NCBI GenBank assembly: GCA_943787745.1
Contig: CALSNJ010000001.1
Coordinates: 248,001-312,000 of the forward strand
Length of the DNA stretch: 64,000 nucleotides
DNA from: an uncultured Alphaproteobacteria bacterium
GTDB lineage: Bacteria; Pseudomonadota; Alphaproteobacteria; UBA6615
Direction of reading: 5' to 3'
The notes under the pieces are model-generated. The model had not been told where the DNA came from, did no database searches, and was given only the letters and a program-made list of their open reading frames with translations. The translations under genes and the position numbers were made by a program. Below, piece after piece: positions 1 through 64,000 of this stretch (within the stretch, counting starts at the first letter, position 1; the number at the start of each line of letters is the position of its first letter).

Positions 1-1
1 T

Positions 2-397
2 GAGAAATTGAAGCTCTTTGTGATCAGTTTCGAACGCGAGCGGATGACCCTCAAGGTGCCGATCACCAAAGTGAAGGAATCCGGGCTCCGGAAATTGGCG
101 AGCCGAAAGGTGATCGACAATGCGCTGAAGGCACTCAAGGGGCGTGTGCGTGTGAAGCGGACAATGTGGAGCCGACGCGCGCAGGAGTATGAGGCCAAGA
201 TCAACTCCGGCGATCCGGTCCAGATTGCCGAGGTTGTTCGCGACCTTCATCGAAATGAAGATCAGCCAGACCAGTCCTACTCTGAGCGCCAGATGTACCA
301 GGCAGCACTTGACCGGTTCTCGCGTGAACTGGCCGCGGTCGAAAGCACCTCGCCCGAAGAGGCTGTCGAGAAACTGGAGAACATCCTTTCATCATAG
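2..397 (+). CDS. carD: CarD/CdnL-family transcriptional regulator, 5' partial
   Basis: The reading frame is open to the window's left edge, so the N-terminal Tudor-like RNA-polymerase-binding domain is mostly outside. What remains begins in the last strand of that domain (LFVISFERERMTLKVP) and continues into the basic helical C-terminal DNA-contacting domain (RKLASRKVIDNALKALKGR, then WSRRAQEYEAKI). In the family this protein binds the RNA polymerase beta subunit and stabilises open promoter complexes, especially at rRNA promoters. A strong intrinsic terminator follows directly, so this is the end of its transcript. Family assignment is secure; the start is unseen. Confidence 0.9.
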   Translation, partial: EKLKLFVISFERERMTLKVPITKVKESGLRKLASRKVIDNALKALKGRVRVKRTMWSRRAQEYEAKINSGDPVQIAEVVRDLHRNEDQPDQSYSERQMYQAALDRFSRELAAVESTSPEEAVEKLENILSS

Positions 398-418
398 TCC
401 GCTCGAGCGGGACGAACG

Positions 419-450
419 AAAAGGCCAGTCCCCAGCGGAACTGGCCTTTT
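419..450 (+). terminator. Rho-independent terminator after carD
   Basis: An 11-bp perfect stem (AAAAGGCCAGT at 419-429, ACTGGCCTTTT at 440-450) closes a 10-nt loop and runs into a T-rich tail (TTTTTCTTT). It sits 22 bases after the carD stop codon. The A-tract on the 5' side could also let it work weakly on the other strand. Confidence 0.85.
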
Positions 451-527
451 TCTTTGCCGTGGTCCTGACTTCGCAGCTTGCTCCGACGCGAAACGCTAAT
501 TCATCCTGCGCGGACAAGGAGCTTTGA

Positions 528-1352
528 TTGTCTCAGATGATTGCTAATGGCGAGAAACTCGCTCTGCTGCGCGGCGCGCAGCGGGTTTGGGCGATTTCAT
601 CTGTTCACGGAGAAGCGGAAAGATTGCGCGCTTTGCACGAGGCAATCTCCAGACAGTTTCAGCCCGGTGACCGTCTCGTCTATCTGGGAAACATCCTCGG
701 CCATGGCCCCGATGTGACCGATGCCGTGGATGAAGTGCTGGCATTTCGTCGCGCGGTTATTTCGGCACATGGCATGTTTGCCGCTGACGTTGTTGTCTTG
801 CGCGGTGCGCAGGAAGAGATGTGGCAAAAATTGCTGCAACTTCAGCTGGCTCTCAATTCCGGTGAGGTTTTCGACTGGATGATGGAACAGGGTGTGGGGG
901 CCACGCTCAAAAGTTATGGGGGGGATGTTTCCGCCGGCCGTGTTGCGGCGCGTGCTGGTGCGGCTATGTGTGCACGGTGGACGGCGAGCCTTCGGGATCA
1001 AATTCACGGCCGTTCCGGACACACGCAACTCATGTCGGCGTTGCGGCGTGCGGCGGTGAACCTGTCCCCAGACGGGCAGCCACAGTTGCTCTTTGTCAAT
1101 GCCGGGATTGATCCCCAGCGCCCGTTGGAAGCGCAAAAAGACAGTTTCTGGTGGCCTCCGGATCAACTGGAAACAATGGAAGGCCCTTACGGTGAGTATG
1201 CACGGATCGTCGCCGGGTATGACCGGCAGATGCGCGGCGTTACCGAAACCCCGTTCACAGTATCGGTGGATGCCGGTGCGGGTCGCGGGGGCGCGCTTCT
1301 GGCGACATGTGTTGAGAGTACAGGCGCGTTGGTAAAAACCCTCGAAGCCTGA
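528..1352 (+). CDS. Metallophosphoesterase-fold protein with degenerate metal site
   Basis: The 274-residue product follows the layout of PPP-type Ser/Thr phosphatases: SSVHG (24-28) in place of GDxHG, YLGNILGHGPD (52-62) in place of GDxxDRGPD, RGAQEE (92-97) in place of GNHE, then FVNAGI (189-194, cf. hAGI) and a C-terminal VSVDAGAGRGG (246-255, cf. IDTGAVYGG). The usual ligands are changed: Asp25 to Ser, Asp55 to Asn, Asn/His94-95 to Ala/Gln, and the late GH motif is AGYDRQ. It may be a non-catalytic or altered phosphatase. The TTG start at 528 is chosen because AAGGAG lies 6 bases upstream; an ATG at 537 is the alternative. No partner gene is evident. Confidence 0.7.
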   Translation: MSQMIANGEKLALLRGAQRVWAISSVHGEAERLRALHEAISRQFQPGDRLVYLGNILGHGPDVTDAVDEVLAFRRAVISAHGMFAADVVVLRGAQEEMWQKLLQLQLALNSGEVFDWMMEQGVGATLKSYGGDVSAGRVAARAGAAMCARWTASLRDQIHGRSGHTQLMSALRRAAVNLSPDGQPQLLFVNAGIDPQRPLEAQKDSFWWPPDQLETMEGPYGEYARIVAGYDRQMRGVTETPFTVSVDAGAGRGGALLATCVESTGALVKTLEA

Positions 1353-1360
1353 CGTCTCTC

Positions 1361-2848
1361 TTATTCGACGATCACTTTGACAGTCTGGCCCGGGAATGGC
1401 TGGCTACCCGGCTGCAGACCGTTGAGAATGCGAAACCACTCTTCTTTTGGGCCGGGCATTGGCATGTTGCGGGACAAGCTGCTGACAGTGTCCCGACGCC
1501 CGACCACTTTCGTGGCAACCCGCCACGGCTTGTACCGATTGCGATCCGCCCGGTTCAGTTTCCGGAAGCTGAACGTGGTCCGGCGGAAGTCTTCGGTCAG
1601 CGCAGCTGTTTGTGCGGCAGGTGAGAGAAACACAAAACGATAGACCTTGTTCGCGCTGTGCCGGATCGCCACGAGTTGGGCGTTGAACGTGCCGCTGCGA
1701 TTTCGGATGACCGCTCCCCCGGTGGCCCCCTCCATGCCATTCACATCGATCCGCTGAACGTTGCTGAGGCTGGTGTTCTTGGCCCAGACATTTGTGAGAT
1801 AGGCCGACATGCTTCTCCCGGCAGGTGCCTGGGCGCCGCTGAAAATAATATTGGCATCATTTGGTCCCTTGGCGACGACCTGCTGCGTTCCGTTGAACAG
1901 TCTGAAATCCCTTGGAACCTCAAACAGAAAGTCGAGAGGCTGGTGAACAAAAACCTGCCCGCGGATCAATCCTTCTTCAGGTGAATCCCCAAAAACGATG
2001 CCGTTGATAGCGTTTAGATAATCACGGTTTCCAATTTGGGGATTCGGGACTTTCTGGATGTTGGCGGCGCGTGTCGCGGCGACGACGCGGTCCTGGGTGC
2101 GCGGATGGGTCGACATGATGTTGTATCGCGACGCGGGGTCCGGGAGGCCACTGACCTTTGCCTCGAGTGCACTATAGGCCTGCAGCGAAGCCAGAAAGGA
2201 CGCCATGGCATCAGTCGAATACCCCGCGCGCGCGAGATAACGCACGCCCAGCGTATCGGCTTCGAACTCGTGTTCACGCGAGAAAGACTGCAGATAGACA
2301 GATGAGCCTTGCCCCACGGCTTGCCCGATTTCTGATGTCCCGAGGAAGACCGAGCCCAGAATGCCAGCGCCCACAGACAATCCCTGTGCCAAGACCGAAG
2401 TGCTGTAGCGCTGCGCAGAATGACGCCCGGTCACATGACCGATTTCATGGCCAAGAACGCCGGCGAGTTCGGCTTCTGTGTTGGCCAGACCAAGCAATCC
2501 ACGCGAAATATAGACAAAGCCGCCAGGCAGCGCGAAGGCGTTTACGATGTCATCGTTGAGGACCGTAAAGGTGAACTGAAGGTCCGGCAGCTCGGAGACT
2601 CTCGCCAGGCTTTGTCCCACACGATTGACGTAGGCGGTGACCTTCGGGTCGTCGTAAACCCCACCAAATTGCTCGATGATTTTTGGGTGTTGTTCCCGCC
2701 CGACCTCGACCTCTTTCTCGGGAGACATGAAGGCTGTGAAGTCACGTTCACCCGTCGCCGGATTGACCGAGCAGGCCGTGAGAAGAAGTGCAAATGCACT
2801 GAGCACCGCTGGAAGGCGCCGGTACCTGGAGCTTGGAAGATGGGTCAT
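1361..2848 (-). CDS. M48-family metalloprotease lipoprotein
   Basis: A 495-residue zinc protease anchored in the outer membrane or periplasm. It has a lipoprotein signal with lipobox LLTAC (Cys26), the zinc motif HEIGH (His134, Glu135, His138) and the downstream third-ligand motif EFEAD (Glu194). The last 70 or so residues (WRVATKVVGRRDTVSSLS ... FPGQTVKVIVE) resemble a LysM-like module, which could hold it near peptidoglycan. The family includes BepA/YfgC, which handles misfolded outer membrane proteins. Its ATG overlaps the stop of the upstream nuclease gene (ATGA), so the two are translationally coupled. Confidence 0.9.
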   Translation of the reverse strand: MTHLPSSRYRRLPAVLSAFALLLTACSVNPATGERDFTAFMSPEKEVEVGREQHPKIIEQFGGVYDDPKVTAYVNRVGQSLARVSELPDLQFTFTVLNDDIVNAFALPGGFVYISRGLLGLANTEAELAGVLGHEIGHVTGRHSAQRYSTSVLAQGLSVGAGILGSVFLGTSEIGQAVGQGSSVYLQSFSREHEFEADTLGVRYLARAGYSTDAMASFLASLQAYSALEAKVSGLPDPASRYNIMSTHPRTQDRVVAATRAANIQKVPNPQIGNRDYLNAINGIVFGDSPEEGLIRGQVFVHQPLDFLFEVPRDFRLFNGTQQVVAKGPNDANIIFSGAQAPAGRSMSAYLTNVWAKNTSLSNVQRIDVNGMEGATGGAVIRNRSGTFNAQLVAIRHSANKVYRFVFLSPAAQTAALTEDFRRTTFSFRKLNRADRNRYKPWRVATKVVGRRDTVSSLSRNMPMPGPKEEWFRILNGLQPGSQPFPGQTVKVIVE

Positions 2849-3648
2849 GGCGATAAAACCTCGATTTGCTCGGGATGTGTAACATCAATCATGGGGCCGT
2901 TGCGTGACTTGAGCCAACCGCGCACGCGTATGCGTCGGCCTTTATAGTCTTGCGGTGTGATGCCGTCAGTTTGGAATCGCTTGAGGTGCTTGCCGGCGAT
3001 GGAAACTGTGAAATCTGTTTTCCAGTCGGGGCCGAAATTCAGAAATACTCGCCCCCTGACCTGCGCGACGTTGCGTACGCGACCTTCTACCAAGGCAAAC
3101 CGATCAATCTGGGATTCCGCAGCCCGGGTGTCGAGAACCAGATAGTAAGGAACGCGCCAGATGCCGTTTTTCTGCACACGCGAAGAATTTTCATGGAGAA
3201 GCATTTTGTCCACAAGGGCTCTGTTGTCGGGAAAGCTATAGACCCGTGCGAGACCCTCTTTCAGCATCTCCCTTTGGATCCACGTTCCGTCTTCGGTGAA
3301 AAGATGGGCGAGCAGGCGGTTGTGGCGATCGACGTGCTGACCGCCGAAAGCAAGGGTGACCGAACGGCCGAGCACCAGACTTTCAAGGGTTTGCTTTGCT
3401 TCATCGGCAAGTGGCCATTTTTCGAACCCGGCGCGTCCCAGAGGTAGTTTTGGGGCCTGAATACCCACAAGGCGGACCTGTCGACCGGTCTCAAGGACAA
3501 CGGTGTCCCCGTCGACAACCGCGGTCACCTTTGCGGTCTGACCGGGTTCCAGCTGATCGCGCAATGCATCGGGCAGGCCTGCTTGGACCGACCCAAGGCC
3601 ACCGAGGACGATCAGCAGAATCAGGGTTGTACGAAGGAGCATCATCAT
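2845..3648 (-). CDS. Secreted thermonuclease-like (SNase domain) protein
   Basis: The staphylococcal-nuclease fold is clear: VVDGDTV (Asp46, Asp48) with RLVGIQAP (Arg59) and DRHNRLLAHLF (Asp107 to Arg111) supply the calcium and phosphate contacts known for the family. It starts with a hydrophobic signal peptide (LLRTTLILLIVLGGLGSVQA). The start is placed at the first of three consecutive ATG codons (3648), because the longer frame begins at a TTG (3687) that would put charged residues ahead of the signal. A C-terminal OB-like extension (GRVRNVAQVRGRVFLNFG) follows the nuclease domain, suggesting nucleic-acid binding. It is first in a two-gene unit with the M48 protease. Confidence 0.85.
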   Translation of the reverse strand: MMMLLRTTLILLIVLGGLGSVQAGLPDALRDQLEPGQTAKVTAVVDGDTVVLETGRQVRLVGIQAPKLPLGRAGFEKWPLADEAKQTLESLVLGRSVTLAFGGQHVDRHNRLLAHLFTEDGTWIQREMLKEGLARVYSFPDNRALVDKMLLHENSSRVQKNGIWRVPYYLVLDTRAAESQIDRFALVEGRVRNVAQVRGRVFLNFGPDWKTDFTVSIAGKHLKRFQTDGITPQDYKGRRIRVRGWLKSRNGPMIDVTHPEQIEVLSP

Positions 3649-3774
3649 ATTGGCCAGTATAACGGTTCTGTGTTCTGAAGGTTGCAATGAGAGATGGCAA
3701 CATCATGGCGACGTCGGTTGACAAGCCGGACACGTCGCGTCCACATGCGGCTTGGTTTGTAAGGAGTTCAGGCA

Positions 3775-4722
3775 TTGCGTACGGCTCTGTTTGCCGATAT
3801 CGAGCTGCGGGATCGTGGTCGGATTTCACTCGATAACGGACATGAAATGTATTGGGAGGAATCCGGCCGTTCTGATGGTGTGCCGATTGTGTTTCTGCAT
3901 GGCGGTCCCGGCGCCGGCACGATGCCTGTTCATCGTCGTTTTTTCGACCCGGACTACTTCCGGATCATTCTGTTCGATCAGCGTGGTGCTGGACGTTCAA
4001 CGCCGCAGGCCAGTATTTCGGCAAACACCACAGCAGATCTGGTGAGCGATCTTGAAATACTGCGGACTCATTTGTCTGTCGAGCGCTGGCATCTTTTTGG
4101 AGGATCCTGGGGCTCCACACTTGGTCTGACTTACGCACAGACGTTCCCCGAACGTTGCCTTGGATTGATCTTGCGTGGAATTTTCACCTGTTCGCCGCGC
4201 GAGGTTGACTGGTTTCTCTACGGGATGGGGCGGTTTTTCCCTGATGCCTGGCGAGATTTTGCGAACGCGATTCCTCCTGAAGAACGCGATGATTTGCTGG
4301 TCGCCTATTCCACGCGCCTCAACGATCCGGACCCGCAGGTTCATATGGTGGCGGCCCGGGCCTGGGCAACCTACGAAGCGCGTTGTTCGACCCTGAAGCC
4401 CAATCCGGATGCTGTACGCTCGATTTCGGCATCCGAAGGGACACTCGCGCTGGCTCGTATCGAGGCCCATTACCTTGCGAATGGCGCCTTTTTGAAACCT
4501 GAGCAACTGATCTCAGGGGCGGCGCGTTTGCGTGAAATCCCCGGAACCATTGTTCATGGCCGCTATGACATGGTTTGTCCCATTGAAACGGCGGATCGTT
4601 TGGCTCGGGCCTGGCCGGAGGCGGAATTTACGATTGTTCCCGAGGCGGGTCATTCAGCGTTGGAGCCCGGGACACGCGCAGCCCTTCTAGATGCTGTGGA
4701 GCGACTTAAGGGGCTCGAATAG
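3775..4722 (+). CDS. pip: Proline iminopeptidase (S33 alpha/beta hydrolase)
   Basis: This 315-residue cytoplasmic enzyme removes N-terminal proline from peptides. The oxyanion motif HGGPG (42-46), nucleophile elbow GGSWGS (Ser111), the acid in GRYDMVCP and the catalytic His in EAGHSALEPG are all in place, and the length is typical. The start is a TTG at 3775, supported by AAGGAG at 3761-3766 with 8-base spacing and by no closer ATG. It is monocistronic and divergent from the nuclease/protease pair. Confidence 0.92.
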   Translation: MRTALFADIELRDRGRISLDNGHEMYWEESGRSDGVPIVFLHGGPGAGTMPVHRRFFDPDYFRIILFDQRGAGRSTPQASISANTTADLVSDLEILRTHLSVERWHLFGGSWGSTLGLTYAQTFPERCLGLILRGIFTCSPREVDWFLYGMGRFFPDAWRDFANAIPPEERDDLLVAYSTRLNDPDPQVHMVAARAWATYEARCSTLKPNPDAVRSISASEGTLALARIEAHYLANGAFLKPEQLISGAARLREIPGTIVHGRYDMVCPIETADRLARAWPEAEFTIVPEAGHSALEPGTRAALLDAVERLKGLE

Positions 4723-4809
4723 TCCACCGAAGAATGGTTTTCGTTGTCACCTTGATCCCTTATGATGGATTGAAAGAGAATCGGCAGATGCCGAACAAAG
4801 GGGGAAAAG

Positions 4810-5316
4810 GTGCGTAATTGGACCAAAATTGCAGCATGTGCTGCGGTAATCGGAATGACGTTCACTGCACCCGCTCTGGCGGATGATCCGGACTTTTTCG
4901 TCATCGGCGGCGGCTGGTACGATTTCAACGATGACAAGGACGCATTCGACTTCCGTGCCGAGTATCGTTCCGGATACAAGATGCTCGGCTTCCTCAAGCC
5001 CTGGGCAGGTATTGAAGCCACATCAGATGAGGCCATTTATGGCGTCGTCGGCGTGCTCACCGATATCTATTTCGGGCGTCGCTGGGTTTTGACCCCCAGT
5101 TTCGGGGCCGGCGCCTATGGAGATGGCAATGGCAAAGATCTCGGGCACATGATTGAATTTCGATCGCAGCTTGAATTCGGTTATCGGTTCGATGATCGCT
5201 CCCGCATCTCTCTGGCGGTTGGCCATATCTCGAATGCCAGCCTGGGCGACAGCAATCCCGGTACCGAAATTGCAACGATCTACTATCACATTCCGATTCA
5301 GGGCACTGGTGACTGA
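4810..5316 (+). CDS. PagL-like lipid A 3-O-deacylase / acyloxyacyl hydrolase
   Basis: A 168-residue predicted outer membrane beta-barrel with a signal peptide ending TAPALA (residue 24). The catalytic pattern of PagL, His-x-Ser with Glu 12 residues after the Ser, is met exactly: GHISNAS gives His139 and Ser141, and NPGTE gives Glu153. PagL removes the 3-O-linked acyl chain of lipid A at the outer membrane. Alternating hydrophobic strands (LTPSFGAGAYG, EFRSQLEFGYRF) agree with the barrel. The GTG at 4810 follows a GGGGG-AAAAG stretch. A 9-base gap separates it from the next gene's GTG alternative, so co-transcription is likely. Confidence 0.8.
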   Translation: MRNWTKIAACAAVIGMTFTAPALADDPDFFVIGGGWYDFNDDKDAFDFRAEYRSGYKMLGFLKPWAGIEATSDEAIYGVVGVLTDIYFGRRWVLTPSFGAGAYGDGNGKDLGHMIEFRSQLEFGYRFDDRSRISLAVGHISNASLGDSNPGTEIATIYYHIPIQGTGD

Positions 5317-5334
5317 CCCCCGGGAGTGCTCTGT

Positions 5335-6111
5335 ATGAAAGGAGCACTCGTTACGGGTGCCGCACAACGGATTGGCCGCAGCATTGCGTTGAGGCTGGCC
5401 GCGGATGGCTGGCATGTGATTGTGCACCATCGCGATTCAAACGACGCGGCGGCCTCTGCAGTTCAGGAGATTGCGGATGCCGGTGGCGTTGCAACGGCGT
5501 TGCATGCCGATCTTTCTGATTCTGCGGCCTGTGTTGCGCTGATTGAAGACGCATCAGCTGCAACGAAAGGCCTGACCTGTCTGATTAACAACGCCTCGAT
5601 GTTTGTTGAAGACCGGATTGATAATGTTTCGGCATCCCTGTTTGATCAGGTCATGGCAGTGAATCTGCGCGCGCCGGCACTACTGTCTCGCCACTTTGCA
5701 GCGCAGCTGCCCGAGGAGGCGAACGGGGTGATCGTAAATATCCTCGATCAGAAACTTGCCAATACAAATCCTGATTTTCTGAGTTATTCGCTCTCCAAGT
5801 ATGGTCTTGCCGGAATGACCGATATGCTGGCGATGGCACTTGGGCCGAGGGTCCGGGTCTGTGGGGTTGCGCCGGGGCTGACCTTGCAGAGTGGTGATCA
5901 AACGCAATCACAGTTCGATGCGGTTCACGCACGTACGCCGCTCGCGCGGGGCTCTTCTCCCGAGGATGTGGCGGGGGCAGTCCAATATCTGGTTGGTGCA
6001 GAAGCAATCACAGGCGAAACGATCCTCGTTGATGGGGGACAGCATTTGGTGCGCAGCGAACGGGACGTTATGTTCCTCGACCATTCCGCGAATCAGGATG
6101 AACCCTCATGA
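5335..6111 (+). CDS. SDR oxidoreductase, pteridine-reductase/FolM-like
   Basis: A 258-residue classical short-chain dehydrogenase: NADP-binding GAAQRIG near the N-terminus, NNAS (85-88) and catalytic Tyr151-xxx-Lys155 (YSLSK). The segment VNILDQKLANTNPDFLSY is characteristic of the FolM/pteridine reductase branch. Overlap with folB (ATGA at 6108-6111) ties it to tetrahydrofolate or monapterin metabolism, where FolM reduces dihydromonapterin or dihydrofolate. The ATG at 5335 is chosen because GGGAG lies 8 bases upstream. The exact pterin substrate is inferred. Confidence 0.8.
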   Translation: MKGALVTGAAQRIGRSIALRLAADGWHVIVHHRDSNDAAASAVQEIADAGGVATALHADLSDSAACVALIEDASAATKGLTCLINNASMFVEDRIDNVSASLFDQVMAVNLRAPALLSRHFAAQLPEEANGVIVNILDQKLANTNPDFLSYSLSKYGLAGMTDMLAMALGPRVRVCGVAPGLTLQSGDQTQSQFDAVHARTPLARGSSPEDVAGAVQYLVGAEAITGETILVDGGQHLVRSERDVMFLDHSANQDEPS

Positions 6112-6536
6112 ATGCGCTTGTGGCAGATATGGCCATAACTGATCCGGTTGAACAGCGTTTGCTCGAACGTTCATCGGATGTGCGAAAGATTTTCTTTCGG
6201 AACCTAATGGTTGATATCCACATGGGGGTCCATGCGCATGAGCAGGGGCGCACCCAGCCTTTGCGCATCAATATCGCGCTTTATATGCGTGCAGACACGG
6301 CCCCGGAGACGGATGCCTTTGCAGAGGTCTTTGACTACGACCAGATTCGCACCGGCGTGCTGGCGCTGGCCGGTGCGCGCCATATCAATTTGCAGGAAAC
6401 TCTCGTCGAGCAGATCGCTGATTATGCGTTGGGGTTTGAGCAGGTGCTTGCCATTCGCGTGTCGACAGAGAAAACCGACGTGTACCCTGATTGTGACGGA
6501 GTGGGCTACGAACTGACGCGTATTCGCGCGGACTAG
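6108..6536 (+). CDS. folB: Dihydroneopterin aldolase family protein
   Basis: A 142-residue FolB-type protein. The domain runs from about residue 27 (RNLMVDIHMGVHAHEQGRTQ) to the end, with the C-terminal EKTDVYPDCDGVGYEL carrying the conserved lysine region. FolB converts dihydroneopterin to hydroxymethyl-dihydropterin in folate synthesis. A 26-residue N-terminal extension precedes the domain. Translationally coupled (ATGA) to the FolM-like reductase, forming a pterin pair. Confidence 0.85.
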   Translation: MNALVADMAITDPVEQRLLERSSDVRKIFFRNLMVDIHMGVHAHEQGRTQPLRINIALYMRADTAPETDAFAEVFDYDQIRTGVLALAGARHINLQETLVEQIADYALGFEQVLAIRVSTEKTDVYPDCDGVGYELTRIRAD

Positions 6537-6586
6537 TTGAGCCACCCGACATTGCGGATATACCGCTGACTGGAGAGGAACAAACC

Positions 6587-7477
6587 ATGAGTCTGGACTG
6601 GCCAACTGACCGTATCGACTACAGCCCGATCCATGGCCGCAAGCCATTGCCACTGCCTGAGGGGCGCAAGGTTATTGTCTGGCCGTGCATCAATGTTGAA
6701 AACTGGGTGATCGATGCTCCGATGCCGCGCACAGTCGTCAATCCGCCAGGCGGTGTCGATAAGTCTGTGCCGGACATCCCCAACTGGGCCTGGCACGAAT
6801 ATGGTCAGCGCGTTGGCTTCTGGCGACTCAAGCGAATTTTTGATGACTTTGGCGCAAAGGCGACACTGGTCCTCAATGGCACCGTATGTGATGTCTATCC
6901 ACAGATTGTCGACGCATCACTGAAGGCTGGTTGGGATTTGTGCGGTCATGGCTGGATTCAGCGGGCACTTCCTGCTGTTGAAGATCAGGAAGATATGATC
7001 CACCGGGTTTTTGCCAAGCTGAAGGAATACTCCGGCAAGCCACCCAAGGGCTGGCTGGGGCCGGCGTTGGCTGAAACCCATGACACGGTCGACTGGCTTG
7101 ATGACGCGGGTTTTGAATATGTCGCTGATTGGGTGATGGATGATCAGCCCATCGATCTGCGCACGAAGAACGGATCTATCGTGGGGCTGCCCTATACACA
7201 GGAACTCAATGATCTGGCCATGCAACTGATTCAGGGGCATCGCGCGCAGGAATATGGTGATCGGGCGATTCGGGAGTTCGATCAGTTGATTGAAGACGCC
7301 ACCGCGGAACCGGGCTCGACCCGCATCATGTGCTTTACGCTGCATCCCTACATTATGGGCGTCCCCCATCGCGCGCGCGAAATCCGCCGTATTCTCGAGC
7401 ATGTCTGCAACCGGGACGACACATTCGTGTGGACGGGTGAGGAAATCCTCGACTGGTATAAATCGGTGCGTTCGTAG
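6587..7477 (+). CDS. Polysaccharide deacetylase / PuuE allantoinase-family protein
   Basis: A 296-residue NodB-fold protein without a signal peptide, so probably cytoplasmic. It matches the PuuE-like branch: WPCINVENW, WHEYGQRVGFWRL, FGAKATLVLNG, DLCGHGW (metal His), GPALAETHDTVDWL and FTLHPYIMGVPHR near the C-terminus. Members hydrolyse C-N bonds in allantoin-like or N-acyl substrates. No purine genes lie nearby, so the substrate is open. GGAGAGGAAC precedes the ATG. A two-way hairpin follows the stop codon. Confidence 0.82.
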   Translation: MSLDWPTDRIDYSPIHGRKPLPLPEGRKVIVWPCINVENWVIDAPMPRTVVNPPGGVDKSVPDIPNWAWHEYGQRVGFWRLKRIFDDFGAKATLVLNGTVCDVYPQIVDASLKAGWDLCGHGWIQRALPAVEDQEDMIHRVFAKLKEYSGKPPKGWLGPALAETHDTVDWLDDAGFEYVADWVMDDQPIDLRTKNGSIVGLPYTQELNDLAMQLIQGHRAQEYGDRAIREFDQLIEDATAEPGSTRIMCFTLHPYIMGVPHRAREIRRILEHVCNRDDTFVWTGEEILDWYKSVRS

Positions 7478-7491
7478 TTTGAGGCGAAATC

Positions 7492-7532
7492 GGGCCGGAT
7501 CAGTCTATCGGGGAACAGTTCTGATCCGGCCC
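7492..7532. terminator. Stem-loop after the deacetylase gene
   Basis: A 12-bp perfect inverted repeat (GGGCCGGATCAG at 7492-7503, CTGATCCGGCCC at 7521-7532) with a 17-nt loop, followed by only three T residues. It probably ends the deacetylase transcript, though the short T tail makes it a weak intrinsic terminator. Confidence 0.6.
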
Positions 7533-7666
7533 TTTCGCGTGTTGGCCTTGGGGAGAGAACGAATCTCGAGTTAAGGCCGACTACGGTCACCCCGGCGGAC
7601 ATACTGTTCCGGAGTTGTTGTTGTTACGGACATAAACCGGGCGCGGATCACCGACCTGACAGAAAT

Positions 7667-7696
7667 TGATCTTTTCAGCTCTGTTCCGCGTAAAAA
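7667..7696 (+). promoter_or_regulatory. Candidate RpoE (ECF11) promoter for the SDR gene
   Basis: TGATCT (7667-7672), an 18-base spacer and TAAAAA (7691-7696). Spacing and -35 element match those before rpoE and before the FAD oxidoreductase operon in this window, and the TGATC-type -35 known for RpoE of Rhodobacter. Predicted transcription would start about 27 bases before the SDR ATG. This is pattern inference from three sites. Confidence 0.6.
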
Positions 7697-7729
7697 CCCC
7701 TGAAACCGCAGTTTTACCGGGATAACGCG

Positions 7730-8509
7730 ATGACCGTTGTGGCACCAAAACAGAAACTTGCCTGGATCACAGGCGCGAGCCAGGGCATTGGATCTGCGGT
7801 TGCCCTGCGTCTGGCCGCGGAGGGCTGGACCGTTGCGGTCAGCGCGCGGCAGGCTGACAAACTGTCGGAGTTGTCCCGCGCAAGTGAGGCTCTGACAGGA
7901 AGCATTGTTCCCTTCGAACTGGATGTTACCGATGCTGAGGCCTGTACGCAGGCTTTTGAAGCCATTGAAGAACAGCAAGGTGCCATTGACCTCGTGATCC
8001 TGAATGCGGGGACCCACGAACCGATTGATGGCAAGAGATTTTCAGTTGCGCCCGTGCGGAAGCTTGTCGAGATCAACCTGATGGGGACGGTGAACTGTCT
8101 TGCTCCGGTCATTGAGCGGTTTGTCGAGCGACAGGCTGGCCGGATTGGGGTCGTGGCGTCGCTAGCCGGGTATCGTGGATTGCCAACCTCAAGCGGATAC
8201 GGAGCATCCAAGGCCGGGCTTATCAATATGTGTGAAGCCCTGCGACCCGAACTCATGGAACAGAATGTTGTGCTGTCCTGTATTACACCGGGGTTTGTCA
8301 GAACGCCGCTGACGGATAGAAACCCGTTTCCGATGCCCTTCCTGATCGATGTTGATACCGCCGCGACCCGGATTGTGAAGGGGTTGGAGAGCAACCGGTT
8401 CGAGATCACCTTCCCGCGTCGGTTCGCCTATATCATGAAGTTCATGCGGATTTTGCCGTACTGGGCTTACTTTGCAATTACCCGACGCACTGTACCGCAT
8501 GACCAATAG
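7730..8509 (+). CDS. SDR-family oxidoreductase, probable RpoE-ChrR target
   Basis: A 259-residue classical SDR: TGASQGIG nucleotide-binding loop (14-21), LNAG, catalytic YGASK, and a substrate loop ending TPGFVRTPL. The C-terminal stretch (FAYIMKFMRILPYWAYFAITRR) is hydrophobic and basic, suggesting membrane association and a lipid substrate. It converges on the cyclopropane-synthase operon, and its promoter candidate matches those of rpoE and that operon. SDRs of this kind commonly accompany the cfa / DUF1365 / FAD-oxidoreductase set. The substrate is unknown. Confidence 0.85.
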   Translation: MTVVAPKQKLAWITGASQGIGSAVALRLAAEGWTVAVSARQADKLSELSRASEALTGSIVPFELDVTDAEACTQAFEAIEEQQGAIDLVILNAGTHEPIDGKRFSVAPVRKLVEINLMGTVNCLAPVIERFVERQAGRIGVVASLAGYRGLPTSSGYGASKAGLINMCEALRPELMEQNVVLSCITPGFVRTPLTDRNPFPMPFLIDVDTAATRIVKGLESNRFEITFPRRFAYIMKFMRILPYWAYFAITRRTVPHDQ

Positions 8510-8521
8510 AGGTATGCGCGA

Positions 8522-9763
8522 TCAGGCCGGTGACAGTCGGAACTGGCCGACGGAGATCGTCTGTGCGCGGAACCCGGCCTCGCAGTAGCAGAGATAGTAT
8601 CGCCATAGCCGTCGGAAGCGTTCATCAAAACCCAATGGGACGATACCCGGCCAGGCAGCTTCGAAGGATTCGCGCCAACGCTTGAGTGTTTCGGCGTAGT
8701 CGCCACCGAACATTTTTGCATCATCGAGCTTGAGGCCCACCTTGCGTGCAGACTGTGTAAACGCCTCGACCGAGGGCAGCATCCCGCCGGGGAAAACCCG
8801 CATCTGGATGAAATCCGGGTTGCGCCGGTAGGCGTCAAAACGGTCATGCTCAATCGTGATGACCTGCAGGCCTGCGAGCCCACCCGGACGCAAGCGATTG
8901 GACAGGCTTTGGAAAAAGACCGGCCAGTACTCTTCGCCGACCGCTTCGAACATCTCGATGGATGCGATTTTGTCGAATTGGCCGGTCACATCGCGATAGT
9001 CCTGCAACCGGATTTCAATACGATCGGAAAGGCCGGCTTCTGCAACTTTCTCGCGTGCCCATTCAGCCTGAGACGGTGAAACGGTCAGGGCCGTAACGCG
9101 ACAGCCGTATCGGGAGGCGATATGAATCGCAAACGCCCCCCAGCCGCATCCGATCTCAAGGACATGGTCTCCAGGTTGCAGGTCGAGCATGCGTGCCAGA
9201 CTGTCGAATTTATTGCCTTGTGCAGCGGTCAGGCTTTCGTCCGAACCTTCAAAACATGCTGAAGAATAGGTCATGCTCGGATCGAGCCACTGCGCATAGA
9301 AGCTGTTTCCCAAATCATAATGGGCGGCGATATTTCGACGGCTGCCTGCCCGGGAGTTGGCCCGTCGCTTGTGGCGAAAGCGCGTCAGAGCGCGAAAGAC
9401 GCTCATGGGTGTGATCCCGCGATCAAAGTCGTCCAGATCCACGTTGAGAGCGCAAAGCTCGATGACGGAGGTCAGGTCGTCAGAGTCCCAATCCCCGTCG
9501 ACATAGGAATCAGCCAGCCCGAGAGATCCGCCGAGCATCGCCCGACGGGCCGCGCGGGTGTGTTTGACGAGAACATGCCCATCGGGTCCCGGTTGCGAGC
9601 CGGCAGCTTCCACAATTGTGCCGCCGGGGAGTTCGATGGCCAGTTCTCCATGTTCGAGACTGGCGGTCAGTCGGTTCACCAGAGTGCGCACCGCGCGGTG
9701 CGAGATTGTCTCTGAAGTGGCCAATTTTCGGGATGACGTATCAGTCTGTGCGAACTCGGACAT
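8522..9763 (-). CDS. cfa: Cyclopropane-fatty-acyl-phospholipid synthase family methyltransferase
   Basis: A 413-residue SAM-dependent lipid methyltransferase. Motif I is VLEIGCGWGAFAIH; the upstream YDLGNSFYAQWLDPSMTYS and downstream IEMFEAVGEEYWPVFF are family signatures, as is GGLAGLQVITIEHDRF. Such enzymes add a methylene or methyl to unsaturated acyl chains in the membrane. It is third in an operon, overlapping the DUF1365 gene by 23 bases. In Rhodobacter sphaeroides, relatives in the RpoE-ChrR regulon work on unusual methylated fatty acids, so the product here may be a methylated rather than cyclopropane lipid. Confidence 0.92.
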   Translation of the reverse strand: MSEFAQTDTSSRKLATSETISHRAVRTLVNRLTASLEHGELAIELPGGTIVEAAGSQPGPDGHVLVKHTRAARRAMLGGSLGLADSYVDGDWDSDDLTSVIELCALNVDLDDFDRGITPMSVFRALTRFRHKRRANSRAGSRRNIAAHYDLGNSFYAQWLDPSMTYSSACFEGSDESLTAAQGNKFDSLARMLDLQPGDHVLEIGCGWGAFAIHIASRYGCRVTALTVSPSQAEWAREKVAEAGLSDRIEIRLQDYRDVTGQFDKIASIEMFEAVGEEYWPVFFQSLSNRLRPGGLAGLQVITIEHDRFDAYRRNPDFIQMRVFPGGMLPSVEAFTQSARKVGLKLDDAKMFGGDYAETLKRWRESFEAAWPGIVPLGFDERFRRLWRYYLCYCEAGFRAQTISVGQFRLSPA

Positions 9764-10550
9764 CGGGCAGCGTTCCGGGGTTTCTTATTATCGATACAGG
9801 GTGCGCCGGTTTGGGCGGGTGACGAAATACAGGTGTACCTTTGACCCAGAGTTTAAGGGCGTCCCAGTGGATTCCAACCATAACTTTCATTGTCAGCAGT
9901 GGAAAACGGGCAAAAGTTCCGGCCAGAAATCTGTCTGTGAGCGCTGTTTGCGTACCATGGAATGTTGCGGCCAGAAGGTCTCCGTCCGAGTCACTCTCAC
10001 GGATTGCGATGCTGGCATGTGCGTCGGGACTGCGCAGTGCGATGGTGTAACGACAATTCATCGGGATGAAGGGCGAAACATAAAGCTCTTTGTCAAACTC
10101 GTGATGCACCATCTCGGTGTTTTCGCCGTCTACGGGCAGCAAATAGGTGTGGGTTTCCCGGAACGTGTTGGAAACCTCATACAGCGCGGCCTTAAAATAA
10201 CCCTCGCGATCATAGCAGTAGAAAACCGAAATCGGGTTGAACACATAGCCCAGAATGCGGGGCAGGCAGAGTAGCTTCACCCGTCCGCCGGGGATCGTGA
10301 TCCCGGCATCGGCGAGTTGGGTGTCCACCCAGTCGCGCAGGCTCGTTCCATCGCGGGGGCCATGGTCGCGCTCATGAAAGGAAAAGACGCCCCGGCGATT
10401 GTATCCAAACAGCCTGAGTTTTTGACCGAGAGAGGCGAGCTCTTCCAAATCGAACAAAAGATAAAAGACGCTGTACTTCAGGCGATGCGCGCGCGGGCGT
10501 TTGCGGGCGTGGACGACGCGTCCGACATATGCCGCTGAGTGAAGGGTCAC
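9741..10550 (-). CDS. DUF1365 family protein
   Basis: A 269-residue DUF1365 protein: N-terminal YVGRVVHARKRPRAHRLKY, FLLFDLEEL, then CLPRILGYVFNPISVFYCYD (near residue 95) and EVSNTFRETHTYLLP. The biochemical role of the family is unproven; it is nearly always next to a FAD amine-oxidase-like protein and a Cfa-like methyltransferase, as here. It begins with GTG overlapping the stop of the upstream gene (GTGA at 10547-10550), so translation is coupled. Confidence 0.88.
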   Translation of the reverse strand: MTLHSAAYVGRVVHARKRPRAHRLKYSVFYLLFDLEELASLGQKLRLFGYNRRGVFSFHERDHGPRDGTSLRDWVDTQLADAGITIPGGRVKLLCLPRILGYVFNPISVFYCYDREGYFKAALYEVSNTFRETHTYLLPVDGENTEMVHHEFDKELYVSPFIPMNCRYTIALRSPDAHASIAIRESDSDGDLLAATFHGTQTALTDRFLAGTFARFPLLTMKVMVGIHWDALKLWVKGTPVFRHPPKPAHPVSIIRNPGTLPDVRVRTD

Positions 10551-11893
10551 TGGGCTGCCAGCATGGGTTCGTCTGTGGTCAAAGACGGGATGGAAAGGCG
10601 GCTGGACGGGTCGGGCAATGACCAGGGACGCAATTCGCCGCCAAGCGCTTCACCGACGGCCAGACCTGCCTGCAAGGCATCCTCGTGAAACCCATAGCCA
10701 AAATAACTCCCGCAGAACCATGTGTTGCGGACACCCTGTAGCGACCAGAGTTCAGGTTGAGCGCTCAGGGCTGCCGTGTCGAAGAGCGGATGCTCGTAAT
10801 CGAACGTCGCTACGCAGGTTTCGGCGCGAGGCGGTTTCAGGGGGTTGAGGGTCAGGAACACATCTTCGGTGGTCGACAGGTTTTGGAGCCGGTTGAGCCA
10901 ATAGCTCACTTCGGGCGCATTGTTATCTGTTGAAGTGTCCGCGAGGTAATTCCAGCTTGCCCAGACGGACTTCCGCTTGGGCATCAGGTCGGGATCGTGG
11001 TGCAGATATGCCTTGTTGTGCGTGTAATCAATCGCGCCAAGCAGGCTGCGTTCATCGGGCGAGGGGTCTGAGAGCATTTCAAGCGCATCATTGGCGTGTG
11101 TGGCGATCACAACGTGATCAAACCTGCGGAGCGCACCCTGTTCGTCTTCGAGTGTGACGCCCCGAGCGTCGCGCCGAATTCCGGTGATCGCGGTTTCCCG
11201 GTGAATATTGTCCCGAAATGATTCGGTCAGTTTCTCGACATAGGCGCGGCTGCCCCCGGTCACGGTGCGCCAATGTGGTCGTGCTTGCAGTTCGAGCAGG
11301 TTGTGGCTTTCAAAGAACCGGACAAAGGATTCCGCCGGATATTTCGCCATATCTTCGGCCTGCGCCGACCATATGGCGGCGCCCATCGGGAGAAGGTGAT
11401 CTCGCACAAAGTCGGGACTGTAGTGCTCGCGCTCGAGATACTGACCGAGGGTCAGGCCGAGAAGTGCACCTGCAGCAAGATCGCGCGGCGCATCGCGATA
11501 AAAACGCCGAATGTCGCGCAGCATGGACCAGAAGGAGGGGCGGAAAAGATTGCTTCGCTGACCGAACAGGCCGTTGGGGAAGTCGCTTGAATACTCCCGG
11601 CGTCCGTTATCGAGAGACACGGCAAACGACATATCGCCGGGCTGGGTATCGACACCGAAATGGTCAAATAGCGCAACGAGATTGGGGTAGTTATCCTCAT
11701 TGTAGACAATAAATCCCGTGTCTACGGGGGTTTTTTGCCCGTCGAGTGCGACGTCCACAGTGTTGGAATGGCCGCCGGTCCAATGCGCGCGTTCGAATAC
11801 AGTCACCGTGTGGTTACGGGACAACAACCAGGCTGCGGAAAGCCCGGAAATTCCGGTTCCGACAATCGCTATGTGGAGCGCGCTTTGGGTCAT
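10547..11893 (-). CDS. FAD-dependent oxidoreductase (amine-oxidase / desaturase-like)
   Basis: About 448 residues with an N-terminal Rossmann FAD site (IAIVGTGISGLSAAWLL, then VFERAHWTGGHSNT) and a C-terminal FAD-contacting segment (WFCGSYFGYGFHEDAL). The family includes membrane-lipid or carotenoid desaturases and amine oxidases. It heads the lipid-modification operon with DUF1365 and the Cfa-like enzyme. ATG at 11893 is preferred over a TTG three codons upstream; no good ribosome site precedes either. An RpoE-type promoter candidate sits 37-66 bases upstream. Confidence 0.88.
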   Translation of the reverse strand: MTQSALHIAIVGTGISGLSAAWLLSRNHTVTVFERAHWTGGHSNTVDVALDGQKTPVDTGFIVYNEDNYPNLVALFDHFGVDTQPGDMSFAVSLDNGRREYSSDFPNGLFGQRSNLFRPSFWSMLRDIRRFYRDAPRDLAAGALLGLTLGQYLEREHYSPDFVRDHLLPMGAAIWSAQAEDMAKYPAESFVRFFESHNLLELQARPHWRTVTGGSRAYVEKLTESFRDNIHRETAITGIRRDARGVTLEDEQGALRRFDHVVIATHANDALEMLSDPSPDERSLLGAIDYTHNKAYLHHDPDLMPKRKSVWASWNYLADTSTDNNAPEVSYWLNRLQNLSTTEDVFLTLNPLKPPRAETCVATFDYEHPLFDTAALSAQPELWSLQGVRNTWFCGSYFGYGFHEDALQAGLAVGEALGGELRPWSLPDPSSRLSIPSLTTDEPMLAAQ

Positions 11894-11929
11894 GTGGGTC
11901 AATGCTTCAATAAGGGAGGAAGTACGGAA

Positions 11930-11959
11930 TTGGTACGTCTTATTGCGCAGGATGGATCA
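11930..11959 (-). promoter_or_regulatory. Candidate RpoE promoter for the lipid-modification operon
   Basis: Read on the minus strand: TGATCC (11959-11954), 18 bases, TACCAA (11935-11930). The predicted start is about 30 bases before the ATG at 11893. It is back to back with the rpoE promoter in one intergenic region, as expected for an autoregulated sigma factor beside its targets. Confidence 0.6.
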
Positions 11960-12012
11960 CGCAGGCCGTATTCGGTTGGACTGAAAATAATTGAGGACTT
12001 GAACAAAAGTGG

Positions 12013-12042
12013 TGATCCGTGTTGCTTGTAGGTGCGTAGCAA
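12013..12042 (+). promoter_or_regulatory. Candidate autoregulatory RpoE promoter
   Basis: TGATCC (12013-12018), 18-base spacer, TAGCAA (12037-12042). The same arrangement appears before the two neighbouring transcription units. Transcription from it would begin near 12049, which argues that rpoE translation starts further downstream than the first ATG of the frame. Confidence 0.62.
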
Positions 12043-12048
12043 TCACAA

Positions 12049-12723
12049 ATGATTTCTACGTTGGCCATACCCCGTGTATCTGTGACCCCGGCGCGCCGGG
12101 ATTCGTCGCGTGCCGGGCGTCCATATCACCGTAAGCGGTTGGAAGTATTGCAGAACGAAGAGCCGTCCTCCCAGAACGATAAACAGCCGGACTGGAGTGC
12201 GGTCCTTTGTGCTGTGGCAGAACAGGATCGCGCGGCGTTTTCCGCACTGTTTGCCCATTTTGCACCGCGCGTGAAGTCTTACATGCTGCGCCTCGGTTCT
12301 GACAACACGCACGCTGAGGAGCTCGCTCAGGAAGCGCTGGCAACGGTTTGGCGGAAAGCCGACAGATATGACCCCAGCCGTGCGGCTGCTTCCACCTGGA
12401 TTTTCACTATTGCTCGTAACTTGCGGATCGATGCATTTCGACGCCGCAATCATCCCGAGCTCGACCCCAATGATCCTGCGCTTGTGCCCGATCAGCCGGT
12501 GAGCGCTGACACGGTCGTAGAGCAGAAACAGGACGCCGTTCGGATTCGCGAGGCACTTGCCGAGTTGCCTGAAGAGCAGCGTGAGGTCCTGAAGCTGTCC
12601 TTCTTTGATGACCAGACCCATACCGAAATTTCAGAAACCCTGGGGATTCCCCTGGGCACCGTCAAATCACGTATCCGGCTTGGCTTCGGGCGTATCCGGA
12701 CAACGCTTGAAGATGAAGAGTGA
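12049..12723 (+). CDS. rpoE: RNA polymerase ECF sigma factor, RpoE (ECF11) type
   Basis: Sigma-70 region 2 (FSALFAHFAPRVKSYMLRLG through WIFTIARNLRIDAFRRR) and region 4 (LPEEQREVLKLSFFDDQTHTEIS, then IPLGTVKSRIRLGFGRIR) are complete. It directs polymerase to stress promoters when released by ChrR, encoded 10 bases downstream. The maximal frame starts at ATG 12049, but residues 1-40 have no family counterpart and the promoter candidate would place the transcript start there. TTG at 12139 or 12148 is a more likely start. In Rhodobacter this pair answers singlet oxygen. Confidence 0.93.
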   Translation: MISTLAIPRVSVTPARRDSSRAGRPYHRKRLEVLQNEEPSSQNDKQPDWSAVLCAVAEQDRAAFSALFAHFAPRVKSYMLRLGSDNTHAEELAQEALATVWRKADRYDPSRAAASTWIFTIARNLRIDAFRRRNHPELDPNDPALVPDQPVSADTVVEQKQDAVRIREALAELPEEQREVLKLSFFDDQTHTEISETLGIPLGTVKSRIRLGFGRIRTTLEDEE

Positions 12724-12733
12724 GTTATTGATC

Positions 12734-13393
12734 ATGAGCATCCAGCATCATCCAGACGACGAACTTCTTGTGTCCTACGCCTCCGGCGAACTTCCGGAAG
12801 CCTGGTCCGTTCTCGTGGCGACCCATACGGCCCTTTGTACCGATTGCCGAGGCAAGGTTCGCGCGGCTGAAGCTGTCGGTGGTGCCCTTGTTTCCGATGC
12901 GGCACCGGTCGAAATGGATGCCGGTGCCTTCGAGGCCACGATGGCGCGTGTGGCCGCACAACCTGATGAACCTGCTGTCACGCCCGTCACCACGGTGGGG
13001 GTCGCCAAGCCGGTTCTGCCGCAGCCTCTGCGCGACTACGCCGGGGGTGACCTCAACAGCCTGAAATGGCGTCGTCTGGGACATGGGGCTTATCACGTCC
13101 CACTTGTGACGGGCCGTGGTGCCCCGACGGCACGTCTGATCCGAATCCCGGCAGGGCGTCCCGTGCCTGAACACGGCCATAACGGGCTTGAGCTGACCAT
13201 GGTGCTGCAGGGCAGTTTTGTGGATGGCGGCACGCGATTTGGTGCCGGGGACGTCGAAATCGCGGATTCTGATCTCGAGCATCAGCCGATGGCAGAGCCC
13301 GGGCAGGATTGCATCTGTCTGGCCGTCACCGACGCGCCGCTGCGGTTCCGCGGCGCGTTCGCCCGGATGGTGCAGCCGTTTATCGGCATCTGA
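12734..13393 (+). CDS. chrR: ChrR-type zinc anti-sigma factor with cupin domain
   Basis: A 219-residue anti-sigma factor. The N-terminal zinc site matches ChrR residue for residue: His6, His31, Cys35 and Cys38 (HTALCTDC). It holds RpoE inactive in the cytoplasm. The C-terminal cupin domain (PVPEHGHNGLELTMVLQGSF, later DLEHQP) has metal-binding His/Glu residues and, in the family, is needed for the singlet-oxygen response. The gene is 10 bases after rpoE. The ATG at 12734 follows a weak GAGTTATTG stretch. Confidence 0.95.
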   Translation: MSIQHHPDDELLVSYASGELPEAWSVLVATHTALCTDCRGKVRAAEAVGGALVSDAAPVEMDAGAFEATMARVAAQPDEPAVTPVTTVGVAKPVLPQPLRDYAGGDLNSLKWRRLGHGAYHVPLVTGRGAPTARLIRIPAGRPVPEHGHNGLELTMVLQGSFVDGGTRFGAGDVEIADSDLEHQPMAEPGQDCICLAVTDAPLRFRGAFARMVQPFIGI

Positions 13394-13478
13394 GAAGGTT
13401 TCATCTTTTCCCGTATATGACGTGCACGCTGGCGCTCGGAGCAACTGGGCGCTAATTAGAAGCAGTTGCTTCGTGTGC

Positions 13479-13555
13479 GCGCTCGTAGCTCAGTAGGATA
13501 GAGCGCGGGATTCCTAATCCCGAGGTCGCAGGTTCGAATCCTGCCGGGCGCACCA
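13479..13555 (+). tRNA. tRNA-Arg (anticodon CCU)
   Basis: A full 77-base cloverleaf: acceptor GCGCUCG pairs with CGGGCGC (one U-G), D-arm GCTCAG...GAGC, anticodon stem CGGGA/TCCCG around loop TTCCTAA (anticodon CCT, reading AGG), T-arm with GGTTCGAATCC, and encoded CCA (13553-13555). It stands alone between chrR and the convergent MFS gene. Confidence 0.96.
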
Positions 13556-13566
13556 CGGATTTTTCG

Positions 13567-14865
13567 TCAGATGGTTGCGTCCCCGTCACGCGGGTATCGC
13601 CAGATGATCGCAATCGCGACCAGCTTGAAGACCACCGGCAGCAGGCCGTAAAGCGCGGCGAGGACCAGCAGGGAATCGGCGCTGTTGGTTTCTGTGCCCG
13701 CCTCAAATCCTGAAAACTGGAGGAGCGGAAAGGCGATCCCGACGCCGACCGCCAAGGGCACTTTTGTGGCCACGCCCCAAAGCCCGAACAGGGTTCCCGC
13801 GCGCCCGGTCTCCGCGCCACGTGCCTGGGCATCCATATCGACCACATCGGCCTGCATGGAGGGCGGCATCACCAGCTCTGCACCGAGCGGCAACCCGGTA
13901 AACACGCAGATCGCAATGAACCATCCCAGATCACCATTGCCGAGAAGCACCGTCGGCCAGAAGCCGGCGGCGGCCATGGCCATGGCGATGATCCATGTTT
14001 TGCGTTTGCCGATACGGCGGCTGATCGCGAGCCAGACCGGCAAGCCAAGAATGGCGCTCGCGAAATAGATGATCAGCAGGATCCACGTCCAGTCGGCGCG
14101 CCCCAGAATGTGTTCGGCATAGAGCAGGAACAGCGTGGCGGGCAGGCCGTAGGCGATGCCGTTGATGAAATACGCGGAAACGAGCAGTCGGAACGGACGA
14201 TTTTGGAAGAGTGTGGCATAGGCCTGCCATCCACCCCCGGACTGTTTCTGACGAACCGGTGGATCGGGAAGCCGTATGACAGCCAGCGCGACGGTTAGCG
14301 GGATTAGCAAAAGCAAGGCCCAGGCCGTGCCGCTCACGATCCCGGCGCGCGACAGGCCAACCCCAGCGGGCAGGGCGATCGCGATAAGCGTGCCGACAAC
14401 AATGGCGACTTCGCGCGCGGCGGCGATGCCGCTGCGTTCATGGGAATGCGGAGAGAGTTCAGCCGCCCACGCCGTATAGGGCAGCATGATCATGGTGCCG
14501 CCGAGATAAAGCGCGATTGTCGCCACAAGGAGATAGCTCGCGGAGACCTGCTCGGGCGGCAGGAACAGCGCCCAGGCGCCAATTACGGCGACCGGGGTTC
14601 CGAGCACAAGCCAGGGCCGACGGCGACCGAAACGCGAGGTGGTTCGGTCCGAAAGCACGCCGACCAGCGGGTCGGTGACCACATCCCAGATGCGTGCAAA
14701 AAACAGGATGCCGCCGACGGTTGCCAATCCCAGACCCAGGTCATCGGCGTAGAACGTGGGGATGATGACGAAGAGCGGCAGCAGCAGCACTGCCAGTGGC
14801 AGGCCCGGCAGGCCATAGGCAATCAGCTGACCTGTCGTCAGCGCGCGTTCGGGCCGTGCGGTCAT
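13567..14865 (-). CDS. MFS transporter, GPH (glycoside-pentoside-hexuronide) type
   Basis: A 432-residue, 12-segment inner membrane transporter. The N-terminal ARIWDVVTDPLVGVLSDRTTSRFGRRRPWLV is the diagnostic GPH/MFS_2 loop, which couples sugar or related solute uptake to cations. Membrane segments are evenly spaced to the C-terminus. It is followed 17 bases upstream (in transcription order) by the DUF6134 gene, so the two probably share a transcript. The transported solute is not evident. Confidence 0.87.
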   Translation of the reverse strand: MTARPERALTTGQLIAYGLPGLPLAVLLLPLFVIIPTFYADDLGLGLATVGGILFFARIWDVVTDPLVGVLSDRTTSRFGRRRPWLVLGTPVAVIGAWALFLPPEQVSASYLLVATIALYLGGTMIMLPYTAWAAELSPHSHERSGIAAAREVAIVVGTLIAIALPAGVGLSRAGIVSGTAWALLLLIPLTVALAVIRLPDPPVRQKQSGGGWQAYATLFQNRPFRLLVSAYFINGIAYGLPATLFLLYAEHILGRADWTWILLIIYFASAILGLPVWLAISRRIGKRKTWIIAMAMAAAGFWPTVLLGNGDLGWFIAICVFTGLPLGAELVMPPSMQADVVDMDAQARGAETGRAGTLFGLWGVATKVPLAVGVGIAFPLLQFSGFEAGTETNSADSLLVLAALYGLLPVVFKLVAIAIIWRYPRDGDATI

Positions 14866-14882
14866 GATGTTGTTCTGTGCCG

Positions 14883-15590
14883 TTAGTTTCGCGCTGTCAG
14901 GTTCGGCATGACTGCTGCCACCGGCAGCAGGCCGTTTCGCTCGATCAGGCGATAGGTGACATCTGAGCCCCGGGCGTCAAAGGCCAGACTCACCAGAATA
15001 CCGGCATCGTCATACCAGAGTTCGATTTCGAGATCGCCGTCCATCCGGTAGCGGGTTGCGGCAATCGGACCATCGGGTCCGGGGACGGTTTCGCGCCCGA
15101 CTTCCTGGACAGAGACCTCCAGCATTTCGCCGGTCTGGGAGTTGATCAGGCGGTTTTGCGTGACCGTGGAGACCATCCAGTAGGTCGTGGGCATGAGATT
15201 GCGTGCTGCGGTGTAGCTTTCAACGCTGTCTGTCACCACCTGCAGCTGCTCGATTGTGAGATCAATGGCAACGTCATGGCGTTCACCATTGTCGTCAGTT
15301 GTGCTGCGCATGCGCTGGAGAACGCCGTCGCGCCAAATACTCGCATTGCGGTGGGTGTAATCAAAAACCGTGAACGGTCCGAATTTGACCGCGAGATCAA
15401 TGGCGATCCCGATTTCAAGCGCCGCATCGGGTGTGCGATTGAAGGTCAGGGTGTGTTCGCCGATGGGCTTGTCGTCCAGTGCAACTTCAAATTTCAGGAG
15501 GCCGGGTGTGTTCCCGGAGGCGATCGCACCCTGCGTGAAGGCCATACAGAAGAAAGCGGCGGCGATTGCGCCTGCGCGAAACTGAATCAT
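14883..15590 (-). CDS. DUF6134 family secreted protein
   Basis: A 235-residue exported protein with signal peptide (IAAAFFCMAFTQGAIA) and a beta-rich body typical of DUF6134: LLKFEVALDDKPIGEHTLTF, YTHRNASIWRDGVLQRMRSTTDDNGE, then DLEIELWYDDAGILVSLAFDARGSDVTYRL. No catalytic motif is recognised. It precedes the GPH transporter gene by 17 bases. The function of the family is unknown. Confidence 0.75.
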   Translation of the reverse strand: MIQFRAGAIAAAFFCMAFTQGAIASGNTPGLLKFEVALDDKPIGEHTLTFNRTPDAALEIGIAIDLAVKFGPFTVFDYTHRNASIWRDGVLQRMRSTTDDNGERHDVAIDLTIEQLQVVTDSVESYTAARNLMPTTYWMVSTVTQNRLINSQTGEMLEVSVQEVGRETVPGPDGPIAATRYRMDGDLEIELWYDDAGILVSLAFDARGSDVTYRLIERNGLLPVAAVMPNLTARN

Positions 15591-15674
15591 GACGTGAACC
15601 GTCCCCGGTGCTTTTCAGACGTCTATACGGTCTCTGGATTGCGCCAGATCACACCCAAACATCAGAAAACCCAG

Positions 15675-16274
15675 CTATTCGGGCGTGCCCGTCCAGCGCT
15701 TCGACAGGCTGTGATCGATGGCATAGAGGTCCAGCACCCGGCCGATCGTGTGGTCCACCATGTCTTCGATCGATTCAGGTTTTGGGTAGAAGGCCGGCAT
15801 GGGTGGCATCACGATGGCACCGATCTCAGATGCCTGAGTCAGGGTGCGCAGATGGCCGGTGTGAAGAGGGCTTTCACGGACCATCAACACCAGTCGTCGG
15901 CGTTCCTTAAGGGTGACATCAGCTGCACGTGTAAGGAGGGTCTGCGTGGCGCCGTAGGCGATCTCTGCAGCGGATTTCACGGCACAGGGCGCCACCACCA
16001 TGCCCAGTGTCAGCATGGAACCAGAAGATATGGCGGCTCCCACATCGCTGGGGTTGTAGACATGGTCGGCCAGCGCATAGAGGTCGTCGCGGGACAGATT
16101 GGTTTCGTAGTTGAGTGTCATCAAACCCGGGCGGCTGACCACAAGATGGGTTTCGACATCCGTGTCTTGCAACACTTCGAGCAAGCGAATTCCATATGTG
16201 ATTCCGGTGGCCCCGGAGATGCCGACGATCAGGCGTTTGGGTTCGCCGGGTGGGTAGTATGGGTTTTCATTCAT
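15675..16274 (-). CDS. ubiX: UbiX-family flavin prenyltransferase
   Basis: A 199-residue flavoprotein: N-terminal VGISGATGITYGIRLLEVL FMN site, SSGSMLTLGMVVAPC mid-section, then RRLVLMVRESPLHTGHLRTLTQASEIGAIVMPPMPAFY with the conserved active-site Glu/His/Tyr region. UbiX makes the prenylated FMN cofactor of UbiD-type decarboxylases. No ubiD lies in the window. The mid-section (NLSRDDLYALADHVYNPSDVGAAI) matches the family's D-I-x-A pattern closely enough for a full-length assignment. Confidence 0.88.
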   Translation of the reverse strand: MNENPYYPPGEPKRLIVGISGATGITYGIRLLEVLQDTDVETHLVVSRPGLMTLNYETNLSRDDLYALADHVYNPSDVGAAISSGSMLTLGMVVAPCAVKSAAEIAYGATQTLLTRAADVTLKERRRLVLMVRESPLHTGHLRTLTQASEIGAIVMPPMPAFYPKPESIEDMVDHTIGRVLDLYAIDHSLSKRWTGTPE

Positions 16275-16302
16275 GTCGTTGCGGTTCTAACCGATGCCGG
16301 TG

Positions 16303-16521
16303 TCAGTCGCCACGCGCCAAAGCGCGCACTTCGTTGTCTTCGGGGAACCGATGGGTTTCGAGCTTTGAATAAAGCACCGCACCCCCACGAGTGATCTCGA
16401 ACGAACCGGTTCGGCCCGGAGCGATCTCAACGGTTTCACCTTTTTCTACAAGCAGGTCTCTCGCACGGAGCGCACGCGGCTCGTAGTTTCAAATTTTGCA
16501 GAATTCGATGTGTATGGTCAT
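16303..16521 (-). CDS. SelW/Rdx-family selenoprotein with in-frame UGA (Sec11)
   Basis: Reading through TGA at 16489-16491 gives a 72-residue protein of the SelW/SelT/Rdx thioredoxin-like family: IEFCKI-U-NYEPRALRARDLL, then VEIAPGRTGSFEITRGGAVLYSK and RFPED near the C-terminus. Sec falls at the second position of the family's CxxC (Cys8-x-x-Sec11), as in SelW. A hairpin follows the UGA. The last stop is a second TGA after ARGD. The window also holds tRNA-Sec and SelD. Family role: small selenium-dependent thiol oxidoreductase. The start ATG at 16521 has no strong ribosome site. Read conventionally it would give only ten residues, so it would be missed. Confidence 0.85.
16465..16484 (-). promoter_or_regulatory. 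Candidate SECIS hairpin of the SelW-like gene
   Basis: Starting 4 bases past the UGA, ACGAGC (16484-16479) pairs with GCTCCGT (16471-16465) through six pairs with one bulged C and a 7-nt loop containing GU. Position and size agree with bacterial SECIS elements that recruit SelB, although these are loosely conserved. Confidence 0.5.
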
Positions 16522-16610
16522 GTTCGGGAATACCAATTGTCGGTGTGCGTCCATCTCATATGGTTGCAGATTGATCTAAAGCAACGCGCAAGAAGCGCGT
16601 CTTGGCTAAC

Positions 16611-16949
16611 ATGACACGCATGAAGAACATTGGACATATTCTCTTTGGCTCTTTGATAATCGCGGGAGTTTTGTTTCCTGAGCTGGCTCTGGCGCAGGAT
16701 GACAGGCAGCGCCTGCAGGGCCTCGATCTCGCCCGTGACCTGTGTTCGGGTTGCCATGTGGTGACAGAAAACCAGCGTGGTACGGCCATCGATGGGGCGC
16801 CGTCTTTCCCAATGCTCGGCCGCTCAGGGCGTTCGAATGATCATCTGCGCGTCTGGTTAAGTGAACCGCATCCGGTCATGCCACAGATGCCGCTTTCCGA
16901 AGAACAGATTGCGGCTGTGATTGCGTATATCCGGTCATTCGCGGATTAG
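16611..16949 (+). CDS. Small periplasmic c-type cytochrome
   Basis: A roughly 112-residue protein with signal peptide (IGHILFGSLIIAGVLFPELALA), one CSGCH haem-binding motif near residue 49 and a Met-containing PVMPQMPLS segment for the sixth ligand, followed by the family's C-terminal helix (EEQIAAVIAYIRSF). Class I cytochrome c, likely an electron shuttle. Start at ATG 16611 or 16620; neither has a clear ribosome site. Its stop overlaps the convergent LOG gene. Confidence 0.88.
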   Translation: MTRMKNIGHILFGSLIIAGVLFPELALAQDDRQRLQGLDLARDLCSGCHVVTENQRGTAIDGAPSFPMLGRSGRSNDHLRVWLSEPHPVMPQMPLSEEQIAAVIAYIRSFAD

Positions 16950-17779
16950 AGATTGACCCCGGGTGTGTCGAGGCCGTGGGCGGTCAATTCGCTGGTGATA
17001 TAGGCAAACGCGTCCTCCACGGAATCTGTTCTGTAGAATAGGTCGAGATCGCCGGGGCTGATGGTTCCGAATTCGACCAGCGCATCCATGTCGATAACCC
17101 GATCCCAGAATTCATGCCCGAACAGAATGATCGGCACGCGTTTCTTGATCTTCTGGGTCTGGATCAGGGTCAGGATTTCAAACAGCTCATCGAGGGTTCC
17201 AAATCCACCGGGAAACAGGACCACGGCCTTCGCTGGATAGGTGAACCAGAATTTCCGCATGAAGAAATAATGGAACATCAGGTCGAGTTCACGGGTGATG
17301 TAGGGGTTGTCGAACTCTTCGGTTGGTATCGAAATCGTAAGCCCGATATTGATGCCTTTGGCCTCAGAAGCACCCCGGTTGGCGGCTTCCATGATGCCCG
17401 GACCGCCGCCGGTGCAGACGACAAATCGGCGGTTGCCTTCTTGCAGCCCTTTTGACCACTCGGTCATCTTGAATGCCAATGTGCGGGCAGCTTCATAATA
17501 AACGGACATGCGTTCGGCGCGTCGCGCGGCTTCGAGATCACCGTCACCGGCTTCTGCTGCCTTTATCATGGCCGCCGCGTCTTCGGCAGAATTCAGGCGT
17601 GCCGACCCCATAAAGACGACGGTGTCGTCGATTTCATGGTGTTCAAACCGGCTGAGCGGCTCGAGATACTCAGAGAGGATGCGTAATCCTCGGGCTTCGC
17701 GGCTGTGCAGAAAATCGGGGTTCTCGTAGGATTTCAGACCCGCTGATGTGGGGCCGCGTGGTGTGTCGTCGTCACTCAT
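16946..17779 (-). CDS. LOG-family (TIGR00730) nucleotide phosphoribohydrolase-like protein
   Basis: A 277-residue Rossmann-like protein with the family signatures CTGGGPGIMEAANRGA and PGGFGTLDELFE. Family members cleave nucleoside monophosphates, including cytokinin precursors, at the N-glycosidic bond. About 60 residues precede the core, which marks the longer bacterial branch. It is the promoter-distal gene of a unit with the two dioxygenase-like genes upstream (12-base gap), but a shared pathway is not obvious. Confidence 0.87.
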   Translation of the reverse strand: MSDDDTPRGPTSAGLKSYENPDFLHSREARGLRILSEYLEPLSRFEHHEIDDTVVFMGSARLNSAEDAAAMIKAAEAGDGDLEAARRAERMSVYYEAARTLAFKMTEWSKGLQEGNRRFVVCTGGGPGIMEAANRGASEAKGINIGLTISIPTEEFDNPYITRELDLMFHYFFMRKFWFTYPAKAVVLFPGGFGTLDELFEILTLIQTQKIKKRVPIILFGHEFWDRVIDMDALVEFGTISPGDLDLFYRTDSVEDAFAYITSELTAHGLDTPGVNL

Positions 17780-17791
17780 GGGAGGTCCAGA

Positions 17792-18646
17792 TCAGTCGTT
17801 TGAAAATTCGGGAATGTTGGGGACGGCGCCCCACATGCAGAAAGACTCGTTCTTGAACGGAAGCTGTCGCGGGCGCCAGTCGGCGTCCACGTTGCGCACG
17901 CCCGAGGAATACTCATAGGTCATGCCATCGGGCCCCTCATAGTAGAGGAACATTGCGCCGGATGTCGGATGTCGCCCCGGGCCGAACCGAATCTGAACCT
18001 GCCGTTCCATCAGGAAATAGTAGGACCGCATGATGTCGTCGATGCTCTCCACCTGAAAATTGATGTGCTGGATCCCGGCGTGGTCGGTCGGGAAGAGCGC
18101 AATGCGGTGGTGCACCTCATCAAATGACATCAGCGCGGCATCACCAATACGGTCATTGGCGCGGATGTTGAACAGGCCGGACCAGAACTTTTCGTCACGT
18201 GGGGCATCGCTTGTCTTCAGGCCGACATGGCTGAACTCTGTGATGCCGGCGTCGCGCGCGGGGAAATACCGACGCCCCGAATGAAAGGGGCGCACCACCA
18301 GATCGATGGAATTGCCGGTGGGATCTGCGAAGTTGATGAAGCCCATCACGTGTCGTGCGGCGGCTTCTGCATCGGTGCCGCGGTGCACGATTATGCCGGA
18401 ATCAGACAAGCTTTGCGCGGCGGCATCCAGCGCATCGAAAGTACGAACCTCAAGGCCAAGTGTGTGATCTGACGGGTCACCCTGAAAATAGCAGATGTTG
18501 TGATCCCGATGGTCGCCGCGCAGATAGACGGCACCGTTTTCACGGGCAACTTCTTCCAGACCGATTGTGTTCCGGGCGTATTCAATGGTGGATGGGAGAT
18601 CGGCTGTTCCCAGTCGACAGTATCGAATACCGACAATCTCAATCAT
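17792..18646 (-). CDS. Two-domain VOC / type I extradiol dioxygenase-like protein (copy 2)
   Basis: A 284-residue protein of two vicinal-oxygen-chelate modules. The C-terminal module keeps the extradiol metal triad: His in EFSHVGL, His in GIQHINFQ and Glu in MTYEYSSGV. Typical substrates are catechol-like diols. The ATG at 18646 is used because it aligns with the N-terminus of the neighbouring paralogue (IVGIRYCRLGTADL). It lies 17 bases after that paralogue and is clearly a tandem duplicate. Confidence 0.85.
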   Translation of the reverse strand: MIEIVGIRYCRLGTADLPSTIEYARNTIGLEEVARENGAVYLRGDHRDHNICYFQGDPSDHTLGLEVRTFDALDAAAQSLSDSGIIVHRGTDAEAAARHVMGFINFADPTGNSIDLVVRPFHSGRRYFPARDAGITEFSHVGLKTSDAPRDEKFWSGLFNIRANDRIGDAALMSFDEVHHRIALFPTDHAGIQHINFQVESIDDIMRSYYFLMERQVQIRFGPGRHPTSGAMFLYYEGPDGMTYEYSSGVRNVDADWRPRQLPFKNESFCMWGAVPNIPEFSND

Positions 18647-18663
18647 TGAATGACCCTGTCTGC

Positions 18664-19533
18664 TCAATCTGCAGCGCTTGAACCTTCGAGAACGACGCTC
18701 AAATCCGGGCTGCAACCCCATGCGCAAAATGAGGCGTCTGCAACAGGGAACTGACGCGCGCGCCATGTCTCATCCACCATGCGGACGCCGCAGGAATATT
18801 CGTAGATCATGTTGTCGGGCCCATAGAAATAGAGGAACCGGGCGCCTGAGAGCGAGTGTCGGCCGGGGCCCGCCTGAATGCGAACCTGGTGGTCTTTCAG
18901 GAAGTAATCCGACTTCATGATATCGTCGGTTTCCTTGACCTGGAAATTGATATGCTGGATTCCCGGGCGTGCCGATGGGAACAACGCAAATCGATGATGG
19001 ACGGCGTCAAAGGTCATCAGCGCGGACCAGCCGATCCAGTCGCTGGTCTTGAAGTTGAAAACTGTCGACCAGAACTTTTCCGCCTCGCGCGGGTTGGTCA
19101 CGCAAAGGCCGATATGACTGAACTCGTCGATGCCAGCGTCCCGGGACGGGAAATAGCGCCGACCGGACGCAAACGGACGGACCGTGAGATCGATCGAGTT
19201 GCCGCTGGGGTCCTTGAAGTTGATGTAGCCCATGCAGCGTCGGGCTGCGGCCTCTTCCTCAGTGCCGCGGTGCACCGCAAGGCCGAGCGCCTTCAGGGCG
19301 CTTTCCGCACCATCGAGTTCCTCGAAAGTATCAAGCTCGAGACCCATGGTCTGATCGGCCGGGTCGCCCTGAAAATAGCAAATATTGTGATCTCGGTCAT
19401 CGCCACGGGTGTAAACGAACCCGTTTTCGCGCCCCACGACTTCCAGGCCAATGATGTCCTGAGCGAAGGTGACTGTATCCTCAAGATTGGCGGTGCCAAG
19501 GCGGCAATATCGAAATCCGGTTACATTGATCAT
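18664..19533 (-). CDS. Two-domain VOC / type I extradiol dioxygenase-like protein (copy 1)
   Basis: A 289-residue paralogue of the next gene, sharing long near-identical blocks (GFRYCRLGTANL, DHNICYFQGDP, GYINFKDPSGNSIDL, SGRRYFPSRDAGI, GIQHINFQV). The metal residues His (EFSHIGL), His (GIQHINF) and Glu (MIYEYSCGV) are present, so catalysis is plausible. First gene of a unit with copy 2 and LOG. GGGAGAA lies just upstream of the ATG. The duplicated pair may have diverged in substrate or act together. Confidence 0.85.
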   Translation of the reverse strand: MINVTGFRYCRLGTANLEDTVTFAQDIIGLEVVGRENGFVYTRGDDRDHNICYFQGDPADQTMGLELDTFEELDGAESALKALGLAVHRGTEEEAAARRCMGYINFKDPSGNSIDLTVRPFASGRRYFPSRDAGIDEFSHIGLCVTNPREAEKFWSTVFNFKTSDWIGWSALMTFDAVHHRFALFPSARPGIQHINFQVKETDDIMKSDYFLKDHQVRIQAGPGRHSLSGARFLYFYGPDNMIYEYSCGVRMVDETWRARQFPVADASFCAWGCSPDLSVVLEGSSAAD

Positions 19534-19767
19534 CGCAGTTCTCCCCTGTTTGGATCCACTCTAGACCGATTGAATGTGTCTGACGACACCGTCGCTGATG
19601 GCCGTGCTGCAGCTTTGGGTCCAACATCTCGCCGTCTTTCTATCGTGAGTTGAAGAACGGGCGAAGTTTTAAGGGTCTGTTAATCTCAAAGAAGCACTCT
19701 GGCCTGTGTAATGTCTCGCGCCATGACACCGGGTTTTTGGCAGCTAGTCTGCGAATGGAGTTTTGCT

Positions 19768-20046
19768 ATGTCCCCAGCACAAACCGAGCCCATTGTAGAG
19801 AGTATGAACGAGAGCTCCGCACCGGGTGATCCATTTGCGCCGCTTGCGGCGGCGTTTTTGCATATTGAAGACTCTGCGATTGTATTCTCGGCCGAAGGTG
19901 AGCTGGTTGTCTGGAATCCGGGCGCAGAAAGGCTTTATGGTTACACCTTCGAGGAAGCCCGCCGGAAAGACATCTCGTTTCTTGCGGCCCCCGAAGAATC
20001 CGGCGCCACGATCAGTTTGATTGCTCGTATTGTCCTTCCCCCCTAA
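19768..20046 (+). pseudogene. PAS-domain sensor protein, cut off by the IS element
   Basis: The frame from ATG 19768 (GGAG 7 bases upstream) encodes the start of a PAS domain (FLHIEDSAIVFSAEGELVVWNPGAERLYGYTFEEARRKDISFL), normally followed by more sensory and signalling domains. Native sequence ends at 20030, where the IS begins; the frame then stops inside the IS at 20046. The missing 3' part is not found on the other side of the element, so the gene is a truncated remnant of about 88 residues. Confidence 0.8.
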
Positions 20047-20084
20047 AACTGGGCCACTATTTTTAGAGACTGAAGGGGGATGTG

Positions 20085-20372
20085 ATGGCTCGGAAACGTT
20101 ATTCGGATGAGGACATACTCAAGCTGCTGCGTGAGATTGAGGTGAAGCTGTCGACTGGCAGTGACGTGCCGTCGGCCTGTCGTGGCGTGGGTATTAGTGA
20201 TGCCACTTACTACAACTGGCGCAAGCGGTTTGGCGGGATGGGGAAGTCTCAACTGTCGGAACTTCGCGCTCTTGAGAAAGAGAATGTGCGGCTGAAGAAG
20301 ATCGTCGCGGAACTCGAACTCGATAAGCTGATCCTCAAGGAAAGCTTGACCCACCTAAAGCCCAGGGCCTGA
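20085..20372 (+). CDS. IS3-family transposase OrfA (HTH protein)
   Basis: A 95-residue protein with an N-terminal helix-turn-helix (SACRGVGISDATYYNWRKRF) and a C-terminal leucine-zipper-like coiled coil (LEKENVRLKKIVAELELDKLILKESL). It binds the IS ends. ATG at 20085 follows GAAGGGGGA. The stop lies 23 bases before the orfB GTG, but the orfB frame stays open upstream across the end of orfA, so a -1 frameshift can make the OrfAB transposase. Confidence 0.93.
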   Translation: MARKRYSDEDILKLLREIEVKLSTGSDVPSACRGVGISDATYYNWRKRFGGMGKSQLSELRALEKENVRLKKIVAELELDKLILKESLTHLKPRA

Positions 20373-20395
20373 CGACAGAGCAGGTCCGTCAGGCC

Positions 20396-21214
20396 GTGAT
20401 CCATACGCGTCAGAAGCTCGCGACGTCAGAGAGACGGACATGCCGGGTGATCGGACTGGCGCGCAGTTCTCTGCAATACCGACCGGCCCGGCGAGATGAT
20501 GATGCTCTGCGATTGGCCCTGATCCGGCTGGCCAAGCAATACGGGCGCTACGGCTATCGCAAGATAGCCGAACTGCTGCGCATCGAAGGTTGGAAGGTGA
20601 ACCACAAGAAGGTTGAGCGGATCTGGCGCGAAGAAGGCCTTCAACTGCCGCAACGGCACAAGAAGCGCCGACGGCTCTACCACAAGGATGCTTCGATCAT
20701 ACGGCTGCGGCCAACCCATCCGAACCACGTCTGGAGCATCGACTTTGTACACGACAAGCTCGACAGCGGTCGGAGTTACAAGATGCTGACAGTTCTCGAC
20801 GAGTACACCCGTCAGGCTCTAGCGGTCGCGGTTCGCACCAGGATGGGAGCTGAGGATGTCCTTGAGGCGCTCTACCCGCTACTCATGCGCCACGGCACTC
20901 CAGAATATATCCGTTCCGACAATGGCCCCGAGTTCGTCGCGGAAGCGATGCAGGACTGGTTGGCAAGGGTCGGGATCAAGCCTATCCGGATCTATCCCGG
21001 GTCACCCTGGGAGAATGGATACAACGAACGATTTAACGGAACTCTGCGCCGCGAGGTGCTCAACGCCGAATGGTTCACCACAACAAAGCAGGCTCAGGTC
21101 GTCATCAACCAGTGGCTCAGACAGTACAATCACATCCGCCCACATCAGGCCCTCAACATGCGCCCTCCTGTTCCAGAAACTCTAATCAGGAATGGCCCAG
21201 AACTTGGGGGCTAG
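20396..21214 (+). CDS. IS3-family transposase OrfB (DDE integrase core)
   Basis: A 272-residue rve-type integrase: an HTH_21 segment (YGRYGYRKIAELL) then the DDE core, with Asp in VWSIDFVHDKL, Asp in YIRSDNGPEF and Glu in SPWENGYNERFNG, the last two with the family's 35-residue spacing. It is complete, so the element should be able to move. It is usually made as a fusion to OrfA through -1 frameshifting rather than from the GTG at 20396. Confidence 0.93.
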   Translation: MIHTRQKLATSERRTCRVIGLARSSLQYRPARRDDDALRLALIRLAKQYGRYGYRKIAELLRIEGWKVNHKKVERIWREEGLQLPQRHKKRRRLYHKDASIIRLRPTHPNHVWSIDFVHDKLDSGRSYKMLTVLDEYTRQALAVAVRTRMGAEDVLEALYPLLMRHGTPEYIRSDNGPEFVAEAMQDWLARVGIKPIRIYPGSPWENGYNERFNGTLRREVLNAEWFTTTKQAQVVINQWLRQYNHIRPHQALNMRPPVPETLIRNGPELGG

Positions 21215-21217
21215 ACA

Positions 21218-22277
21218 AGCGGAAGTTCAAAAATCCCAGGCCGCTGATTTTGAGGCTGTGATCGTTGCAGACGGTCTGGACCATCCTTGGGGGTTGGCGT
21301 TTCTTCCCGATGGACAGATGTTGGTTACCGAGCGGGATGGCAGTCTCCGCAGGATCGCGGCCGACGGCAGCGTCTCAAAGCCGATTACAGGTGTGCCCGA
21401 AGTGTTTGCGCGTGGTCAGGGTGGATTGCTGGATGTGGTTCTGCATCCGGATTACCGCTCCAATGGATGGCTCTATCTGAGCTATTCCAAGCCAGGGGCG
21501 GGTGGCGCAAAGACCGCCGTCGCGCGCGCAAAGCTTTCGGGAGATGCGTTGCGTGATGTGACCACAATCTTCGTTGCCGACAATGGGTCATCGGGGGGTC
21601 GGCATTTCGGGTCACGACTGGCCTTCGGCCCGGATGGAAAGCTCTATGTCAGTGTCGGAGAACGCGGTCAGGCTGACAAAGCACAGGACCTCACCAACCA
21701 CAACGGAACCGTGGTTCGTCTGAATGACGATGGATCGATTCCCGCGGACAACCCGTTTGTTGGGCAGGCGGATGTGCCTCCGTCGACATATTCTTTTGGA
21801 CACCGGAACCCTCAGGGGATGGCGGTCCACCCGGTCCGCGGGGAGGTCTGGGTCAATGAGCACGGCCCGCAAGGTGGTGATGAAATCAATCTCGTGAAGT
21901 CTGGTGCCAACTATGGCTGGCCCCTTGTGACCTTCGGGCGCAGCTATGCCGGTTTTGCGATTGGCGAGGGCACAAGTGCACCGGGTCTGGAGCCGCCCCT
22001 GCATCACTGGACACCGTCTATCGCGCCGTCGGGTATGGCTTTTTACACTGGCACGGCATTCCCGGGCTGGGAAGGCAATCTGTTTGTTGGCTCACTCAAG
22101 TTTCAGTATCTTGCCCGTGTCGTGTTGGATGGGACGCGCGTGGTTTCCGAAGAACGCCTGCTCGAAGATCAGTTCGGACGTGTTCGTGATGTGCGTCAGG
22201 GGCCGGATGGATTTCTCTATTTGCTAACCGATGAAGGTGACGGCCGCCTTGTTCGTCTCCAGCCGACTGCCAATTGA
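21218..22277 (+). pseudogene. PQQ-dependent sugar dehydrogenase, 5' end replaced by IS
   Basis: A soluble aldose/glucose dehydrogenase beta-propeller (YliI/Asd type): DHPWGLAFLPDGQMLVTERDG, GGLLDVVLHPDY, SGGRHFGSRLAFGPDGKLYVSVGERG, SFGHRNPQGMAVHP, WVNEHGPQGGDEINL and a complete C-terminus. Native sequence begins at 21218; the upstream frame continues 26 bases into the IS, giving a start at ATG 21192 (residues MAQNLGARQ from IS sequence). The signal peptide needed to reach periplasmic PQQ is absent, so the enzyme is probably non-functional or mislocalised. Confidence 0.8.
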
Positions 22278-22405
22278 GGTGACCGGGTGCTCTGTGAGCT
22301 TCGGCAGGCCGGTTGGTGCGGGGATATACTGTTTGTTCGGCAAGATGGTATGTCATCCAAGCTATGCGAATCCGGTGCGCAATGAGAGCGTGAAAGGCAA
22401 AATTT

Positions 22406-23098
22406 ATGATACGTAAGCTTCTTCTGGGCGTCGGCGCGATTGTCGTCATCGTTGTTGCTGCAGCGGCGTGGATTCTGGTTTCTCCGTTGTTTATTGACGA
22501 AGTCGTGGACGAAAAGTTCCCGGGTGTGTCGACACCGCAGGCGCTGTCTACTGTGACCGGCGATACAAAACCGATGCTGGGTAAAGATGAACAATTCCCG
22601 GGCGTGCCGACGTCTCAAGCATTGTCCGCCATGCCCAATGACAAGAAACGGGAAATGGCCGCAGACGTAATGGCTGCTGCCCGCAGTATGCCGGACAAGG
22701 TCATGGCTGAGGTCAAAGAACCCCTGGCCAGATCGGGGGAGCCGGTCGTTTTGCGCACCGGGGTGTTCCGGGATGCCGACCGTGTCCATAAGGGAAGTGG
22801 TGATGCCATTCTGTATCGGCTGGCAAATGGTGAAAACGTTCTGCGTTTTGAGAACCTGAAGGTCACCAATGGCCCGGATCTTCATGTTTATCTGGTCAGG
22901 CACCCCGGACCCAAAGAATCATCAGATGTTACAGCAGATAATTACATCGATCTTGGCCCACTCAAGGGAAATATCGGGAACCAGAACTACGCGATTCCTG
23001 CCGGTGCGGATGTAGGACCGGTTGGTAGCGTGGTCGTCTGGTGTCAGGCCTTCGGTGTGCTCTTTTCGGCTGCCGCGCTGTCTCCGGCGGGCAGTTAA
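22406..23098 (+). CDS. DM13-domain membrane-anchored protein
   Basis: A 230-residue protein with one N-terminal membrane anchor (LLLGVGAIVVIVVAAAAWILV) and a C-terminal DM13 domain (VVLRTGVFRDADRVHKGSGDAILY, LRFENLKVTNGPDLHVYLVRH, YIDLGPLKGNIGNQNYAIP, VVVWCQAFGVLFS). The near-terminal Cys is the conserved residue thought to serve redox in this family. Between them lies a doubled motif (FPGVSTPQALS and, 26 residues later, FPGVPTSQALS). ATG follows a GAAAGGC site. Confidence 0.8.
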   Translation: MIRKLLLGVGAIVVIVVAAAAWILVSPLFIDEVVDEKFPGVSTPQALSTVTGDTKPMLGKDEQFPGVPTSQALSAMPNDKKREMAADVMAAARSMPDKVMAEVKEPLARSGEPVVLRTGVFRDADRVHKGSGDAILYRLANGENVLRFENLKVTNGPDLHVYLVRHPGPKESSDVTADNYIDLGPLKGNIGNQNYAIPAGADVGPVGSVVVWCQAFGVLFSAAALSPAGS

Positions 23099-23181
23099 CC
23101 GGCTGACCAAGGTCGCGCGGGCTTCGACGCCGGATATCATTCATTTGGGACGACCGAACGGTCTATCGGGGAGAACAGGCC

Positions 23182-24045
23182 ATGCGCCTTTGCAGATTTG
23201 ACGATGACAAAGTCGGATTGATCCGCGGGGATCAGGTCTTTGACGCCACCGCGGCCCTTGTGCATTTGCCCGCACTAAACTGGCCGGTGCCGTTGGGTGA
23301 TCATCTGATTGCCAATCTGGATGCGATGCGCCCCGCGCTGGAAACAGCTGCGGATGAGTCCCGGCCGGTTTCCATTGAGTCTGTTGCCCTCATGAGTCCT
23401 GTGGCCAATCCGGGCAAGATCATTGGCGCGCCGGTCAATTATCACAAACACCATGAAGAAGCGGTCGCCGATAGCGAGATCAACCTCGGGCGCGAAATCA
23501 AGACCATCGACACCTATGGCCTGTTCATGAAGGCCAACAGCTCGCTCGTGGGGCCATCGGAAGGCGTCGCGCTACGTTTTACCGACCGGCGAAATGACCA
23601 TGAGGTCGAGCTTGCGATGGTGATTGGGCAGGGTGGGTCTGACATTTCACGTGCCGACGCCATGGATCATGTGGCGGCCTATGCAATTGGCCTTGATATG
23701 ACTGTTCGTGGCACCGAGGACCGCAGTCTGAGAAAGGGTGTCGACTCCTACTCGGTACTCGGTCCGTGGCTGGTGACGGCGGATGAAATCGCCAATCCGG
23801 ATAATCTTGATCTCGAAATTCTGGTGAACGAAGAAACGCGCCAGAAGTCCAACACCCGGAACATGATTTTCGATTGTGCCCGACTGATCGAATACGCTTC
23901 AGCGTTTATGACGCTGTATCCCGGCGACATCATTATGACCGGGACCCCTGAAGGGGTTGGGCCGGTGGTACCCGGCGACACCATGCATGCCTGGGTCGAG
24001 GGTGTTGGGAGAATGTCCGTTCCGGTTCGCGCCCACAAATCGTGA
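23182..24045 (+). CDS. Fumarylacetoacetate hydrolase (FAH) family protein
   Basis: A 287-residue FAH-fold hydrolase or isomerase: KIIGAPVNYHKH, FMKANSSLVGPSE, DHEVELAMVIGQGG (metal-binding Glu/Asp), YAIGLDMTVRG and MTGTPEGVGPVVPGD. Family members cleave acylpyruvates such as fumarylpyruvate, the product that follows gentisate ring cleavage. A gentisate dioxygenase-like gene lies 3 kb downstream, separated by copper genes, so a link is possible but not shown. Confidence 0.85.
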   Translation: MRLCRFDDDKVGLIRGDQVFDATAALVHLPALNWPVPLGDHLIANLDAMRPALETAADESRPVSIESVALMSPVANPGKIIGAPVNYHKHHEEAVADSEINLGREIKTIDTYGLFMKANSSLVGPSEGVALRFTDRRNDHEVELAMVIGQGGSDISRADAMDHVAAYAIGLDMTVRGTEDRSLRKGVDSYSVLGPWLVTADEIANPDNLDLEILVNEETRQKSNTRNMIFDCARLIEYASAFMTLYPGDIIMTGTPEGVGPVVPGDTMHAWVEGVGRMSVPVRAHKS

Positions 24046-24052
24046 GTACGCC

Positions 24053-24083
24053 TTGACCTTCCAGTTACTGGAGGGTCTATCTG
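24053..24083 (+). promoter_or_regulatory. CueR-type operator-promoter
   Basis: TTGACC (24053-24058) and TATCTG (24078-24083) are separated by 19 bases, the overlong spacing characteristic of MerR-family promoters. Between and overlapping them lies a dyad, ACCTTCCAGT-T-ACTGGAGGGT (24056-24076), with one mismatch. CueR would bind it and untwist it when copper is present, driving cueR and copA together. Confidence 0.85.
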
Positions 24084-24104
24084 TGTCCTGACACAAGGAT
24101 ACAG

Positions 24105-24506
24105 ATGATGAATATCAGTCAGGCTGCAAAGCGCACGGAACTGCCACCCAAAACAATCCGTTATTACGAAGAGATCGGGCTCGTGGCACCAGCGCGCCGG
24201 CTCGACAATGGCTATCGCGACTATTCCGAGCGGGAGATTCACACGCTGCGATTTGTCGCGCGGGCGCGCAGTCTGGGCTTTCCGGTCGAGGAGTGTCGGG
24301 CGCTGGTGGCCTTGTATGGGGACACAACGCGGAAAAGCGGTGATGTCAAGGATATCGCACTTCGGCGTATTGCCGAGATCGATGGCAAAATCCGGGAGCT
24401 GGAAAGCATGCGTGCGACACTCGGTCATCTGGCTGAGAAATGTCATGGCGATGATCGCCCGGACTGCCCGATCCTCAATGAATTCGCAGATGGGCCGGGG
24501 GCCTGA
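24105..24506 (+). CDS. cueR: CueR-like copper-responsive MerR regulator
   Basis: A 133-residue MerR regulator: N-terminal winged helix ([25 protein letters not shown]), dimer coiled coil, and the C-terminal metal loop [11 protein letters not shown], giving the two cysteines separated by seven residues that bind Cu(I) in CueR. It lies in one operon with copA (1-base gap) behind a MerR-type promoter. Start at ATG 24105 or 24108, with AAGGA upstream. Confidence 0.93.
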
Positions 24507-24507
24507 T

Positions 24508-26814
24508 ATGGCGACGATGACTGTGACGGATCCCGTATGCGGGATGGATGTAGACCCGCAGACAACACAACATCACCATGAACATGCCGGGGAAACCTAT
24601 CACTTCTGCGGGGGGCGGTGTCGGGAGCGATTTGCCGAGCGACCGGATGACTGGTTGTCGGGCAAGGCTCAGCAGGAAATTGCCGACAGCGCGCCAGCGG
24701 GTGCTCAATACACCTGCCCCATGCACCCGGAAATTGTGCAGGAGGGGCCGGGTGCCTGCCCGAAATGTGGCATGGCGCTCGAGCCGATGACCTTTTCGGC
24801 AGAGAAGGAGCCCAATCACGAGTTGATCGATTTCACGCGGCGATTCTGGGTGGGCTGCGTTTTTGCCGTGCCGCTGCTTTTGATGGCCATGGGCGACATG
24901 CTGCCATTTCTGTCATTTCACGCATGGTTGGGGGCCGGGTTTGGTTGGACCCAGTTGGTTTTGACAACGCCCGTGGTGCTGTGGGCGGGTTGGCCGTTCT
25001 TCCAGCGCGGCTGGCAGTCGATCGGCAATCGTAGTCCCAACATGTTCACGCTGATCGCATTGGGAACCGGGGCAGCCTATCTCTACAGCTTCGTGGCTGT
25101 CGTTTTGCCAGACATGGTGCCCGATGCGTTCAAGGGCCCCAATGGCGCGGTCGCGCTCTATTTTGAATCTGCGGGTGTTATCATCGTGCTGGTGCTGCTC
25201 GGGCAGATGCTGGAGTTGCGTGCGCGGGACCGCACCGGTGACGCGCTTCGTGCGCTCCTCGATTTGTCTCCCGATACCGCACTTCGCATCGGTGCTAACG
25301 GAGATGCGACCGAGGTCTCCCTCGAAGATATCGTGGCTGGTGACCTGCTGCGTGTGCGCCCTGGGGACCGGGTGCCGGTCGATGGCACGGTGAGCGATGG
25401 TGCGAGCGCGGTGGATGAATCGATGATCACGGGCGAGCCCATGCCGGTCTCGAAATCAGAAGGTGAGACCGTCATTGGCGGGACCGTTAACGGGACGGGA
25501 AGTTTCGTGATGCGTGCGGACAAAGTCGGTGCGGACACCATGCTGGCGCGGATCGTCGATATGGTGGCGCAGGCCCAGCGGTCCCGTGCGCCCATCCAGC
25601 GTCTCGTGGACCGTGTCGCGGAATGGTTCGTGCCCATCGTGGTGGCCGTCGCCGTTCTGGCATTTGCGGTCTGGGCGATCTGGGGTCCGCCCCCCGCGCT
25701 GGCATTTGCGGTGGTGGCGGCGGTCTCCGTGTTGATCATTGCCTGCCCCTGCGCGCTTGGCCTCGCCACACCCATGTCCGTGATGGTGGCCACGGGACGT
25801 GGGGCGAGTGCGGGTGTGCTGGTCCGTGACGCGGCCGCTCTGGAAGCCCTGGCGAAGGTTGATCTGCTGATCGTCGACAAGACCGGCACCCTGACGGCGG
25901 GCCGGCCCAGCCTGACAAACGTCATTCTGGTGGACGGTTTTGATGAGGATACGGTGTTGGGGGTGGCGGGCAGTCTGGAGACAGGCAGCGAGCATCCTTT
26001 GGGTGCGGCAATCCTGGCGGCCGCGCCTGAGCGTGATTTGCCGCTCGGCGAGGTTTCGGGCTTTGAGTCCAGAACCGGCAAGGGCGTTGTCGGCAAGATC
26101 AACGGCAAGACCGTTGGCCTTGGGAATCTAGCGCTGATGTCCGAACTCGAGGTCGGCACTGACCTGCTGCAGGCGCAGGTCGAGGACTTGCGCCGTGAAG
26201 GTGCGACCGCCGTTTTTGTGTCGGTTGCCGGAGAACTGGCCGGTGTGCTGGCGGTGTCTGACCCAATCAAGGAGACCACCCCCGAAGCGCTCGCGGCCCT
26301 GCGTGACGAAGGCATGGAGATCGTCATGGTCACCGGCGACAATCGGACCACGGCTGAAGCTGTTGCTGGAAAGCTTGGCATCGATCGCGTGGAAGCCGAT
26401 GTTCTGCCCGAGGACAAGGAAACGATTGTCCGTCGTTATCAGGAGCGGGGGCGTCGGGTCGCCATGGCGGGAGATGGGATCAATGATGCGCCCGCGCTCG
26501 CGCGTGCTGATGTCGGCATTGCAATGGGGACCGGCACGGATGTGGCCATGGAGAGCGCCGGGATCACCCTGATCAAGGGCGATCTGACCGCGCTTGTGCG
26601 CGCACGGCATCTCTCAACAGCCACCATGCGCAACATCCGCCAGAACCTGTTCTTTGCATTTTTCTACAATGCCGCAGGTGTGCCGTTGGCCGCGGGCATC
26701 CTGTTCCCGTTCCTGGGCATCCTGCTCAACCCAATGATCGCCGCAGCAGCCATGAGCCTGAGCTCGGTCTCGGTGATCGGCAACGCGCTCCGGCTGCGGA
26801 ACGCAAAGCTGTAG
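24508..26814 (+). CDS. copA: Copper-exporting P1B-type ATPase
   Basis: A 768-residue inner membrane pump. It has an unusual N-terminus: a YHS domain (about 6-50, DPVCGMDV ... YHFCGGRC) and a heavy-metal-binding module (about 68-93, [10 protein letters not shown] ... [10 protein letters not shown]) rather than an HMA ferredoxin fold. Then come the transport core with CPC in [13 protein letters not shown], actuator TGEP, phosphorylation DKTGT, SEHPLG and hinge GDGINDAP. It exports Cu(I) to the periplasm. The ATG at 24508 lies one base past the cueR stop; a longer frame inside cueR is not used. Confidence 0.94.
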
Positions 26815-26818
26815 CCGT

Positions 26819-27865
26819 TTAGGCGTTACCGCGGTTCTCGCGCCACAGGCCGAGAGTCTGCTGGACCGGGCGGTCGGAGAAGCTGAACAGGACGGCGTCC
26901 TCATTGGCGATGTGCTTCTGGGGCGCCCAGCAGGGCACCACGAAGTGATCGCGCTTGGACCATTCGAAGGTCTCGTCGCCGATGATCGACTTGCCTGAAC
27001 CTTCGACGACACTGAAGACGGTCGCATCCGTGCTCTGATAGGTCGCGGTCTCGAAACCCTTGGGCAGAAGCTGCATGAAGGTGCCCAGCGTCGGCATGGC
27101 CGACTGGCCGTTGTCGGGGTTCACATAGCGCAGTTTCAGGCCGTGGCATGGGTCCCATTCCTCGGCCTTGCGCATAGTTTCCAGGGCTTCCCGGGTCCGG
27201 CTATAGGGATAGTTGAAGATCGGTGAGTTCGCGGTCTGCGGCTGGTGATCCACAGGGGCGAGGCCCATGCCGTAGCGCGCGAGGGTATCGCCGGCGGGGC
27301 GGGACGTCGGATGGGTGGGCTCAGGATAGGGTTCGGCAAAAGTCGTATCGAGGGTTTCGACCAGGGGTACGTCCAGTCCGTCGAGCCAGACCATCGGGGT
27401 GTCGGTTTCGTTGCCATGGTCGTGCCATGTCCAGGATGGGGTGATGACGAAGTCACCCTCTTCCATGATGGTCTTCTCACCATCAACAGCCGTGTAGGCA
27501 CCTGACCCCTCCACAATGAAGCGCAGGGCGGCCTGAGTGTGGCGATGGGCCGGGGCGATTTCACCCGGCATGATGAGCTGCAGACCGGCAAACAGGGACG
27601 TTGTGACGCGATAGCGCCCGCGCATACCCGGGTTTTCAAGGATCAGCACACGGCGCTCGGCCTGCTCAGCTGTGATCAGGTCGGCGGACTTCATCAGCGT
27701 GTCGCGGATCTCGTTATAGTGCCAGATATAGGGCTGACAGTCGCTCTTCGGGGTCTTTCGCGCGAAGGTGTGGAGGACTTCCCACAAAGGTGCGAGATTC
27801 TTCGGATCGCAATCATCTTTGTAGTAGGGCATCAGGTCGGGGCGGACGTCTGCAACAATGGTCAT
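26819..27865 (-). CDS. Gentisate 1,2-dioxygenase-like bicupin
   Basis: A 348-residue protein with two cupin domains. The first carries [16 protein letters not shown] with later WTWHDHGN as an iron site; the second is [21 protein letters not shown]. The N-terminal [18 protein letters not shown] and [21 protein letters not shown] are typical of gentisate or salicylate dioxygenases, which open the aromatic ring between C1 and C2. The ATG at 27865 has GGAGA upstream. A TRAP transporter follows on the same strand beyond 27976 and may bring in the aromatic acid. Confidence 0.85.
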
Positions 27866-27976
27866 GTCTGTATCTCCAGTGGTCGGGCCGCATTTGTGAT
27901 GCGTGGCTCCGGATATCATCTGGTACTTTTATACACCATTCTCAAGAGTATGGTGTTCGCGTTCCGGACGGCGCTA

Positions 27977-29296
27977 TCAGGCCAGCAATCGCGGCAGGAT
28001 CAGTGTAATCGTCGGGAATGCGATCAGGACCCCAACCCGGATGATGTCCGAGGCAAAGAAGGGAATAACGCCCTTGAAGGTCTCGATCATCGGCACGTCC
28101 TTGGCCATCGAATTGATGATGAAGACATTCAATCCGACCGGCGGGGTGATCAGGCCCATCTCCACAACGATCAGCGCGATGATGCCGAACCACAACTTGG
28201 CTTCGTCAGGCGACATCCCGAAGTCCAGCGCGGCGATGATCGGCCAGAAGATCGGGATTGTCAGGAAGATCATCGACAGGGAATCCATGACGAACCCGAG
28301 AACAATAAAGAGCGCGATCATCCCGAACAGGATCGTGTAGGGGGACAAGCCGGAGTTCCCGAAAAAGTCTGCTGCTGTGATGGGCAATTGGGAAAACCCC
28401 AGAAACGCATTGAAGATCGCCGCACCGAGCAGGATCAGGAAAATCATGGCGGTGGTCTGGGCGGTCCCCAACAAGGCTTCAATAAACCCGTTCACACGCA
28501 TCCCGCCGCGGGTGATCGCGATCAGAAATGTGCCGAAGGCCCCGACGCCCGCACCTTCGGTCGGGGTGAATATCCCGAAATAAATCCCGCCCATCACGAG
28601 AACGAAAATGATAAGGACCGGCCAGATTTCCAGCAGCGCGGCCCATTTTTGGGCGCGCGTGGCCCGCTCTCCCGCAGGACCCGCCTCGGGATTGACCCGC
28701 ACGACGATGGCGATCACGGCAATATAACCGAGCGCGGCCAGTATGCCGGGGATGAAGGCGGCCTGAAACAATGTCGCAACATTGGCTTCGACCATCACCG
28801 CGTAGATGATCAGAACGACCGATGGCGGGATGAGAATACCCAGGGTGCCGCCGGCTGCGAGTGATCCGGTGGCCAGTGCCCCTGAATAGTTGAAGCGTTT
28901 GAGTTCGGGCAGCGCGACCTGCCCCATCGTGGCGGATGTGGCCAGTGAAGATCCACTGATCGCGCCGAAGCCCGCGCAACCACCGATTGCCGCCATGGCA
29001 ATACCGCCGCGATGATGTCCCAACCATGTATAGGCCGCTGCGAACAGGGCCTGACTGAGGCCCGCCTTGGCAGCGAACTGGCCCATCAGCAGGAAAAGAG
29101 GGACCACGGAGAGGGTTTCTGCGGTGAACCGCCAATAGGTTTCTGTTTTGAGGTAGCTGAAGAGGGCATTCTCTCCGGCGATAGTGACATAGCCGGCCAT
29201 GCCGACAGTCAGCATTGCCACGCCGATCGGGATGCGCAGCGCGAGCAGCACCAGCATGACACCAAACCCGGTCAGTCCGATTTCGAGACCGCTCAT
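27977..29296 (-). CDS. dctM: TRAP transporter large permease (DctM), system 1
   Basis: A 439-residue inner membrane protein with about 12 segments and DctM signatures (PIGVAMLTVG, AGCAGFGAISGSSLATSATMGQVALPE, LGILIPPSVVLIIYAV, EGAGVGAFGTF, GLITPPVGLNVFII). It carries out sodium-coupled uptake of an organic acid delivered by DctP. Its ATG overlaps the dctQ stop (ATGA at 29293-29296). Confidence 0.95.
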   Translation of the reverse strand: MSGLEIGLTGFGVMLVLLALRIPIGVAMLTVGMAGYVTIAGENALFSYLKTETYWRFTAETLSVVPLFLLMGQFAAKAGLSQALFAAAYTWLGHHRGGIAMAAIGGCAGFGAISGSSLATSATMGQVALPELKRFNYSGALATGSLAAGGTLGILIPPSVVLIIYAVMVEANVATLFQAAFIPGILAALGYIAVIAIVVRVNPEAGPAGERATRAQKWAALLEIWPVLIIFVLVMGGIYFGIFTPTEGAGVGAFGTFLIAITRGGMRVNGFIEALLGTAQTTAMIFLILLGAAIFNAFLGFSQLPITAADFFGNSGLSPYTILFGMIALFIVLGFVMDSLSMIFLTIPIFWPIIAALDFGMSPDEAKLWFGIIALIVVEMGLITPPVGLNVFIINSMAKDVPMIETFKGVIPFFASDIIRVGVLIAFPTITLILPRLLA

Positions 29297-29844
29297 GCAG
29301 GTGTGTCCGGTTTATCCAGGTAACGTCCTGCGCGCATTTCCGCGATGCTGCGTCCGATCGTATAGGCAATCACGATGGTCAGGAATCCAAGCATCGCGAT
29401 GGAAATCGGAAAGGTCGTCCAGCGCGGAAAATTGATGGTCATGGAGAGCTCGTTGTAATAGTACATGTCGAGCCCGCCGAAAATCATGCGCCAGGTCAGA
29501 AGTGCGGCGATTGCCAGGTACAGGATGCCACCAACCACATCGCCGAAAATGCGCGCCCGGACAGGGGCCGTGGACATAAAGAAGTCGACCAGCACATTGC
29601 CGCGCACGATCTGGCACCACGGAAGAAAAGCGAAAACGGAAATTCCGGTTCCAATGGCAACCAGTTCGAAGTCGCCTGGCACAGGTTGCTGCAGAACCGA
29701 ACGCCCGAAAACACTGACCGATGTCAGGATGGCCATTGCGCTCAGCACAACGCCTCCAAAAATCGCGAGCCATTTGGAGACCTGATAGAGAACCCGGCCC
29801 ACCGGATCGGTGGGCCGGGTGTGTTCTGTGGACATTTCACTCAT
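29293..29844 (-). CDS. dctQ: TRAP transporter small permease (DctQ), system 1
   Basis: A 183-residue protein with four membrane segments and the family's GRSVLQQPVPGDFELVAIGTGISVFAFLPWCQ block. It forms the membrane complex with DctM. A very stable 13-bp inverted repeat lies inside codons 9-18, close to the start; together with the intergenic hairpin it may lower expression of the membrane subunits relative to DctP. Confidence 0.92.
   Translation of the reverse strand: MSEMSTEHTRPTDPVGRVLYQVSKWLAIFGGVVLSAMAILTSVSVFGRSVLQQPVPGDFELVAIGTGISVFAFLPWCQIVRGNVLVDFFMSTAPVRARIFGDVVGGILYLAIAALLTWRMIFGGLDMYYYNELSMTINFPRWTTFPISIAMLGFLTIVIAYTIGRSIAEMRAGRYLDKPDTPA
29792..29820 (-). repeat. Perfect 13-bp inverted repeat inside the dctQ 5' coding region
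   Basis: ACCCGGCCCACCG (29792-29804) and CGGTGGGCCGGGT (29808-29820) pair around a GAT loop. It encodes the PTDPVGRV segment of DctQ. No T run follows, so it is more likely an attenuating or RNA-processing structure than a terminator. Confidence 0.6.
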
Positions 29845-29853
29845 GGGGTTGCC

Positions 29854-29877
29854 GGACCTGTCTCAAGTGTCAGGTCC
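29854..29877 (-). promoter_or_regulatory. Stem-loop between dctP and dctQ, system 1
   Basis: GGACCTG (29854-29860) pairs with CAGGTCC (29871-29877) around a 10-nt loop, in the 42-base gap after dctP and before dctQ. No T tract follows. A similar, stronger hairpin sits at the same place in the second TRAP operon, which suggests a shared role in protecting dctP mRNA. Confidence 0.5.
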
Positions 29878-29886
29878 ATGCCGTCC

Positions 29887-30939
29887 TCAGGAGTTGCCGG
29901 CGTATTTCGCGATCATCTCGCGTGCGTCACGAACCATGGCCGGTCCGTCGAGGCCCGACTTGGAGACTTCGTTGTACCAGCGTGTGAAGACAGGCTCCGA
30001 GGCTGCACGCATCCGGTTCACTTCGGCTTCGGGGATCACATAGAACTGGTTTTTGGCCTTGGCTTCGACAGCCTTGCGACCCGGAACCTCGACATCAACC
30101 CAGTTCTGCCCGGCGGCCCGTGCAATATTGCGACCGGAATTGTCGTCGATCACCTTCTGCAGGTCTGCGGGCAGCTTGTCGTAGCTGTCCTTGTTCATCA
30201 GGAAGGTGAAGACGTTTGTGCCCAGACGCGGCTGCGGTCCGGCCAGACTGGAGAAATAGTTTACCAGTTCCGGTGTTTTGACGGCGGGTGCGATCTCATA
30301 GGGCAGGGTCACACCGTTGATAACGCCTTTCGACAAGGCTGCAGGGATCTGCGGGAGCGGCAAGCCAACGCCGGTTGCGCCAAGCGATTCAAGAAGCCAG
30401 ACACCCGCGCGCGATGCGGCACGAATTTTCATGCCTTTTAGGTCTTCCATCTTGCGGACCGGATCCTTGGTCTGGAACAGGAAGCCCTGATGGGAGTGCA
30501 GCAGCAGCGGCTTGTAAGGCGCCAATGCTTTTCCGAGATGCTTGTCCTGGTAATCCTGAAGGGCCAGCGCGGTGGACAATGCGTCTCGATGCACGAAGGG
30601 AAGCTCGAAGGGCTCAACTTCGGGCATGCGACCCGGGGAGAAGCCGGGCAGGGTCCACACGATATCGACAACACCGTCGCGAACCTGATCAAGCAACTGA
30701 GGTGCCTTGCCGCCGAGCTGCATGGCCCAGAACGGCTGGATTTTCAGGCGACCATTGGAATCCGCTTCGATTTTCTTGGCCCAGGGGGCGAGGAAAGTCT
30801 TGCCGGGGTTTGCGACCGGCGGAATGAAGGTGTGCATGCGCAGGGTGATTTCCTGCGACATGGCAGAACCGGCGCTCATCGTGAGTGCCGCGACGGCGGC
30901 ACCCGCAAGCGCGGCGGATTTGAGTGCATTTTTGACCAT
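29887..30939 (-). CDS. dctP: TRAP transporter solute-binding protein (DctP), system 1
   Basis: A 350-residue periplasmic binding protein with signal peptide (LKSAALAGAAVAALTMSAGSAMS). Family features include the MHTFIPPVANPG first strand, the carboxylate-binding Arg region (KIRAASRAGVWLL) and the long hinge helix. It captures an organic acid for the DctQM permease. The ATG at 30939 follows AGGGAGAAACAGT. The nearby gentisate-type dioxygenase suggests an aromatic acid, but this is only context. Confidence 0.92.
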   Translation of the reverse strand: MVKNALKSAALAGAAVAALTMSAGSAMSQEITLRMHTFIPPVANPGKTFLAPWAKKIEADSNGRLKIQPFWAMQLGGKAPQLLDQVRDGVVDIVWTLPGFSPGRMPEVEPFELPFVHRDALSTALALQDYQDKHLGKALAPYKPLLLHSHQGFLFQTKDPVRKMEDLKGMKIRAASRAGVWLLESLGATGVGLPLPQIPAALSKGVINGVTLPYEIAPAVKTPELVNYFSSLAGPQPRLGTNVFTFLMNKDSYDKLPADLQKVIDDNSGRNIARAAGQNWVDVEVPGRKAVEAKAKNQFYVIPEAEVNRMRAASEPVFTRWYNEVSKSGLDGPAMVRDAREMIAKYAGNS

Positions 30940-31094
30940 ACTGTTTCTCCCTGATTTCTCGGGAAGCGACCTTAAAGAGGCGTGCTTCATCATGACTGGA
31001 TGGCGTCAGGGCTTTATCCCTGATCGCGGATTGCCGTTAGTCTAGCGTATCTTTTGCCGTGTGCATCGGCCAAAAGTTTGATGACTATCGGGCG

Positions 31095-31853
31095 CTACAT
31101 CAAACCCCGTCGGATCAGGTTCAGTCCCGCAATCACGATGACCGCGATCAGGAGGTGTTCGAAAACAGCCTGCGAAAATCGTGACCGGAGCCATGTGCCG
31201 ACGGCCATACCGGCAATCACCGGGAGAGAGGCCAATGCGGAAAGAATCAGGATATCGGAAGTGGTCACACCCTGCAGGATCAGATTGCCATGCAAAGGCA
31301 CCGCGCCAACGAGAAACACCATCGCAATCACAACGATGAAGGTGTCTTTGTTCGTGCCGCGCATAGAGAGATAGGTGAACACGGGCGGCCCAAACAGGTT
31401 GGAGACGCTGCCAATCACACCGGATGTGATGCCCACGATCGGGTTTAGCCATCTTTCGTGGCGATCGGGAATGCCAACGGGCAGGCGGACAAGGCGCATC
31501 AGGCCGACGGCGGTGATGACGCCCCCGATGATCGTGAGCAGAATCTCGTTGTTGACGGCGACGATGAGGCTGGATGCCAGAACTGCTGTGACCGCGACAG
31601 CCACGATCATGGTCCAGTAGCGGCGTAGAACGACGAAAAACAATCCGCCGTGAAAAACCTGAAAGATGTTGGTGGAGATGACCGGGATCGCAAGCATCGC
31701 GATCGCCTGGAGCGGTGGCATCAGTACGGCCAGGAAAGGCAGTGAGACCAGAGGCAATCCAATCCCCACAATACCCTTGCTCAGACCGCCGCCGAAAAAG
31801 GCGAGTGCGATCAGTACGAATGTTTCGACCGGGATCGTTTCCAGGGTCGGCAT
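31095..31853 (-). CDS. TauE/SafE-family sulfite/anion exporter
   Basis: A 252-residue inner membrane protein with about eight segments and the two TauE half-repeats: GGGLSKGIVGIGLPLVSLPFLAVLMPP near the N-terminus and GITSGVIGSVSNLFGPPVFTYLSMRG in the middle. Family members export sulfite or sulfoacetate, or move other anions. The ATG at 31853 is chosen because it starts just before the first segment; upstream codons encode a charged, unrelated stretch. It stands apart from the TRAP genes by 155 bases. Confidence 0.88.
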   Translation of the reverse strand: MPTLETIPVETFVLIALAFFGGGLSKGIVGIGLPLVSLPFLAVLMPPLQAIAMLAIPVISTNIFQVFHGGLFFVVLRRYWTMIVAVAVTAVLASSLIVAVNNEILLTIIGGVITAVGLMRLVRLPVGIPDRHERWLNPIVGITSGVIGSVSNLFGPPVFTYLSMRGTNKDTFIVVIAMVFLVGAVPLHGNLILQGVTTSDILILSALASLPVIAGMAVGTWLRSRFSQAVFEHLLIAVIVIAGLNLIRRGLM

Positions 31854-32046
31854 GATCTGGCGACTCCGAAGGCGCGTAAGGATTCCGTGTGACCACGGCA
31901 TTATAGGCTGGCGTTCGAGACTCTGTCTGTCCCAGAACACTGGAAATTCATGACGTCACTTCCCATTTCCCGTCCAGCGTAATGTTTCTGACCCTTCCTG
32001 ACGCACGGGTATTTCATCTTCCCCTCAAGATTTTGGAGTTCTGTTC

Positions 32047-34305
32047 ATGCGGTTAGCCCGTTTGCTGGCAGGCACAGCCATGGGGACTGTTCTCGCTGGT
32101 TGTGCAGTTCTCACTCCCTTGCCCGAGCCTTTGACCACCACCGAGCGGCTTGCCGCCTTTCCGATTGATGGCGCGCCAGTTTCGGCGCCGGTCGAGATTT
32201 ACTGGAACGATCAGCAGGTGCCGTTTGTCGAGGCGCAGACCGACTCTGATTTGGCGGTCACGCTTGGCATGGTGCACGCACATCTGCGGCTCGGGCAGAT
32301 GGAGTTGGCCCGACACCTTGTTCGTGGACGAATCTCGGAATTGGGCGGTCCGCTTGCCGGTGACCTCGACAAGTCCCTGCGTGTCCTGAATTTCGGACGC
32401 GGGGCGGAAGCCACTCTGGAAATGATGCCGGCTGACACGCGGGACTGGCTGGATTCGTTTGTGTCGGGGGTGAACCACTATATCGCGAATGTTGAAACCC
32501 TTCCTCATGAGCACAGGGTGCTCGGCATCAAACGTGAAACCTGGACCGCCGAAGATGTGATTGCCATTGGCCGTCTGGGGTCCACGGATGTGAACTGGCT
32601 GATCTGGTTCGGGATGCTGGATCTTCGTGACCGCCCGGATTGGCCCGAGCTGTGGGCGCGGATCACCGATATCGGGGGAGACTCGATCCCCAGTATTGGA
32701 GCCGAAGCCCGGGATCAGGAATCTGTTTTTCACGAGCTTTTGCTCGGATTTGCCAAGGCGGGCTCCAACGCGGTCGCGGTGTCGGGTGAACGCACCGGTA
32801 CGGGTTCGGCCATGATTGCCAGCGATCCGCATCTGGGGGTGTTTTTGCCCAACCTCTGGGTTCTCGCGGGCTACAAGTCGCCATCCTATCATGCGGTGGG
32901 CATGATGATTCCCGGCGTTCCCTTTATCGCGCTCGGACGCAACGAACAGATCGCATGGGGGGGCACCAATATGCGGGCGCTTTCGACCGATCTGGTGGAT
33001 GTCAGCGATCTGCCCGAGAGCGATTTCACCCACCGCACCGAGGAAATTGGTGTGCGGTGGTGGTTCGACACCGAGATGACCATTCGCGAGACCCCCTATG
33101 GTCCCGTGATCTCTGATGCACCTCTGGTGCCGTCTGCCGGGGAAGGGGTGGAAATCGCCCTGCGCTGGATGGGGCATCAGCCCAGTGATGAAATCACCTC
33201 CATGCTGCGTGTCAGTCAGGCTGATGACTTTGCTGAGTTCCGGCGTGCGCTCGACGGGTTTCATGTTCCCGGCCAGAATATGGTGTTCGCCGATGCTGCG
33301 GGGCATATCGGTCAGGTGATGGCTGTCAAACTTCCCGCACGCCCGACTACGCCACCTTCGGATGTGCTGGTTTCACCCAATGGCATGGATGCCTGGGCCA
33401 ACCCGGTCACCGCGGCAGACTTGCCCGCTGCGTTTGATCCGCCCGAAGGCTATGTGGCATCGGCCAACAACAAGCCCGCCAACGCGGAGGTTGCGGTGGG
33501 TTGGCACTTCTCCAATGACGACAGGATCTCCCGGTTGCGGGAGCTTCTCTCGGGTGATGGCAAAATCGGGGTGGCTGACCTCGAAGCATTGCAACGCGAT
33601 GTTTACCTGCCATCTGCCGTTGCCCTTCGAGACCTGTTGCTCGGTCAGCTTCAGCGATCGGGTGTGACACTTACCCTTGATCAGGATGCGGTTGCCAAAA
33701 CTCTGCAGGATTGGGATGGCCATTACGATGCAGACTCTCAGGGTGCGCTTGCTTTTGAGCTGACGGGCTTTGCCTTTGCGGCGAACTTCTGGAGCGAGGA
33801 AGAACGTGCGCTCATGGAGATTGGCGGCCGCTTCGATGAACAGCTCGGTGAGGCCATCGCGGCAGCTGAACCCGCACGGGTTGCCTCTGCCCTGACGCCG
33901 GCTCTCGATGCAGCGTCCCAAGGTATGCAGGAATTTGGTGTCTGGGGTGACATGCACCGTTTGGGGTTGCGACATCCGTTGAGCTTTATCCCTGTGGTCG
34001 GCGACAAATACGTTTTTGGCAATGTGCCGATCAGCGGCAGTTCAACGACGGTGATGAAGACCGCACATGGCGATACCGATAAACGGCATCTCACGCGGTT
34101 TGGTTCACAGTCGCGCCATATCTCTGATATGTCCGATCCTGATGCGAACTGGTTTGCGCTGTTGGGCGGGCAGGATGGTTGGATCAACAGCGCGAATTTC
34201 ATCGACCAGTTCGATTTATGGTTGCGTGGTGAGTATGTTCAGGTGCCGTTGCTGGTTGAGACGGTGAAACGTCAGTTCCGCCACAAGATTGAGTTACGCC
34301 CGTAA
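32047..34305 (+). CDS. Penicillin/acyl-homoserine-lactone acylase family Ntn hydrolase, lipoprotein
   Basis: A 752-residue Ntn-hydrolase precursor. A lipobox (LAGCAVL) marks it as an outer-membrane or periplasmic lipoprotein. The alpha chain would be cut before the nucleophile Ser in KAGSNAVAVSG (near residue 240), and the beta chain has DPHLGVFLPNLW, GRNEQIAWGGTN and the late SGSSTTVMKTAHGD. These enzymes split amides of acyl chains, including quorum-sensing lactones. The stop codon abuts the ATG of the GH3 gene (TAAATG), so the two are a coupled pair. Confidence 0.88.
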   Translation: MRLARLLAGTAMGTVLAGCAVLTPLPEPLTTTERLAAFPIDGAPVSAPVEIYWNDQQVPFVEAQTDSDLAVTLGMVHAHLRLGQMELARHLVRGRISELGGPLAGDLDKSLRVLNFGRGAEATLEMMPADTRDWLDSFVSGVNHYIANVETLPHEHRVLGIKRETWTAEDVIAIGRLGSTDVNWLIWFGMLDLRDRPDWPELWARITDIGGDSIPSIGAEARDQESVFHELLLGFAKAGSNAVAVSGERTGTGSAMIASDPHLGVFLPNLWVLAGYKSPSYHAVGMMIPGVPFIALGRNEQIAWGGTNMRALSTDLVDVSDLPESDFTHRTEEIGVRWWFDTEMTIRETPYGPVISDAPLVPSAGEGVEIALRWMGHQPSDEITSMLRVSQADDFAEFRRALDGFHVPGQNMVFADAAGHIGQVMAVKLPARPTTPPSDVLVSPNGMDAWANPVTAADLPAAFDPPEGYVASANNKPANAEVAVGWHFSNDDRISRLRELLSGDGKIGVADLEALQRDVYLPSAVALRDLLLGQLQRSGVTLTLDQDAVAKTLQDWDGHYDADSQGALAFELTGFAFAANFWSEEERALMEIGGRFDEQLGEAIAAAEPARVASALTPALDAASQGMQEFGVWGDMHRLGLRHPLSFIPVVGDKYVFGNVPISGSSTTVMKTAHGDTDKRHLTRFGSQSRHISDMSDPDANWFALLGGQDGWINSANFIDQFDLWLRGEYVQVPLLVETVKRQFRHKIELRP

Positions 34306-35838
34306 ATGCTGAATGCCACGTCTATTGCCCGTCTGTATGCGCGCCGTCGCCTGCGGAAGCTCGCGCGTATGGACCCCGCCGATGTCCAGCAGCGCCAGTT
34401 GCTCGGACTGGTCGGTCGGGCAGCGCGTACGGAATTTGGACGGGACCATGATTTCAGCAATATCCGCAGCGTCACCGAGTATCAGAAGCGCGTGCCTTTG
34501 CGCCGCTACGAGGATTTCAACGAAAAATACTGGAAGAAATCTTTCCCTGATCTGCGGGGCGTCAGCTGGCCCGGTGCGGTTCCATTCTTCGCTGTCACCT
34601 CGGGCACCACGACCGGGCGCACAAAATATATTCCCTGCACCCATGAGATGGTGTCGTCGAACACCGTCGCCGGACTGGACCTGATTTGCCATCATCTAAG
34701 CAACAGGCCCGAGAGCCGGGTTCTCGGGGGCAAGTCCTTCATGCTGGGAGGCAGCACGGATCTTGTTCAGGAAGCCAAGGGTATCCGCAGCGGAGACCTG
34801 TCGGGAATCATGTCGGCAAACCTGCCCTGGTGGTTCCGCGGACGTACCTTTCCGCCGGACGATCTGACACAGATCACCGACTGGGAAGAAAAGATGACAC
34901 GCCTGGTGGCCGCCATCGAGGGAGAGGATATTCGTCTTCTCGGTGGGACCCCGTCCTGGCTGCTCCTGTTCTTTGACCAGATCGCTCAGGCGCACGGTGA
35001 TGCCCGACCGGAACTGGCGAAGTATTTTCCAAATCTGGAATTGCTGATCCACGGTGGGGTTGATTTCAAACCCTACCGCCATCGTTTTGAAAGCCTTATT
35101 GCGGGCACGCCGGCAGAACTGCGCGAAGTCTATCCGGCAAGCGAGGGTTTTATCGGGATGGCGGATGCCGGCCCGGAAGACGGGCTGCGTCTGATGCTCG
35201 ACAATGGCTTGTTCTATGAATTCGTACCGGTCGAGGAACTGGATGCTGATCGACCGACCCGTCGCTGGGTCGGGACGGTCCAGACCGGCATCAACTACGC
35301 GATTGTTCTCACAACCTGCGCCGGTCTTTGGTCCTATGTCGTGGGGGACACGGTGGAGTTTGTCAGCCTTGATCCTTTGCGTGTGAAGATCACGGGCCGG
35401 ACCAGCTACATGCTGTCTGCCTTCGGGGAGCACCTGATCGCGAGTGAGCTTGAGGCCGCTATCCGTGACGGAGCTGCGGCTATTGGTGCCGAAATCACGG
35501 ACTGGTCGGTCGGCGCTATACATGCTGACAATGAAGACAGCCGGGGCGGCCATTTGTACGTGGTGGAGTTTGCGAATGCGCCACCGTCCGAAGCGCGGAT
35601 GACACATTTTGCAAAGACCGTGGACACCGCGCTTTCAAAAACCAACGAAGACTACGAAGCCCATCGATCGGGCGATTTCGGAATGCGAATGCCCGATGCG
35701 ATCGCGGTGCCACCGGGCACCTTCGCGGCCTGGATGAAGTCCCGTGGACAGCTGGGCGGTCAGCACAAGGTGCCGCGCATCATCAACGATACGGAGATGT
35801 TTGACGGGTTGCGGGAATTCGTGGCCGCCCGGACTTAA
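34306..35838 (+). CDS. GH3-family acyl-amido ligase (auxin-conjugating-enzyme-like)
   Basis: A 510-residue adenylating enzyme of the plant GH3 family. ATP-binding motif SGTTTGRTKYIP (near 101-112), the YPASEGFIG motif (near 279-287), and the hinge region (YVVGDTVEFVSLDPLRVKITGRTSYMLSAFGE) are all intact. Plant members couple carboxylic-acid hormones to amino acids; the bacterial role is not established. It directly abuts the acylase gene, which would catalyse the opposite reaction, hydrolysis of an acyl-amide. Confidence 0.88.
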   Translation: MLNATSIARLYARRRLRKLARMDPADVQQRQLLGLVGRAARTEFGRDHDFSNIRSVTEYQKRVPLRRYEDFNEKYWKKSFPDLRGVSWPGAVPFFAVTSGTTTGRTKYIPCTHEMVSSNTVAGLDLICHHLSNRPESRVLGGKSFMLGGSTDLVQEAKGIRSGDLSGIMSANLPWWFRGRTFPPDDLTQITDWEEKMTRLVAAIEGEDIRLLGGTPSWLLLFFDQIAQAHGDARPELAKYFPNLELLIHGGVDFKPYRHRFESLIAGTPAELREVYPASEGFIGMADAGPEDGLRLMLDNGLFYEFVPVEELDADRPTRRWVGTVQTGINYAIVLTTCAGLWSYVVGDTVEFVSLDPLRVKITGRTSYMLSAFGEHLIASELEAAIRDGAAAIGAEITDWSVGAIHADNEDSRGGHLYVVEFANAPPSEARMTHFAKTVDTALSKTNEDYEAHRSGDFGMRMPDAIAVPPGTFAAWMKSRGQLGGQHKVPRIINDTEMFDGLREFVAART

Positions 35839-36701
35839 TCGCCTTCAAGAAACGCGTTCGTCCAGTCGCTATAGTCCGCGTCCCGCATGAACCGCTTCAT
35901 CGTGTCGCCGGACGCGACGTTCTCGAGGTCGTCGGGATGGGTGCCGTTTGCGAGCGCCGTCTGGGCGCGCATGAAACCTTCCAGTGCTGCTGCGTGAACC
36001 TTGTGTCCCTGCAGGCACACCCGCACACCAAGTGACGCGAGCCAGTCACGATCCATCATTTCACGTGATGCGCTGCCGAGAATGATCGGTGTGGTCAGTT
36101 CCTTGGCGATGGTTTCCAGATCTTCGCGTGTCTTCACGCCCACGAGGAACAACGCATCCACGCCGACCTCCTGATAGGCGGTCGCCCGCCGGATCGCTTC
36201 GTCCACGCCAGCGATTCCTGCCGCGCTTGACCGTCCGGCAATGGCCAGATCCGGGTCGATGCGCGCATCGAGGGCAGCTTTCATCTTGCCGATACCTTCC
36301 TCGAGTGAAATCAGGCTGGCCTTGCCCCCGGACCCGTAGAGGTTCGGCAGGACGGTGTCCTCAATGGACAGTGCGGCGACACCCGCCATTTCCAGTTCCT
36401 CGACAGTGCGTCGCACATTCAGGGCATTGCCATATCCGTGATCGGCATCCACCAGCAGCGGCAGGTCACAGGCCCGGCCGATACGGCGGGCCTGATCGGC
36501 AAATTCCGACAGGGTCAAAACAATCAGGTCAGGCGCGGCCAGTACTGCCATCGAAGCGACCGAGCCGGCGAAAATGCCAACTTCAAAGCCGGCTTCCTGG
36601 GTTACGCGTGCGGTCATCGGGTCGGCGACAGAGCCGGGATGTACGCAGCGAGCACTGTTCAGGATGGCGCGGAAATTTTTGCGGCGTTGGGAGAAGCGCA
36701 T
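35835..36701 (-). CDS. Isocitrate lyase / PEP mutase superfamily protein
   Basis: A 288-residue TIM-barrel: GSVADPMTARVTQEAGFEVGIFAGS, LPLLVDADHGYGNALNV with metal Asp, GVAALSIEDTVLP and IAGRSSAAGIAGVDEAIRRA. The match is to the oxaloacetate decarboxylase (PA4872-like) or 2-methylisocitrate-lyase-like branch, acting on a 2-oxo or 2-hydroxy diacid with Mg. Start ATG at 36701 aligns with the family N-terminus. It converges on the GH3 gene with a 4-base overlap. It lies 25 bases downstream of the CaiB gene, suggesting one operon. Confidence 0.85.
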   Translation of the reverse strand: MRFSQRRKNFRAILNSARCVHPGSVADPMTARVTQEAGFEVGIFAGSVASMAVLAAPDLIVLTLSEFADQARRIGRACDLPLLVDADHGYGNALNVRRTVEELEMAGVAALSIEDTVLPNLYGSGGKASLISLEEGIGKMKAALDARIDPDLAIAGRSSAAGIAGVDEAIRRATAYQEVGVDALFLVGVKTREDLETIAKELTTPIILGSASREMMDRDWLASLGVRVCLQGHKVHAAALEGFMRAQTALANGTHPDDLENVASGDTMKRFMRDADYSDWTNAFLEGD

Positions 36702-36726
36702 GATGTGTTTCTTTCCAGAGTCGAGC

Positions 36727-37941
36727 TTAAAGTTTGCGGCGTTCGCGAACGAGCGCACCAGTATCGGCAAGTGCCTTGATGTCGTCTTCACCGTACCCGT
36801 GCTCGGCCAGAATATCATCGGCCTGTGCCCCAAAGGCCGGCGGTGTGGACCGCAATTCGCTCGGAGTGCGGCTGAACTTGATCGGTGTGCCCGCGCCTTC
36901 GTACCAGTCGAGCTTCGCATCCATCTTGCGGTGCTTGGTGTGGGGCGCGTTCATCACCTGGCCGGTGTCCAGAACGGGCCCGCAGGGAATGCCGGCGGCG
37001 AGCAGTTTCAGGGACAGTTCCTCGCCATCCACATCCGCAAATGCGGAGAGGAGTTCTTCACGCAACGCGGCCTTGTTTGCGACCCGGGTGGAGTTGGTCA
37101 GGAACCGTGGGTCTTCGATCAGTTCCGGGCGGCCGAGTTCGTTGCACAGACGTCCATAAGCACGATTGTTGCCCGCACCGATGAACACTTCGACGGTCTT
37201 GGTCGGGAATTTGTCATAGGGCGAGATGTTGCCATGCTGATTGCCCAGAATACCCGGCACCTCGCCGCCTGAAAGATAGTAGTTCGGAATATGCGGATGC
37301 ATCATCGAGATCGCGCAGTCATAAAGCGTCATATCGATGAATTGCCCGCGCCCTGAGTTCGCGCGTTCGAACAATCCCATCAGGATCGCGACGCAGGAAT
37401 ACAGGCCCGTGCCCATATCGACGGCCGCAATACCCACCCGTGTGGGTTCTTTCTCGGCGCCGCCATTGACCGAAAACCAGCCCGCCATGGCCTGTACGAT
37501 GGCGTCATATCCGGGAAAGCCGCCAAGCGGTCCGTCCTCGCCATAGCCCGAAATGCGGCAATGGATCAGGCGCGGAAATTTCTCCGCCAATGTGTCTTTG
37601 TAGCCGATGCCCCATTTTTCCAGGGTGCCGGTCTTGTAGTTGTCGATCAGCACATCGGCGTCTTCAAGCATGCGCATCAAGACGTCGCGTCCTTCCTGCT
37701 TGGAAAGGTCGATGCCGATGGATCGCTTGTTCCGGTTCACACCCACAAAATAGGACGCATCGCCTTCGTGGAACGGCGGCCCCCAGTCACGTACTTCATC
37801 ACCTTGTGGCGGCTCGACCTTGATCACATGGGCGCCGTGATCAGCGAGGATCTGCGTGCAGTATGGCCCGCCCAGCACGCGCGCGAGATCCACGACCTTG
37901 AGGCCGGCCAGTGCGCCAAAGGGGGATTGGTTTGAGGACAT
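36727..37941 (-). CDS. CaiB/BaiF family (class III) CoA-transferase
   Basis: A 404-residue enzyme: LKVVDLARVLGGPYCTQILADHGAHVIKVEPP at the N-terminus, NRNKRSIGIDLSKQEGRDVL, ISGYGEDGPLGGFPGYDAIVQAMAGW, and the catalytic Asp in GIAAVDMGTGLYSCVAILMGL. It moves CoA between carboxylic acids. It precedes the PEP-mutase-like lyase, so the pair may activate and cleave an acid. It is divergent from the DSD1 gene. Confidence 0.92.
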   Translation of the reverse strand: MSSNQSPFGALAGLKVVDLARVLGGPYCTQILADHGAHVIKVEPPQGDEVRDWGPPFHEGDASYFVGVNRNKRSIGIDLSKQEGRDVLMRMLEDADVLIDNYKTGTLEKWGIGYKDTLAEKFPRLIHCRISGYGEDGPLGGFPGYDAIVQAMAGWFSVNGGAEKEPTRVGIAAVDMGTGLYSCVAILMGLFERANSGRGQFIDMTLYDCAISMMHPHIPNYYLSGGEVPGILGNQHGNISPYDKFPTKTVEVFIGAGNNRAYGRLCNELGRPELIEDPRFLTNSTRVANKAALREELLSAFADVDGEELSLKLLAAGIPCGPVLDTGQVMNAPHTKHRKMDAKLDWYEGAGTPIKFSRTPSELRSTPPAFGAQADDILAEHGYGEDDIKALADTGALVRERRKL

Positions 37942-38085
37942 GTTTGTTTGCCTGCGGTAGGGTTTCGATCAGATCATGGGGAACGAATGGGGGGATTACC
38001 AGATGCGAAAAAATTTCGCAGCGTCGATGCTAGTTTTCTTGGCGACATCCGTCCATGCCTCGCACCAGATGAACGGAAAATCCGG

Positions 38086-39250
38086 ATGAACGCCCCAGTG
38101 AACCTTGACGGTCTCGAAGTTGGTTTTGATGTCCCGGCGTTGCCCGGTATGGATGAAGCCGACATCCAGACTCCCTGCCTTGTGCTCGATCTCGATGCGC
38201 TGGAACGCAACATCATGAAGATGGGGGACTACGCCAAGGCGCACGGCATGCATCTGCGCGTACACGGAAAGATGCACAAGTCGGTCGACATTGCGAAGTT
38301 GCAGGAACGCATCGGCGGCGCGGTCGGTGTCTGCTGCCAGAAATCTTCGGAGGCTGAAGTTTTTGTGCGCGGCGGCATCAAGGACGTGCTGGTGTCCAAC
38401 CAGGTCTGCGATCCGGTGAAAATCGACCGTCTGGCCCAACTGCCCAAACTGGGCGCACGGGTCATTGTCTGTGTCGATGACGCCATCAACGTCGCCGATT
38501 TGTCCGCGGCCGTCAGCCGGCACGGCACGCAGCTCGAAGTTCTGGTTGAGATCGATTGCGGCCAGAACCGTTGCGGTGTGACGACACCTGCAGAGGTGAT
38601 CTCCCTAGCAAAGGATATCGATGCCGCCTCAGGGCTGAAGTTCAGCGGGATTCAAGCCTATCTGGGTTCGGCCCAGCACATCGACAGCTATGCGGCACGC
38701 AAGGAAAAACTCGACGCCGCCATCGCGCAGGTCAAAGAGATCGTAAGCGCTCTGGGCGCGGCCGGGCTGGCGCCGGACATCGTGACCGGTGGCGGCACGG
38801 GCTCCTATAATTTTGAGAGCAATTCGGGCGTCTACACCGAGCTGCAGTGCGGCTCCTATGCCTTCATGGATGCCGATTACGGGCGGATCAAGGATCAGGA
38901 CGGCCATCGGTTTGATGCGGGTGAATGGGACTATGCCTGCTTCATTCTCACCCAGGTCATGAGCCATGTGAAAGCCGACAGGGCGGTCGTCGACGCCGGC
39001 CTGAAAGTCCAGTCCGTCGACAGCGGCCTGCCCGTTGTCCATCGGCCGCGACGATGTGGAGTACATCAGTTGTTCAGATGAGCATGGCGTGGTCACCGAC
39101 CCGGCTGGCGCCCTGAACGTCGGCGATAAGCTTCTGTTGGTCCCCGGCCACTGTGACCCGACCGCGAATATCCACGATTGGTATGTCGGGGTCCGGAACG
39201 GCAAGGTCGAAACCCTGTGGCCTGTTTCAGCGCGGGGTAAGGCCTTTTAG
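38086..39250 (+). pseudogene. DSD1-family PLP enzyme (D-threonine aldolase / D-serine dehydratase type), frameshifted
   Basis: A fold-type III PLP enzyme. The PLP lysine is in HGKMHKS (about 61-67), with CCQKSSEAEVFV, EIDCGQNRCGV and TGGGTGSY following. At 39037-39041 (GTCCATC) one extra base shifts the frame: the first frame ends in unrelated residues (HRPRRCG), while the +1 frame continues with IGRDDVEYISCSDEHG to the zinc-site motif PGHCDPTANIHDW and a normal C-terminus at 39250. Without the extra C it would be about 387 residues. Either a true pseudogene or a sequencing indel. ATG at 38086 is the family-consistent start. Confidence 0.85.
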
Positions 39251-39265
39251 TCGCGGAGAATTGTC

Positions 39266-40009
39266 TCAGGCCGCGTTTGCCGCGCCGAAAACCTTCGCAG
39301 CGAAGCTCGGGTAGCGTTCGGTGACCGCGTCGGCGACTTCACCGCGTAGCAAAGTCAGGGTCTGGGCATCGGGTGCGGGTGTCTCGGGAACATGATCGGG
39401 GGTGTCGTAGTCGAAGCCGGTATGTTCGCGCACCTCTTCTGCGGTGTGTCCGGGATGAACGCTCTTGAGCTTGAAGCGTTTTGCCGCGTCGTCGAAATCA
39501 AAGACACAACGTCCGGTGACCAGCGCGTGGGGTCCGCCGGTGCGATAGGTGTTCTCCTCGCTCACGCCGGGTGCGCTGATGAAGTCGACCTTCGGCACCA
39601 GCACCCGCGCGGTGTGTTCCTCACGAAACAGGATCACCCGGGGCACCAGGAAATAGAGATAGGCCGAGCCGAAGGAGCCCGGGAACCGGACTTTGGTGTC
39701 GGGGTAGTCACCGATGCCGACGAGGTTGATATTTGCCTGTCCGTCGATCTGCCCGCCGCCCAGAAAGAATGCGTCGATCCGCCCCTGGGCCGCGCAGTCG
39801 AACAATTCACGGCCTCCATCGGTGAAGGGAGAGTTGGTCTCGCTGCCGAGCATCGAGACGCGCAACGTGCCGCCCGATTGCGCGCGTGCCAGAAGCGCGG
39901 CGGTGCCCGGAATCGGGGACTGGGCGCCGACGGCGACATGGCGTAGCCCGGACAGCATCTCTGCAACGGTGATGATCAGCAACTCTTCGGGGAGAAAACT
40001 CTGGCTCAT
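39266..40009 (-). CDS. CoA-transferase subunit B (glutaconate-type)
   Basis: A 247-residue class I CoA-transferase beta subunit: LSGLRHVAVGAQSPIPGTAALLA, SMLGSETNSPF, FFLGGGQIDGQANINLVGIGDY and SENTYRTGG-type stretches. It works with the alpha subunit encoded immediately upstream, overlapping by 4 bases. It ends 15 bases from the convergent DSD1 gene. Confidence 0.9.
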   Translation of the reverse strand: MSQSFLPEELLIITVAEMLSGLRHVAVGAQSPIPGTAALLARAQSGGTLRVSMLGSETNSPFTDGGRELFDCAAQGRIDAFFLGGGQIDGQANINLVGIGDYPDTKVRFPGSFGSAYLYFLVPRVILFREEHTARVLVPKVDFISAPGVSEENTYRTGGPHALVTGRCVFDFDDAAKRFKLKSVHPGHTAEEVREHTGFDYDTPDHVPETPAPDAQTLTLLRGEVADAVTERYPSFAAKVFGAANAA

Positions 40010-40839
40010 TCTGCGGCCTTGTGGGCATGAGGGGCATGGACGAATTCGTCGAGATAGCTGGCAAAGCCTTCTTCGGTGCGGGCGCGTTCCAGATAGTCGC
40101 GCAGATGCGCGTCGTCACCGCCATACCGCCCGAAGAGGCCAACAGGCCAGGCGCCGTTTTTGGCTTCAGCCACCGCGCTGACATACAGCCCGGGGATCGT
40201 GCCGGGTGCGAGTTTTTCATCGGCGAGCAGATCGCCGTCGTAAATTTCGTCGGCTGTCACCAGTGTCTCACGGGAGGCATGGGCCATCAGCATCATCTCC
40301 CGGCGCACCCCGATCCAGGCATTGCCGTGACGGTCGGCCAGCGGCGCATGAATGAGCGTGAAGTCCGGACGGATGGCCTTCACCATGACGATCGGGCCGT
40401 CTTCCTCGCCAAATGGGTCGGTGCCCGTGGTCCAGTCGTCGCGATGGGTCAGCAGGTCCGAGCCGACAATGCCGCGCACGGGCATGAAGGGGATGCCCTT
40501 TTCGGCCGCTTGCAGCCCGGAATGGATGGCCGGGCAGGTGCCGTCAATGATGCGCAAATTTCCGGCCTTGATCGCCGCAGTAAAGCGCGGCGCGGGCCCG
40601 TATTCATCGAGGGTTACAGCGGCCGTTTCGAGGGTTGCAACGCAGCCAGCCCCGATCAGCATATCGCCCTGGAAGCCGACCGACGGCACGCCGACCACGT
40701 GCAGATCGCGCACACCGCGTGCGATCAGTGCCCGTATGGTGGCCATGGAGCAGCCCGAATAGTCGGGTGCCAGAGCCAGCTTCGCACCATCGGGGATACG
40801 GGCTGCCAAGTCTTCGATGGTTGTGAGAGAGTCGCTCAA
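40006..40839 (-). CDS. CoA-transferase subunit A (glutaconate-type)
   Basis: A 277-residue alpha subunit: GAKLALAPDYSGCSMATIRALIARG, GVPSVGFQGDMLIGAGCVATLETAAV, FMPVRGIVGSDLL and PDFTLIHAPLADRHGNAWIG, matching GctA-like proteins. With subunit B it would load CoA on a carboxylic acid for the acyl-CoA dehydrogenase divergently encoded next door. The specific acid is unknown. Confidence 0.9.
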   Translation of the reverse strand: MSDSLTTIEDLAARIPDGAKLALAPDYSGCSMATIRALIARGVRDLHVVGVPSVGFQGDMLIGAGCVATLETAAVTLDEYGPAPRFTAAIKAGNLRIIDGTCPAIHSGLQAAEKGIPFMPVRGIVGSDLLTHRDDWTTGTDPFGEEDGPIVMVKAIRPDFTLIHAPLADRHGNAWIGVRREMMLMAHASRETLVTADEIYDGDLLADEKLAPGTIPGLYVSAVAEAKNGAWPVGLFGRYGGDDAHLRDYLERARTEEGFASYLDEFVHAPHAHKAAE

Positions 40840-40916
40840 GATGTCCTGCCGGCGTCGTTTTGCGGATCATCCGATGTTAGATTGGTTGGCGGCAGGAATA
40901 AAGGAGACGCACGCTT

Positions 40917-42119
40917 ATGGATTTCTCTCTTCCCGAAGATATCGTAGCGCTTTCGGACTCTGTCGAACGGTTTGCCAAGACCGAAATCCTGCCTGCGATG
41001 GGCGCGTATGAGGATCGCGGCACCTTTCCGCATTCCATCATCGAAAAAATGGGTGATGCCGGGTTCTTCGGCGCGGCGTTTCCGGAGAGCCTTGGCGGCA
41101 GCGATGCCGGGTTCATGGCGGTCTCGGTGATCTCGGAGACGATTTCCCGACTGGCCCCGGAATTTGGCTACGCCATGAACATGCAGGCGATGACCTGTCC
41201 CTTCACGATCTTCAACTGGGGCCGCGAGGATCAGGTGGCACGGTTCGTCCCGGAACTGATCACGGGCCGGAAGATCGGTATGTTTGCCTTGTCCGAATCC
41301 GGGGGTGGCTCGGACGCAGCGGGTTCCATGAAAACCACCGCCGTGCGGGATGGGGATGTCTACCGGCTGAACGGATCCAAGCAATGGATCACCTTTGCGA
41401 ACGCGGCCGACACCGGAATTTTGTTTGCCAAGACCGACCCGGCGGCGGGTCATCGCGGGGTGAGCGCATTCATTGTCGAACCGAAATCTTATGACGGATT
41501 TACCGCGAACCCGATCCCTATGACCGGGTTATCGAACGCGCTTTGTTCCAACGCTGTCTTTCTCGATGACTTTGTGGTGCCTCTCAAAAATCGCCTCGGG
41601 GAAGAGGGCGAAGGTTTCAAGATCGCCATGAACGCGCTGGAATACGGACGCCTGACGGTCTCGTCCCGTTCTGTCGGTCTGGCGCAGGCCTGTCTGGACC
41701 AGGCTGTCGAATATGCCAATGACCGGGTCGTCGGCGGGAGCCCCATTGGGGAATACCAGATGGTGCAGCATCTGATCGCCGATATGACGACCAATATCGC
41801 GGCTGCGCGTTTGCTTGTGCATCGCATGGCCTGGTTGATGGATCGCGGGGAAGCTTCAAACCGGGCGGCCTCGCTGGCCAAATACGCCGCGGTGAATGCG
41901 GCCAAGCATGCTGCGAGTTCGGCAGCAGAGATTTTTGCCGGTTATGCATTGGCCGATGAATATCCGATCAAGAAGATCACCGCCTACGTGAATATGCTGG
42001 CTGTTGGGGAGGGCACGCCGAATGTGCAGCGCATTTTGATTGCCGAAGACACGCTGGGGATGAAAGATGCGGATCGACATCCGGTTCGCAATCGCCTTCG
42101 GGCCCCGAATGTGGAATAA
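40917..42119 (+). CDS. Acyl-CoA dehydrogenase
   Basis: A 400-residue FAD enzyme introducing a 2,3-double bond in acyl-CoA: FALSESGGGSDAAGSMKTTA and GSKQWITFANAAD are the FAD and substrate signatures, RLTVSSRSVGLAQACLDQAVEYANDR follows, and the catalytic Glu is in VGEGTPNVQRIL. A GGAGACGCAC ribosome site precedes the ATG. It leads a run with the first molybdenum hydroxylase gene (55-base gap), so both may act on one compound. Confidence 0.93.
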   Translation: MDFSLPEDIVALSDSVERFAKTEILPAMGAYEDRGTFPHSIIEKMGDAGFFGAAFPESLGGSDAGFMAVSVISETISRLAPEFGYAMNMQAMTCPFTIFNWGREDQVARFVPELITGRKIGMFALSESGGGSDAAGSMKTTAVRDGDVYRLNGSKQWITFANAADTGILFAKTDPAAGHRGVSAFIVEPKSYDGFTANPIPMTGLSNALCSNAVFLDDFVVPLKNRLGEEGEGFKIAMNALEYGRLTVSSRSVGLAQACLDQAVEYANDRVVGGSPIGEYQMVQHLIADMTTNIAAARLLVHRMAWLMDRGEASNRAASLAKYAAVNAAKHAASSAAEIFAGYALADEYPIKKITAYVNMLAVGEGTPNVQRILIAEDTLGMKDADRHPVRNRLRAPNVE

Positions 42120-42174
42120 ATAGGCCAACCAAAACCGCGCGTCAGATGCGGACTTGTTCTTTTGGAGAGAGACG

Positions 42175-44565
42175 ATGACCGATCAGGCAAACAATCCAGA
42201 TTCCAGCGTTCTTGGACGCCCCAACAGCTACATCGGCAAGGTCGTGCCGCGTCCCAATGTGCGCAAGCTTGTGCGCGGCAAGGGCCAGTTCGTTGACGAC
42301 CTGACGCTGCCCCGGATGCTGCACGCGGTGTTCCTGCGATCCCCCCATGCCAGTGCGATGATCAAAAGCATCGATACGAGTGCCGCAACAGGCATGCCCG
42401 GCGTGGTGCGTGTCGTGACGGGCAAGGAGATGGCCGAATATTGTGAGCCCTGGGTTGGTGTTCTGACCCATTTCAAGGGTCTCAAATCCGCGCCCCAGCA
42501 CGCCATCGCCGTCAATCAGGTGGCCTGGCAGGGTGAGGCTGTTGCCGCTGTGGTGGCCCAGAGCCGGGCCGAAGCTGAAGACGCCGCGGCCATGATCGAA
42601 GTCGAATACGATGTCCTGCCGGCGGTGACAGATGAAGAAACGGCGGGCGACCCCGACACCCATGTGATCCACCCCGAACTCGGCGACAACGTTGCGTTTG
42701 AGAACGGCGTGGATGCGGGGGACGTGGATGCCGCCTTTGCGGATGCCCATCATATCGTCGAAGAGACCTTCCACTTTGACCGCCACACGGGTGTGACGCT
42801 CGAGCCGCGGGTGATCCTGGCGGATTACGACGAGGCCGATGAAAAGCTGACTGTGCATATGTCCAATCAGGCGCCGCACATGATGCAGCATATCTTCGCA
42901 AAGCACCTGAACGTGCCCGAGGGTGATGTCCGCGTGATCTGCAAGGATGTCGGCGGATCCTTCGGCATCAAGGTGCATGTCTATGCCGATGAAATGGCCG
43001 CCGCCGGGCTGTCCCGGATGCTGGGACGTCCGGTCAAGTTTGCCGCCGACCGTCTGGAGTCATTTCTGACCGATATTCACGCCCGCGCCCATCGGGTGCA
43101 CGGCAAAATGGCCTTCAACGCGGATGGCGATATCACGGCCATCGAAATTGACGATCTGACGGGGGTCGGGCCGTACTCCATGTATCCGCGCACCAGTGCG
43201 ATGGAGGCCAATCAGGTCCTGAATTTCACCGGTGGCCCCTACAAGCACAAAAACTACCGGGCCAAGGCGAAGGTGGTGTTTCAGAACAAGAACGTCATGT
43301 GCCAGTACCGGGCCGTGGGACATCCGGTTGCCTTTGCGGTGACCGAAGGGTTGCTCGATAAGGGGGCGCGTGAGCTGAAGATTGACCCTGTCGAAATTCG
43401 CCGCCGCAATCTGATTGCAGATGACGCCTACCCGACCAAGGGTGCCAGCGGTATTGCCTTTGAGGGCCTGTCTCATCACGCCTCGCTCGAAAAATTGATG
43501 GCGGCAATTGATTATGACGGCATGAGATCCGAGCGTGATTCATTGCGTGAGAAGGGTATCTATCGCGGCATCGGCTTTGCTGCGATGATCGAACTGACCA
43601 ATCCGGGCGCTGCCATGTACGGCATTGGTGGCGCGCGGATTTCGTCTCAGGACGGTGCACAGGCGCGGCTCGATTCAAGCGGGTCGCTGGTCGTACACAC
43701 CTCGATCACCGAACAGGGGCAGGGAACCGATGCGATCGTTGCGCAGATCGCCGCGTCAGCCTTCGGCACATCGCCCGACAAGGTGAAGGTTGTGACCGGT
43801 GACACCGATCACGTGCCCACCGGTGGCGGGACCTGGGGGTCACGCGGCGCCGGTATCGGCGGTGAAGCGGTGCTGCAGGTTTCCAAGGTTCTGCGCCAGA
43901 ACATCAAGGAGATCGCGGGCCAGCTGCTTCAGGCTGACCCGGCTACCCTCGATATCCAGAAAGGCATGATTGTCGACCTGGGCACGGAAAACGAGCGCAT
44001 GGGCTTGGACGAACTGGCGCGGATTTCCTATTTCCGTTCTGACCTGATCCCGAAGGGGTTTCAGCCCGAGCTGATGGCGACGCGTCATTTTGTGCCGCGC
44101 GAATACAACATCGCATTCACCAATGGCATTCAGGCTTGTTATGTCGAGGTCGATCCCGAGATCGGGTTCGTGAAGATTCTCAAGCACTGGGTCGTCGAGG
44201 ATTGCGGAACCGTCATCAACCCGCAGCTCGTCGACGAGCAGGTGCGTGGCGGCGTGATCCAGGGTTTGGGTGGCGCGCTGATGGAAGAGTGCCGCTACGA
44301 TGATCAAGGCAATATGGTGAATGCCAATATGGCGGACTATCTGGTGCCCATGGCCGGAGAGATGCCTGATATCGACATCGGGCATGTGGAAACCCCGACG
44401 GCGGATTCCGAGCTCGGCGCGAAGGGCGCTGGCGAAGCGGGTACAGCGGGCGCGCCGGCGGTGGTGATGAACGCGATCAATGACGCGCTTTCACCGTTTG
44501 ATGTGAGCCTCGTTCATCAGCCGATCACGCCGGAGCGGATCATGAAGGCATTGGGCAAGTTCTGA
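42175..44565 (+). CDS. Xanthine dehydrogenase-family molybdenum-binding subunit (copy 1)
   Basis: A 796-residue large subunit of the aldehyde oxidase / xanthine dehydrogenase family. It has the Mo-pterin segments (CKDVGGSFGIKVH, MCQYRAVGHPVAFAVTE, SITEQGQGTDAI, and the active-site Glu in ELGAKGAGEAG). It would hydroxylate a carbon next to a heteroatom, or an aldehyde. No 2Fe-2S or FAD subunit is present in the window, so electron partners are elsewhere or the protein is atypical. ATG at 42175 has TTGGAGAGAGACG upstream. Confidence 0.92.
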   Translation: MTDQANNPDSSVLGRPNSYIGKVVPRPNVRKLVRGKGQFVDDLTLPRMLHAVFLRSPHASAMIKSIDTSAATGMPGVVRVVTGKEMAEYCEPWVGVLTHFKGLKSAPQHAIAVNQVAWQGEAVAAVVAQSRAEAEDAAAMIEVEYDVLPAVTDEETAGDPDTHVIHPELGDNVAFENGVDAGDVDAAFADAHHIVEETFHFDRHTGVTLEPRVILADYDEADEKLTVHMSNQAPHMMQHIFAKHLNVPEGDVRVICKDVGGSFGIKVHVYADEMAAAGLSRMLGRPVKFAADRLESFLTDIHARAHRVHGKMAFNADGDITAIEIDDLTGVGPYSMYPRTSAMEANQVLNFTGGPYKHKNYRAKAKVVFQNKNVMCQYRAVGHPVAFAVTEGLLDKGARELKIDPVEIRRRNLIADDAYPTKGASGIAFEGLSHHASLEKLMAAIDYDGMRSERDSLREKGIYRGIGFAAMIELTNPGAAMYGIGGARISSQDGAQARLDSSGSLVVHTSITEQGQGTDAIVAQIAASAFGTSPDKVKVVTGDTDHVPTGGGTWGSRGAGIGGEAVLQVSKVLRQNIKEIAGQLLQADPATLDIQKGMIVDLGTENERMGLDELARISYFRSDLIPKGFQPELMATRHFVPREYNIAFTNGIQACYVEVDPEIGFVKILKHWVVEDCGTVINPQLVDEQVRGGVIQGLGGALMEECRYDDQGNMVNANMADYLVPMAGEMPDIDIGHVETPTADSELGAKGAGEAGTAGAPAVVMNAINDALSPFDVSLVHQPITPERIMKALGKF

Positions 44566-44646
44566 GAACCGATTTTAAGTTGTAGGGACAGGTTTTAAAC
44601 CCGCCCCTGCCCGGGTCTGATATCAGGAATACGGAGAGATATTTCC

Positions 44647-44733
44647 GTCATTGCGAGGAGGCCAATGGCCGACGAAGCAATCCAGTTCCGCGCGTGGTAC
44701 CTCTGGATTGCGTCGCCTTCAGCTCGCAATGAC
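44647..44733. repeat. REP-like imperfect palindrome
   Basis: An intergenic element of about 87 bases opens GTCATTGCGAG, contains GACGAAGCAATCCAG and CTGGATTGCGTCG, and closes CTCGCAATGAC. The two halves are inverted repeats of one another. Its sequence style (CATTGCGAG, GAAGCAATCCAG) matches REP elements common in alphaproteobacteria. It lies just after copy 1 and next to the DUF983 gene. Confidence 0.75.
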
Positions 44734-44741
44734 AATGTGGG

Positions 44742-45107
44742 TCAGGAACTCTGTGCCCGCAAGGCCCAGATTGCGGCCATAAAGACCGCCTTGGCGCGGG
44801 GCAGGATCAGCAGCGACAGGCCGATCAGCACAGGGATGAGAATCGCGCTCATTTCCAGCGGTGAGAATCGCCCACTTTTCGACATGGAAATCATGATCGG
44901 CGCCATCAGGTGGCCAACGATCAGGATCGTGAGCCAGGGCGCGGCGTCGTCAGAGCGGATGACCGACCAGTCTTCGTGGCATTCCGGGCAGGAATCGACC
45001 TGTTTCAGATAGGCACGGAACAGGGATGCCCGCCCGCAGCGCGGACAGGAGCCCTTCAGGCCGCGACCCAACGCGGTCCAGAGATAACGTTTTTCACCGT
45101 GGTCCAT
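44742..45107 (-). CDS. DUF983 family membrane protein
   Basis: A 121-residue protein with two membrane segments (LTILIVGHLMAPIMISMS and MSAILIPVLIGLSLLILP) and an N-terminal zinc-ribbon-like CPRCGRASLF ... CPEC. This is DUF983, often found near cytochrome oxidase genes, though none is here. It sits on the opposite strand between two large molybdenum hydroxylase genes. Start placed at ATG 45107. Confidence 0.85.
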   Translation of the reverse strand: MDHGEKRYLWTALGRGLKGSCPRCGRASLFRAYLKQVDSCPECHEDWSVIRSDDAAPWLTILIVGHLMAPIMISMSKSGRFSPLEMSAILIPVLIGLSLLILPRAKAVFMAAIWALRAQSS

Positions 45108-45253
45108 GTTCGCTTTCCGATCAGGCCGTTCGGGACCCGATATATCATGAAAGATGTGCAACGGACTCGTGAGCGGCGACATGCCGCATACCTTTGATTC
45201 GTCTCTCCGAAGTCTCTACGCTGCCCGTCAACAAAGAACACAGGGCGGAAACC

Positions 45254-47644
45254 ATGAGTGTCGCAGACCACAGCAAAGAAGAAAGCGTTCTTGACCGCGA
45301 GAACAGCTTCATCGGGAAATCAGTTCCGCGTGCCAATGCAGCACGCCTGGTTGCGGGGCAAGGCAAGTATGTCGATGACCTGACGCTGCCGCGCATGGTG
45401 CACGTCGCTTACTATCGCTCGCCCTATGCCCATGCGCGAATTGTTTCGATCAATGATGAGGCCACGCTGGCCAGTCCAGGTGTGCTCCGGGTTTTCACAG
45501 GCAAAGATATTGCCGAGGTTTGCACACCCTGGGTCGGAACACTCGCTCATTTCAAAGGCATGAAATCCGCCCCGCAGCACGCCATGGCCGTAGACCGGGC
45601 CTGCTGGCAGGGCGAACCGGTTGCCGCGATTGTCGCGCACAGTCGGGCTGAGGCGGAGGATGCTCTTGAGCTTCTTGAGGTGGAATTCGAGGAGCTCACG
45701 GTACTCGCTGATCCCGAAGTGGTTCTGAATGAAGACTCCTATGTGATGCATCCCGACCTTGGTGACAATCTGCTGTTCGAAATGAATCATGATATCGGCG
45801 ACACCGAAAAGGCATTCACGGATGCTGCGGTCGTGGTCGAACAGACTCTCAATTTCGGTCGGCACACGGGTGTGTGTCCTGAATCCCGGGCGATCATCGC
45901 GGACTATCATTCCTCAGAGAATCGCCTGACGGCCTATCACTCGCACCAGGCCCCGCACATGATGCAGGACCTGTTTGCCCGTCACCTTGATATCCCGAAC
46001 CAGAATGTGCGGATCATGTGCGGCGATGTGGGCGGCGCTTATGGCGTCAAGGGGCACACCTATCCTGATGAGATGTCGACAGCGGCCATTTCGAAAATCA
46101 TGAAGCGGCCTGTGAAGTTCATTGCGGACCGGATTGAATCCTTCCTCACTGACCTGCATGCCCGCGATCACCGCGCACATGTGCGCGCCGCCTTTGCGCA
46201 AGACGGTGAATTGCTCGGAATCGAGATGGATGACCTGACGGGCGTTGGTGCTTATTCCATGTATCCGCGCACCAGTGCGCTGGAAGCATTGCAGGTCATC
46301 AATTATGTGGGCGCGCCCTACACGCACAAGAATTACAAGGCACGCTCGCAGGTCGTGTTCCAGAACAAGACCCCGATGAGCCAGTACCGCGCAGTCGGCC
46401 ATCCGGTTGCGGTTGCGATCACCGAAACCCTTATGGAAGAGGGTGCTCGCAAACTCGGGATGGATCCGGTGGATATCCGTCGTCGTAACCTCATGAAAGA
46501 CGATAGCTACCCCTGTGAGTTCATTACGGGATTGAAGCTTGAAGGGCTGTCCCATGAGGCCTCTCTCGACAAGCTCCTGGGTATGTTTGACTACGATGCG
46601 TTCCGCGCCGAGCAGAAAACCCTGCGGGAAGAAGGCATTTACCGGGGCATCGGGTTTGCCACTTTGGTCGAGATGACCAACCCGGGGCCACACACTTACG
46701 GGTTGGGTGGCGCACGAATTTCCTCTCAGGATGGCGCGGCTGCGCGGATGGATGCGTCAGGCGCCGTCATTGTCCAGACCAGCATCACTGAACAGGGTCA
46801 GGGCAGTGAGGCCGTCATCCAGCAGGTGACGGCAAGCGCCTTCGGGACCTCACCGGACAAGGTGAAGGTGATCTCCGGTGACACGGATAACGTGCCGGTC
46901 GGCTGGGGTGCTGGTGGCTCAGGTGGTGCGGGAATCGCGGGCGAAGCAGCGCTGCAGGCCGCAAAGGCCCTGCGCCACAATGTGCTCGATGTGGCCGCGA
47001 TCCTGTTGCAGGCAGAGGCCACGACGCTGGATATTCGTCTTGGCGTTGTTGTCGACCGGGCAACGGGTGAAGAACGCATGCCGCTGGAGGAAGTGGCGCG
47101 GGTGGCTTATTTCCGGCCTGATACCCTGCCGCAGGACTTCCAGTCGGAGATGATGGCGACCCGCCACTACATTCCCAAAAAGTACCCGGTTGCCATGACC
47201 AACAGCTTTCAGGCGGTCACGGTCGAAGTTGATCCGGAAACCGGCTCTGTTCAATTGCTCAAATTCTATTGCGTTGAAGATTGCGGCAAGGTCATCAATC
47301 CGCTGCTCGTCGATGAGCAGGTGCGTGGCTCCATTGTTCAGGGCATCGGCGGTGTTCTTTATGAAGAATGCCGTTACGACCTGGACGGCAACTTCCTGAA
47401 CGCCAACATGGCCGACTATCTCGTGCCGATGGCAGGCGAGATGCCGGATATCGAGATTGCGCATGTGGAAACCCTGACCAAGGAATCCGAGCTTGGCGCG
47501 AAAGGTGCCGGCGAGGCGGGTACGGCGGGAGCACCCGGCGCGATCCTCAATGCGATCAATGATGCGCTCAGCCCATTCGGGGCGAGTGTTCTGGATCAGC
47601 CGGTCAGCCCCGAGCGTGTGCTCAAGGCGCTGGGCAAGTATTAG
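45254..47644 (+). CDS. Xanthine dehydrogenase-family molybdenum-binding subunit (copy 2)
   Basis: A 796-residue close paralogue of copy 1, alike along its whole length (NSFIGKSVPRANAARLVAGQGKYVDDL, CGDVGGAYGVKGH, MSQYRAVGHPVAVAITE, SITEQGQGSEAV, ELGAKGAGEAG). The Mo-site Glu is kept. It also lacks small iron-sulfur and FAD subunits nearby. ATG at 45254 is used. It is followed after 32 bases by a glutathione S-transferase gene, probably co-transcribed. Confidence 0.92.
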   Translation: MSVADHSKEESVLDRENSFIGKSVPRANAARLVAGQGKYVDDLTLPRMVHVAYYRSPYAHARIVSINDEATLASPGVLRVFTGKDIAEVCTPWVGTLAHFKGMKSAPQHAMAVDRACWQGEPVAAIVAHSRAEAEDALELLEVEFEELTVLADPEVVLNEDSYVMHPDLGDNLLFEMNHDIGDTEKAFTDAAVVVEQTLNFGRHTGVCPESRAIIADYHSSENRLTAYHSHQAPHMMQDLFARHLDIPNQNVRIMCGDVGGAYGVKGHTYPDEMSTAAISKIMKRPVKFIADRIESFLTDLHARDHRAHVRAAFAQDGELLGIEMDDLTGVGAYSMYPRTSALEALQVINYVGAPYTHKNYKARSQVVFQNKTPMSQYRAVGHPVAVAITETLMEEGARKLGMDPVDIRRRNLMKDDSYPCEFITGLKLEGLSHEASLDKLLGMFDYDAFRAEQKTLREEGIYRGIGFATLVEMTNPGPHTYGLGGARISSQDGAAARMDASGAVIVQTSITEQGQGSEAVIQQVTASAFGTSPDKVKVISGDTDNVPVGWGAGGSGGAGIAGEAALQAAKALRHNVLDVAAILLQAEATTLDIRLGVVVDRATGEERMPLEEVARVAYFRPDTLPQDFQSEMMATRHYIPKKYPVAMTNSFQAVTVEVDPETGSVQLLKFYCVEDCGKVINPLLVDEQVRGSIVQGIGGVLYEECRYDLDGNFLNANMADYLVPMAGEMPDIEIAHVETLTKESELGAKGAGEAGTAGAPGAILNAINDALSPFGASVLDQPVSPERVLKALGKY

Positions 47645-47676
47645 ACCGCAAGTACTGGAACGAAGGACTTACAATC

Positions 47677-48369
47677 ATGGCCGACGTCGAAATCATTAGC
47701 TCATCAACCTGTCCGTTTGCGCAGCGCACCCGGATGGCGTTGATCGAAAAGGGGATCGAGTTTGATCTCACCGCCATTGACCTGAATGACAAACCGGACT
47801 GGTTTCTGGAGATTTCGCCTTACGGCAAAGTCCCGGTGTTGCGTCACAACGGGGCTGTGATTTTTGAGTCAGCCGTGATCAATGAATACCTTGAAGAGGT
47901 GTTTCCTGAGCGTCCGTTGTTGCCCAGCGATCCATATCGTCGGGCACAGGCCCGAATCTGGATCGATTTCGCCAATGTGCGCTTCACCCCGCATGTCTAC
48001 AAACTCATGCTCGCGCAGGACGCCGATGCGCAGGCGTTTCAACGCGAACGTTTGACGAATGCGCTTCTCATGATGGAGCACGAGGGTCTGGGCAAACTCG
48101 GTGATGGGTCTTACTGGATGGGAGATGACATCTCTTTGGTCGACCTGACCTTCCTGCCTCATATGCAGCGTCTGGGTGTGTTAACCCATTACCGTGATTT
48201 TCAAATCCCGGATGAATGCGTACTGCTCAAGGCTTGGCTGCAGCTGATGGGCCGTCGGCCGTCGGTTTCGGTAGGTTCGGCTTCGCTCGATGTGCTGATC
48301 GAGAATTGGCGCAAATACGCCGAGAACACCTCAACTGGCACCACGGCTGCGGATATGCGCGCGGCCTAG
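47677..48369 (+). CDS. Glutathione S-transferase family protein
   Basis: A 230-residue GST: N-terminal thioredoxin fold (ISSSTCPFAQRTRMALIEKGIEF), GKVPVLRHNGAVIFESAVINEYLEEVFP with the cis-Pro and glutathione-binding Glu-Ser, then a helical C-terminal domain. The CPFAQR motif favours a redox or lignin-degradation-like (Cys-type) class, though SspA-like proteins are similar. Lies 32 bases after the second Mo-hydroxylase gene. Confidence 0.88.
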   Translation: MADVEIISSSTCPFAQRTRMALIEKGIEFDLTAIDLNDKPDWFLEISPYGKVPVLRHNGAVIFESAVINEYLEEVFPERPLLPSDPYRRAQARIWIDFANVRFTPHVYKLMLAQDADAQAFQRERLTNALLMMEHEGLGKLGDGSYWMGDDISLVDLTFLPHMQRLGVLTHYRDFQIPDECVLLKAWLQLMGRRPSVSVGSASLDVLIENWRKYAENTSTGTTAADMRAA

Positions 48370-48701
48370 CTTTGCTCGACGAGTGGGCACATGCCCGGCA
48401 CGGGTGAGGGGACCAGCAGAGTCGTTTCCTGTGACACCATAAGTGGGCGAATCTTCGCCAGATGAGCATCCCACTCAGGGCGCGCGTAATTCGCTTTGCG
48501 GATTTCGTCACGCTGGGCGACATCGTCGAACTTCCAGATATGCACGATCTGGTTCAAAGCTCCGACATCGGACTGAAAGTATCCGACGAGATGTTCGTGC
48601 ATGCGCGGGTCCTGGGCTGCGAAGCCTCCGTCCTGATAGTGCTTCCAGTATTCGGCCGGTTTGCCGGGATTGAGCGTGTAGTTTCGGATTTCGAGGATCA
48701 T
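48366..48701 (-). CDS. NIPSNAP family protein
   Basis: A 111-residue dimeric alpha/beta-barrel protein: ILEIRNYTLNPGKPAEYWKHY, GYFQSDVGALNQIVHIWKFDD and RPEWDAHLAKIRPLM are NIPSNAP hallmarks. Biochemical role unclear; often close to degradation genes. Start at ATG 48701. The 3' end overlaps the convergent GST gene by 4 bases. Confidence 0.88.
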   Translation of the reverse strand: MILEIRNYTLNPGKPAEYWKHYQDGGFAAQDPRMHEHLVGYFQSDVGALNQIVHIWKFDDVAQRDEIRKANYARPEWDAHLAKIRPLMVSQETTLLVPSPVPGMCPLVEQS

Positions 48702-48738
48702 GTCAGTGCCTTTCATTGGTGGTTTGAGGATACGAAAA

Positions 48739-48767
48739 CGCCGCCACAACAAGAGGCTGTGGCGGCG
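48739..48767 (-). terminator. Terminator of the second TRAP operon
   Basis: CGCCGCCACA (48739-48748) and TGTGGCGGCG (48758-48767) form a 10-bp perfect stem. On the minus strand it runs into TTTTCG, and it lies 31 bases after the dctM stop codon. Confidence 0.75.
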
Positions 48768-48798
48768 TATCGAATAGCGCGATAGCGCGTGCGGGTCT

Positions 48799-50118
48799 CT
48801 AGTTCGTGAACGACAAATCGACCAGGAACAACGCCATCTGTGGAAATGCCGTCAACAACACGACGAAGATCAGGGAAACCACCACGAATGGCATCACGCC
48901 CTTGAAGATATCGACGAGTTCAACATCCGGTGCGAGGTTGTGCATCACGTAGACGTTGATCCCGATGGGCGGTGTGATCAGGGCAATCTCGACCATGACG
49001 ACGATGAAGATGCCGAACCAGACCGGATCGAATCCAAGTGCCAGAATCACAGGAAATACGAATGGCAGGGTCAGGATCAGCATGCCCCAGACATCGAGGA
49101 TCGCACCGAGGATCAAATACATCAGAACGAAGATCGCGAGTACGACGTAACGATTGACGCCAAGTTCTGCGATCCAGCTGATCAGCCCATCCGTCACACC
49201 TGTGACGTTGAGAAAAGCCCCGATGATGTGGCCGCCGACAATGATGGCAAAGATCATGGCGCTGGTGCGCCCGGTGTCTTTCAGCGCGCTCTTGACCGCG
49301 GGCCATTTGAACCGGCCCATCACCGTCATCACCACCACAACACCGCTGACGCCGATCCCGGCGGCTTCGGTTGGTGTGAAGATGCCAGCATAGATGCCGC
49401 CCAGAACAACAAGGAAAATGGTCAGAACCGGGATCAGTTTCCAGGTTGAAGCAAAACGTTCACCCCAGCTGTATTTGGGGCCGATGGGCCCCATCTCCGG
49501 ATTGATCAGACAGCGGCCCCAGATATAGAGCGCGTACATGGTTGCCAGAACAATCCCGGGAACCACGCCGGCAATGAACAGGTGACCGATCGAGGTTTCC
49601 GTCCAGATGCCGTAGGCCACAAGAATCACGCTCGGCGGGATCAGCATGGCCAGTGTGCCTGCTGAGGCAATCGCGCCCGTGGCGAGTTGCGGGTCATATT
49701 TGTAACGCCGCATTTCCGGCATCGCCATCGGGCCAATCGTGGCCACGGCGGCCACACTCGACCCGGTGACGGCACCGAAGCCTGCGCAACCGGCTACGGA
49801 TGTGATCGCCAGTCCGCCGGGCAGGCGCCCGAACCACTTCTGGACGCAGTCATACAAATCCACGGCCAGCTTTGACTGGTAGACGAGTTGCCCCATCAGA
49901 ATGAACAAGGGCAAGGCAATGAACACCAGTTCACTGCCTTTCTGAACAGCATTCATATAAATTTGTGTGAGGGCGGGCTTATAGCCAACGAGCACCCAGT
50001 AGCCTGCGGCGCCAACCACCGCCATGGCGAAGGCGATCGGAACACCCATCGCAATGAGCGCCAGCATGAGGACAATGCCGGCAATTGCGAGGGTTGTGGG
50101 ATCAATAAATTCCATCAT
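48799..50118 (-). CDS. dctM: TRAP transporter large permease (DctM), system 2
   Basis: A 439-residue, multi-span DctM protein (AGCAGFGAVTGSSVAAVATIGPMAMPEM, TLAMLIPPSVILVAYGIW, EAAGIGVSGVV, ALITPPIGINVYVM). It sits 2 bases from the dctQ gene. The sequence differs clearly from system 1, so a different substrate is likely. Confidence 0.95.
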   Translation of the reverse strand: MMEFIDPTTLAIAGIVLMLALIAMGVPIAFAMAVVGAAGYWVLVGYKPALTQIYMNAVQKGSELVFIALPLFILMGQLVYQSKLAVDLYDCVQKWFGRLPGGLAITSVAGCAGFGAVTGSSVAAVATIGPMAMPEMRRYKYDPQLATGAIASAGTLAMLIPPSVILVAYGIWTETSIGHLFIAGVVPGIVLATMYALYIWGRCLINPEMGPIGPKYSWGERFASTWKLIPVLTIFLVVLGGIYAGIFTPTEAAGIGVSGVVVVMTVMGRFKWPAVKSALKDTGRTSAMIFAIIVGGHIIGAFLNVTGVTDGLISWIAELGVNRYVVLAIFVLMYLILGAILDVWGMLILTLPFVFPVILALGFDPVWFGIFIVVMVEIALITPPIGINVYVMHNLAPDVELVDIFKGVMPFVVVSLIFVVLLTAFPQMALFLVDLSFTN

Positions 50119-50120
50119 CT

Positions 50121-50660
50121 CTATTTCTCCCCCTCGGCGATCTGTTCTTCCCAGGTTTCCTCGTCACCGGTCTTGCGGATGCCGAAGAACAGCAGGTGAA
50201 GGAAGTAGAGCGCCATCAGAACCGCGCAGAGTGAGACGAACCCGCGAAGGGTCCAGACGGGGATGCCGAGATATTCGGTGTTCTTGTTGATCTTGATCAG
50301 GAATGGAATTTCATTCGCGGTGCGAACGGCAAGCAAGACAGAGAAGAACAGGCCTGAGGCAGCCCACAGCGCCGTTGCGATTCTTTTCAAACCACCCTGA
50401 AAATGTCGGTAGAGCAATTCCATGCGGATATGGCCGTTCACCTTGGTGGTGAAAGGCAGGCTGCCAAACAGGATCAGCGTCAGCAGGGTTTCATTGAATT
50501 CAATCGACCAGTCGAAAGGCGCATTGAACAAATAGCGCATGATCACGTCGGCTGTGACGATGGCGGCCAATAGCGGAATGCAAACGCATGTCGCAAATGT
50601 GTGCAGAAAGTCGCTGCCGCGATCGGCCAGCGCGAGCAGTTTTTCGATGATGAAAGTCAT
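50121..50660 (-). CDS. dctQ: TRAP transporter small permease (DctQ), system 2
   Basis: A 179-residue, four-segment protein (LLAAIVTADVIMRYLFNAPFDWSIEFNETLLTLILFGSLPF) that pairs with DctM. The charged tail FGIRKTGDEETWEEQIAEGEK ends next to the dctM start. Confidence 0.92.
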   Translation of the reverse strand: MTFIIEKLLALADRGSDFLHTFATCVCIPLLAAIVTADVIMRYLFNAPFDWSIEFNETLLTLILFGSLPFTTKVNGHIRMELLYRHFQGGLKRIATALWAASGLFFSVLLAVRTANEIPFLIKINKNTEYLGIPVWTLRGFVSLCAVLMALYFLHLLFFGIRKTGDEETWEEQIAEGEK

Positions 50661-50694
50661 GATGAACTGTTCCCCCAGTCGTCATTTCACGGTT

Positions 50695-50729
50695 CCGGGC
50701 GGCTCTGTCCTCAGATATGAGCCGCCCGG
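50695..50729 (-). promoter_or_regulatory. Strong stem-loop between dctP and dctQ, system 2
   Basis: CCGGGCGGCTC (50695-50705) pairs perfectly with GAGCCGCCCGG (50719-50729) around 13 bases, in the 93-base gap after dctP. No T tract follows on the transcribed strand, so read-through is expected. Likely protects or separates dctP mRNA so that more binding protein than permease is made. Confidence 0.6.
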
Positions 50730-50753
50730 TGCTGTGACTTCAGATCAACGTGA

Positions 50754-51962
50754 CTAGTAGTCGATCACGCCTTTTACGGGGCTGTCGATCACCATCTGGA
50801 ACTGATCGTTCCAGTTCATTTTTGCGAACTTGTCACGGTTTGCCATGAGATCGGCGAGCATTGCCTTGGCCGGGCGACCGGCCTTCTCGTTGCTTTCGAT
50901 CCATTCCTCGGTCACCGGGGCGATGATCTTTTCCCACTTGGCACGCTCTTCCGGGCTCGGCTTGATCATCTCCAGGCCAGCTTTCTTGAAGACGGCGTCA
51001 CGCACGCGACGTGACTGACGCTCATAGAAAAGTTGTGCCAGTGCGAGGTTCGTCTTCTGGGCCCAGTTGTAATAGACGGTCTTCAGATCGTCGGGCAGCC
51101 CATCGAAGAACTCCGGATTGACGCAGTATTCGAGGTTCACGGAGAACAGGCTGACATCATTGTGGTATTTGGAGACTTCCTGCAGCTTGAAGATCGGGAA
51201 GACCGGATCATTCATGGCCACGCCGTCCACCAGTCCGCGCTGTAGCGAGGTATAGGCTTCGCCCGACGGGATATTGATTGCGACAGCACCCAGTGCTTTC
51301 AGGGATTCCGACTGCATCCGGCCACCAGCACGGATTTTCGAGCCCTTGAGATCAGCCAGGGTTTCGTATTTGTCGTTGCCGATGACGTTGTAGGGCGGCG
51401 TCACCATGCCACGGCCGAGATAGACACCAAGGTTCTCGTATTCGTCCTTGAAGTATTTCGGGTAAAGCGCGACGTCCGTCATGGTTGCTGATGCTGAATC
51501 GTCAAACAGGAACGGCAGTGTCATGCCGTGCAGCATGTTGAAGCTTGTCGGCTCATAGATCATGAAGCAGGCGGTGTAATCGGCAATCCCGTCACGTGCG
51601 GCGGTGAAGCCTTCGCGCTGCGGATGCAGCGACTGTGAATGGAACTTCTGTACCTTGATCTTGCCATTGGACTCGCGCTCCAACTGCTCGAGAGCTTGCG
51701 TGTTCAGCTTCTCGATGCCGGCAACGCCGGGCAGATAGGACGCATAACGATAATTGATCGTCGGGCCGTCATAGGTGACTTTTGGATTTGGCAGCTCGCC
51801 CTTGATCCACTGTTCGGCCAACGATGTTGCAGCAACGGCACCCTCATAGGTGGTGATGGTGCTGCCGAACTTGTGGCCGTCCGCGTTGGCGGGCGCCGCC
51901 GCGAGGGTCAGCGCGAGGGCGGCGCTGCCTGCGAGCAGGGCTGGTTTGATCGTGTTTTTCAT
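50754..51962 (-). CDS. dctP: TRAP transporter solute-binding protein (DctP), system 2
   Basis: A 402-residue periplasmic binding protein, longer than system 1. Signal peptide LLAGSAALALTLAAAPANA, then NYRYASYLPGVAGIEKLNTQALEQLE, the binding Arg region KGSKIRAGGRMQSESLKALG and GLVDGVAMNDPVFPIF. First gene of its operon; ATG 51962 follows GGGAGGAAACAAAT. Confidence 0.92.
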   Translation of the reverse strand: MKNTIKPALLAGSAALALTLAAAPANADGHKFGSTITTYEGAVAATSLAEQWIKGELPNPKVTYDGPTINYRYASYLPGVAGIEKLNTQALEQLERESNGKIKVQKFHSQSLHPQREGFTAARDGIADYTACFMIYEPTSFNMLHGMTLPFLFDDSASATMTDVALYPKYFKDEYENLGVYLGRGMVTPPYNVIGNDKYETLADLKGSKIRAGGRMQSESLKALGAVAINIPSGEAYTSLQRGLVDGVAMNDPVFPIFKLQEVSKYHNDVSLFSVNLEYCVNPEFFDGLPDDLKTVYYNWAQKTNLALAQLFYERQSRRVRDAVFKKAGLEMIKPSPEERAKWEKIIAPVTEEWIESNEKAGRPAKAMLADLMANRDKFAKMNWNDQFQMVIDSPVKGVIDY

Positions 51963-52263
51963 ATTTGTTTCCTCCCGGAAAATTGAAGCTGACTGAAAGC
52001 CAGTCTGCGCTCTGAATGGCTTGGACCGCTCGTTTTGTGGCGGCGCTTGAGGAATTGAAGCACGCATGTCGTTTGATGACCAGAGCCGAGATTTCGCTGT
52101 GGGGTGGGTCAATCTGCGATCGGCTGGTGTTTCAGTGGGCGAATGCGCGTCCCCGGACCTGCAGTGGCGGAATAGGTGCTTTTCGCTGCCTTCCGTTGTC
52201 GCGATCCCGGTCGACTGTTAGGCTTTGTTCAAAGTAAGACGTCTGATGGATTGAGGAGACGAA
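51963..52263. other. Divergent intergenic region, 301 bases
   Basis: The space between the leftward TRAP operon and the rightward GrdB-like gene. It must hold both promoters. No coding frame has family support here, and I see no tRNA, strong hairpin or recognisable operator. The GrdB-like gene's ribosome site GAGGAGACGAA lies at its right edge. Confidence 0.5.
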
Positions 52264-53497
52264 ATGGTTCACGTCCGTGAAATGCCTGAACATTTGCGCG
52301 ATGCGCTGATCAATCAGGAGTTACCGGAATACGGTGACACGCCCTGGGTGACACCAAAACCGCTGGATGAGTGCCGGGTGGCATTGATTTCCACGGCCGG
52401 CCTGCATCGGCGCGAAGACCCGCCGTTTACGCCGGGTGCGGGTGATTATCGGATCATCCCTGATGACATACGACATGGATGAACTCACTATGAGCCATGT
52501 GTCGACCAATTTTGATCGCAGCGGTTTCTATCAGGACGTGAACACATCCTTTCCGATCGACCGGCTGCGCGAGTTCGCCGAAGAAGGCGTGATCGGCTCG
52601 GTTGCCGGCCGTCATTTTTCCTTCATGGGGGCCACACCGCCGACGGTGATGGAGCCGATCGCCCGTGATCTTGCAAAGGTTCTCAAGGCAGACAATGTCG
52701 ACGCTGTTGCGCTCGTCCCTGTCTGACCCCAATGCACGCGCGCCGTGGGCGGGCTTGCACACTATCTCGAAGAAGAAGGCATTCCGACAACGCAGATCGC
52801 GTTGATCCGCAAACATGCCGAAGAAATCAAACCACCGCGCACACTCGCGGTGCCCTTTGAACTGGGCCGCCCATTGGGTGCGCCCAACGAGCCGGATTTT
52901 CAGCGTCGCGTTCTGCGTGAGTGTCTTGAGCTTCTGGCGCGCGAATCCGGTCCTGTTCTTGAGGACTTCCCCGATGACGCCCCGGGTGCCGAACCTGATC
53001 CGGAGGGCTGGGCCTGCCCGGTTAATTTTGCGGCACCTGTCGAAGACCTCAGTGATGAAGACTTGATCCGTCAGGCTCTCGAACAGGAAATCGCGCTGCT
53101 ACGTCCCTGGTATGAGGAATCCAAGCAGAATCGCAAAGGCCGGACGAATTTCGGTATCTCGGGTATGACACCCGAGGAAATCGCGGCGTATATCGCCAAG
53201 GTCACCGTTGCGCGCGAGGATTCGGGATCCCCAATTGCGGACAAGCCGCCGCATCTTGCCTTCAAGCATATGGCTGATGACATGCGTTACTACTATATGG
53301 AGGCTGCTATCGCGCGCCCCGATTCGCGGGTTAGTGATTTGGAGATAGGCAACTGGCTGTGGGGGGAGACCACGCTGGGCAAGGTTCTGGTGGTGATCCG
53401 GGACTGGGCGATGGAGACCGAGCATCCGGGCTTCAAGGCGCTTGCGCCTACGGCCATGGTGCCAACCCATCAGCGGCATCGCACAATCCACGGCTAG
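52264..53497 (+). CDS. GrdB-like reductase-family selenoprotein, UGA at Sec154, with a frameshift
   Basis: The sequence matches the glycine/sarcosine/betaine reductase selenoprotein B family: RVALISTAGLHRREDPPF, then MSHVSTNFDRSGFYQDVN and FPIDRLREFAEEGVIGSVAGRHFSFMG, then VALVPV-U-PQCTRAVGGLAHYLEEEGIPT. TGA at 52724-52726 stands where the family has Sec or Cys, giving Sec154-x-x-Cys157; the frame continues to 53497 without a stop. Separately, one extra base near 52459-52474 breaks the frame between PDD and YDMDEL, so the true state is uncertain. No GrdA, GrdC or thioredoxin partner is nearby, so it is probably not a standard glycine reductase. Converges on selD. Confidence 0.8.
52727..52749 (+). 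promoter_or_regulatory. Candidate SECIS hairpin of the GrdB-like gene
   Basis: Directly after the UGA, CACG (52735-52738) pairs with CGTG (52744-52747) around a 5-base loop, and CC (52729-52730) pairs with GG (52748-52749) across a 4-base bulge. Position suits a bacterial SECIS element, but the stem is short. Confidence 0.4.
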
Positions 53498-55710
53498 TTG
53501 CGGTAGCTGATCTGGCATTCGGAACTTTTGCGTTTTTGGACCTTTCCGATGATTGCGGCAGCTGGCGCGGCACCCGCGTGCAGGTCAGCAAGGCATACTT
53601 CTGCGCGATGTTCGGGAACGCTGAACAGCAGTCCCCCAGACGTCTGCGGGTCGAACAGCAACGGATGGACCGGATGATTTGTTGGTGCGAAAGCATGACC
53701 GGCTGAGCCTTCATTGCCGGGACGTAGCGTGCTTTCAACACCTTGACGGGACAGTTCGATAGCGCCAGCGAGAACGGGTATTGCGTCCAGATCAATTTCG
53801 GCAGAGGTCGAGGACGCCTCAAGCATTTCCAGAAGATGACCGGCAAGCCCGAACCCGGTGACATCGGTTCCGGCCGTTGCGCTGTGGTCACGCATGACTT
53901 GCACACATGGTTTTAGCGAGGTTTGCATGGATGTCAGTGCAGCATCGATCCAGTCACCACGTGCTTCGGCGCGCATATCTGCAGCAAATAGAACGCCGGT
54001 TCCAATCGGTTTGGTCAGGATCAAGGCGTCGCCGGGACGGAGACCGCCTTTTCGGATGATGGTCTCAGGTGCTGCATAGCCGTTGATGGTCAGGCCGAAG
54101 GCCATTTCTGCACCTTCGCCGGTGTGACCTCCGGCAAGCACAGCGCCGGCTTCGGCAAGGGTTTCGGTCGCCCCGGCGAGCAGCTGATAAAGATCGCCAC
54201 CCATTTTGTCGTCATCACCATGGGGCAACATGACGGCCGCCAGAGCTGTGTGGGGGTCGGCACCCATAGCAAAGATGTCGCCCAGACAATGATTCGCCGC
54301 GATCCGTCCAAACAGGAAGGGGTCGTCGATAAAGGCCCGAAACTGATCCACTGTCTGGATCAGGGATTTTCCCGCCGGAGGCGTCATGACGGCAGCGTCG
54401 TCGGGCGCGTCGAGGCCCTGATCGAGACCTTCAATTGTCTGGATTGGAAGCCGGCTTAATGCACGGCGCAGGACGGGAGCGGGGACCTTGGCGCCACAGC
54501 CACCGCAGCGCATGTCCTCCAGCACGTCGTTTGTTGCGCCTTTGCCCGCATTCATGTCGGGCAGCTCCTGATACTTCTTCATCCACCGCCGGTCGATCCA
54601 GTCCTTCCAGCGCCAGACCCAATGGCCTTCAAAAGCAAAAGGCCCACGCGCGGCAATCGCATAGTGTTCGCCGGTGGTGATCAGCGCGAGGGTTTGGCCC
54701 TGCGGTTTGAATATTCTCAGCGCTTGCCCCGTCGCAACGCGTCGCAGGTTTTCTGCCAGATAGGGCCCCTGCCGAACTGCGTAGACGCCCGCCTTTGGCA
54801 GGTTGTGACTGTCCATTGACGCAGCATCTCCGACCGCAAACACCTGCGGGTGTGACGGGGAGCGCAAATGGTCGTCCACCCGGACAAACCCGTGATCGTC
54901 GCGTGCGAGGCTTGTTTCGGCCAGCCATTTGGGTGGACCAGCGGAGGTCACCAATATTGTCTGGTCGCTGGGTACAGACTTGTCGCCCGCGAGTTCGACG
55001 CGCGTCGCAGTAATGCTTGTGACAGCTGCGCCGAGGCGAAGGTCGATGTTGCGTGTCTTCAGGGCGCGCACCATCTTTGCCCGTGCCGCCGCGTTGTAAC
55101 GGGGCAACAGCACGTTGTTGGCCTCAATCAGCGTGAAGCTGAATGACCCAGGCTCGCGGCCCAGTTCTTTGGCCGCTTCCCGAAGACGGAAGCTCAGTCC
55201 GAGAATCAGCTCAACGCCACCAGCCCCGCCCCCAACGACGGTCAGATGAAACGGTCCCTCATGCGTGCGAATTCGCTCGGTGAGCCCGTGATAGGCCTCG
55301 AGAAACCGATCGATGGGTTTGACGGGAAGGGCGTATTCCGCGCCTTCAATATCTAGCGTGGAGGGCGTGGACCCGGTGTCGATCGACAGCAGGTCGAAGG
55401 GAATGGCCGGTCGGCCCGCGAGCGCCAGAAAGTTATTGTCGAGATCGATGCCGGTTGCCGGTGCATGGATCAGCCGTGCTTTGGCAAACGCTGCCAGCGG
55501 TCGCAGATCAATATGGGCTTCGGCCTGAGAATAGTGACCGGCGATGTATCCGGGGATCATGCCGGAATAGGGGGTCAGCATGTCGCGCGCGATCAGGGTC
55601 AGGCGTACGCCTGGTTCGGGCTTCATGCCAAAACGCTTGAGCACATCAACATGACTGTGGCCGCCGCCAACCAGAACGATGTCGCGGCGAATGGGAACCG
55701 TTGGCGTCAT
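53494..55710 (-). CDS. selD: NADH dehydrogenase-like FAD domain fused to selenide, water dikinase (SelD)
   Basis: A 738-residue fusion. Residues 1-370 form a pyridine-nucleotide-disulfide/NDH-2-like FAD domain (DIVLVGGGHSHVDVL, LTVVGGGAGGVEL, VFAVGDAA). From about 395 follows SelD, which makes selenophosphate from selenide and ATP for Sec insertion and tRNA selenation: MRCGGCGAK with Cys402, Cys405 and Lys408, TVDQFRAFIDDPFLFGRIAANHCLGDIFAMGA, AGGHTGEGAEM and TDVTGFGLAGHLLEM. This fusion is known in many proteobacteria. ATG 55710 is chosen since the longer frame runs into the tRNA gene. Confidence 0.95.
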   Translation of the reverse strand: MTPTVPIRRDIVLVGGGHSHVDVLKRFGMKPEPGVRLTLIARDMLTPYSGMIPGYIAGHYSQAEAHIDLRPLAAFAKARLIHAPATGIDLDNNFLALAGRPAIPFDLLSIDTGSTPSTLDIEGAEYALPVKPIDRFLEAYHGLTERIRTHEGPFHLTVVGGGAGGVELILGLSFRLREAAKELGREPGSFSFTLIEANNVLLPRYNAAARAKMVRALKTRNIDLRLGAAVTSITATRVELAGDKSVPSDQTILVTSAGPPKWLAETSLARDDHGFVRVDDHLRSPSHPQVFAVGDAASMDSHNLPKAGVYAVRQGPYLAENLRRVATGQALRIFKPQGQTLALITTGEHYAIAARGPFAFEGHWVWRWKDWIDRRWMKKYQELPDMNAGKGATNDVLEDMRCGGCGAKVPAPVLRRALSRLPIQTIEGLDQGLDAPDDAAVMTPPAGKSLIQTVDQFRAFIDDPFLFGRIAANHCLGDIFAMGADPHTALAAVMLPHGDDDKMGGDLYQLLAGATETLAEAGAVLAGGHTGEGAEMAFGLTINGYAAPETIIRKGGLRPGDALILTKPIGTGVLFAADMRAEARGDWIDAALTSMQTSLKPCVQVMRDHSATAGTDVTGFGLAGHLLEMLEASSTSAEIDLDAIPVLAGAIELSRQGVESTLRPGNEGSAGHAFAPTNHPVHPLLFDPQTSGGLLFSVPEHRAEVCLADLHAGAAPAAAIIGKVQKRKSSECQISYRN

Positions 55711-55806
55711 GAATCTTTCAGTCTGACTGGTGCCGGTTGCTGGCGTTGGTTGTACGTCACCATAAACACCCAAGGGGCTGAACCCTTCCCGCAATAACGC
55801 GGAAAT

Positions 55807-55902
55807 TGGCGGAAGAGGGTGGGAGTCGAACCCACCAGGCACGTCTAACGCCCCTCACCGGTTTTGAAGACCGGGCGCCCCACCGGGGAACGGTCCTCCT
55901 CC
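55807..55902 (-). tRNA. selC: tRNA-Sec (anticodon UCA)
   Basis: A 96-base tRNA with all Sec hallmarks: an 8-bp acceptor (GGAGGAGG with CCTCTTCC), anticodon stem CCGGT/ACCGG around loop CTTCAAA (anticodon TCA), a long variable arm, a T-arm with GGGTTCGACTCCC and encoded GCCA end. It lies 97 bases upstream of selD on the same strand, and the two may share a transcript. It decodes the three in-frame UGA codons in this window. Confidence 0.96.
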
Positions 55903-55954
55903 ACCAACCATAATCGGACTCCCGGCCGCTGCGGACAAGGGGATGATGAGGAAT

Positions 55955-56917
55955 TTATCTGTTGCCTGTGGGGCAGGGTGTGGTGGTGATGAATTTTGTG
56001 ACGGCGGCGGCAAGTTCCGGGGAAAGCGGCAGGTCCGGGTTGCGATAGGCCGCCAAATTGGCCTTCCGGTCCCCTGTGACGTCTTTCATGACATGGTTCA
56101 TCTTCGGAATGCGGATCACCTGGGCGTCCGGGCGCGCTTGTCTGAGGGCCTCGAAGTCCGCTGCGTTGACCTGCAGGTCATAGCCTCCTGAAATCAGAAG
56201 CACTGGTGTGGTGAGTCTTGCGAGTGCTTGTGCCGGATCTATGTTGAGGATGGACAGCAGGTAGGGCTGCACGCTGGGCCGGAAAATGTTGTCGAGTTTG
56301 GGGTCTACCTTGGCGACTTGCTTGCCGCTTTCCAGCGTCTTGAGGGTGGAGAGCGCTTCGTTGCGTAACGTCTTCGACATGGGGACGGTGCTGAGCTGCG
56401 TGTTCAAAACCGCGCCAAACGTGCGGCCCGGGGACATCACCAATATCAGCCCTGCGGGTTCTGATTTTTCAGCCACGCGGGTTGCGATCAGGCCGCCTTC
56501 GCTGTGGCCCAGCAGGAAGATACAAGAGATGCCCGGCTGGCCGTGGAGCCAATTGCGCCAGGTTGCAGCATCCCCGACAAAATCAGAGAATCGAAGCGTG
56601 GCCTCTGAGGTAACCAGGGCTTTGCTGCCACCCACGCCGCGCTTGTCGTAGCGCAGCGAAGCTATATTCGCGCCAGCCAGGTGGCCGGCCAGCATTTCCA
56701 GGTAGTTGGCATCGACGCCCAGCCTGCTGTTGCCGTTACGGTCGGTCGGGCCTGAGCCAGCGATCATCAGGACGGCCTTTGCGGGACCACTGCCGTCAGG
56801 GCGCACGAAACTCCCGGCGAGCCCAGCCGTCGTGACGTCACGACCAAGGCGCTCTGCTGCGCTGGCGTCGGTGTTCGCGAGCAGCAATAGAACAAGCAGA
56901 AGCGGAATGATGCGCAT
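55955..56917 (-). CDS. Secreted alpha/beta hydrolase
   Basis: A 320-residue exported hydrolase with signal peptide (IIPLLLVLLLLANTDASA). The body has oxyanion loop IAGSGPTDRNGNS, SLRYDKRGVGGSK, nucleophile elbow LLGHSEGG, acid in LISGGYDLQVN and catalytic His in KMNHVMK. It belongs to the YqiA/esterase-like peptidase group with an N-terminal beta-strand cap; substrate not evident. Start at ATG 56917 rather than TTG 56923. Confidence 0.85.
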   Translation of the reverse strand: MRIIPLLLVLLLLANTDASAAERLGRDVTTAGLAGSFVRPDGSGPAKAVLMIAGSGPTDRNGNSRLGVDANYLEMLAGHLAGANIASLRYDKRGVGGSKALVTSEATLRFSDFVGDAATWRNWLHGQPGISCIFLLGHSEGGLIATRVAEKSEPAGLILVMSPGRTFGAVLNTQLSTVPMSKTLRNEALSTLKTLESGKQVAKVDPKLDNIFRPSVQPYLLSILNIDPAQALARLTTPVLLISGGYDLQVNAADFEALRQARPDAQVIRIPKMNHVMKDVTGDRKANLAAYRNPDLPLSPELAAAVTKFITTTPCPTGNR

Positions 56918-57061
56918 GGCCAAGCCTCGCCTATGCGCGGACGTAAATCCACCGTTAGATGTAGGGGGAGGCTTCCCGAAAGCTGCAATCCTTGTCAGAG
57001 TCCGGTATGAAACACCTTATCAATATCCATCCGGATCCCATTGGGAGAATCGAGGACTGCC

Positions 57062-57547
57062 ATGCCGTCATTTGACGTGGTTTCACGCACCGAAATTCCT
57101 GAAGTCGACAACGCAATCCAGGGGGCCATGCGCGAAATCGGTACGCGCTATGATTTCAAAGGCAGCGCGTGTTCGATCGAGCGCACAGACGAAACTTTGC
57201 TGCTGAAGGCCGATGATGACCTGAAGCTGAAGCAGGTTCAGGAAGTGCTCAATGTTTACCTGACCCGTCGCAAGGTGGATGTGGGTGCTTTTGATTTCGG
57301 AACGTCCGAAATGGCGTCTGGTAATACGGTGCGCCAGACGGTGACGATCAAGCAGGGTGTCGAACGGGAAGCAGCGCAGAAAATCGTCAAAGCAGTAAAA
57401 GCTTCGAAACTCAAGGTCCAGGTTGCCATTCAGGGCGATGAACTGCGTGTGTCGGGAAAGAAGCGCGATGATCTGACGGCCACGATCCAGTTGATCAAGG
57501 ATATGAAACTCACGTTGCCGCTTCAGTATCTGAACTTCCGGGACTAG
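57062..57547 (+). CDS. yajQ: YajQ-family nucleotide-binding protein
   Basis: A 161-residue YajQ protein, complete: PSFDVVSRTEIPEVDNAIQGAMREIGTRYDFKGS, TIKQGVEREAAQKIVKAVKASKLKVQVAIQGDELRVSGKKRDDLTATIQLIK, and the C-terminal LPLQYLNFRD. Members bind cyclic di-GMP or RNA/tRNA and act as regulators in the cytoplasm. ATG at 57062 aligns with the family start. Monocistronic. Confidence 0.95.
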   Translation: MPSFDVVSRTEIPEVDNAIQGAMREIGTRYDFKGSACSIERTDETLLLKADDDLKLKQVQEVLNVYLTRRKVDVGAFDFGTSEMASGNTVRQTVTIKQGVEREAAQKIVKAVKASKLKVQVAIQGDELRVSGKKRDDLTATIQLIKDMKLTLPLQYLNFRD

Positions 57548-57561
57548 AGGGCGCGCTTTAT

Positions 57562-57855
57562 CTAGGCGCGGATATAAACCCAGCCTTCGATTTGAAGCTG
57601 CGCGATTGTTTCCACCGCGGCCGGGACCGCGTTGATATCGCGGGGTGCCGACAGTTTCCGGGCGGCGAGGGTGTTGGCACAAATCCGCAGGAGGTCGTCG
57701 GTTTCTGCGTCCTTTGTTTCGAGAGCAGCCGGGACACCATCGGCGTTCACCACAATCATGATCTCTGCATCTGGCTGCCGCCGCCGAAGATTGCGGGCAT
57801 TGGCGCGCGCGCGTTGCAGGGCATTCGCGGTCGGGGCATGCAGAACAACACGCAT
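57562..57855 (-). CDS. DsrE-like small protein
   Basis: A 97-residue DsrE/DsrF-fold protein: RVVLHAPTANALQRARANARNL at the N-terminus, AEIMIVVNADGVPAAL with sheet-loop, and a single Cys in LRICANTLAARKL matching the conserved Cys that carries sulfur in related sulfurtransferases. It is 2 bases after the ABC ATPase gene and so in the same transcript. That couples sulfur handling to the importer and supports a sulfonate or other sulfur substrate, though this is inference. Confidence 0.8.
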   Translation of the reverse strand: MRVVLHAPTANALQRARANARNLRRRQPDAEIMIVVNADGVPAALETKDAETDDLLRICANTLAARKLSAPRDINAVPAAVETIAQLQIEGWVYIRA

Positions 57856-57857
57856 GG

Positions 57858-58619
57858 TCAGATTCCGCCGCCTTCATCAAACAAAGTGGAAAGGTCGGCT
57901 TTGACCTGTGCGCCCACACGTCCGACGTCTTCGCCCTCCCGCGAACGCGGTCGCGGGGCGTCGACATCATAGCTTCGGACAACCTTCGCCGGGGCACCGC
58001 CCAACAACAGAACGCGATCGCCCAGATAAACGGCTTCGTCTATGTCGTGGGTGACGAAGAGGATTGATTTTCCGGTCTCTTCCCAGATGCGCAGGAGTTC
58101 GTCCTGCAGGGATTGCCGGGTGATCGCGTCGAGCGCACCGAAGGGTTCGTCCATCAACAGAAGGTCCGGATCGACCGCCAACCCACGCGCTATGCCGACT
58201 CGCTGTCGCTGACCACCCGAAAGTTCATGGGCCCATCGGTCGCCATAGTCGGCAAGTCCGACGAGTTTCAGGGCATCTGCGATGCGTTGGTTGCGCGCAT
58301 CGACGGAGACAGACAGACCTTCCAGGCCGAGCGCGACATTGTCGCTGACCTTTCGCCATGGCATCAGGCGCGCTTCCTGAAACACCATCGCGATCTCCCG
58401 ACGATCAGTCCGGGTTTCGATCTCATGCGAGATCGTGCCGGCTGACGGCGCCAGAAGGTCCGCGATCACACGCAGGAGTGTTGATTTTCCAGCGCCTGAG
58501 GCACCCACGACGATCACAAACTCCCCGCGCTCGATGGAAAGATCGATATCCGCAAAGACAGGCTTTTCGGCACCGGGAAAAGTCGCCGCAATGCCGTTCA
58601 GGTTCACTATCGCTGCCAT
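57858..58619 (-). CDS. ABC importer ATP-binding subunit (nitrate/sulfonate/taurine type)
   Basis: A 253-residue ATPase: Walker A GASGAGKSTLLR, signature LSGGQRQRVGIARGLA, Walker B LLLMDEPFGALD and switch His in FVTHDIDEAVYLGD, typical of SsuB/TauB/NrtD. Its 5' end overlaps the permease stop by 13 bases. Confidence 0.93.
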   Translation of the reverse strand: MAAIVNLNGIAATFPGAEKPVFADIDLSIERGEFVIVVGASGAGKSTLLRVIADLLAPSAGTISHEIETRTDRREIAMVFQEARLMPWRKVSDNVALGLEGLSVSVDARNQRIADALKLVGLADYGDRWAHELSGGQRQRVGIARGLAVDPDLLLMDEPFGALDAITRQSLQDELLRIWEETGKSILFVTHDIDEAVYLGDRVLLLGGAPAKVVRSYDVDAPRPRSREGEDVGRVGAQVKADLSTLFDEGGGI

Positions 58620-59353
58620 CGGAGCACCCGGTTCTGAGCGGCCACGAACAGCATGTCACTGATGCCGTAAAGCAACGCGATGGTCAGCATGTAGACTATA
58701 ACGACTTCGGTCGCGAGAAGGCCCGCGGCCTCGTTCATGCGCTGACCAATCCCTGTGATTCCGAACAGCTCGGCCGCGACAACTGTCATCCAGCCCTGTC
58801 CGAGGCCCGCCCTCAGGCCTGAGAGAATTCCGGGAGCGGCGGCGGGCAGAATTACCTTGCGCAGGCTTGCACCCAGCGAGCGATGGCCAAAGGATGAGGC
58901 CAGCTCGATCAGATCCGGGTCGACAGCGCGGACGGCGGTATAGGCTGTAAAATAGTTGATCCAGAACACACCGATCGCAATGATGAATGCGGCGGCTGTT
59001 TCGCTAATCCCGAACCAGATGATCGCGAACGGGATCCATGCCAGCGGCGGGATCGGGCGCAACAATCGCGCAAGCCAGCTTTGGACGTCATCGAGAACCG
59101 GGAACAGCGCGACGGCTGCGCCGACGATGACTCCCAGCAGCGAACCGCTGATCAGACCGATCAGGTAATGGTTCAGGCTGGCGAGCACCATTTGGTGCCA
59201 GAATCCCAGCGTGACTTCTGAAATTAGCGTAGCGGGCAGTTTGCTGGGTGCGGGCAGCAATGTGGCTTCGACCACACCGCTGCGCGCAACCAACTCCCAG
59301 ATCAGGAGAAAAGCAAAAAGTCCGCCCGCACCAAGAAGGGTGCGTCTGGACAT
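58607..59353 (-). CDS. ABC importer permease (SsuC/TauC-like)
   Basis: A 248-residue membrane protein with about six segments. The EAA-like cytoplasmic loop is ASSFGHRSLGASLRKVILPAAAPGILSGLRAGLGQGWMTVVAAEL, the typical contact with the ATPase. Lies 3 bases after the binding-protein gene. Confidence 0.92.
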   Translation of the reverse strand: MSRRTLLGAGGLFAFLLIWELVARSGVVEATLLPAPSKLPATLISEVTLGFWHQMVLASLNHYLIGLISGSLLGVIVGAAVALFPVLDDVQSWLARLLRPIPPLAWIPFAIIWFGISETAAAFIIAIGVFWINYFTAYTAVRAVDPDLIELASSFGHRSLGASLRKVILPAAAPGILSGLRAGLGQGWMTVVAAELFGITGIGQRMNEAAGLLATEVVIVYMLTIALLYGISDMLFVAAQNRVLRWQR

Positions 59354-59356
59354 GGG

Positions 59357-60385
59357 TTACTCCGCCACCTGCTTGTAGAAGGTCACATCAAACAGTTCAT
59401 CGAGGGGGACCGGTTTTTTGAGAGTCCCGATCTCGGCTGAGAAGTCATGCATGACCTTGGTTGCCGCGATGATGGCATTGGGATCGGCGACAAAGTTGTT
59501 GGACGCAGATCGGAGGGCGCGCTGGATCACGGCAGGCGGAATCAGGCCCTGACCGAGGGCGGCATGAATATGCTTTGCCGCTCGGTCGGGGTCTTCGTTG
59601 ATCAGCTTGGTGGCACGTACATGCAGGTCAACAAGCTTGGCCACGGCGTCGCGATCGGATGCGATGATGTTTTCACGGACGGCGAGAACCGCGCCGGGCT
59701 GTTTGGGAAGCATTTCGCCGCCTGTGACAGCAATCCGGGCATCGGGTAATTTTTCGCTGATGATGGTCAGGATGGGCTCGAGGATCGAGGCGGCATCGAC
59801 GGATTTGGCCAGCATGGCCTGCTGCACTTTGCCGGCACCCATACCGACGATCTCGACATCGTCTTCGGTCAACCCGGCGACTTTGATCAGCCAGTGGCGT
59901 AGCACGGTGTCGGGGACTGACCCTTTTGGGAGCGAAGCAATACGCGGCTTGCGGCCGGTATCCGCGGTGAATTTCCGCACACCTTCGGCCGGTGTGGCTG
60001 CGGCGGCCATCGTGGCCCCAAAATCACCGCGGGTGATCACGGCAATCTGTTCGATGCCGGCACTGGCCACAACCTTGAGGGGGACGCCGCGGGCACGGGA
60101 AACCATGGCCGGTCCGATGCCAAAATACATCACATCAAAATCACCCGATGCGATGGCCTGAACGATTGCGGGGCCGGAGGAAAACTTGGTGAGCTCAAGC
60201 TCAAGTCCGGCTTCCTTGGTCCAGCCTTCACCTTCCATGACGAAGAGCTGTGCCATCGGCATGATCGGAATATAGGCGACTTTCAGCTTTGTCTGCGCTG
60301 AGGCGCCGGTCTGTGACAACAGACCGATCGCCAGCACAAACACGGCCAAGCCGCGGAGAACGGGGTTATTTTGAAGATTTCGCAT
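59357..60385 (-). CDS. ABC importer substrate-binding protein (NMT1/SsuA-like)
   Basis: A 342-residue periplasmic binding protein of the NMT1/THI5 group, with signal peptide (VFVLAIGLLSQTGASA) and VAYIPIMPMAQLFVMEGEGW, SGPAIVQAIASGDFDVMYFGIGPAM and IASLPKGSVPDTVLRHWL. Likely binds an aliphatic sulfonate, nitrate or similar small ligand. First gene of the importer operon. An inverted-repeat-rich, AT-rich region sits just upstream. Confidence 0.92.
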   Translation of the reverse strand: MRNLQNNPVLRGLAVFVLAIGLLSQTGASAQTKLKVAYIPIMPMAQLFVMEGEGWTKEAGLELELTKFSSGPAIVQAIASGDFDVMYFGIGPAMVSRARGVPLKVVASAGIEQIAVITRGDFGATMAAAATPAEGVRKFTADTGRKPRIASLPKGSVPDTVLRHWLIKVAGLTEDDVEIVGMGAGKVQQAMLAKSVDAASILEPILTIISEKLPDARIAVTGGEMLPKQPGAVLAVRENIIASDRDAVAKLVDLHVRATKLINEDPDRAAKHIHAALGQGLIPPAVIQRALRSASNNFVADPNAIIAATKVMHDFSAEIGTLKKPVPLDELFDVTFYKQVAE

Positions 60386-60448
60386 GGCAATAGCCCTTTC
60401 GACAGTCGCGCATAATGAAGAACGCGACTGTATATAGGCTAAAAACCC

Positions 60449-60497
60449 ATACGAACAACGTATATTATTTTAATTCACACATATAAAATGTGAATTA
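60449..60497. repeat. AT-rich upstream region with two inverted repeats
   Basis: ATACG-AACAA-CGTAT (60449-60463) and TAATTCACA ... TGTGAATTA (60471-60479 and 60489-60497, 9-base loop) lie between the cupin and importer genes. They are far richer in A and T than their surroundings. They could be operators for the importer promoter or a terminator for the cupin gene; neither is shown. Confidence 0.55.
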
Positions 60498-60505
60498 GGG
60501 GTTTC

Positions 60506-60910
60506 TCAGACGGGATTGGCCTCAAAATAGGCGATGTCCTCGGCGGTCTGTTGGAAGTCTGGTTGGGACGGCCAGTTGACCATGCGTGGGGCCATATCGG
60601 TGCCATAACGCACCCGAAACAGCAGCGTGCGCTGGGGACCATTCTCGTATTCATGGACCTCACCTGGAGGGTGCACCACGAAAGATCCCGGCTTGATGTC
60701 CAAGGTCTTTCCATCGGGCGTGCGCATGATCCCGCCGCCTTCCCAGCAGAAATAGATCTCGGTGCAATCGGGATGACAATGGTTCGGGCTGACCTGTCCG
60801 GGTTCCCAGCAGGCCACCGTCACGTCACCATCGGAAACCTTGCCGAGAATTTTCTCGACGTGTTTCTTGGGGTCAAATATCTGTTCTGCTTCAAGGTCAA
60901 ATGCGAGCAT
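60506..60910 (-). CDS. Single-domain cupin protein
   Basis: A 134-residue cupin. Motif 1 NHCHPDCTEIYFCWEG and motif 2 PGSFVVHPPGEVHEYENG supply the metal His/Glu residues. Function cannot be told from sequence. Start ATG 60910; GGGAGACACACG lies just upstream. Confidence 0.82.
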   Translation of the reverse strand: MLAFDLEAEQIFDPKKHVEKILGKVSDGDVTVACWEPGQVSPNHCHPDCTEIYFCWEGGGIMRTPDGKTLDIKPGSFVVHPPGEVHEYENGPQRTLLFRVRYGTDMAPRMVNWPSQPDFQQTAEDIAYFEANPV

Positions 60911-60994
60911 CGTGTGTCTCCCTGGTTCTTGGTTATGAGGCGAAGTTTAGCGGTGCGGGTGCTCTCGCGTAAGTCCCCCCGATGGTAATGCAAA

Positions 60995-61020
60995 CGCCGC
61001 ACCGGAAAGCCGGTGCGGCG
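60995..61020 (-). terminator. Terminator of the Sec-peroxiredoxin gene
   Basis: CGCCGCACCGG (60995-61005) and CCGGTGCGGCG (61010-61020) form an 11-bp perfect stem with a 4-base loop. It is 31 bases past the peroxiredoxin stop; on the minus strand only TTTG follows, so it may be a mild terminator. Confidence 0.65.
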
Positions 61021-61051
61021 CGCAAACGTCAGGACCCAAAAGGGGTGAACG

Positions 61052-61528
61052 CTACTTGTTTTTCATGGACTCGTAGAAATTGACCATCTTGACGATGTCT
61101 TCAGCATCCATCCGGCCGAGTGGCCCATCGCTGTAACTTGCGGCCATCACATTGCCATCGGGTCCCAAAACGAATTCCGAAGGCTGGATGATCTGGCGAC
61201 GGTCTTCCCAGTAGGAACCAAGCGTGTCAGCCATTTCGCGGGTTACACCGTAACCAACGGGGAAGTTTACTTCATCAGCAACTTCCTGGGCTTTCTCGAT
61301 TGGATCGACACTGGCGGCGACAACGGTCACGCCAATTTTTTCAAATTCTGCTTTCTGGTTTGCGAAGCCGACTAACTGACGGCGACAATAGGGTCACCAG
61401 TGGCCACGATAAAACAGGATGACCCGGTATCCATCACCGAGACCATCCGGCAGGTCGAGCGTTCCACCATCGACGAGGTTAAGCGTCATCTTGGGGAAGG
61501 CCGAACCAATGCCAAGCTTGTCTGACAT
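61052..61528 (-). CDS. Peroxiredoxin-like selenoprotein with in-frame UGA (Sec45)
   Basis: Reading through TGA at 61394-61396 joins two blocks into one 158-residue AhpC/TSA-type protein: MSDKLGIGSAFPKMTL ... VILFYRGHW-U-PYCRRQLVGFANQKAEF ... VTVVAASVDPIEKAQ ... FVLGPDGNVMAASYSDGPLGR. The family motif is YRGHWCPYCRRQL, so Sec replaces the first Cys: Sec45-x-x-Cys48. Family role: thiol peroxidase or thioredoxin-like reduction of peroxides; Sec raises reactivity. A hairpin follows the UGA. Conventional reading gives only the first 44 residues plus a false second gene. Confidence 0.88.
61367..61383 (-). promoter_or_regulatory. Candidate SECIS hairpin of the peroxiredoxin-like gene
   Basis: Ten bases past the UGA, GCCG (61383-61380) pairs with CGGC (61370-61367) around a 9-base loop with a C-G pair inside and GUU in the loop. 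Consistent in position and shape with bacterial SECIS elements, but short. Confidence 0.45.
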
Positions 61529-61698
61529 ATTAAGTCCTTCTCGTTGAACAATCGCGTCTTGCGACGCACGACAAGAAACATCGTGCACATTTGCCTGCCG
61601 CGATGCAATCGTGGCGGCTTGTCTCGGAGGCCACGATCATTGTATTGATTGGGGGTCGGCAAAGTTTGGCAAGCCGAAAGATTTTGTGGAGATGGGTC

Positions 61699-62028
61699 AT
61701 GAGCAATGGCGAGTTGATTATTCTTATTGTGTTGCCACTGGTTCTCATGCCGGTGGTTATGCTGATTCTGAACGCAATCCTTCCTGTGCCGCGGGAAGAC
61801 GGTACGAAGGGGCGTCTGGCCAACTTCAACGATCTCCATCGTGAGGCTTATATCGGTGCCGTAGTCACCGCAATTGTGACCGTGATTGCCTTCGTCGTTC
61901 GTGGCGGGCCCGAGCCGTTTGTCCTCTTCTGGATGCCTTTGTTGTCGACCGTGATGGTTCTGCCATTCGGTTATGCGATTGCATTGGCCATCAGTGGTCT
62001 TCTCGGTAAGGGCACCATCGCCCGCTAG
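61699..62028 (+). CDS. Small three-segment membrane protein of unknown function
   Basis: A 109-residue protein with hydrophobic stretches at about 5-24 (LIILIVLPLVLMPVVMLILN), 54-68 (VVTAIVTVIAFVV) and 76-102. The soluble loop between the first two has PVPREDGTKGRLANFNDLHREAY. I recognise no family. Start ATG 61699 follows GGAGATGG. It is divergent from the peroxiredoxin-like gene across 170 bases with no other visible signal. Confidence 0.65.
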   Translation: MSNGELIILIVLPLVLMPVVMLILNAILPVPREDGTKGRLANFNDLHREAYIGAVVTAIVTVIAFVVRGGPEPFVLFWMPLLSTVMVLPFGYAIALAISGLLGKGTIAR

Positions 62029-62029
62029 G

Positions 62030-62824
62030 CTAGATTGCGGCGGAAAGCCCGCCTGCACCCGTGAGAACAACGAACAGTTCCAGCGCCTTCGATCCGGTGT
62101 TTCGAATTGTATGGCTGCTGCCCTTTGGCACGAATACGAAGCTTTCGGGCTGAATGCTTTCTGGCCCGGCATCACCCTCAGCTTCGCCTTCGCCATTCGC
62201 GACAAAGTAAATGGCTTCGGCATTGTTCAGGCTATGCGCGTCAATGGCGCCGCCCGTCGGAATGGTGGCGTGGAGCAAGGCGTTCGGGCTGCCGTTGTGG
62301 CTGCCGATTGGATTCTTGACCGCTACACCTGACCAGGCGTCGGGCAGCGTATCGGTCACGGATGGGACATTGTCCAATTCAACGAGTATGCCGTCATTGA
62401 GGCCGTCGCGCGGCGCATTGATATCGTCTTCTGTGACGGTGCCGCAAAACTCATAACCGGTTCCCACCACATCGGGTGCGTTCATATAGAATCCGATGAC
62501 GCGTGCGTCTTCGGATTCTGTTTCATTAAAAAAGAAATGCTCCGAGCCTTTGGGCATCAATCGGCAATGGCCGGTCGAGACGACCGCCCGGCTGTCGCCC
62601 TGGCCGACGACGCCGTTCCCCGACAAATACACAGCAATTTCGTCGCTGACCGTGTGCAGGTGTTTGGCGTGGGTGGAGCCGGGCCGGAAGATAGAATGAA
62701 ACACGGTGGTGGCGCTTCCGGTCTCCCCGGTGATGGGGAGCCGGAACTCGGAGATGGCCCAGCCGTCCTTCTCCTGCATGCGCTCGATATCTACGTCATA
62801 GGTTTGAATTACTGAAATGGTCAT
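62030..62824 (-). CDS. Two-domain cupin protein
   Basis: A 264-residue bicupin. The first domain has STHAKHLHTVSDEIAVYLSGNG and PKGSEHFFFNE (metal His/Glu); the second has IDAHSLNNAEAIYFVANGEG and VFVPKGSSHTIRNTG. Possibly a dioxygenase or storage-type bicupin; function unknown. It is 9 bases from the GlcG-like gene, implying an operon. Confidence 0.78.
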   Translation of the reverse strand: MTISVIQTYDVDIERMQEKDGWAISEFRLPITGETGSATTVFHSIFRPGSTHAKHLHTVSDEIAVYLSGNGVVGQGDSRAVVSTGHCRLMPKGSEHFFFNETESEDARVIGFYMNAPDVVGTGYEFCGTVTEDDINAPRDGLNDGILVELDNVPSVTDTLPDAWSGVAVKNPIGSHNGSPNALLHATIPTGGAIDAHSLNNAEAIYFVANGEGEAEGDAGPESIQPESFVFVPKGSSHTIRNTGSKALELFVVLTGAGGLSAAI

Positions 62825-62833
62825 GATTGGCTC

Positions 62834-63256
62834 CTAGCCAGCATCTGCGATAAGGCCGACGGCTTCGATACCGGCGATGGCACAGGCCTCATCCCGGTCC
62901 GAAACGTCTCCCGTGACGCCGACGGCGCCGAGTATTTCCCCAGAATCGTTCCGAATCAATACGCCCCCGGGTGCATTGAGCACGCGTCCGTCGGTCGCGG
63001 CATTCAATGTTTGAATAAACCGGTCCGGTCGTTCGACCAGAGCGCGGCTGCCCATCCCCATTCCCAATGCACCCCAGGCCTTGGCTTGTGCGATTTGCGG
63101 TCGCAGAAAGCTGGTCCCGTCTTCGCGGGCAAAGGCGAACAGATGTCCACCGGGGTCGAGGATGGCCACGCCCAATGGCAGGCATTCCGTCTCCCGTCCG
63201 TGGGCGAGCGTGACCTCGATGATTTTCTGGGCTTGTTCCAGCGTGACTTGCGCCAT
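62834..63256 (-). CDS. GlcG/HbpS-family protein
   Basis: A 140-residue GlcG/HbpS fold: QAQKIIEVTLAHGRE, LPLGVAILDPGGHLFAFAREDG, NAPGGVLIRNDSGEILGAVGVTGDVSDRDEACAIAGI. Relatives bind haem or cobalamin, or are accessory to glycolate oxidase. Its stop lies 9 bases before the bicupin gene and its start 17 bases after the MBL-fold gene, so three genes share a transcript. Confidence 0.88.
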   Translation of the reverse strand: MAQVTLEQAQKIIEVTLAHGRETECLPLGVAILDPGGHLFAFAREDGTSFLRPQIAQAKAWGALGMGMGSRALVERPDRFIQTLNAATDGRVLNAPGGVLIRNDSGEILGAVGVTGDVSDRDEACAIAGIEAVGLIADAG

Positions 63257-63273
63257 TGGAGGGTCTCCTGAGT

Positions 63274-64000
63274 TTATTCTGCCGCAAAGGCGAATTTGGG
63301 TGTGCCGCCGGCATCAACGATCTGCCCGGCAGTTCCGCCTGCGAAGTGCACGGGAAGAATGAGCGTGCCTGCGTCGGTGTGATGGTCGACGAATTTCGTG
63401 CGGCTTGCGGCAGACATTTCGAAGTCCCAACAATAGCAAGTGCTCCAGTCAGCATGGGGCACCTGGATGGGGTGGTGCATCAAATCTCCAATAAACGCAC
63501 CACGCTGCCCCTGGGATTCGACATTGACGACGACATGACCAGGAGAGTGACCTGGCGTCGGTTCAAGCCAGACTCCCTTTTCGATCTCATGATCATGGTC
63601 CACCAAAATGGCTTGACCGGCCTCCATCACCGGTAGGACAGAATCGATAAAGGTCAGCCCGATACGTTCGGCGCCGCGTGCGCTTTCCTGCTCCCAGTGG
63701 TGGTATTCATCCTTCGCGAATACGTATCTTGCATTGGGAAAGGTTGGCACCCAGCGCCCATCGAGAAGCTGGGTATTCCAACCCACATGGTCGGGGTGCA
63801 GATGAGTGCACATGACGATGTCGATATCTTCCGGGGTCAGGCCCAGAGCCGTGAGGTTGCCCATCCAGGGCCATTTCTTCATGTGCCAATCCGGGCTTGA
63901 ACGCTCTTTGTCCTCGCCGACACAGGTGTCGATGAGGATGGTGTGGTTGGGGGTCTGGAGGACGAAGCTCTGGAAGGCCATGATCAGAAAGCCTGTTGCG
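63274..64000 (-). CDS. Metallo-beta-lactamase-fold hydrolase, 5' partial
   Basis: An MBL-fold protein: zinc motif THLHPDHVGWN, then PGHSPGHVVV, FIGDLMHHPIQ and LPVHFAGG. The frame stays open upstream of ATG 63981 to the window edge, and the visible start (FQSFVLQTPNHTILIDTCVGEDK) is the middle of the family's N-terminal sheet, so about 50 or more residues lie outside. Substrate unknown; lactone or ester hydrolases share this fold. Confidence 0.9.
   Translation of the reverse strand, partial: ATGFLIMAFQSFVLQTPNHTILIDTCVGEDKERSSPDWHMKKWPWMGNLTALGLTPEDIDIVMCTHLHPDHVGWNTQLLDGRWVPTFPNARYVFAKDEYHHWEQESARGAERIGLTFIDSVLPVMEAGQAILVDHDHEIEKGVWLEPTPGHSPGHVVVNVESQGQRGAFIGDLMHHPIQVPHADWSTCYCWDFEMSAASRTKFVDHHTDAGTLILPVHFAGGTAGQIVDAGGTPKFAFAAE

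Follow-up and report, generated by a model that had tools for sequence, protein, structure and literature searches.

A conserved SelW/Rdx-family gene interrupted by an in-frame UGA, probably a selenoprotein gene, in an uncultured alphaproteobacterium

The window analyzed here, a 64,000-nucleotide stretch from an uncultured alphaproteobacterium (C1:248001-312000), carries on its minus strand a short reading frame of the SelW/Rdx family that is interrupted by a TGA, and we consider it very probable that this frame is a real, expressed-in-principle selenoprotein gene encoding a 72-residue redox protein. The frame, its family, the conserved UGA, the Sec machinery, the constraint on the codons that follow the UGA, and the fold model are all computed results. 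The gene and its internal codon are located as follows:
16303-16521, minus strand: selW-like gene of the Rdx family, coordinates including the terminating TGA; the product has 72 residues, with Sec predicted at residue 11.
16489-16491, minus strand: in-frame TGA, putatively read as selenocysteine within Cys8-Lys-Ile-Sec11 of the minus-strand translation.

Translated on the minus strand from 16521 to 16303, the frame reads MTIHIEFCKI-UGA-NYEPRALRARDLLVEKGETVEIAPGRTGSFEITRGGAVLYSKLETHRFPEDNEVRALARGD and then meets a second TGA (16305-16303), which is the terminator of the gene. The Met start lies at 16521, and the internal UGA is codon 11 (bases 16491-16489), directly 3' of the C-K-I codons. The read-through product begins MTIHIEFCKI-U-NYEPRALR, which sets the spacing Cys8-x-x-Sec11, and 61 residues follow the in-frame TGA, for 72 in total counting the UGA itself; no other stop falls inside the frame. 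An additional in-frame ATG is present upstream at 16554, although 16521 is the likelier start because the relatives start at the Met of MTIHIEFC. A plus-strand reading of 16303-16521 gave unrelated residues and a TGA of its own and was rejected. A first-pass annotation made from the sequence had placed the TGA after CKI in a 72-residue frame with Cys8-x-x-Sec11, and its coordinates are right; it gave no strand, which is the minus strand.

Under table 11 the frame is visible, among ORFs of at least 20 aa, only as two pieces of 21 aa (16554..16489) and 24 aa (16377..16303), and the table 11 ORF list holds no minus-strand ORF of at least 60 aa covering 16303-16521. The earlier claim that ordinary gene calling would miss this gene thus gains mechanical support from the splitting of the frame, together with a published precedent: the available excerpt of PMC4607533 describes SelW genes of Epsilonproteobacteria that were missed by annotation. 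The annotation is corrected: what had seemed an empty gap very probably contains a conserved gene, split at a UGA, for a selenoprotein.

The profile search that the first-pass annotation had proposed for the read-through protein returned a match well over the curated cut-off. Pfam Rdx (PF10262) aligns with residues 2-68 at 55.6 bits (cut-off 22.6, E 6.3e-15), and TIGR02174 (CXXU_selWTH) scores 51.7 bits against a cut-off of 34.2. The SelTWH_Campy equivalog NF041051 scores 68.6 bits and does not reach its cut-off of 88, so the protein is not that equivalog. Searched across the whole genome, Rdx finds a single locus with one TGA inside it. At E <= 0.01, a profile built from 36 relatives retrieves eight distinct PDB sequences, every one of the Rdx/SelW type (E 3.1e-14 to 2.7e-7); they include MIEN1 (2ljk) at E 3.1e-14 and mouse SelW (2npb) at E 5e-8. 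The AlphaFold2 model, computed from 36 sequences, has a mean pLDDT of 93.6 and a pTM of 0.81, with a strand-helix-strand-strand-strand-helix topology that places Cys8 and Sec11 between the strand at 3-7 and the helix at 14-26. This site between the first strand and the first helix is what we take to be the place of the thioredoxin motif. The best 23 PDB matches found by Foldseek are all Rdx/SelW-type structures, and the TM-score by query against solved Rdx/SelW structures ranges from 0.63 to 0.85.

A scan of 84,980 species, with one genome per species, yielded 63 related loci, and the same codon is TGA in 63/63. Cys forms were not disfavored, since the peptide patterns used in the scan omit residue 11 and the query has a Cys in that place. 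The loci come from independent assemblies, with identity down to 36%; the residues flanking the UGA are nearly invariant, and Cys8 and residue 11 are both invariant in 36/36 aligned sequences. At the family level, the gene is present in 14 of 24 genomes, each time with one TGA as its sole stop; the order-level searches cover the identical 24 genomes. With a profile E of 6.3e-15 and the TGA kept in all 63 loci, the frame is beyond chance. By this search, the clade is one in which SelW seems never to take the Cys form.

These results bear directly on the reading in which the TGA is a genuine stop, produced by sequencing error, nonsense mutation, or pseudogene formation, with the Rdx likeness as a decaying relic. 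Table 11 does interrupt the frame, and the folding energy described below is unremarkable, as that reading would expect. The same-codon TGA across independent assemblies, the near-invariant residues around it, the lack of any further internal stop, and the full Sec machinery of the genome all run against it, and conservation refutes it in practice, leaving it very improbable. Absence of the TGA on resequencing had been named at the outset as the observation that would overturn the gene; the TGA in all 63 relatives, and as the sole in-frame stop in 14/14 gene-bearing family genomes, excludes sequencing error in practice.

The genome that bears the gene also holds SelA, SelB, SelD, and tRNA-Sec, and this, along with the Rdx match above the cut-off and the TGA kept in every related locus, supports the initial proposal of a hidden SelW/Rdx-like selenoprotein. 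Two of the components lie inside the window:
55811-55902, minus strand: tRNA-Sec (selC), Rfam RF01852 at 71.2 bits, gathering score 47.
53494-55842, minus strand: SelD fusion, with a pyridine nucleotide-disulfide oxidoreductase domain ahead of SelD, TIGR00476 (selD) at 292.1 bits (cut-off 125) and TIGR03169 at 459.3 bits (cut-off 310).

The other two, SelB (C1:313946-315817, 458.4 bits, cut-off 242.25) and SelA (C1:315865-316977, 533.2 bits), are found 2-5 kb past the right end of the window. The SelD-fusion ORF as listed starts upstream of the oxidoreductase domain, and the tRNA-Sec overlaps its 5' end.

A second candidate for a hidden selenoprotein lies beside selD, at 52490-53497 on the plus strand, where read-through of a TGA at 52724-52726 gives VPV-U-PQC (UxxC). 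Its read-through product scores 28.2 bits against GRDB PF07355 (cut-off 22) and 82.7 bits against PrdB TIGR04483, below the cut-off of 300, and behind the TGA folds a hairpin with a GCC/GGC stem and a GUG loop (-15.8 kcal/mol). According to the available text of PMC2398784, PrdB-like UxxC proteins are among the selenoprotein families already known from marine sources. By eye, the N-terminal part of this PrdB/GrdB-like gene (MVHVREMPEHLRDAL...) likely lies at ~52264-52490 on the plus strand, apparently in another frame than the TGA part, and there appears to be a frameshift, real or a sequencing error, near 52470.

Co-occurrence with the Sec pathway was followed in a class sample of 241 genomes with completeness of at least 85%. 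Rdx is present in 26 of them, with one TGA in 17 and TGA-free in 9. Full-length SelA, defined by E below 1e-140, is present in 34/241 genomes, and 17 more have weak matches only (E above ~1e-12). It occurs in 17/17 genomes with a TGA-bearing Rdx versus 0/9 with a TGA-free Rdx (Fisher p 3.2e-7, kinship among genomes ignored), a contrast that probably does not represent independent Sec/Cys swaps, since the TGA-free proteins (G216, G037, G168, G204, G055, G256, G170, G207, and G043) score 95-114 bits against PF10262 versus 43-66 bits for the TGA-bearing ones and are probably a separate subfamily. Within the family, 20 genomes have a strong SelA match; these include all 14 that bear the gene, and the gene is absent from the remaining 4 (p 0.02), two weak matches (G009 at 1.6e-8 and G013 at 3.1e-12) being counted, by inference, as other PLP enzymes. 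RF01852 matched in 24/24 family genomes and was not counted as a Sec trait; SelA was used instead, because ordinary tRNAs match this model below the gathering score and some even over it.

The restriction of TGA-bearing genes to genomes with full SelA (17/17 in the class sample) also weighs against a second alternative, that the UGA is decoded as another residue, by Trp insertion or near-cognate read-through, and not as Sec. Any residue at the UGA would restore the full frame, and nothing positive speaks for one other than Sec. In this family, the redox-active Cys or Sec stands at this site (CxxU, as given in the text available from PMC2398784), and TGA also terminates the same gene. We regard decoding as another residue as scarcely credible and retain selenocysteine as the predicted residue 11.

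The bases behind the UGA were compared in a set of 63 distinct-source sequences, made up of the window, 61 of the 63 loci, and one family locus. From 65 sequences, L062 and L064, whose Sec codon is likewise TGA, were excluded as being without the RALR stretch, and 12 of the 13 family loci (L074-L086) were excluded because they duplicate loci that the set contained already; earlier sets of 66 and 75 sequences still held duplicates, and their counts are unused. The feature proposed here is:
16458-16472, minus strand: apical hairpin of a putative bacterial SECIS, positions 20-34 counted from the T of TGA, loop CGUGC.

The heptamer CTCCGTG at positions 22-28 from the UGA is identical in 63/63 sequences, and CTCCGTGCGA is kept in 62/63. 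Read as codons, this is CTC in 63/63 and CGT in 63/63, followed by an invariant G. Elsewhere in the same genes, CTC accounts for 96/318 Leu codons, CGT for 19/244 Arg codons, and GCG for 121/301 Ala codons, and at an Arg two places upstream, a residue equally conserved, all six codons are used (a count from the sets that still held duplicates). Codons fixed at this site against free codon use elsewhere mean that something besides the protein holds these bases, and this codon-level invariance strongly favors a putative RNA element behind the UGA.

We consider it likely, judging from the sequence, that the hairpin 3' of the UGA is the SECIS. Its stem, C-U-C / G-A-G, encloses the loop CGUGC, and the C20-G34 pair is present in 63/63 sequences; positions 21/33 show joint variation, being C-G in 36, T-A in 7, T-G in 2, G-T in 1, G-C in 1, and non-standard in 16 (n=63), and position 32 is A in 5/63. 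The bSECIS model, in the part of PMC13188914 available, has a 3-9 nt loop with a G within its first two positions, in most cases with G or U next, a spacing of 16-37 nt, an upper stem of 4-16 bp, and an MFE <= -7.5. Against these published values the spacing (21 nt), the loop (second base G, then U), and the MFE (-14.9) all fit, and the hairpin of the window has 3 contiguous bp followed by a G/A mismatch where the model has an upper stem of 4-16 bp. Compared with synonymous shuffles, the sequences 3' of the UGA do not fold with lower energy (mean z -0.13, n=63; window -0.11). In the window, the modeled pairing probability of the hairpin is 0.13, and an alternative hairpin is marginally more stable (-14.9 vs -14.7 kcal/mol). 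The RNAalifold consensus of the 63 sequences gives a 4-bp helix at other positions with an energy near zero and no support for the hairpin.

A doubtful variant of the SECIS assignment is that the selW SECIS here would be read by its exact sequence, the fixed decamer CUCCGUGCGA, and not by a stable hairpin. This decamer lies 18 nt behind the UGA and is kept in 62/63 sequences, with neighboring synonymous positions varying freely, and the stem is broken across a whole clade that includes the window. If true, it would define a sequence-recognized class of bacterial SECIS, and it would be the reason why Leu-Arg-Ala-Arg is fixed in the protein. Because the codons behind the UGA are so strictly fixed, they provide a simple test of the share that the loop sequence has in SECIS recognition.

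From these elements we infer Sec insertion, the hairpin as SECIS, and a redox cycle with its substrate and reductant, in the following course. The ribosome would start at the ATG at 16521 and reach the UGA at codon 11, where the hairpin within the next ~35 nt would hold SelB with Sec-tRNA-Sec in place, so that Sec is inserted; translation would then continue to the second UGA, which would terminate the protein. The predicted product is a 72-residue thioredoxin-like protein in which the first strand ends in Cys8-x-x-Sec11 and the first helix follows directly; it most likely acts as a thiol/selenol oxidoreductase, small and cytosolic. In its cycle, the Sec selenolate would attack an oxidized substrate (a peroxide, a disulfide, or an oxidized thiol), Cys8 would resolve the intermediate to form a Cys8-Sec11 selenenylsulfide, and glutathione or thioredoxin would reduce it.

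The gene neighborhood was considered as a possible guide to function. The next gene downstream of the selW-like gene is:
15675-16274, minus strand: ubiX (flavin prenyltransferase), NF004685 at 253.9 bits and TIGR00421 at 230.6 bits, both over cut-off.

The selW-like gene lies 28 nt upstream of ubiX on the same strand, and on its other side a divergent small ORF (16602-16949, plus strand) carries a CSGCH heme-type motif. The gap had been described at first as lying between ubiX and a cytochrome gene; ubiX stands, and the supposed cytochrome ORF has the motif but at E <= 0.001 matches no NCBIfam model. In 9/9 of the closest loci (L002-L010) selW is followed by ubiX, an arrangement not seen in the other 54 of the 63. 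Clustering of neighboring ORFs in those of the 53 loci L011-L064 that have ORFs (791 ORFs, many spurious) gave clade-specific clusters only, with at most 6 loci per cluster. There is thus no conserved operon partner beyond close relatives, and the context names no substrate. Further along the window, two adjoining plus-strand ORFs at 20082-21214 resemble by eye OrfA/OrfB of an insertion sequence of the IS3 type; they come immediately after a short ORF (19711-20046) resembling a cut PAS-domain gene.

The lack of a conserved operon partner would also suit a real Sec protein that serves as a selenium or metal binder, a partner-bound regulator, or a redox sensor, instead of turning over a small oxidant, as would the fact that the excerpts of the cited literature available give no substrates of bacterial SelW. 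Such a role, which we rate as possible though rather unlikely, is opposed by the position of the CxxU, which occupies the thioredoxin-motif site of a thioredoxin-like fold, and by the invariance of Cys8 and residue 11 in every aligned sequence. The catalytic oxidoreductase is the role we prefer for the predicted protein.

Compared with solved structures, the protein shares its fold with the bacterial Cys-Rdx proteins 2fa8, 3dex, 2p0g, 2obk, 2oka, and 2ojl, with human MIEN1 (2ljk), and with mouse SelW (2npb); unlike the solved bacterial Cys-Rdx chains of 103-108 residues, it has 72 residues with a predicted Sec. Its likeness to SelTWH of Campylobacterota (NF041051) and to CXXU_selWTH (TIGR02174) spans nearly the whole length. 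Bacterial SelW-like proteins with Sec were described long ago and form an abundant family, and neither a protein of this kind nor the overlooking of its gene is new, as the available parts of the literature document. The Sargasso Sea study counted 48 SelW-like selenoproteins and 7 Cys homologs and showed a bacterial SECIS for one (PMC1088965); in the GOS survey, SelW-like proteins were the largest prokaryotic family, with 427 CxxU selenoproteins and 56 Cys homologs (PMC2398784). A 2006 study noted that SelW-like Cys homologs are very few in Sec-using organisms, so that Sec may be ancestral (PMC1794560). As far as these excerpted texts go, the present protein resembles the SelW-like sequences of the Sargasso and GOS sets, which come from marine bacteria (PMC1088965, PMC2398784), in its CxxU motif, its Rdx/SelW family, a bacterial SECIS (putative here) after the UGA, and the great excess of Sec over Cys forms, with no difference in kind found. 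Unlike those metagenomic sequences, it resides in a near-complete genome with its own Sec machinery. Opening no new biology of itself, it supplies a genome-resolved SelW case in which the Sec machinery lies ~40-50 kb away.

Follow-up and report, generated by a model that had tools for sequence, protein, structure and literature searches.

The selenoprotein families that concern us here have been seen before in marine metagenomes. Sequencing of Sargasso Sea and GOS samples had already yielded PrdB, SelW-like and Prx-like selenoproteins and the Ndh-SelD fusion (PMC1088965, PMC2398784), and these selenoprotein families rank among the commonest in marine metagenomes (PMC2398784). The Ndh-SelD fusion is characterized there as an N-terminal pyridine-nucleotide oxidoreductase followed by a C-terminal SelD with a CxxC motif (PMC2398784). 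A 2006 survey of the selenocysteine (Sec)-decoding alphaproteobacteria known at that date found selABC next to fdhA, which encoded their sole selenoprotein (PMC1794560).

We analysed a stretch of 64,000 nucleotides, here called the window, which corresponds to bases 248,001–312,000 of contig 1 of a 3.27-Mb genome in 7 contigs. The nearest named relatives of the source genome are Rhodospirillaceae/Alphaproteobacteria MAGs, several of marine sample origin. An earlier note on this DNA had read 3.6 kb of it as a compact Sec locus with a tRNA-Sec, a SelD fusion and a UGA-containing GrdB-like gene. All three elements are real, being recovered by ARAGORN and Rfam, by TIGR profiles and by an in-frame UGA, respectively (Table 1), and the sequence evidence supports, as a prediction, the central reading of the region as a compact, functional Sec locus that includes a GrdB-like selenoprotein. 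The UGA-containing gene also converges on selD as described, the two genes lying tail to tail with stop codons that overlap at 53494–53497. It is likely that the locus is a Sec cassette, in which the tRNA-Sec, the SelD fusion and nearby selB and selA genes are combined with a PrdB-like client enzyme. In this it resembles the fdhA-selABC clusters of proteobacteria (PMC1794560, PMC8124441), where the Sec machinery is grouped with one client selenoprotein, but the client in the window is PrdB-like rather than a formate dehydrogenase; the genome has no match to TIGR01553 above cut-off, and its weaker matches contain no UGA. The window's fusion shares its two-part architecture with the Ndh-SelD fusion but, set against the relevant passages on the latter (PMC2398784), differs in its position beside tRNA-Sec and in facing, tail to tail, a gene for a PrdB-like selenoprotein. 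Our search of the open-licence literature turned up neither an account of a selABCD-prdB-like cassette nor one of the C-terminal domain discussed below. As far as checked, the parts are ordinary, and the arrangement and the long-form protein architecture are new.

Table 1. Features of the Sec locus and of its surroundings, in window coordinates.
Feature	Position	Strand	Evidence and remarks
tRNA-Sec (selC), anticodon UCA	55807–55902	-	ARAGORN (TCA); Rfam RF01852, 71.2 bits
Pyridine-nucleotide oxidoreductase-SelD fusion (predicted selenophosphate synthetase), active site CGGCGAK	53494–55710	-	TIGR03169, TIGR00476, PF07992, PF00586, PF02769; 3' of tRNA-Sec in relatives too
Long-form PrdB/GrdB-like selenoprotein gene	52264–53497	+	~410 codons in relatives; 1-nt insertion near 52467 shifts the frame here
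UGA (Sec) codon of PrdB-like gene, motif U-P-Q-C	52724–52726	+	UGA kept in relatives (82 sequences); Cys in L151, L155 and L098
Predicted SECIS hairpin of PrdB-like gene, apical loop GUG	52733–52759	+	Fold and synonymous-site freeze
Prx-like (AhpC/TSA) selenoprotein, UPYC; Sec codon 61394–61396	61055–61528	-	PF00578, 3.8e-22; UGA in 16 other genomes
SelW-like Rdx selenoprotein, CKIU; Sec codon 16489–16491	16306–16521	-	PF10262, 6e-15; TIGR02174 over cut-off; UGA in 14 other genomes
GST-fold protein (SspA/glutathione transferase-like)	47677–48369	+	Directly upstream of PrdB-like gene in relatives without TRAP genes
Two CoxL/xanthine-dehydrogenase-family molybdenum large subunits	42154–47644	+	Cluster members kept in relatives
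TRAP transporter (DctM, DctQ, DctP)	48799–51959	-	Separates GST from PrdB-like gene in the window and in two genomes of the same genus

The score of the tRNA-Sec exceeds the Rfam gathering score of 47, and it is the sole match above that score genome-wide. The selD gene starts approximately 100 bp downstream of the tRNA and encodes a protein of 738 residues, which scored 459.5 bits against TIGR03169 (cut-off 310) and 292.3 bits against the selD model TIGR00476 (cut-off 125), and whose SelD part has a CxxC plus Lys active site. A TIGR03169 domain is thus joined to an above-cut-off SelD domain, as expected of an Ndh-SelD protein, and the fusion is assigned by these profiles as a selenophosphate synthetase. 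The earlier note had seen neither selA nor selB and placed them elsewhere in the genome. They are absent from the window, but they lie close by, with selB (contig 313,895–315,817) and selA (contig 315,814–317,247) approximately 2–5 kb past the right end of the window (contig 312,000). Both were found in the genome search, so the possibility that the genome lacks them falls away; selA, selB, selC and selD form a full set, with the SelA and SelB profiles above cut-off.

The PrdB-like gene is a single frame of approximately 410 codons in relatives, but in this assembly it is split, a point missed at the first reading. The frame from 52264 is open to approximately 52470–52480; homology stops near 52467 and then resumes in the next frame. 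A DNA alignment places one extra base within 52462–52471, separating residues 1–68 from the remainder of the protein, and this base is absent from every relative, which ruled out a programmed frameshift. The broken frame might instead mean that the window's own copy is a pseudogene in the course of being lost, the insertion representing genuine decay. We consider this unlikely, as the gene is intact in the same-genus genomes G003, G004 and G005 and the hairpin that follows the UGA is undamaged in the window. Furthermore, dN/dS against the three same-genus copies was 0.056–0.072 downstream and 0.010–0.025 upstream of the insertion; both halves resemble the value between intact copies, indicating strong purifying selection. 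With undamaged copies in the genus and purifying selection acting on each half, we attribute the frameshift to an error of assembly or to damage of very recent origin. An unrelated gene resembling D-threonine aldolase/D-serine dehydratase (window 37948–39200) has a second apparent frameshift near 39,050. This second split gene suggests indel errors in this assembly, which fits assembly error rather than gene decay.

We refer to the protein encoded by the intact relatives as the long form. It shares with PrdB (TIGR04483) and GrdB (PF07355) a homologous domain of approximately 195 residues, with profile-level homology and a UxxC Sec motif, but differs from them in its length of approximately 410 residues, in a helical C-terminal domain that belongs to no Pfam family, in scores far under the equivalog cut-offs, and in that no PrdA/GrdE partner was found. 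Scores against the GRDB superfamily model PF07355 were 29.9–37.6 bits (gathering score 22), and the description of the gene as GrdB-like holds to that extent. It does not hold at the level of TIGR01918 (glycine/betaine/sarcosine reductase selenoprotein B), against which the scores were 46–56 bits (cut-off 65.45); on sequence comparison, the long form resembles PrdB more closely than GrdB, and it has the extra domain in addition. Intact relatives scored 105–126 bits against the PrdB equivalog TIGR04483, compared to a cut-off of 300. True PrdB or GrdB membership was rejected, these curated cut-offs not being reached. The C-terminal domain, of approximately 150–170 residues, was modelled at a pLDDT of 92 (87.6 for the whole model), and has no Pfam match and no clear solved relative in the PDB. 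For the whole protein the structure search gave nothing convincing, with a best Z of 8.3 to generic alpha/beta folds; both results apply to the structures compared, such that a family missing from them could still be a relative.

The possibility has also to be weighed that the gene encodes a genuine D-proline or glycine-type reductase subunit, with the pyruvoyl partner encoded elsewhere in the genome. Residues 31–225 of the intact relatives align to residues 24–219 of PrdB, there is 36% identity to the annotated PrdB of Terrisporobacter, and the marine surveys name the family PrdB in their relevant passages (PMC1088965, PMC2398784). We nevertheless regard this as improbable, given a score of approximately 122 bits where the equivalog requires 300 and given the additional domain. 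In addition, PF09338, a model for the PrdA/GrdE pyruvoyl partner that does match a genuine PrdA, had no match in the source genome or across the 385 class genomes searched, a result that is suggestive, the genome search having been run without a positive control; no PrdA-like sequence was present in any neighbourhood fetched. Given scores far under the curated cut-offs, the failure to find a pyruvoyl partner and the extra helical domain, the long form is predicted not to be a typical D-proline reductase. The 'proline reductase PrdB' of the Sargasso Sea and GOS data is probably the same family, sharing the UxxC motif, pfam07355 and marine abundance; the relevant passages of those accounts mention neither the C-terminal domain nor a lack of PrdA, and say nothing of linkage with sel genes (PMC1088965, PMC2398784). 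No plasmid record covered 80% of the long form, the matches listed being to clostridial-type PrdB. The Terrisporobacter plasmid pTPHSE2 (L198) carries prdA, prdB and selD on a 21.7-kb replicon.

Several lines of evidence bear on how the UGA of the PrdB-like gene is read. The codon is kept in nearly all close relatives, and homologues do not end there but read through it or carry Cys at its position. SelA was above cut-off in 35 of the 38 genomes with the UGA form but in 0 of the 11 with the Cys form only (Fisher p = 1.2e-8; among 385 genomes of the class); no selA match was found in the UGA-form genomes G285, G334 and G034. The predicted hairpin starts 9 nt downstream of the U of the UGA, and its core stem pairs are kept in 98–100% of 82 different sequences. 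Among the 67 synonymous columns that could be compared, codons 158–160 vary least. Six compensatory cells were observed in the hairpin compared to a mean of 0.8 after shuffling, with 0 of 1000 shuffles reaching 6, under a null in which codons were shuffled among sequences sharing the amino acid, so that column codon use is preserved and relatedness is not modelled. There is strong support for the prediction that the UGA is decoded as Sec, because the codon is conserved in relatives and replaced by Cys in selA-less genomes, and because the hairpin combines compensatory changes with synonymous sites that are frozen. In this organism UGA also serves as an ordinary stop, and even terminates the SelW-like gene, but that the UGA codons in question are ordinary stops, with the downstream frames being separate genes or chance, is very improbable and was rejected on the distribution of selA and Cys forms, the hairpin compensation and the synonymous freeze, in keeping with single protein families that span each UGA, the alignment of UGA with Cys and the complete Sec machinery.

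The two further UGA-containing genes reported in the window were confirmed, a codon-usage scan and a motif scan recovering the Rdx/SelW-like and the AhpC/TSA Prx-like gene. The first combines a CxxU motif with an Rdx profile above cut-off and the second a UxxC motif with an AhpC-TSA profile above cut-off; the UGA of each is kept in nearly all of its close relatives, and in both genes the nucleotides after it are nearly frozen. The Prx-like gene is approximately 5 kb from the tRNA-Sec, and 36 kb separate the SelW-like from the PrdB-like gene, so the compactness noted earlier applies to tRNA-Sec, SelD and the PrdB-like gene but does not extend to all of the selenoproteins. Three Sec proteins are dense when set against the one-FdhA picture of 2006 (PMC1794560), but they belong to families that are among the commonest marine selenoproteins, according to the relevant passages of PMC2398784. 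At least one more Prx-like UGA gene (FRGHWUPYC) is present elsewhere in the same genome (L191; G000 contig 2, 1350000–1352500).

The order CoxL-CoxL-GST-(TRAP)-prdB-like, converging on selD and tRNA-Sec, is found in most relatives of the window's family with enough contig; some of these relatives have one CoxL only. A tandem second PrdB-like copy is present in three same-genus genomes (L043, L044 and L050) and absent from the window. A distant CoxL-like gene (approximately 32% identity) was repeatedly seen beside a second PrdB-like copy or selB (L046, L060, L051, L053 and L061). Assignment of both CoxL-like proteins near selD as labile-selenium molybdenum hydroxylases was rejected, their scores being far under the TIGR03311 and TIGR03313 cut-offs. 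Outside the window's family the neighbours of the PrdB-like gene vary. A GST gene precedes the long form in some gammaproteobacteria, and in other Rhodospirillales (L116, L119 and L122) an AhpD/CMD-like selenoprotein gene (CAYU) is its immediate upstream neighbour, approximately 500–750 bp away.

Association of the long form with sel genes is observed in a variety of arrangements in other families of alphaproteobacteria. In L195, selA-selB-selC-selD-prdB-like all run in one direction, and in L196 selA-selB is followed by selC-selD fusion-prdB-like. The prdB-like gene converges on selC-selB-selA in L194 and on selD-selC-selB-selA in L197 and L056, is divergent from selA in L192, and is near selD-selA-selB in L193. 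Of the 56 genomes sampled that have SelA, 29 contain the long form, and 13 of these 29 have it within 20 kb of selA, a count that is a lower bound owing to contig breaks; the random expectation is approximately 1% or less per genome. On a quick tree the linked state requires 9 changes, of which at least 4 are forced by well-supported branches. The long form is tied to sel genes, in differing gene orders, in approximately 8 alphaproteobacterial lineages.

These data can be combined into a model for the Sec cassette. SelD would supply selenophosphate, perhaps with reducing power from the fused flavoprotein domain, SelA would convert Ser-tRNA-Sec to Sec-tRNA-Sec, and SelB would insert Sec at the UGA. 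For the client, we propose reductive cleavage by a Sec nucleophile, because of its homology to PrdB/GrdB: as in those enzymes, the Sec selenolate in UPxC would attack a substrate carbon, and the nearby Cys would resolve the adduct, resulting in reductive bond cleavage. No pyruvoyl subunit would be needed, as the helical C-terminal domain would bind the substrate or contact a partner instead; such reductive, pyruvoyl-free chemistry is put forward tentatively. Electrons may come from a thiol system, with the adjacent GST-fold protein and glutathione, and in some relatives the AhpD-like selenoprotein, as candidates, and we infer glutathione or another thiol donor with no pyruvoyl partner. The presence of CoA-transferase, acyl-CoA dehydrogenase and molybdenum hydroxylase genes nearby suggests a pathway for the catabolism of organic acids. 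Note that the candidate substrate class and electron donor are both drawn from gene neighbours only.

Many related families show the pairing of sel genes with the PrdB-like gene, in gene orders that differ, and the PrdB-like enzyme is therefore probably a main reason why these bacteria keep the Sec trait. We are more guarded about the wider proposal, to which we give somewhat less than even confidence, that the long form acts as a selenium enzyme of one component, free of pyruvoyl and equipped with a new C-terminal domain and a thiol electron donor of its own, which travels with selABCD as a cassette and is a main reason for Sec retention in many alphaproteobacterial lineages. In the long form, repeatedly paired with the Sec machinery, there is a concrete client that would explain Sec retention in uncultured marine alphaproteobacteria. 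PrdB-like selenoproteins, which rank with the commonest in the ocean (PMC2398784), carry the name of an anaerobic clostridial enzyme that they probably are not; the long form calls for caution in annotating D-proline reductases, and defines an enzyme of one protein, with a new domain, that can be tested. Elsewhere in the window, an open frame at 20396–21214 resembles an IS3-type transposase, as judged by eye from its translation.

Follow-up and report, generated by a model that had tools for sequence, protein, structure and literature searches.

The selenoprotein gene in the window (the whole stretch of 64,000 nucleotides analysed here) belongs to a family that, judged by its sequences, consists of genuine selenoproteins in which an in-frame UGA encodes selenocysteine. 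On the same grounds the family is a separate subfamily, of about 405 residues, of the GrdB/PrdB superfamily, nearest to PrdB and not to GrdB. The explanation that we favour, and to which we give about an even chance of being right, is that of a genuine selenoprotein reductase, in a subfamily of its own, that would be thiol-dependent and would work without GrdA or a pyruvoyl subunit (GrdE, PrdA); the selenocysteine is supported by several lines of evidence, while the reductase chemistry, the thiol electron donor and any substrate are what we infer.

Table 1. Features in and around the selenoprotein locus (positions are those of the window).
Feature	Position	Strand	Basis or remark
PrdB/GrdB-superfamily selenoprotein gene	52264..53497	+	410 codons and one extra base; frame broken in the window copy
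AGGAG, ribosome-binding-site-like, upstream of ATG 52264	52254..52258	+	sequence
Single-base insertion, approximate site, frame 1 to frame 2	52468	+	no extra base here in L032, L033, L037, L045
UGA read as selenocysteine, U154 in U-P-Q-C	52724..52726	+	same codon in relatives; Cys in L123, L124; SelA co-occurrence
Predicted bSECIS hairpin	52733..52759	+	folding against shuffles
Helical C-terminal domain, residues 264-406, past the end of the PrdB match	53054..53482	+	HMM match limits and AlphaFold model
selD fused to a pyridine nucleotide-disulfide oxidoreductase domain	53494..55842	-	SelD part over cut-off
tRNA-Sec	55807..55902	-	
NIPSNAP protein and TRAP transporter genes, between GST and selenoprotein gene	48366..52112	-	TRAP genes also there in the related L037, L045
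Glutathione S-transferase (GST), CPFAQRTR N-terminus	47677..48369	+	immediately precedes the selenoprotein gene in most GTDB-family loci
Second Mo hydroxylase large subunit	45194..47644	+	syntenic in the GTDB family
Xanthine-dehydrogenase/CO-dehydrogenase-type Mo hydroxylase large subunit	42154..44565	+	syntenic in the GTDB family
Acyl-CoA dehydrogenase	40917..42119	+	syntenic in part of the GTDB family
Two-subunit CoA transferase	39266..40839	-	syntenic in part of the GTDB family

A sequence-only reading of the window had described a GrdB-like gene with Sec-x-x-Cys beside selD and tRNA-Sec, and a gene of the GrdB/PrdB superfamily with an in-frame TGA that yields U-P-Q-C was confirmed there; what that reading missed is the extra base, owing to which the gene is not a single open frame. 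Specifically, frame 1 from the ATG runs into a TGA directly after 52478, and the remainder of the gene, with the selenocysteine codon and the end, is in frame 2, a single four-base step near 52468 giving a protein of 410 residues. Complete relatives have open frames with a single TGA, the exception being the more distant L020 with an added TAG, and intact relatives are 88-92% identical in the same genus and 79-85% identical in a sister genus. The window copy was most likely broken by a sequencing error or a recent mutation. Because a second gene of the window, encoding a BhcC-like 3-hydroxy-D-aspartate aldolase (37948-39081), is also frame-broken, near its 3′ end, as assembly indels would give, such indels are the simpler cause of the shift at 52468. 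The one-base insertion would also fit a pseudogene, with a genuine frameshift and no full-length protein made any more, but the UGA, the SECIS codons and the remainder of the frame are all kept, and we regard this reading, which concerns the window copy and not the family, as rather unlikely.

The case for selenocysteine was built on relatives from a scan of GTDB genomes, in which 245 were detected and 79 loci kept; the patterns used did not contain the active site. The kept loci come from Alphaproteobacteria, Desulfobacterota, Geobacteraceae, SAR202 and other Chloroflexi, Nitrospinota and Gammaproteobacteria, and in 78 of the 79 a TGA occupies one and the same codon, within UPxCTR (UPxCTRAV); the remaining locus, L047, is not readable in one frame. 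Relatives from the window's own GTDB family share this codon as well. A scan of the class added two long copies (L123 and L124) in which Cys replaces the TGA, as it does in several short relatives, and these long Cys versions are confined to genomes where SelA was not found. SelA accompanies the TGA copy in 25 of 27 genomes and the stop-free copies in none of six (Fisher p = 2.5e-5), a count that excludes one genome whose copy is broken by a TAG. The machinery for selenocysteine is complete in the window's own genome, with tRNA-Sec and selD inside the window and selB and selA 2-5 kb past its end.

A SECIS-like constraint after the UGA is shown by both folding and silent sites. The stability of the bSECIS-like hairpin 3′ of the UGA, measured against shuffles, has a mean z of -0.80 compared with -0.02 in control stretches of the same genes (p = 2e-11). 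Codons 158-160 (ACG CGC GCC, 52736-52744) have silent-site entropies of 0, 0.37 and 0.31 bits across phyla, whereas 50 other conserved columns, all with four or more synonymous codons, average 1.77 bits with a minimum of 0.98; in the Cys copies the three codons are ACA CGC GCG (L123) and ACC CGC GCC (L124). Chance read-through of a stop codon was considered too, and was rejected on the conservation, the Sec/Cys pairs and the silent-site freezing.

As for the family to which the protein belongs, the sequence-only reading was right about the superfamily and the UGA site, but the closest characterised family by HMM scores is PrdB and not GrdB. The window protein matches the Pfam model GRDB (PF07355) at 35 bits (gathering score 22), which places it in the superfamily, and its best NCBIfam match is PrdB (TIGR04483), at 122 bits against an equivalog cut-off of 300 bits, with no more than 126 bits reached in its own family. 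The GrdB-type NCBIfam models reach 46-58 bits against cut-offs of 65-800, with TIGR01917 (cut-off 602 bits) and TIGR01918 (65 bits) both undershot at 46-49 bits. The same five models, TIGR04483 among them, are matched by every one of the 56 members of alignment A3 (126 bits for PrdB in the first member), and none of 398 Pseudomonadota genomes has a PrdB over the cut-off. The tree is of a quick kind and was built without authentic PrdB and without the out-of-frame row L022, the distance to PrdB resting on the curated HMM; in it the window protein falls within the long family, which a branch with support 89 sets apart from the short orphan relatives, and the true GrdB of genome G017 is a very long branch.

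The homology to PrdB, the 26-kDa selenoprotein subunit of D-proline reductase, extends over residues about 31-226 and takes in the Sec of UxxC, the U154-P-Q-C of the window protein being inside the stretch aligned to the PrdB model. Unlike PrdB, however, whose model is 238 long, the window family adds a helical C-terminal domain of about 150 residues, and the family genomes searched are without PrdA. GrdB, the selenoprotein B of glycine/sarcosine/betaine reductase, is of the same superfamily and also has a UxxC active site, but its N-terminal half is long and its motif is UxxCxxC (UGTCTRC in the true GrdB of L120), whereas the window family has Sec at 154, in UPxCTRA, and neither GrdA nor GrdE in the window's own genome. 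The short orphan relatives (280-320 residues; UPxCHQ or UPLDHQ) share the superfamily, the occurrence of Sec and Cys versions and, in the class scan, the absence of a pyruvoyl partner, but they form a separate group in the tree and do not have a helical C-terminal domain of the long-family kind. Short Cys relatives of this orphan type (L139-L144, L146, L147), with NCPxCHQ and similar motifs, are found in large and small genomes and represent a second, uncharacterised subfamily. The long family also turned up in a record titled as a Klebsiella pneumoniae MAG (L050), a title that looks wrong for its content.

In the AlphaFold model of the window protein (pLDDT 88), an alpha/beta core (about 33-240) is followed by a low-confidence linker (243-258), which carries Cys251, and by the helical domain, which reaches a pLDDT of 93.8 when predicted alone. 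Cys251 is present in 55 of the 56 members of alignment A3 and, by eye, missing in L131-L134. The best structural matches in the PDB have a Z of 8.0 for the core (rmsd 4.0, 141 aligned) and of 4.4 for the C-terminal domain (rmsd 4.4, 103 aligned). Sequence and profile searches of the PDB gave no match, Foldseek and VIA-align gave no clear match to the whole model or to the C-terminal domain, and the likeness to aspartate/glutamate racemase that was expected beforehand is not in the structural match lists. Since the core fold has no strong match in the PDB, the active site cannot be mapped.

In D-proline reductase the catalytic pyruvoyl group sits on PrdA; work by Kabisch and colleagues is cited in PMC1088965. 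The window's own genome (97.9% complete) has neither GrdA (PF04723) nor GrdE-type proteins (PF09338), and 59 of 60 searched genomes are without them; the remaining one, G017, has GrdA, GrdE and a true GrdB on one contig, and thereby provides a positive control for the partner searches. PF09338 was likewise not found in the class, in 289 genomes that include 35 with the family or its short relatives. PrdA (TIGR04480) was not detected in the window's own genome, and in 35 family-bearing genomes the sole match was a weak cross-hit with the G017 GrdE. A glycine reductase with its partners encoded elsewhere was therefore rejected, on the absence of PF04723 and PF09338 from the window's own genome. 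The earlier description of the protein as an orphan without glycine-reductase partners is thus borne out, and the outcome that had been named as speaking against it, a place within true GrdB together with a GrdA elsewhere in the genome, is found neither in the tree nor in the searches for the two Pfam families. The glycine-reductase-type cluster of G017 itself (L120, contig C131) is part of an alphaproteobacterial assembly of about 510 contigs and could be contamination.

While selD and tRNA-Sec do adjoin the gene, they are not its sole neighbours, although they had been named as its only partner set: a GST, a Mo-hydroxylase/CoA-transferase cluster and, beyond the window, selB and selA are close by too, and the more restricted partner set was read because the gene is inside a Sec-machinery locus. 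Across the window's GTDB family the genes run from CoA transferases through acyl-CoA dehydrogenase, Mo hydroxylases and GST to the selenoprotein and selD, and a GST is directly upstream also in two Gammaproteobacteria (L086, L092) and in L132. Sec-machinery genes and tRNA-Sec adjoin the family gene in several other alphaproteobacterial families. A Rhodospirillales clade has an AhpD-like gene with its own UGA (C-x-Y-U) just upstream, often with a second such gene near, and AhpD-like genes are downstream in L097 and L105 (known or probable Nitrospinota). Not every family locus has thiol-protein neighbours: most loci of Desulfobacterota and Chloroflexi show none, and in many of these loci no recurrent partner was seen. 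Some genomes have tandem copies (L033, L055, L085, L098, also G001, G004 and G005), which are about 13-63 bp apart and mutually diverged, possibly hinting at two-component assemblies.

AhpD/carboxymuconolactone-decarboxylase-like genes with an in-frame TGA in C-x-Y-U, often two per locus and not far from the PrdB-like gene, were noted in L048, L051, L054, L056, L057, L058, L063, L066 and L072. The window's own genome has an AhpD-like match with an in-frame TGA (G000:C1:324379-324684), about 24 kb from the PrdB-like gene, which is possibly a further selenoprotein. A recurring ORF cluster (C13) is probably antisense to an AhpD-like gene and was excluded from use.

With regard to mechanism, superfamily members of known function are reductases (PMC13188914). 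With no pyruvoyl subunit, that route of activation would be closed to an amino acid such as glycine or proline, and the substrate is therefore expected to be an electrophile in its own right. The selenolate of Sec154 would attack such an already activated substrate, with no need for a Schiff base with a pyruvoyl group, and Cys157 of the U-x-x-C would resolve the Se-substrate adduct to leave a selenenylsulfide, the Se-S bond of which small thiols or thiol proteins would then reduce. Given the thiol-redox proteins nearby, the likeliest reductant is glutathione, together with the neighbouring GST, in the window's family, or an AhpD-like protein in other lineages, although the GST association may be partly chance because GST genes are common. 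A part in electron transfer is possible for Cys251, which would act as a shuttle from its place on the mobile linker leading into the helical C-terminal domain.

Other functions have to be weighed against a thiol-dependent reductase of this kind. The enzyme might instead be catabolic and carry out one reductive step in the pathway of the conserved cluster (Mo hydroxylases, CoA transferase, acyl-CoA dehydrogenase, CaiB and, in the genus, TRAP uptake), for example a D-proline-like ring or C-N opening of a hydroxylated heterocycle. PrdB does cleave a ring C-N bond (PMC13188914) and several genera of the GTDB family keep the cluster in synteny around the gene, but in other phyla and most other Alphaproteobacteria no such cluster was seen next to it, no pyruvoyl subunit is there for amino-acid activation, and the gene abuts selD too, so the cluster may be a mere next-door neighbour; we consider a catabolic role unlikely. 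A protective reductase, acting on organic hydroperoxides or other harmful electrophiles with the GST and AhpD-like proteins as companions, appears to us just as unlikely. It would suit these neighbours and the spread of the family over metabolically very different lineages, and passages of one marine survey describe many of its selenoproteins as thiol oxidoreductases, e.g. peroxiredoxins (PMC2398784), but superfamily members of known function reduce amino acids and not peroxides (PMC13188914), and AhpD-like proteins are not necessarily peroxidases. Far less probable than either, and largely refuted, is a real D-proline reductase (PrdB) or a glycine-type reductase with its partner encoded elsewhere: PrdB is the best HMM match and is the name given to the marine family in survey passages (PMC1088965, PMC2398784), but the score is far below the equivalog cut-off, PrdA was not found in the 35 family-bearing genomes, and PF09338 is absent from the window's own genome and from the 289 genomes of the class.

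The family has probably been counted before. Passages of the Sargasso Sea and GOS surveys put the number of marine selenoproteins with UxxC that are called ‘proline reductase PrdB’ at 42 (PMC1088965) and 235 (PMC2398784), and Geobacter and Anaeromyxobacter have a ‘proline reductase’ according to a survey of 2006 (PMC1794560). The survey proteins resemble the present family in their UxxC and in their abundance in the sea; a missing PrdA, an extra domain and the neighbourhood are matters on which the survey passages, unlike the present analysis, are silent. Survey ‘PrdB’ is likely to be mostly the long family and its short relatives. The proposal of an undescribed selenium-dependent reductase holds to the extent that the enzyme is uncharacterised, but, as far as these passages go, it has likely been included under ‘proline reductase PrdB’, probably a misnomer, since 2005-2008 (PMC1088965, PMC2398784, PMC1794560). 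Thus, this is not the discovery of a new selenoprotein; what is new is that the common ‘PrdB’ label is probably wrong and the setting another one. We hold it tentatively, at somewhat less than an even chance, that this family, among the commonest selenoprotein families in the sea and for years labelled D-proline reductase, represents a new type of selenoenzyme within the superfamily, one that dispenses with both GrdA and a pyruvoyl partner, is recharged by glutathione or AhpD-type thiol proteins and acts on an undescribed substrate.

A precedent for GrdB relatives with substrates other than amino acids is found in the GrdB-like proteins of fluoroacetate dehalorespiration in Synergistota (PMC10838667), which by analogy suggests that the superfamily can act beyond amino acids. 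That system differs in having an operon of four genes, two of them related to the GrdB complex and the others for an antiporter and a radical SAM protein, a gene set that was not recognised among the recurring neighbours of the family loci. In the open-access literature, PrdB-like or GrdB-like wording was found for Synergistota only, and no mention of orphan forms from Proteobacteria was found.

The correct label matters, since survey passages place ‘PrdB’ with the most abundant selenoproteins of the sea, under a name that implies amino-acid reduction, and should that name be wrong, the purpose that selenium serves in much of the marine and sediment community would have to be worked out anew. 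Moreover, because the gene is in the Sec-machinery locus in several alphaproteobacterial lineages, the substrate of the family may be a main reason for keeping selenocysteine there. Intact copies, Cys versions and candidate electron donors make the function of the family testable. Elsewhere in the window, an IS3-type transposase and two overlapping tandem extradiol-dioxygenase-like ORFs were recognised by eye at 20396-21214 and 17792-19533.

Follow-up and report, generated by a model that had tools for sequence, protein, structure and literature searches.

The window analysed here, a stretch of 64,000 nucleotides from an uncultured alphaproteobacterium, carries a minus-strand gene for a 158-residue peroxiredoxin-like (Prx-like) protein whose reading frame is interrupted by a single TGA. 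The initial annotation had placed this gene at the correct coordinates while leaving its strand unstated, and its assignment to the peroxiredoxin-like proteins is borne out by the read-through product, which matches PF00578 (AhpC-TSA) with an E value of 3.8e-22 over residues 7-128, a match that spans the TGA. The frame starts at an ATG (61528-61526) and closes with a TAG that ends at 61052. As also claimed, the TGA occupies the first Cys codon of a YRGHWCPYC motif, here codon 45 within FYRGHW-U-PYC, and 113 open residues follow it; C48 is the sole cysteine of the product. Reading with translation table 11 splits the gene, as had been anticipated for a standard pipeline, into two: a 64-aa ORF that runs up to the TGA, and a second, spurious one of 92 aa that begins at an internal GTG (61330..61052).

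Features at the locus and in the selenocysteine machinery. Coordinates are window positions unless prefixed C1, for which the window ends at C1:312000.
Feature	Position	Strand	Basis and remarks
Prx-like UxxC selenoprotein gene (predicted)	61528..61052	minus	158 aa, predicted Sec at residue 45; homologue comparison, PF00578
In-frame UGA, predicted to be read as selenocysteine (U45)	61396-61394	minus	TGA in class homologues with >=50% identity; TGC/TGT in distant ones
Predicted bacterial SECIS hairpin, GCCGUC-AGUUA-GUCGGC	61367..61383	minus	Apical loop 16 nt past UGA; covariation, consensus fold
tRNA-Sec (selC), anticodon UCA	55807..55902	minus	Rfam RF01852, 71.2 bits; ARAGORN
selD, Ndh-SelD fusion	53494..55842	minus	Pyridine nucleotide-disulphide oxidoreductase and AIRS domains; CGGC (CxxC) in SelD
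Second selenoprotein gene, PrdB/GrdB-like (predicted)	52264..53497	plus	UGA at 52724-52726 (VPV-U-PQC)
selB	C1:313946-315817		458 bits; beyond window end
selA	C1:315853-317196		582 bits; beyond window end

Between these features, a taurine/sulfonate/nitrate-type ABC transporter (57858-60385, minus strand) is encoded by genes for an ATPase, a permease and an SsuA-like binding protein, and a small cupin gene lies between it and the Prx-like gene. The UGA of the PrdB/GrdB-like gene is conserved in most relatives within the family. The assembled copy of this gene contains one frameshift near 52465-52480, which puts its N-terminal part in another frame, and relatives have longer open frames. Since the GTG start of the Ndh-SelD ORF overlaps the tRNA-Sec gene, the true start of the fusion is probably further 3'. 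Ndh-SelD fusions have been reported to be abundant in marine samples, and both this fusion and PrdB are described in published selenoprotein surveys (PMC2398784).

The genome thus encodes tRNA-Sec, SelA, SelB and SelD, the complement by which a bacterium is recognised as able to make selenoproteins. Among genomes of the order, selA scored above its family cut-off in all 16 that carry the UGA gene, and the two genes lie ~5-6 kb apart on the same contig in eight of these 16. The one genome of the order with a distant Cys homologue (G013) gave only a weak, sub-cut-off selA match. Elsewhere, selA was present in the genomes of two further UGA loci (L039 and L041) and absent from the genome of the Cys locus nearest by search score (L043). 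TGA serves as an ordinary stop in other genes here, including selA, the ABC ATPase gene and the cupin gene.

That a frame stays open beyond a TGA does not in itself speak for selenocysteine, because of the 2336 TGA codons in the six frames of the window, 139 (6%) have 113 or more open codons behind them; ORF length was rejected as an argument on this ground. Read-through frames with a minimum of 15 codons ahead of a TGA and 45 behind it number 197 in the window. Judged by sequence comparison, what goes beyond chance is the two-sided homology around the TGA, the conservation of UGA across genomes and the purifying selection downstream, where dN was 0.05-0.16 and dS ranged from 0.34 to saturated. 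The frame after the TGA is therefore conserved as well as open, as the initial annotation had it, and its homology is kept in close relatives.

Homologues were found in 17 of 24 genomes of the order, with one internal TGA in 16 of the 17, and in 26 of 385 sampled genomes of the class, 21 of them with TGA. The TGA-bearing class homologues share 50-99% identity with the gene; at 36-39%, the remaining five lack the TGA and carry Cys. By codon extraction, all close relatives have the TGA precisely at codon 45 and distant homologues have TGC or TGT, which is the outcome that the proposed alignment with Cys-containing homologues called for. Of the two grounds for dismissal that had been named, a TGC or TGT on resequencing and a stop in close relatives with no homology beyond it, neither came about: in close relatives the codon is TGA, and every one of them retains the homology downstream. 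Homologues in another phylum, the Desulfobacterota, carry UGA at the same codon, and those at L142-L145 (40-44% identity) also have the AGUU loop of the hairpin described below on a stem of different sequence. The gene thus shows the pattern that marks bacterial selenoprotein genes: an in-frame UGA flanked by conserved homology, with Cys in its place in homologues. No further UGA homologues were found in a phylum-wide sample of 398 genomes, and a plasmid collection contained relatives only below 60% identity. Relatives of named origin came mostly from metagenome-assembled genomes. Within the Alphaproteobacteria, the Prx-like selenoprotein is common in one order and occurs here and there in the rest of the class. 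At least four changes between Sec and Cys were required by a maximum-likelihood tree of 67 proteins, with UGA forms in Alphaproteobacteria and Desulfobacterota, but 18 of its forks are open and several of its long branches meet, so the number and direction of these changes are unsure. The genome of the window also carries a second Prx-like UxxC selenoprotein gene (L003, G000:C2 ~1350.6-1351.3 kb), which encodes a 215-aa protein with VFRGHW-UGA-PYC and a PF00578 match of E 4.3e-25 and has its own candidate hairpin downstream of its UGA.

Synonymous change is reduced just after the UGA, with observed-to-expected ratios of 0.53 and 0.43 in the five-codon bins from 0 to +9 compared to 0.58-1.0 in the other bins (the lowest of these being -10 to -6), and codons +4 to +9 form the centre of the constraint. 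RNAalifold gives a consensus hairpin of 6 bp with loop AGUU[A/G]; the hairpin begins 10 nt after the UGA and has its loop 16 nt after it. When Desulfobacterota sequences were included in the alignment, 94% of cells were paired and three pairs had changed on both sides, giving a covariation score of 0.437 versus 0.240 +/- 0.031 for shuffles (0 of 500 as high) and at most 0.153 for six slid controls. The AGUU loop together with at least five of the six pairs occurred in 34 of 35 distinct UGA sequences, the sole exception being a distant homologue of 26% identity (L146), whereas the loop occurred in none of 25 Cys sequences, one of which formed five pairs. The hairpin of the window itself forms five of six pairs, pair 18-26 being a U-U mismatch. 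When the 58 nt surrounding the UGA were folded as a single sequence, no structure reached significance (z -0.97), and the 18-nt hairpin by itself gave z -3.0 and an MFE of -8.4 kcal/mol; the signal emerges only from comparative analysis and from the 18-nt hairpin alone, and single-sequence folding on its own would be unconvincing. Published bSECIS elements are defined by a loop of 3-9 nt, a stem of 4-16 bp, a G in the first two loop bases, a spacing of 16-37 nt and an MFE of -7.5 or below (PMC13188914). The candidate agrees with this description, with a 5-nt loop, a G within the first two loop positions followed by U, a 16-nt spacing and the MFE given above.

This comparative evidence makes it very probable that UGA codon 45 inserts selenocysteine. 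Together, the Sec machinery and the covarying SECIS hairpin after the UGA support the earlier proposal that U45-x-x-C48 is a selenium form of the redox site. If the TGA came from faulty sequencing or assembly, or from a nonsense mutation of recent date, the codon would truly be TGC or TGT or the gene would be a pseudogene, and the frameshifted PrdB-like neighbour indicates that this genome may contain errors or decay. However, the same TGA recurs in independently assembled genomes of the genus, the family, the class and another phylum, and purifying selection downstream argues against both an error and a pseudogene; assembly error was rejected because of the conservation in independent genomes, and we consider the whole account exceedingly improbable. 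Decoding of UGA as Trp or Cys, known from other organisms, could proceed without selenium through a changed code or a near-cognate suppressor, but ordinary genes end at TGA here, for which reason an altered genetic code was rejected, and both the complete set of tRNA-Sec, SelA, SelB and SelD and a SECIS-type hairpin specific to UGA genes speak against selenium-free decoding, leaving this highly improbable. Termination and Sec insertion compete in selenoprotein genes generally, consistent with a regulatory UGA that would yield a 44-residue product with a role of its own when selenium is lacking and the full-length protein when it is present. This is very unlikely, as purifying selection clearly acts on the part beyond the UGA, which completes the fold, and there is no hint of a use for the 44-residue fragment.

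In an AlphaFold2 model of the product (pLDDT 94.4), residue 45 sits directly before helix 46-57; in thioredoxin-fold proteins, the attacking residue usually sits just before the first active-site helix. The top structural matches are peroxiredoxins (Z 19-21 over ~150 residues), and the closest solved fold is that of Bcp4 (3hjp; Z 21.0, rmsd 2.1 over 152 residues). Alignment to peroxiredoxins puts U45 on the Thr of TxxC and C48 on the peroxidatic Cys, and alignment to ResA puts U45-P-Y-C48 on WCPxC; these two alignments suggest a thioredoxin-like UxxC site on a peroxiredoxin scaffold. The initial description of codon 45 as the catalytic cysteine therefore holds for a CxxC (thioredoxin/ResA-like) reading and fails for the peroxiredoxin alignment, where C48 is the peroxidatic residue. 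In place of the canonical PxxxTxxC site the protein has R41-x-x-x-U45-x-x-C48, keeping the Cys. Because R41 and U45 replace the peroxiredoxin Pro and Thr, peroxidase activity is not to be presumed.

We propose that the ribosome, SelB, tRNA-Sec and the SECIS hairpin would place Sec at residue 45, at the N-terminus of the first active-site helix, where it would pair with Cys48 as a UxxC site. U45 may then attack a disulfide or peroxide, C48 would resolve the intermediate to give a U45-C48 selenenylsulfide, and a thioredoxin-like reductant or partner would regenerate the enzyme. We favour this order of events, with U45 attacking first, at moderate confidence. The converse, also compatible with Sec insertion, would make the protein a true peroxidase, with C48 attacking peroxide and U45 as the resolving residue. 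The alignment of C48 to the peroxidatic Cys and of U45 to Thr, the peroxiredoxin-like fold and an invariant Arg (R139) are all in its favour, but the WUPYC motif resembles the WCPxC of ResA, Sec is a better nucleophile than Cys, and the peroxiredoxin Pro and Thr are missing, and we regard attack by C48 as unlikely. With U45 as the presumed attacking residue, the predicted role is that of a Prx-like thiol:disulfide oxidoreductase and/or thiol peroxidase, and the product is probably a single-domain, cytosolic selenoprotein of peroxiredoxin fold; no N-terminal signal or anchor is evident in its sequence. A more specific scenario, which we offer tentatively, is a hybrid enzyme on a peroxiredoxin scaffold: Sec, standing where the Thr used to be, would attack peroxide or disulfide, and the former peroxidatic Cys would resolve. 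Sec and Cys would have replaced each other repeatedly across phyla, and the SECIS hairpin would be confined to Sec lineages.

These results document a selenoprotein well in an alphaproteobacterial lineage that has received little study; its gene often lies within ~6 kb of selA, and standard annotation breaks it in two. Sec and Cys forms can be compared cleanly, as they occur in nature, within this family, in which a covarying hairpin is retained only where UGA is used.

Sec-containing peroxiredoxins of the TxxU type share the fold and Pfam family of the protein, but their Sec is at the peroxidatic position, three residues later than in its UxxC. ResA/TlpA-type thiol-disulfide oxidoreductases have a WCPxC-type site at a helix N-terminus and recognisable sequence similarity; unlike them, the protein has no evident N-terminal signal or anchor, and the whole-chain folds among the matches listed are peroxiredoxins. 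UGC-containing Prx-like and UxxS peroxiredoxin-like (cd02970) selenoproteins use a related scaffold with Sec, in a motif that differs from that of this gene (PMC9312934, PMC13188914).

The novelty implied by the initial annotation is low, since UxxC Prx-like selenoproteins have already been published (PMC1088965, PMC2398784, PMC9312934, PMC13188914). The Sargasso Sea survey of 2005 described a 'Prx-like protein family' (COG0450), a distant Prx relative with UXXC instead of TXXU and 22 selenoproteins (PMC1088965), the GOS survey of 2008 listed 225 selenoproteins as 'Prx-like 1' (pfam00578, UxxC; PMC2398784), and later reviews list a 'Prx-like thiol:disulfide oxidoreductase' (PMC13188914, PMC9312934). 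Because these surveys and reviews describe this kind of selenoprotein, the gene belongs to it and adds one member to a family known since ~2005. It shares with that family the PF00578 domain, Sec in a UxxC motif (W-U-P-Y-C), common Cys homologues and an occurrence in marine bacteria, and its SECIS element directly after the UGA is as in bacterial selenoprotein genes generally; its subfamily identity is based on domain and motif. A survey of 2006 listed only one selenoprotein family for Alphaproteobacteria (PMC1794560), whereas here the Prx-like UxxC family is widespread in one order of this class.
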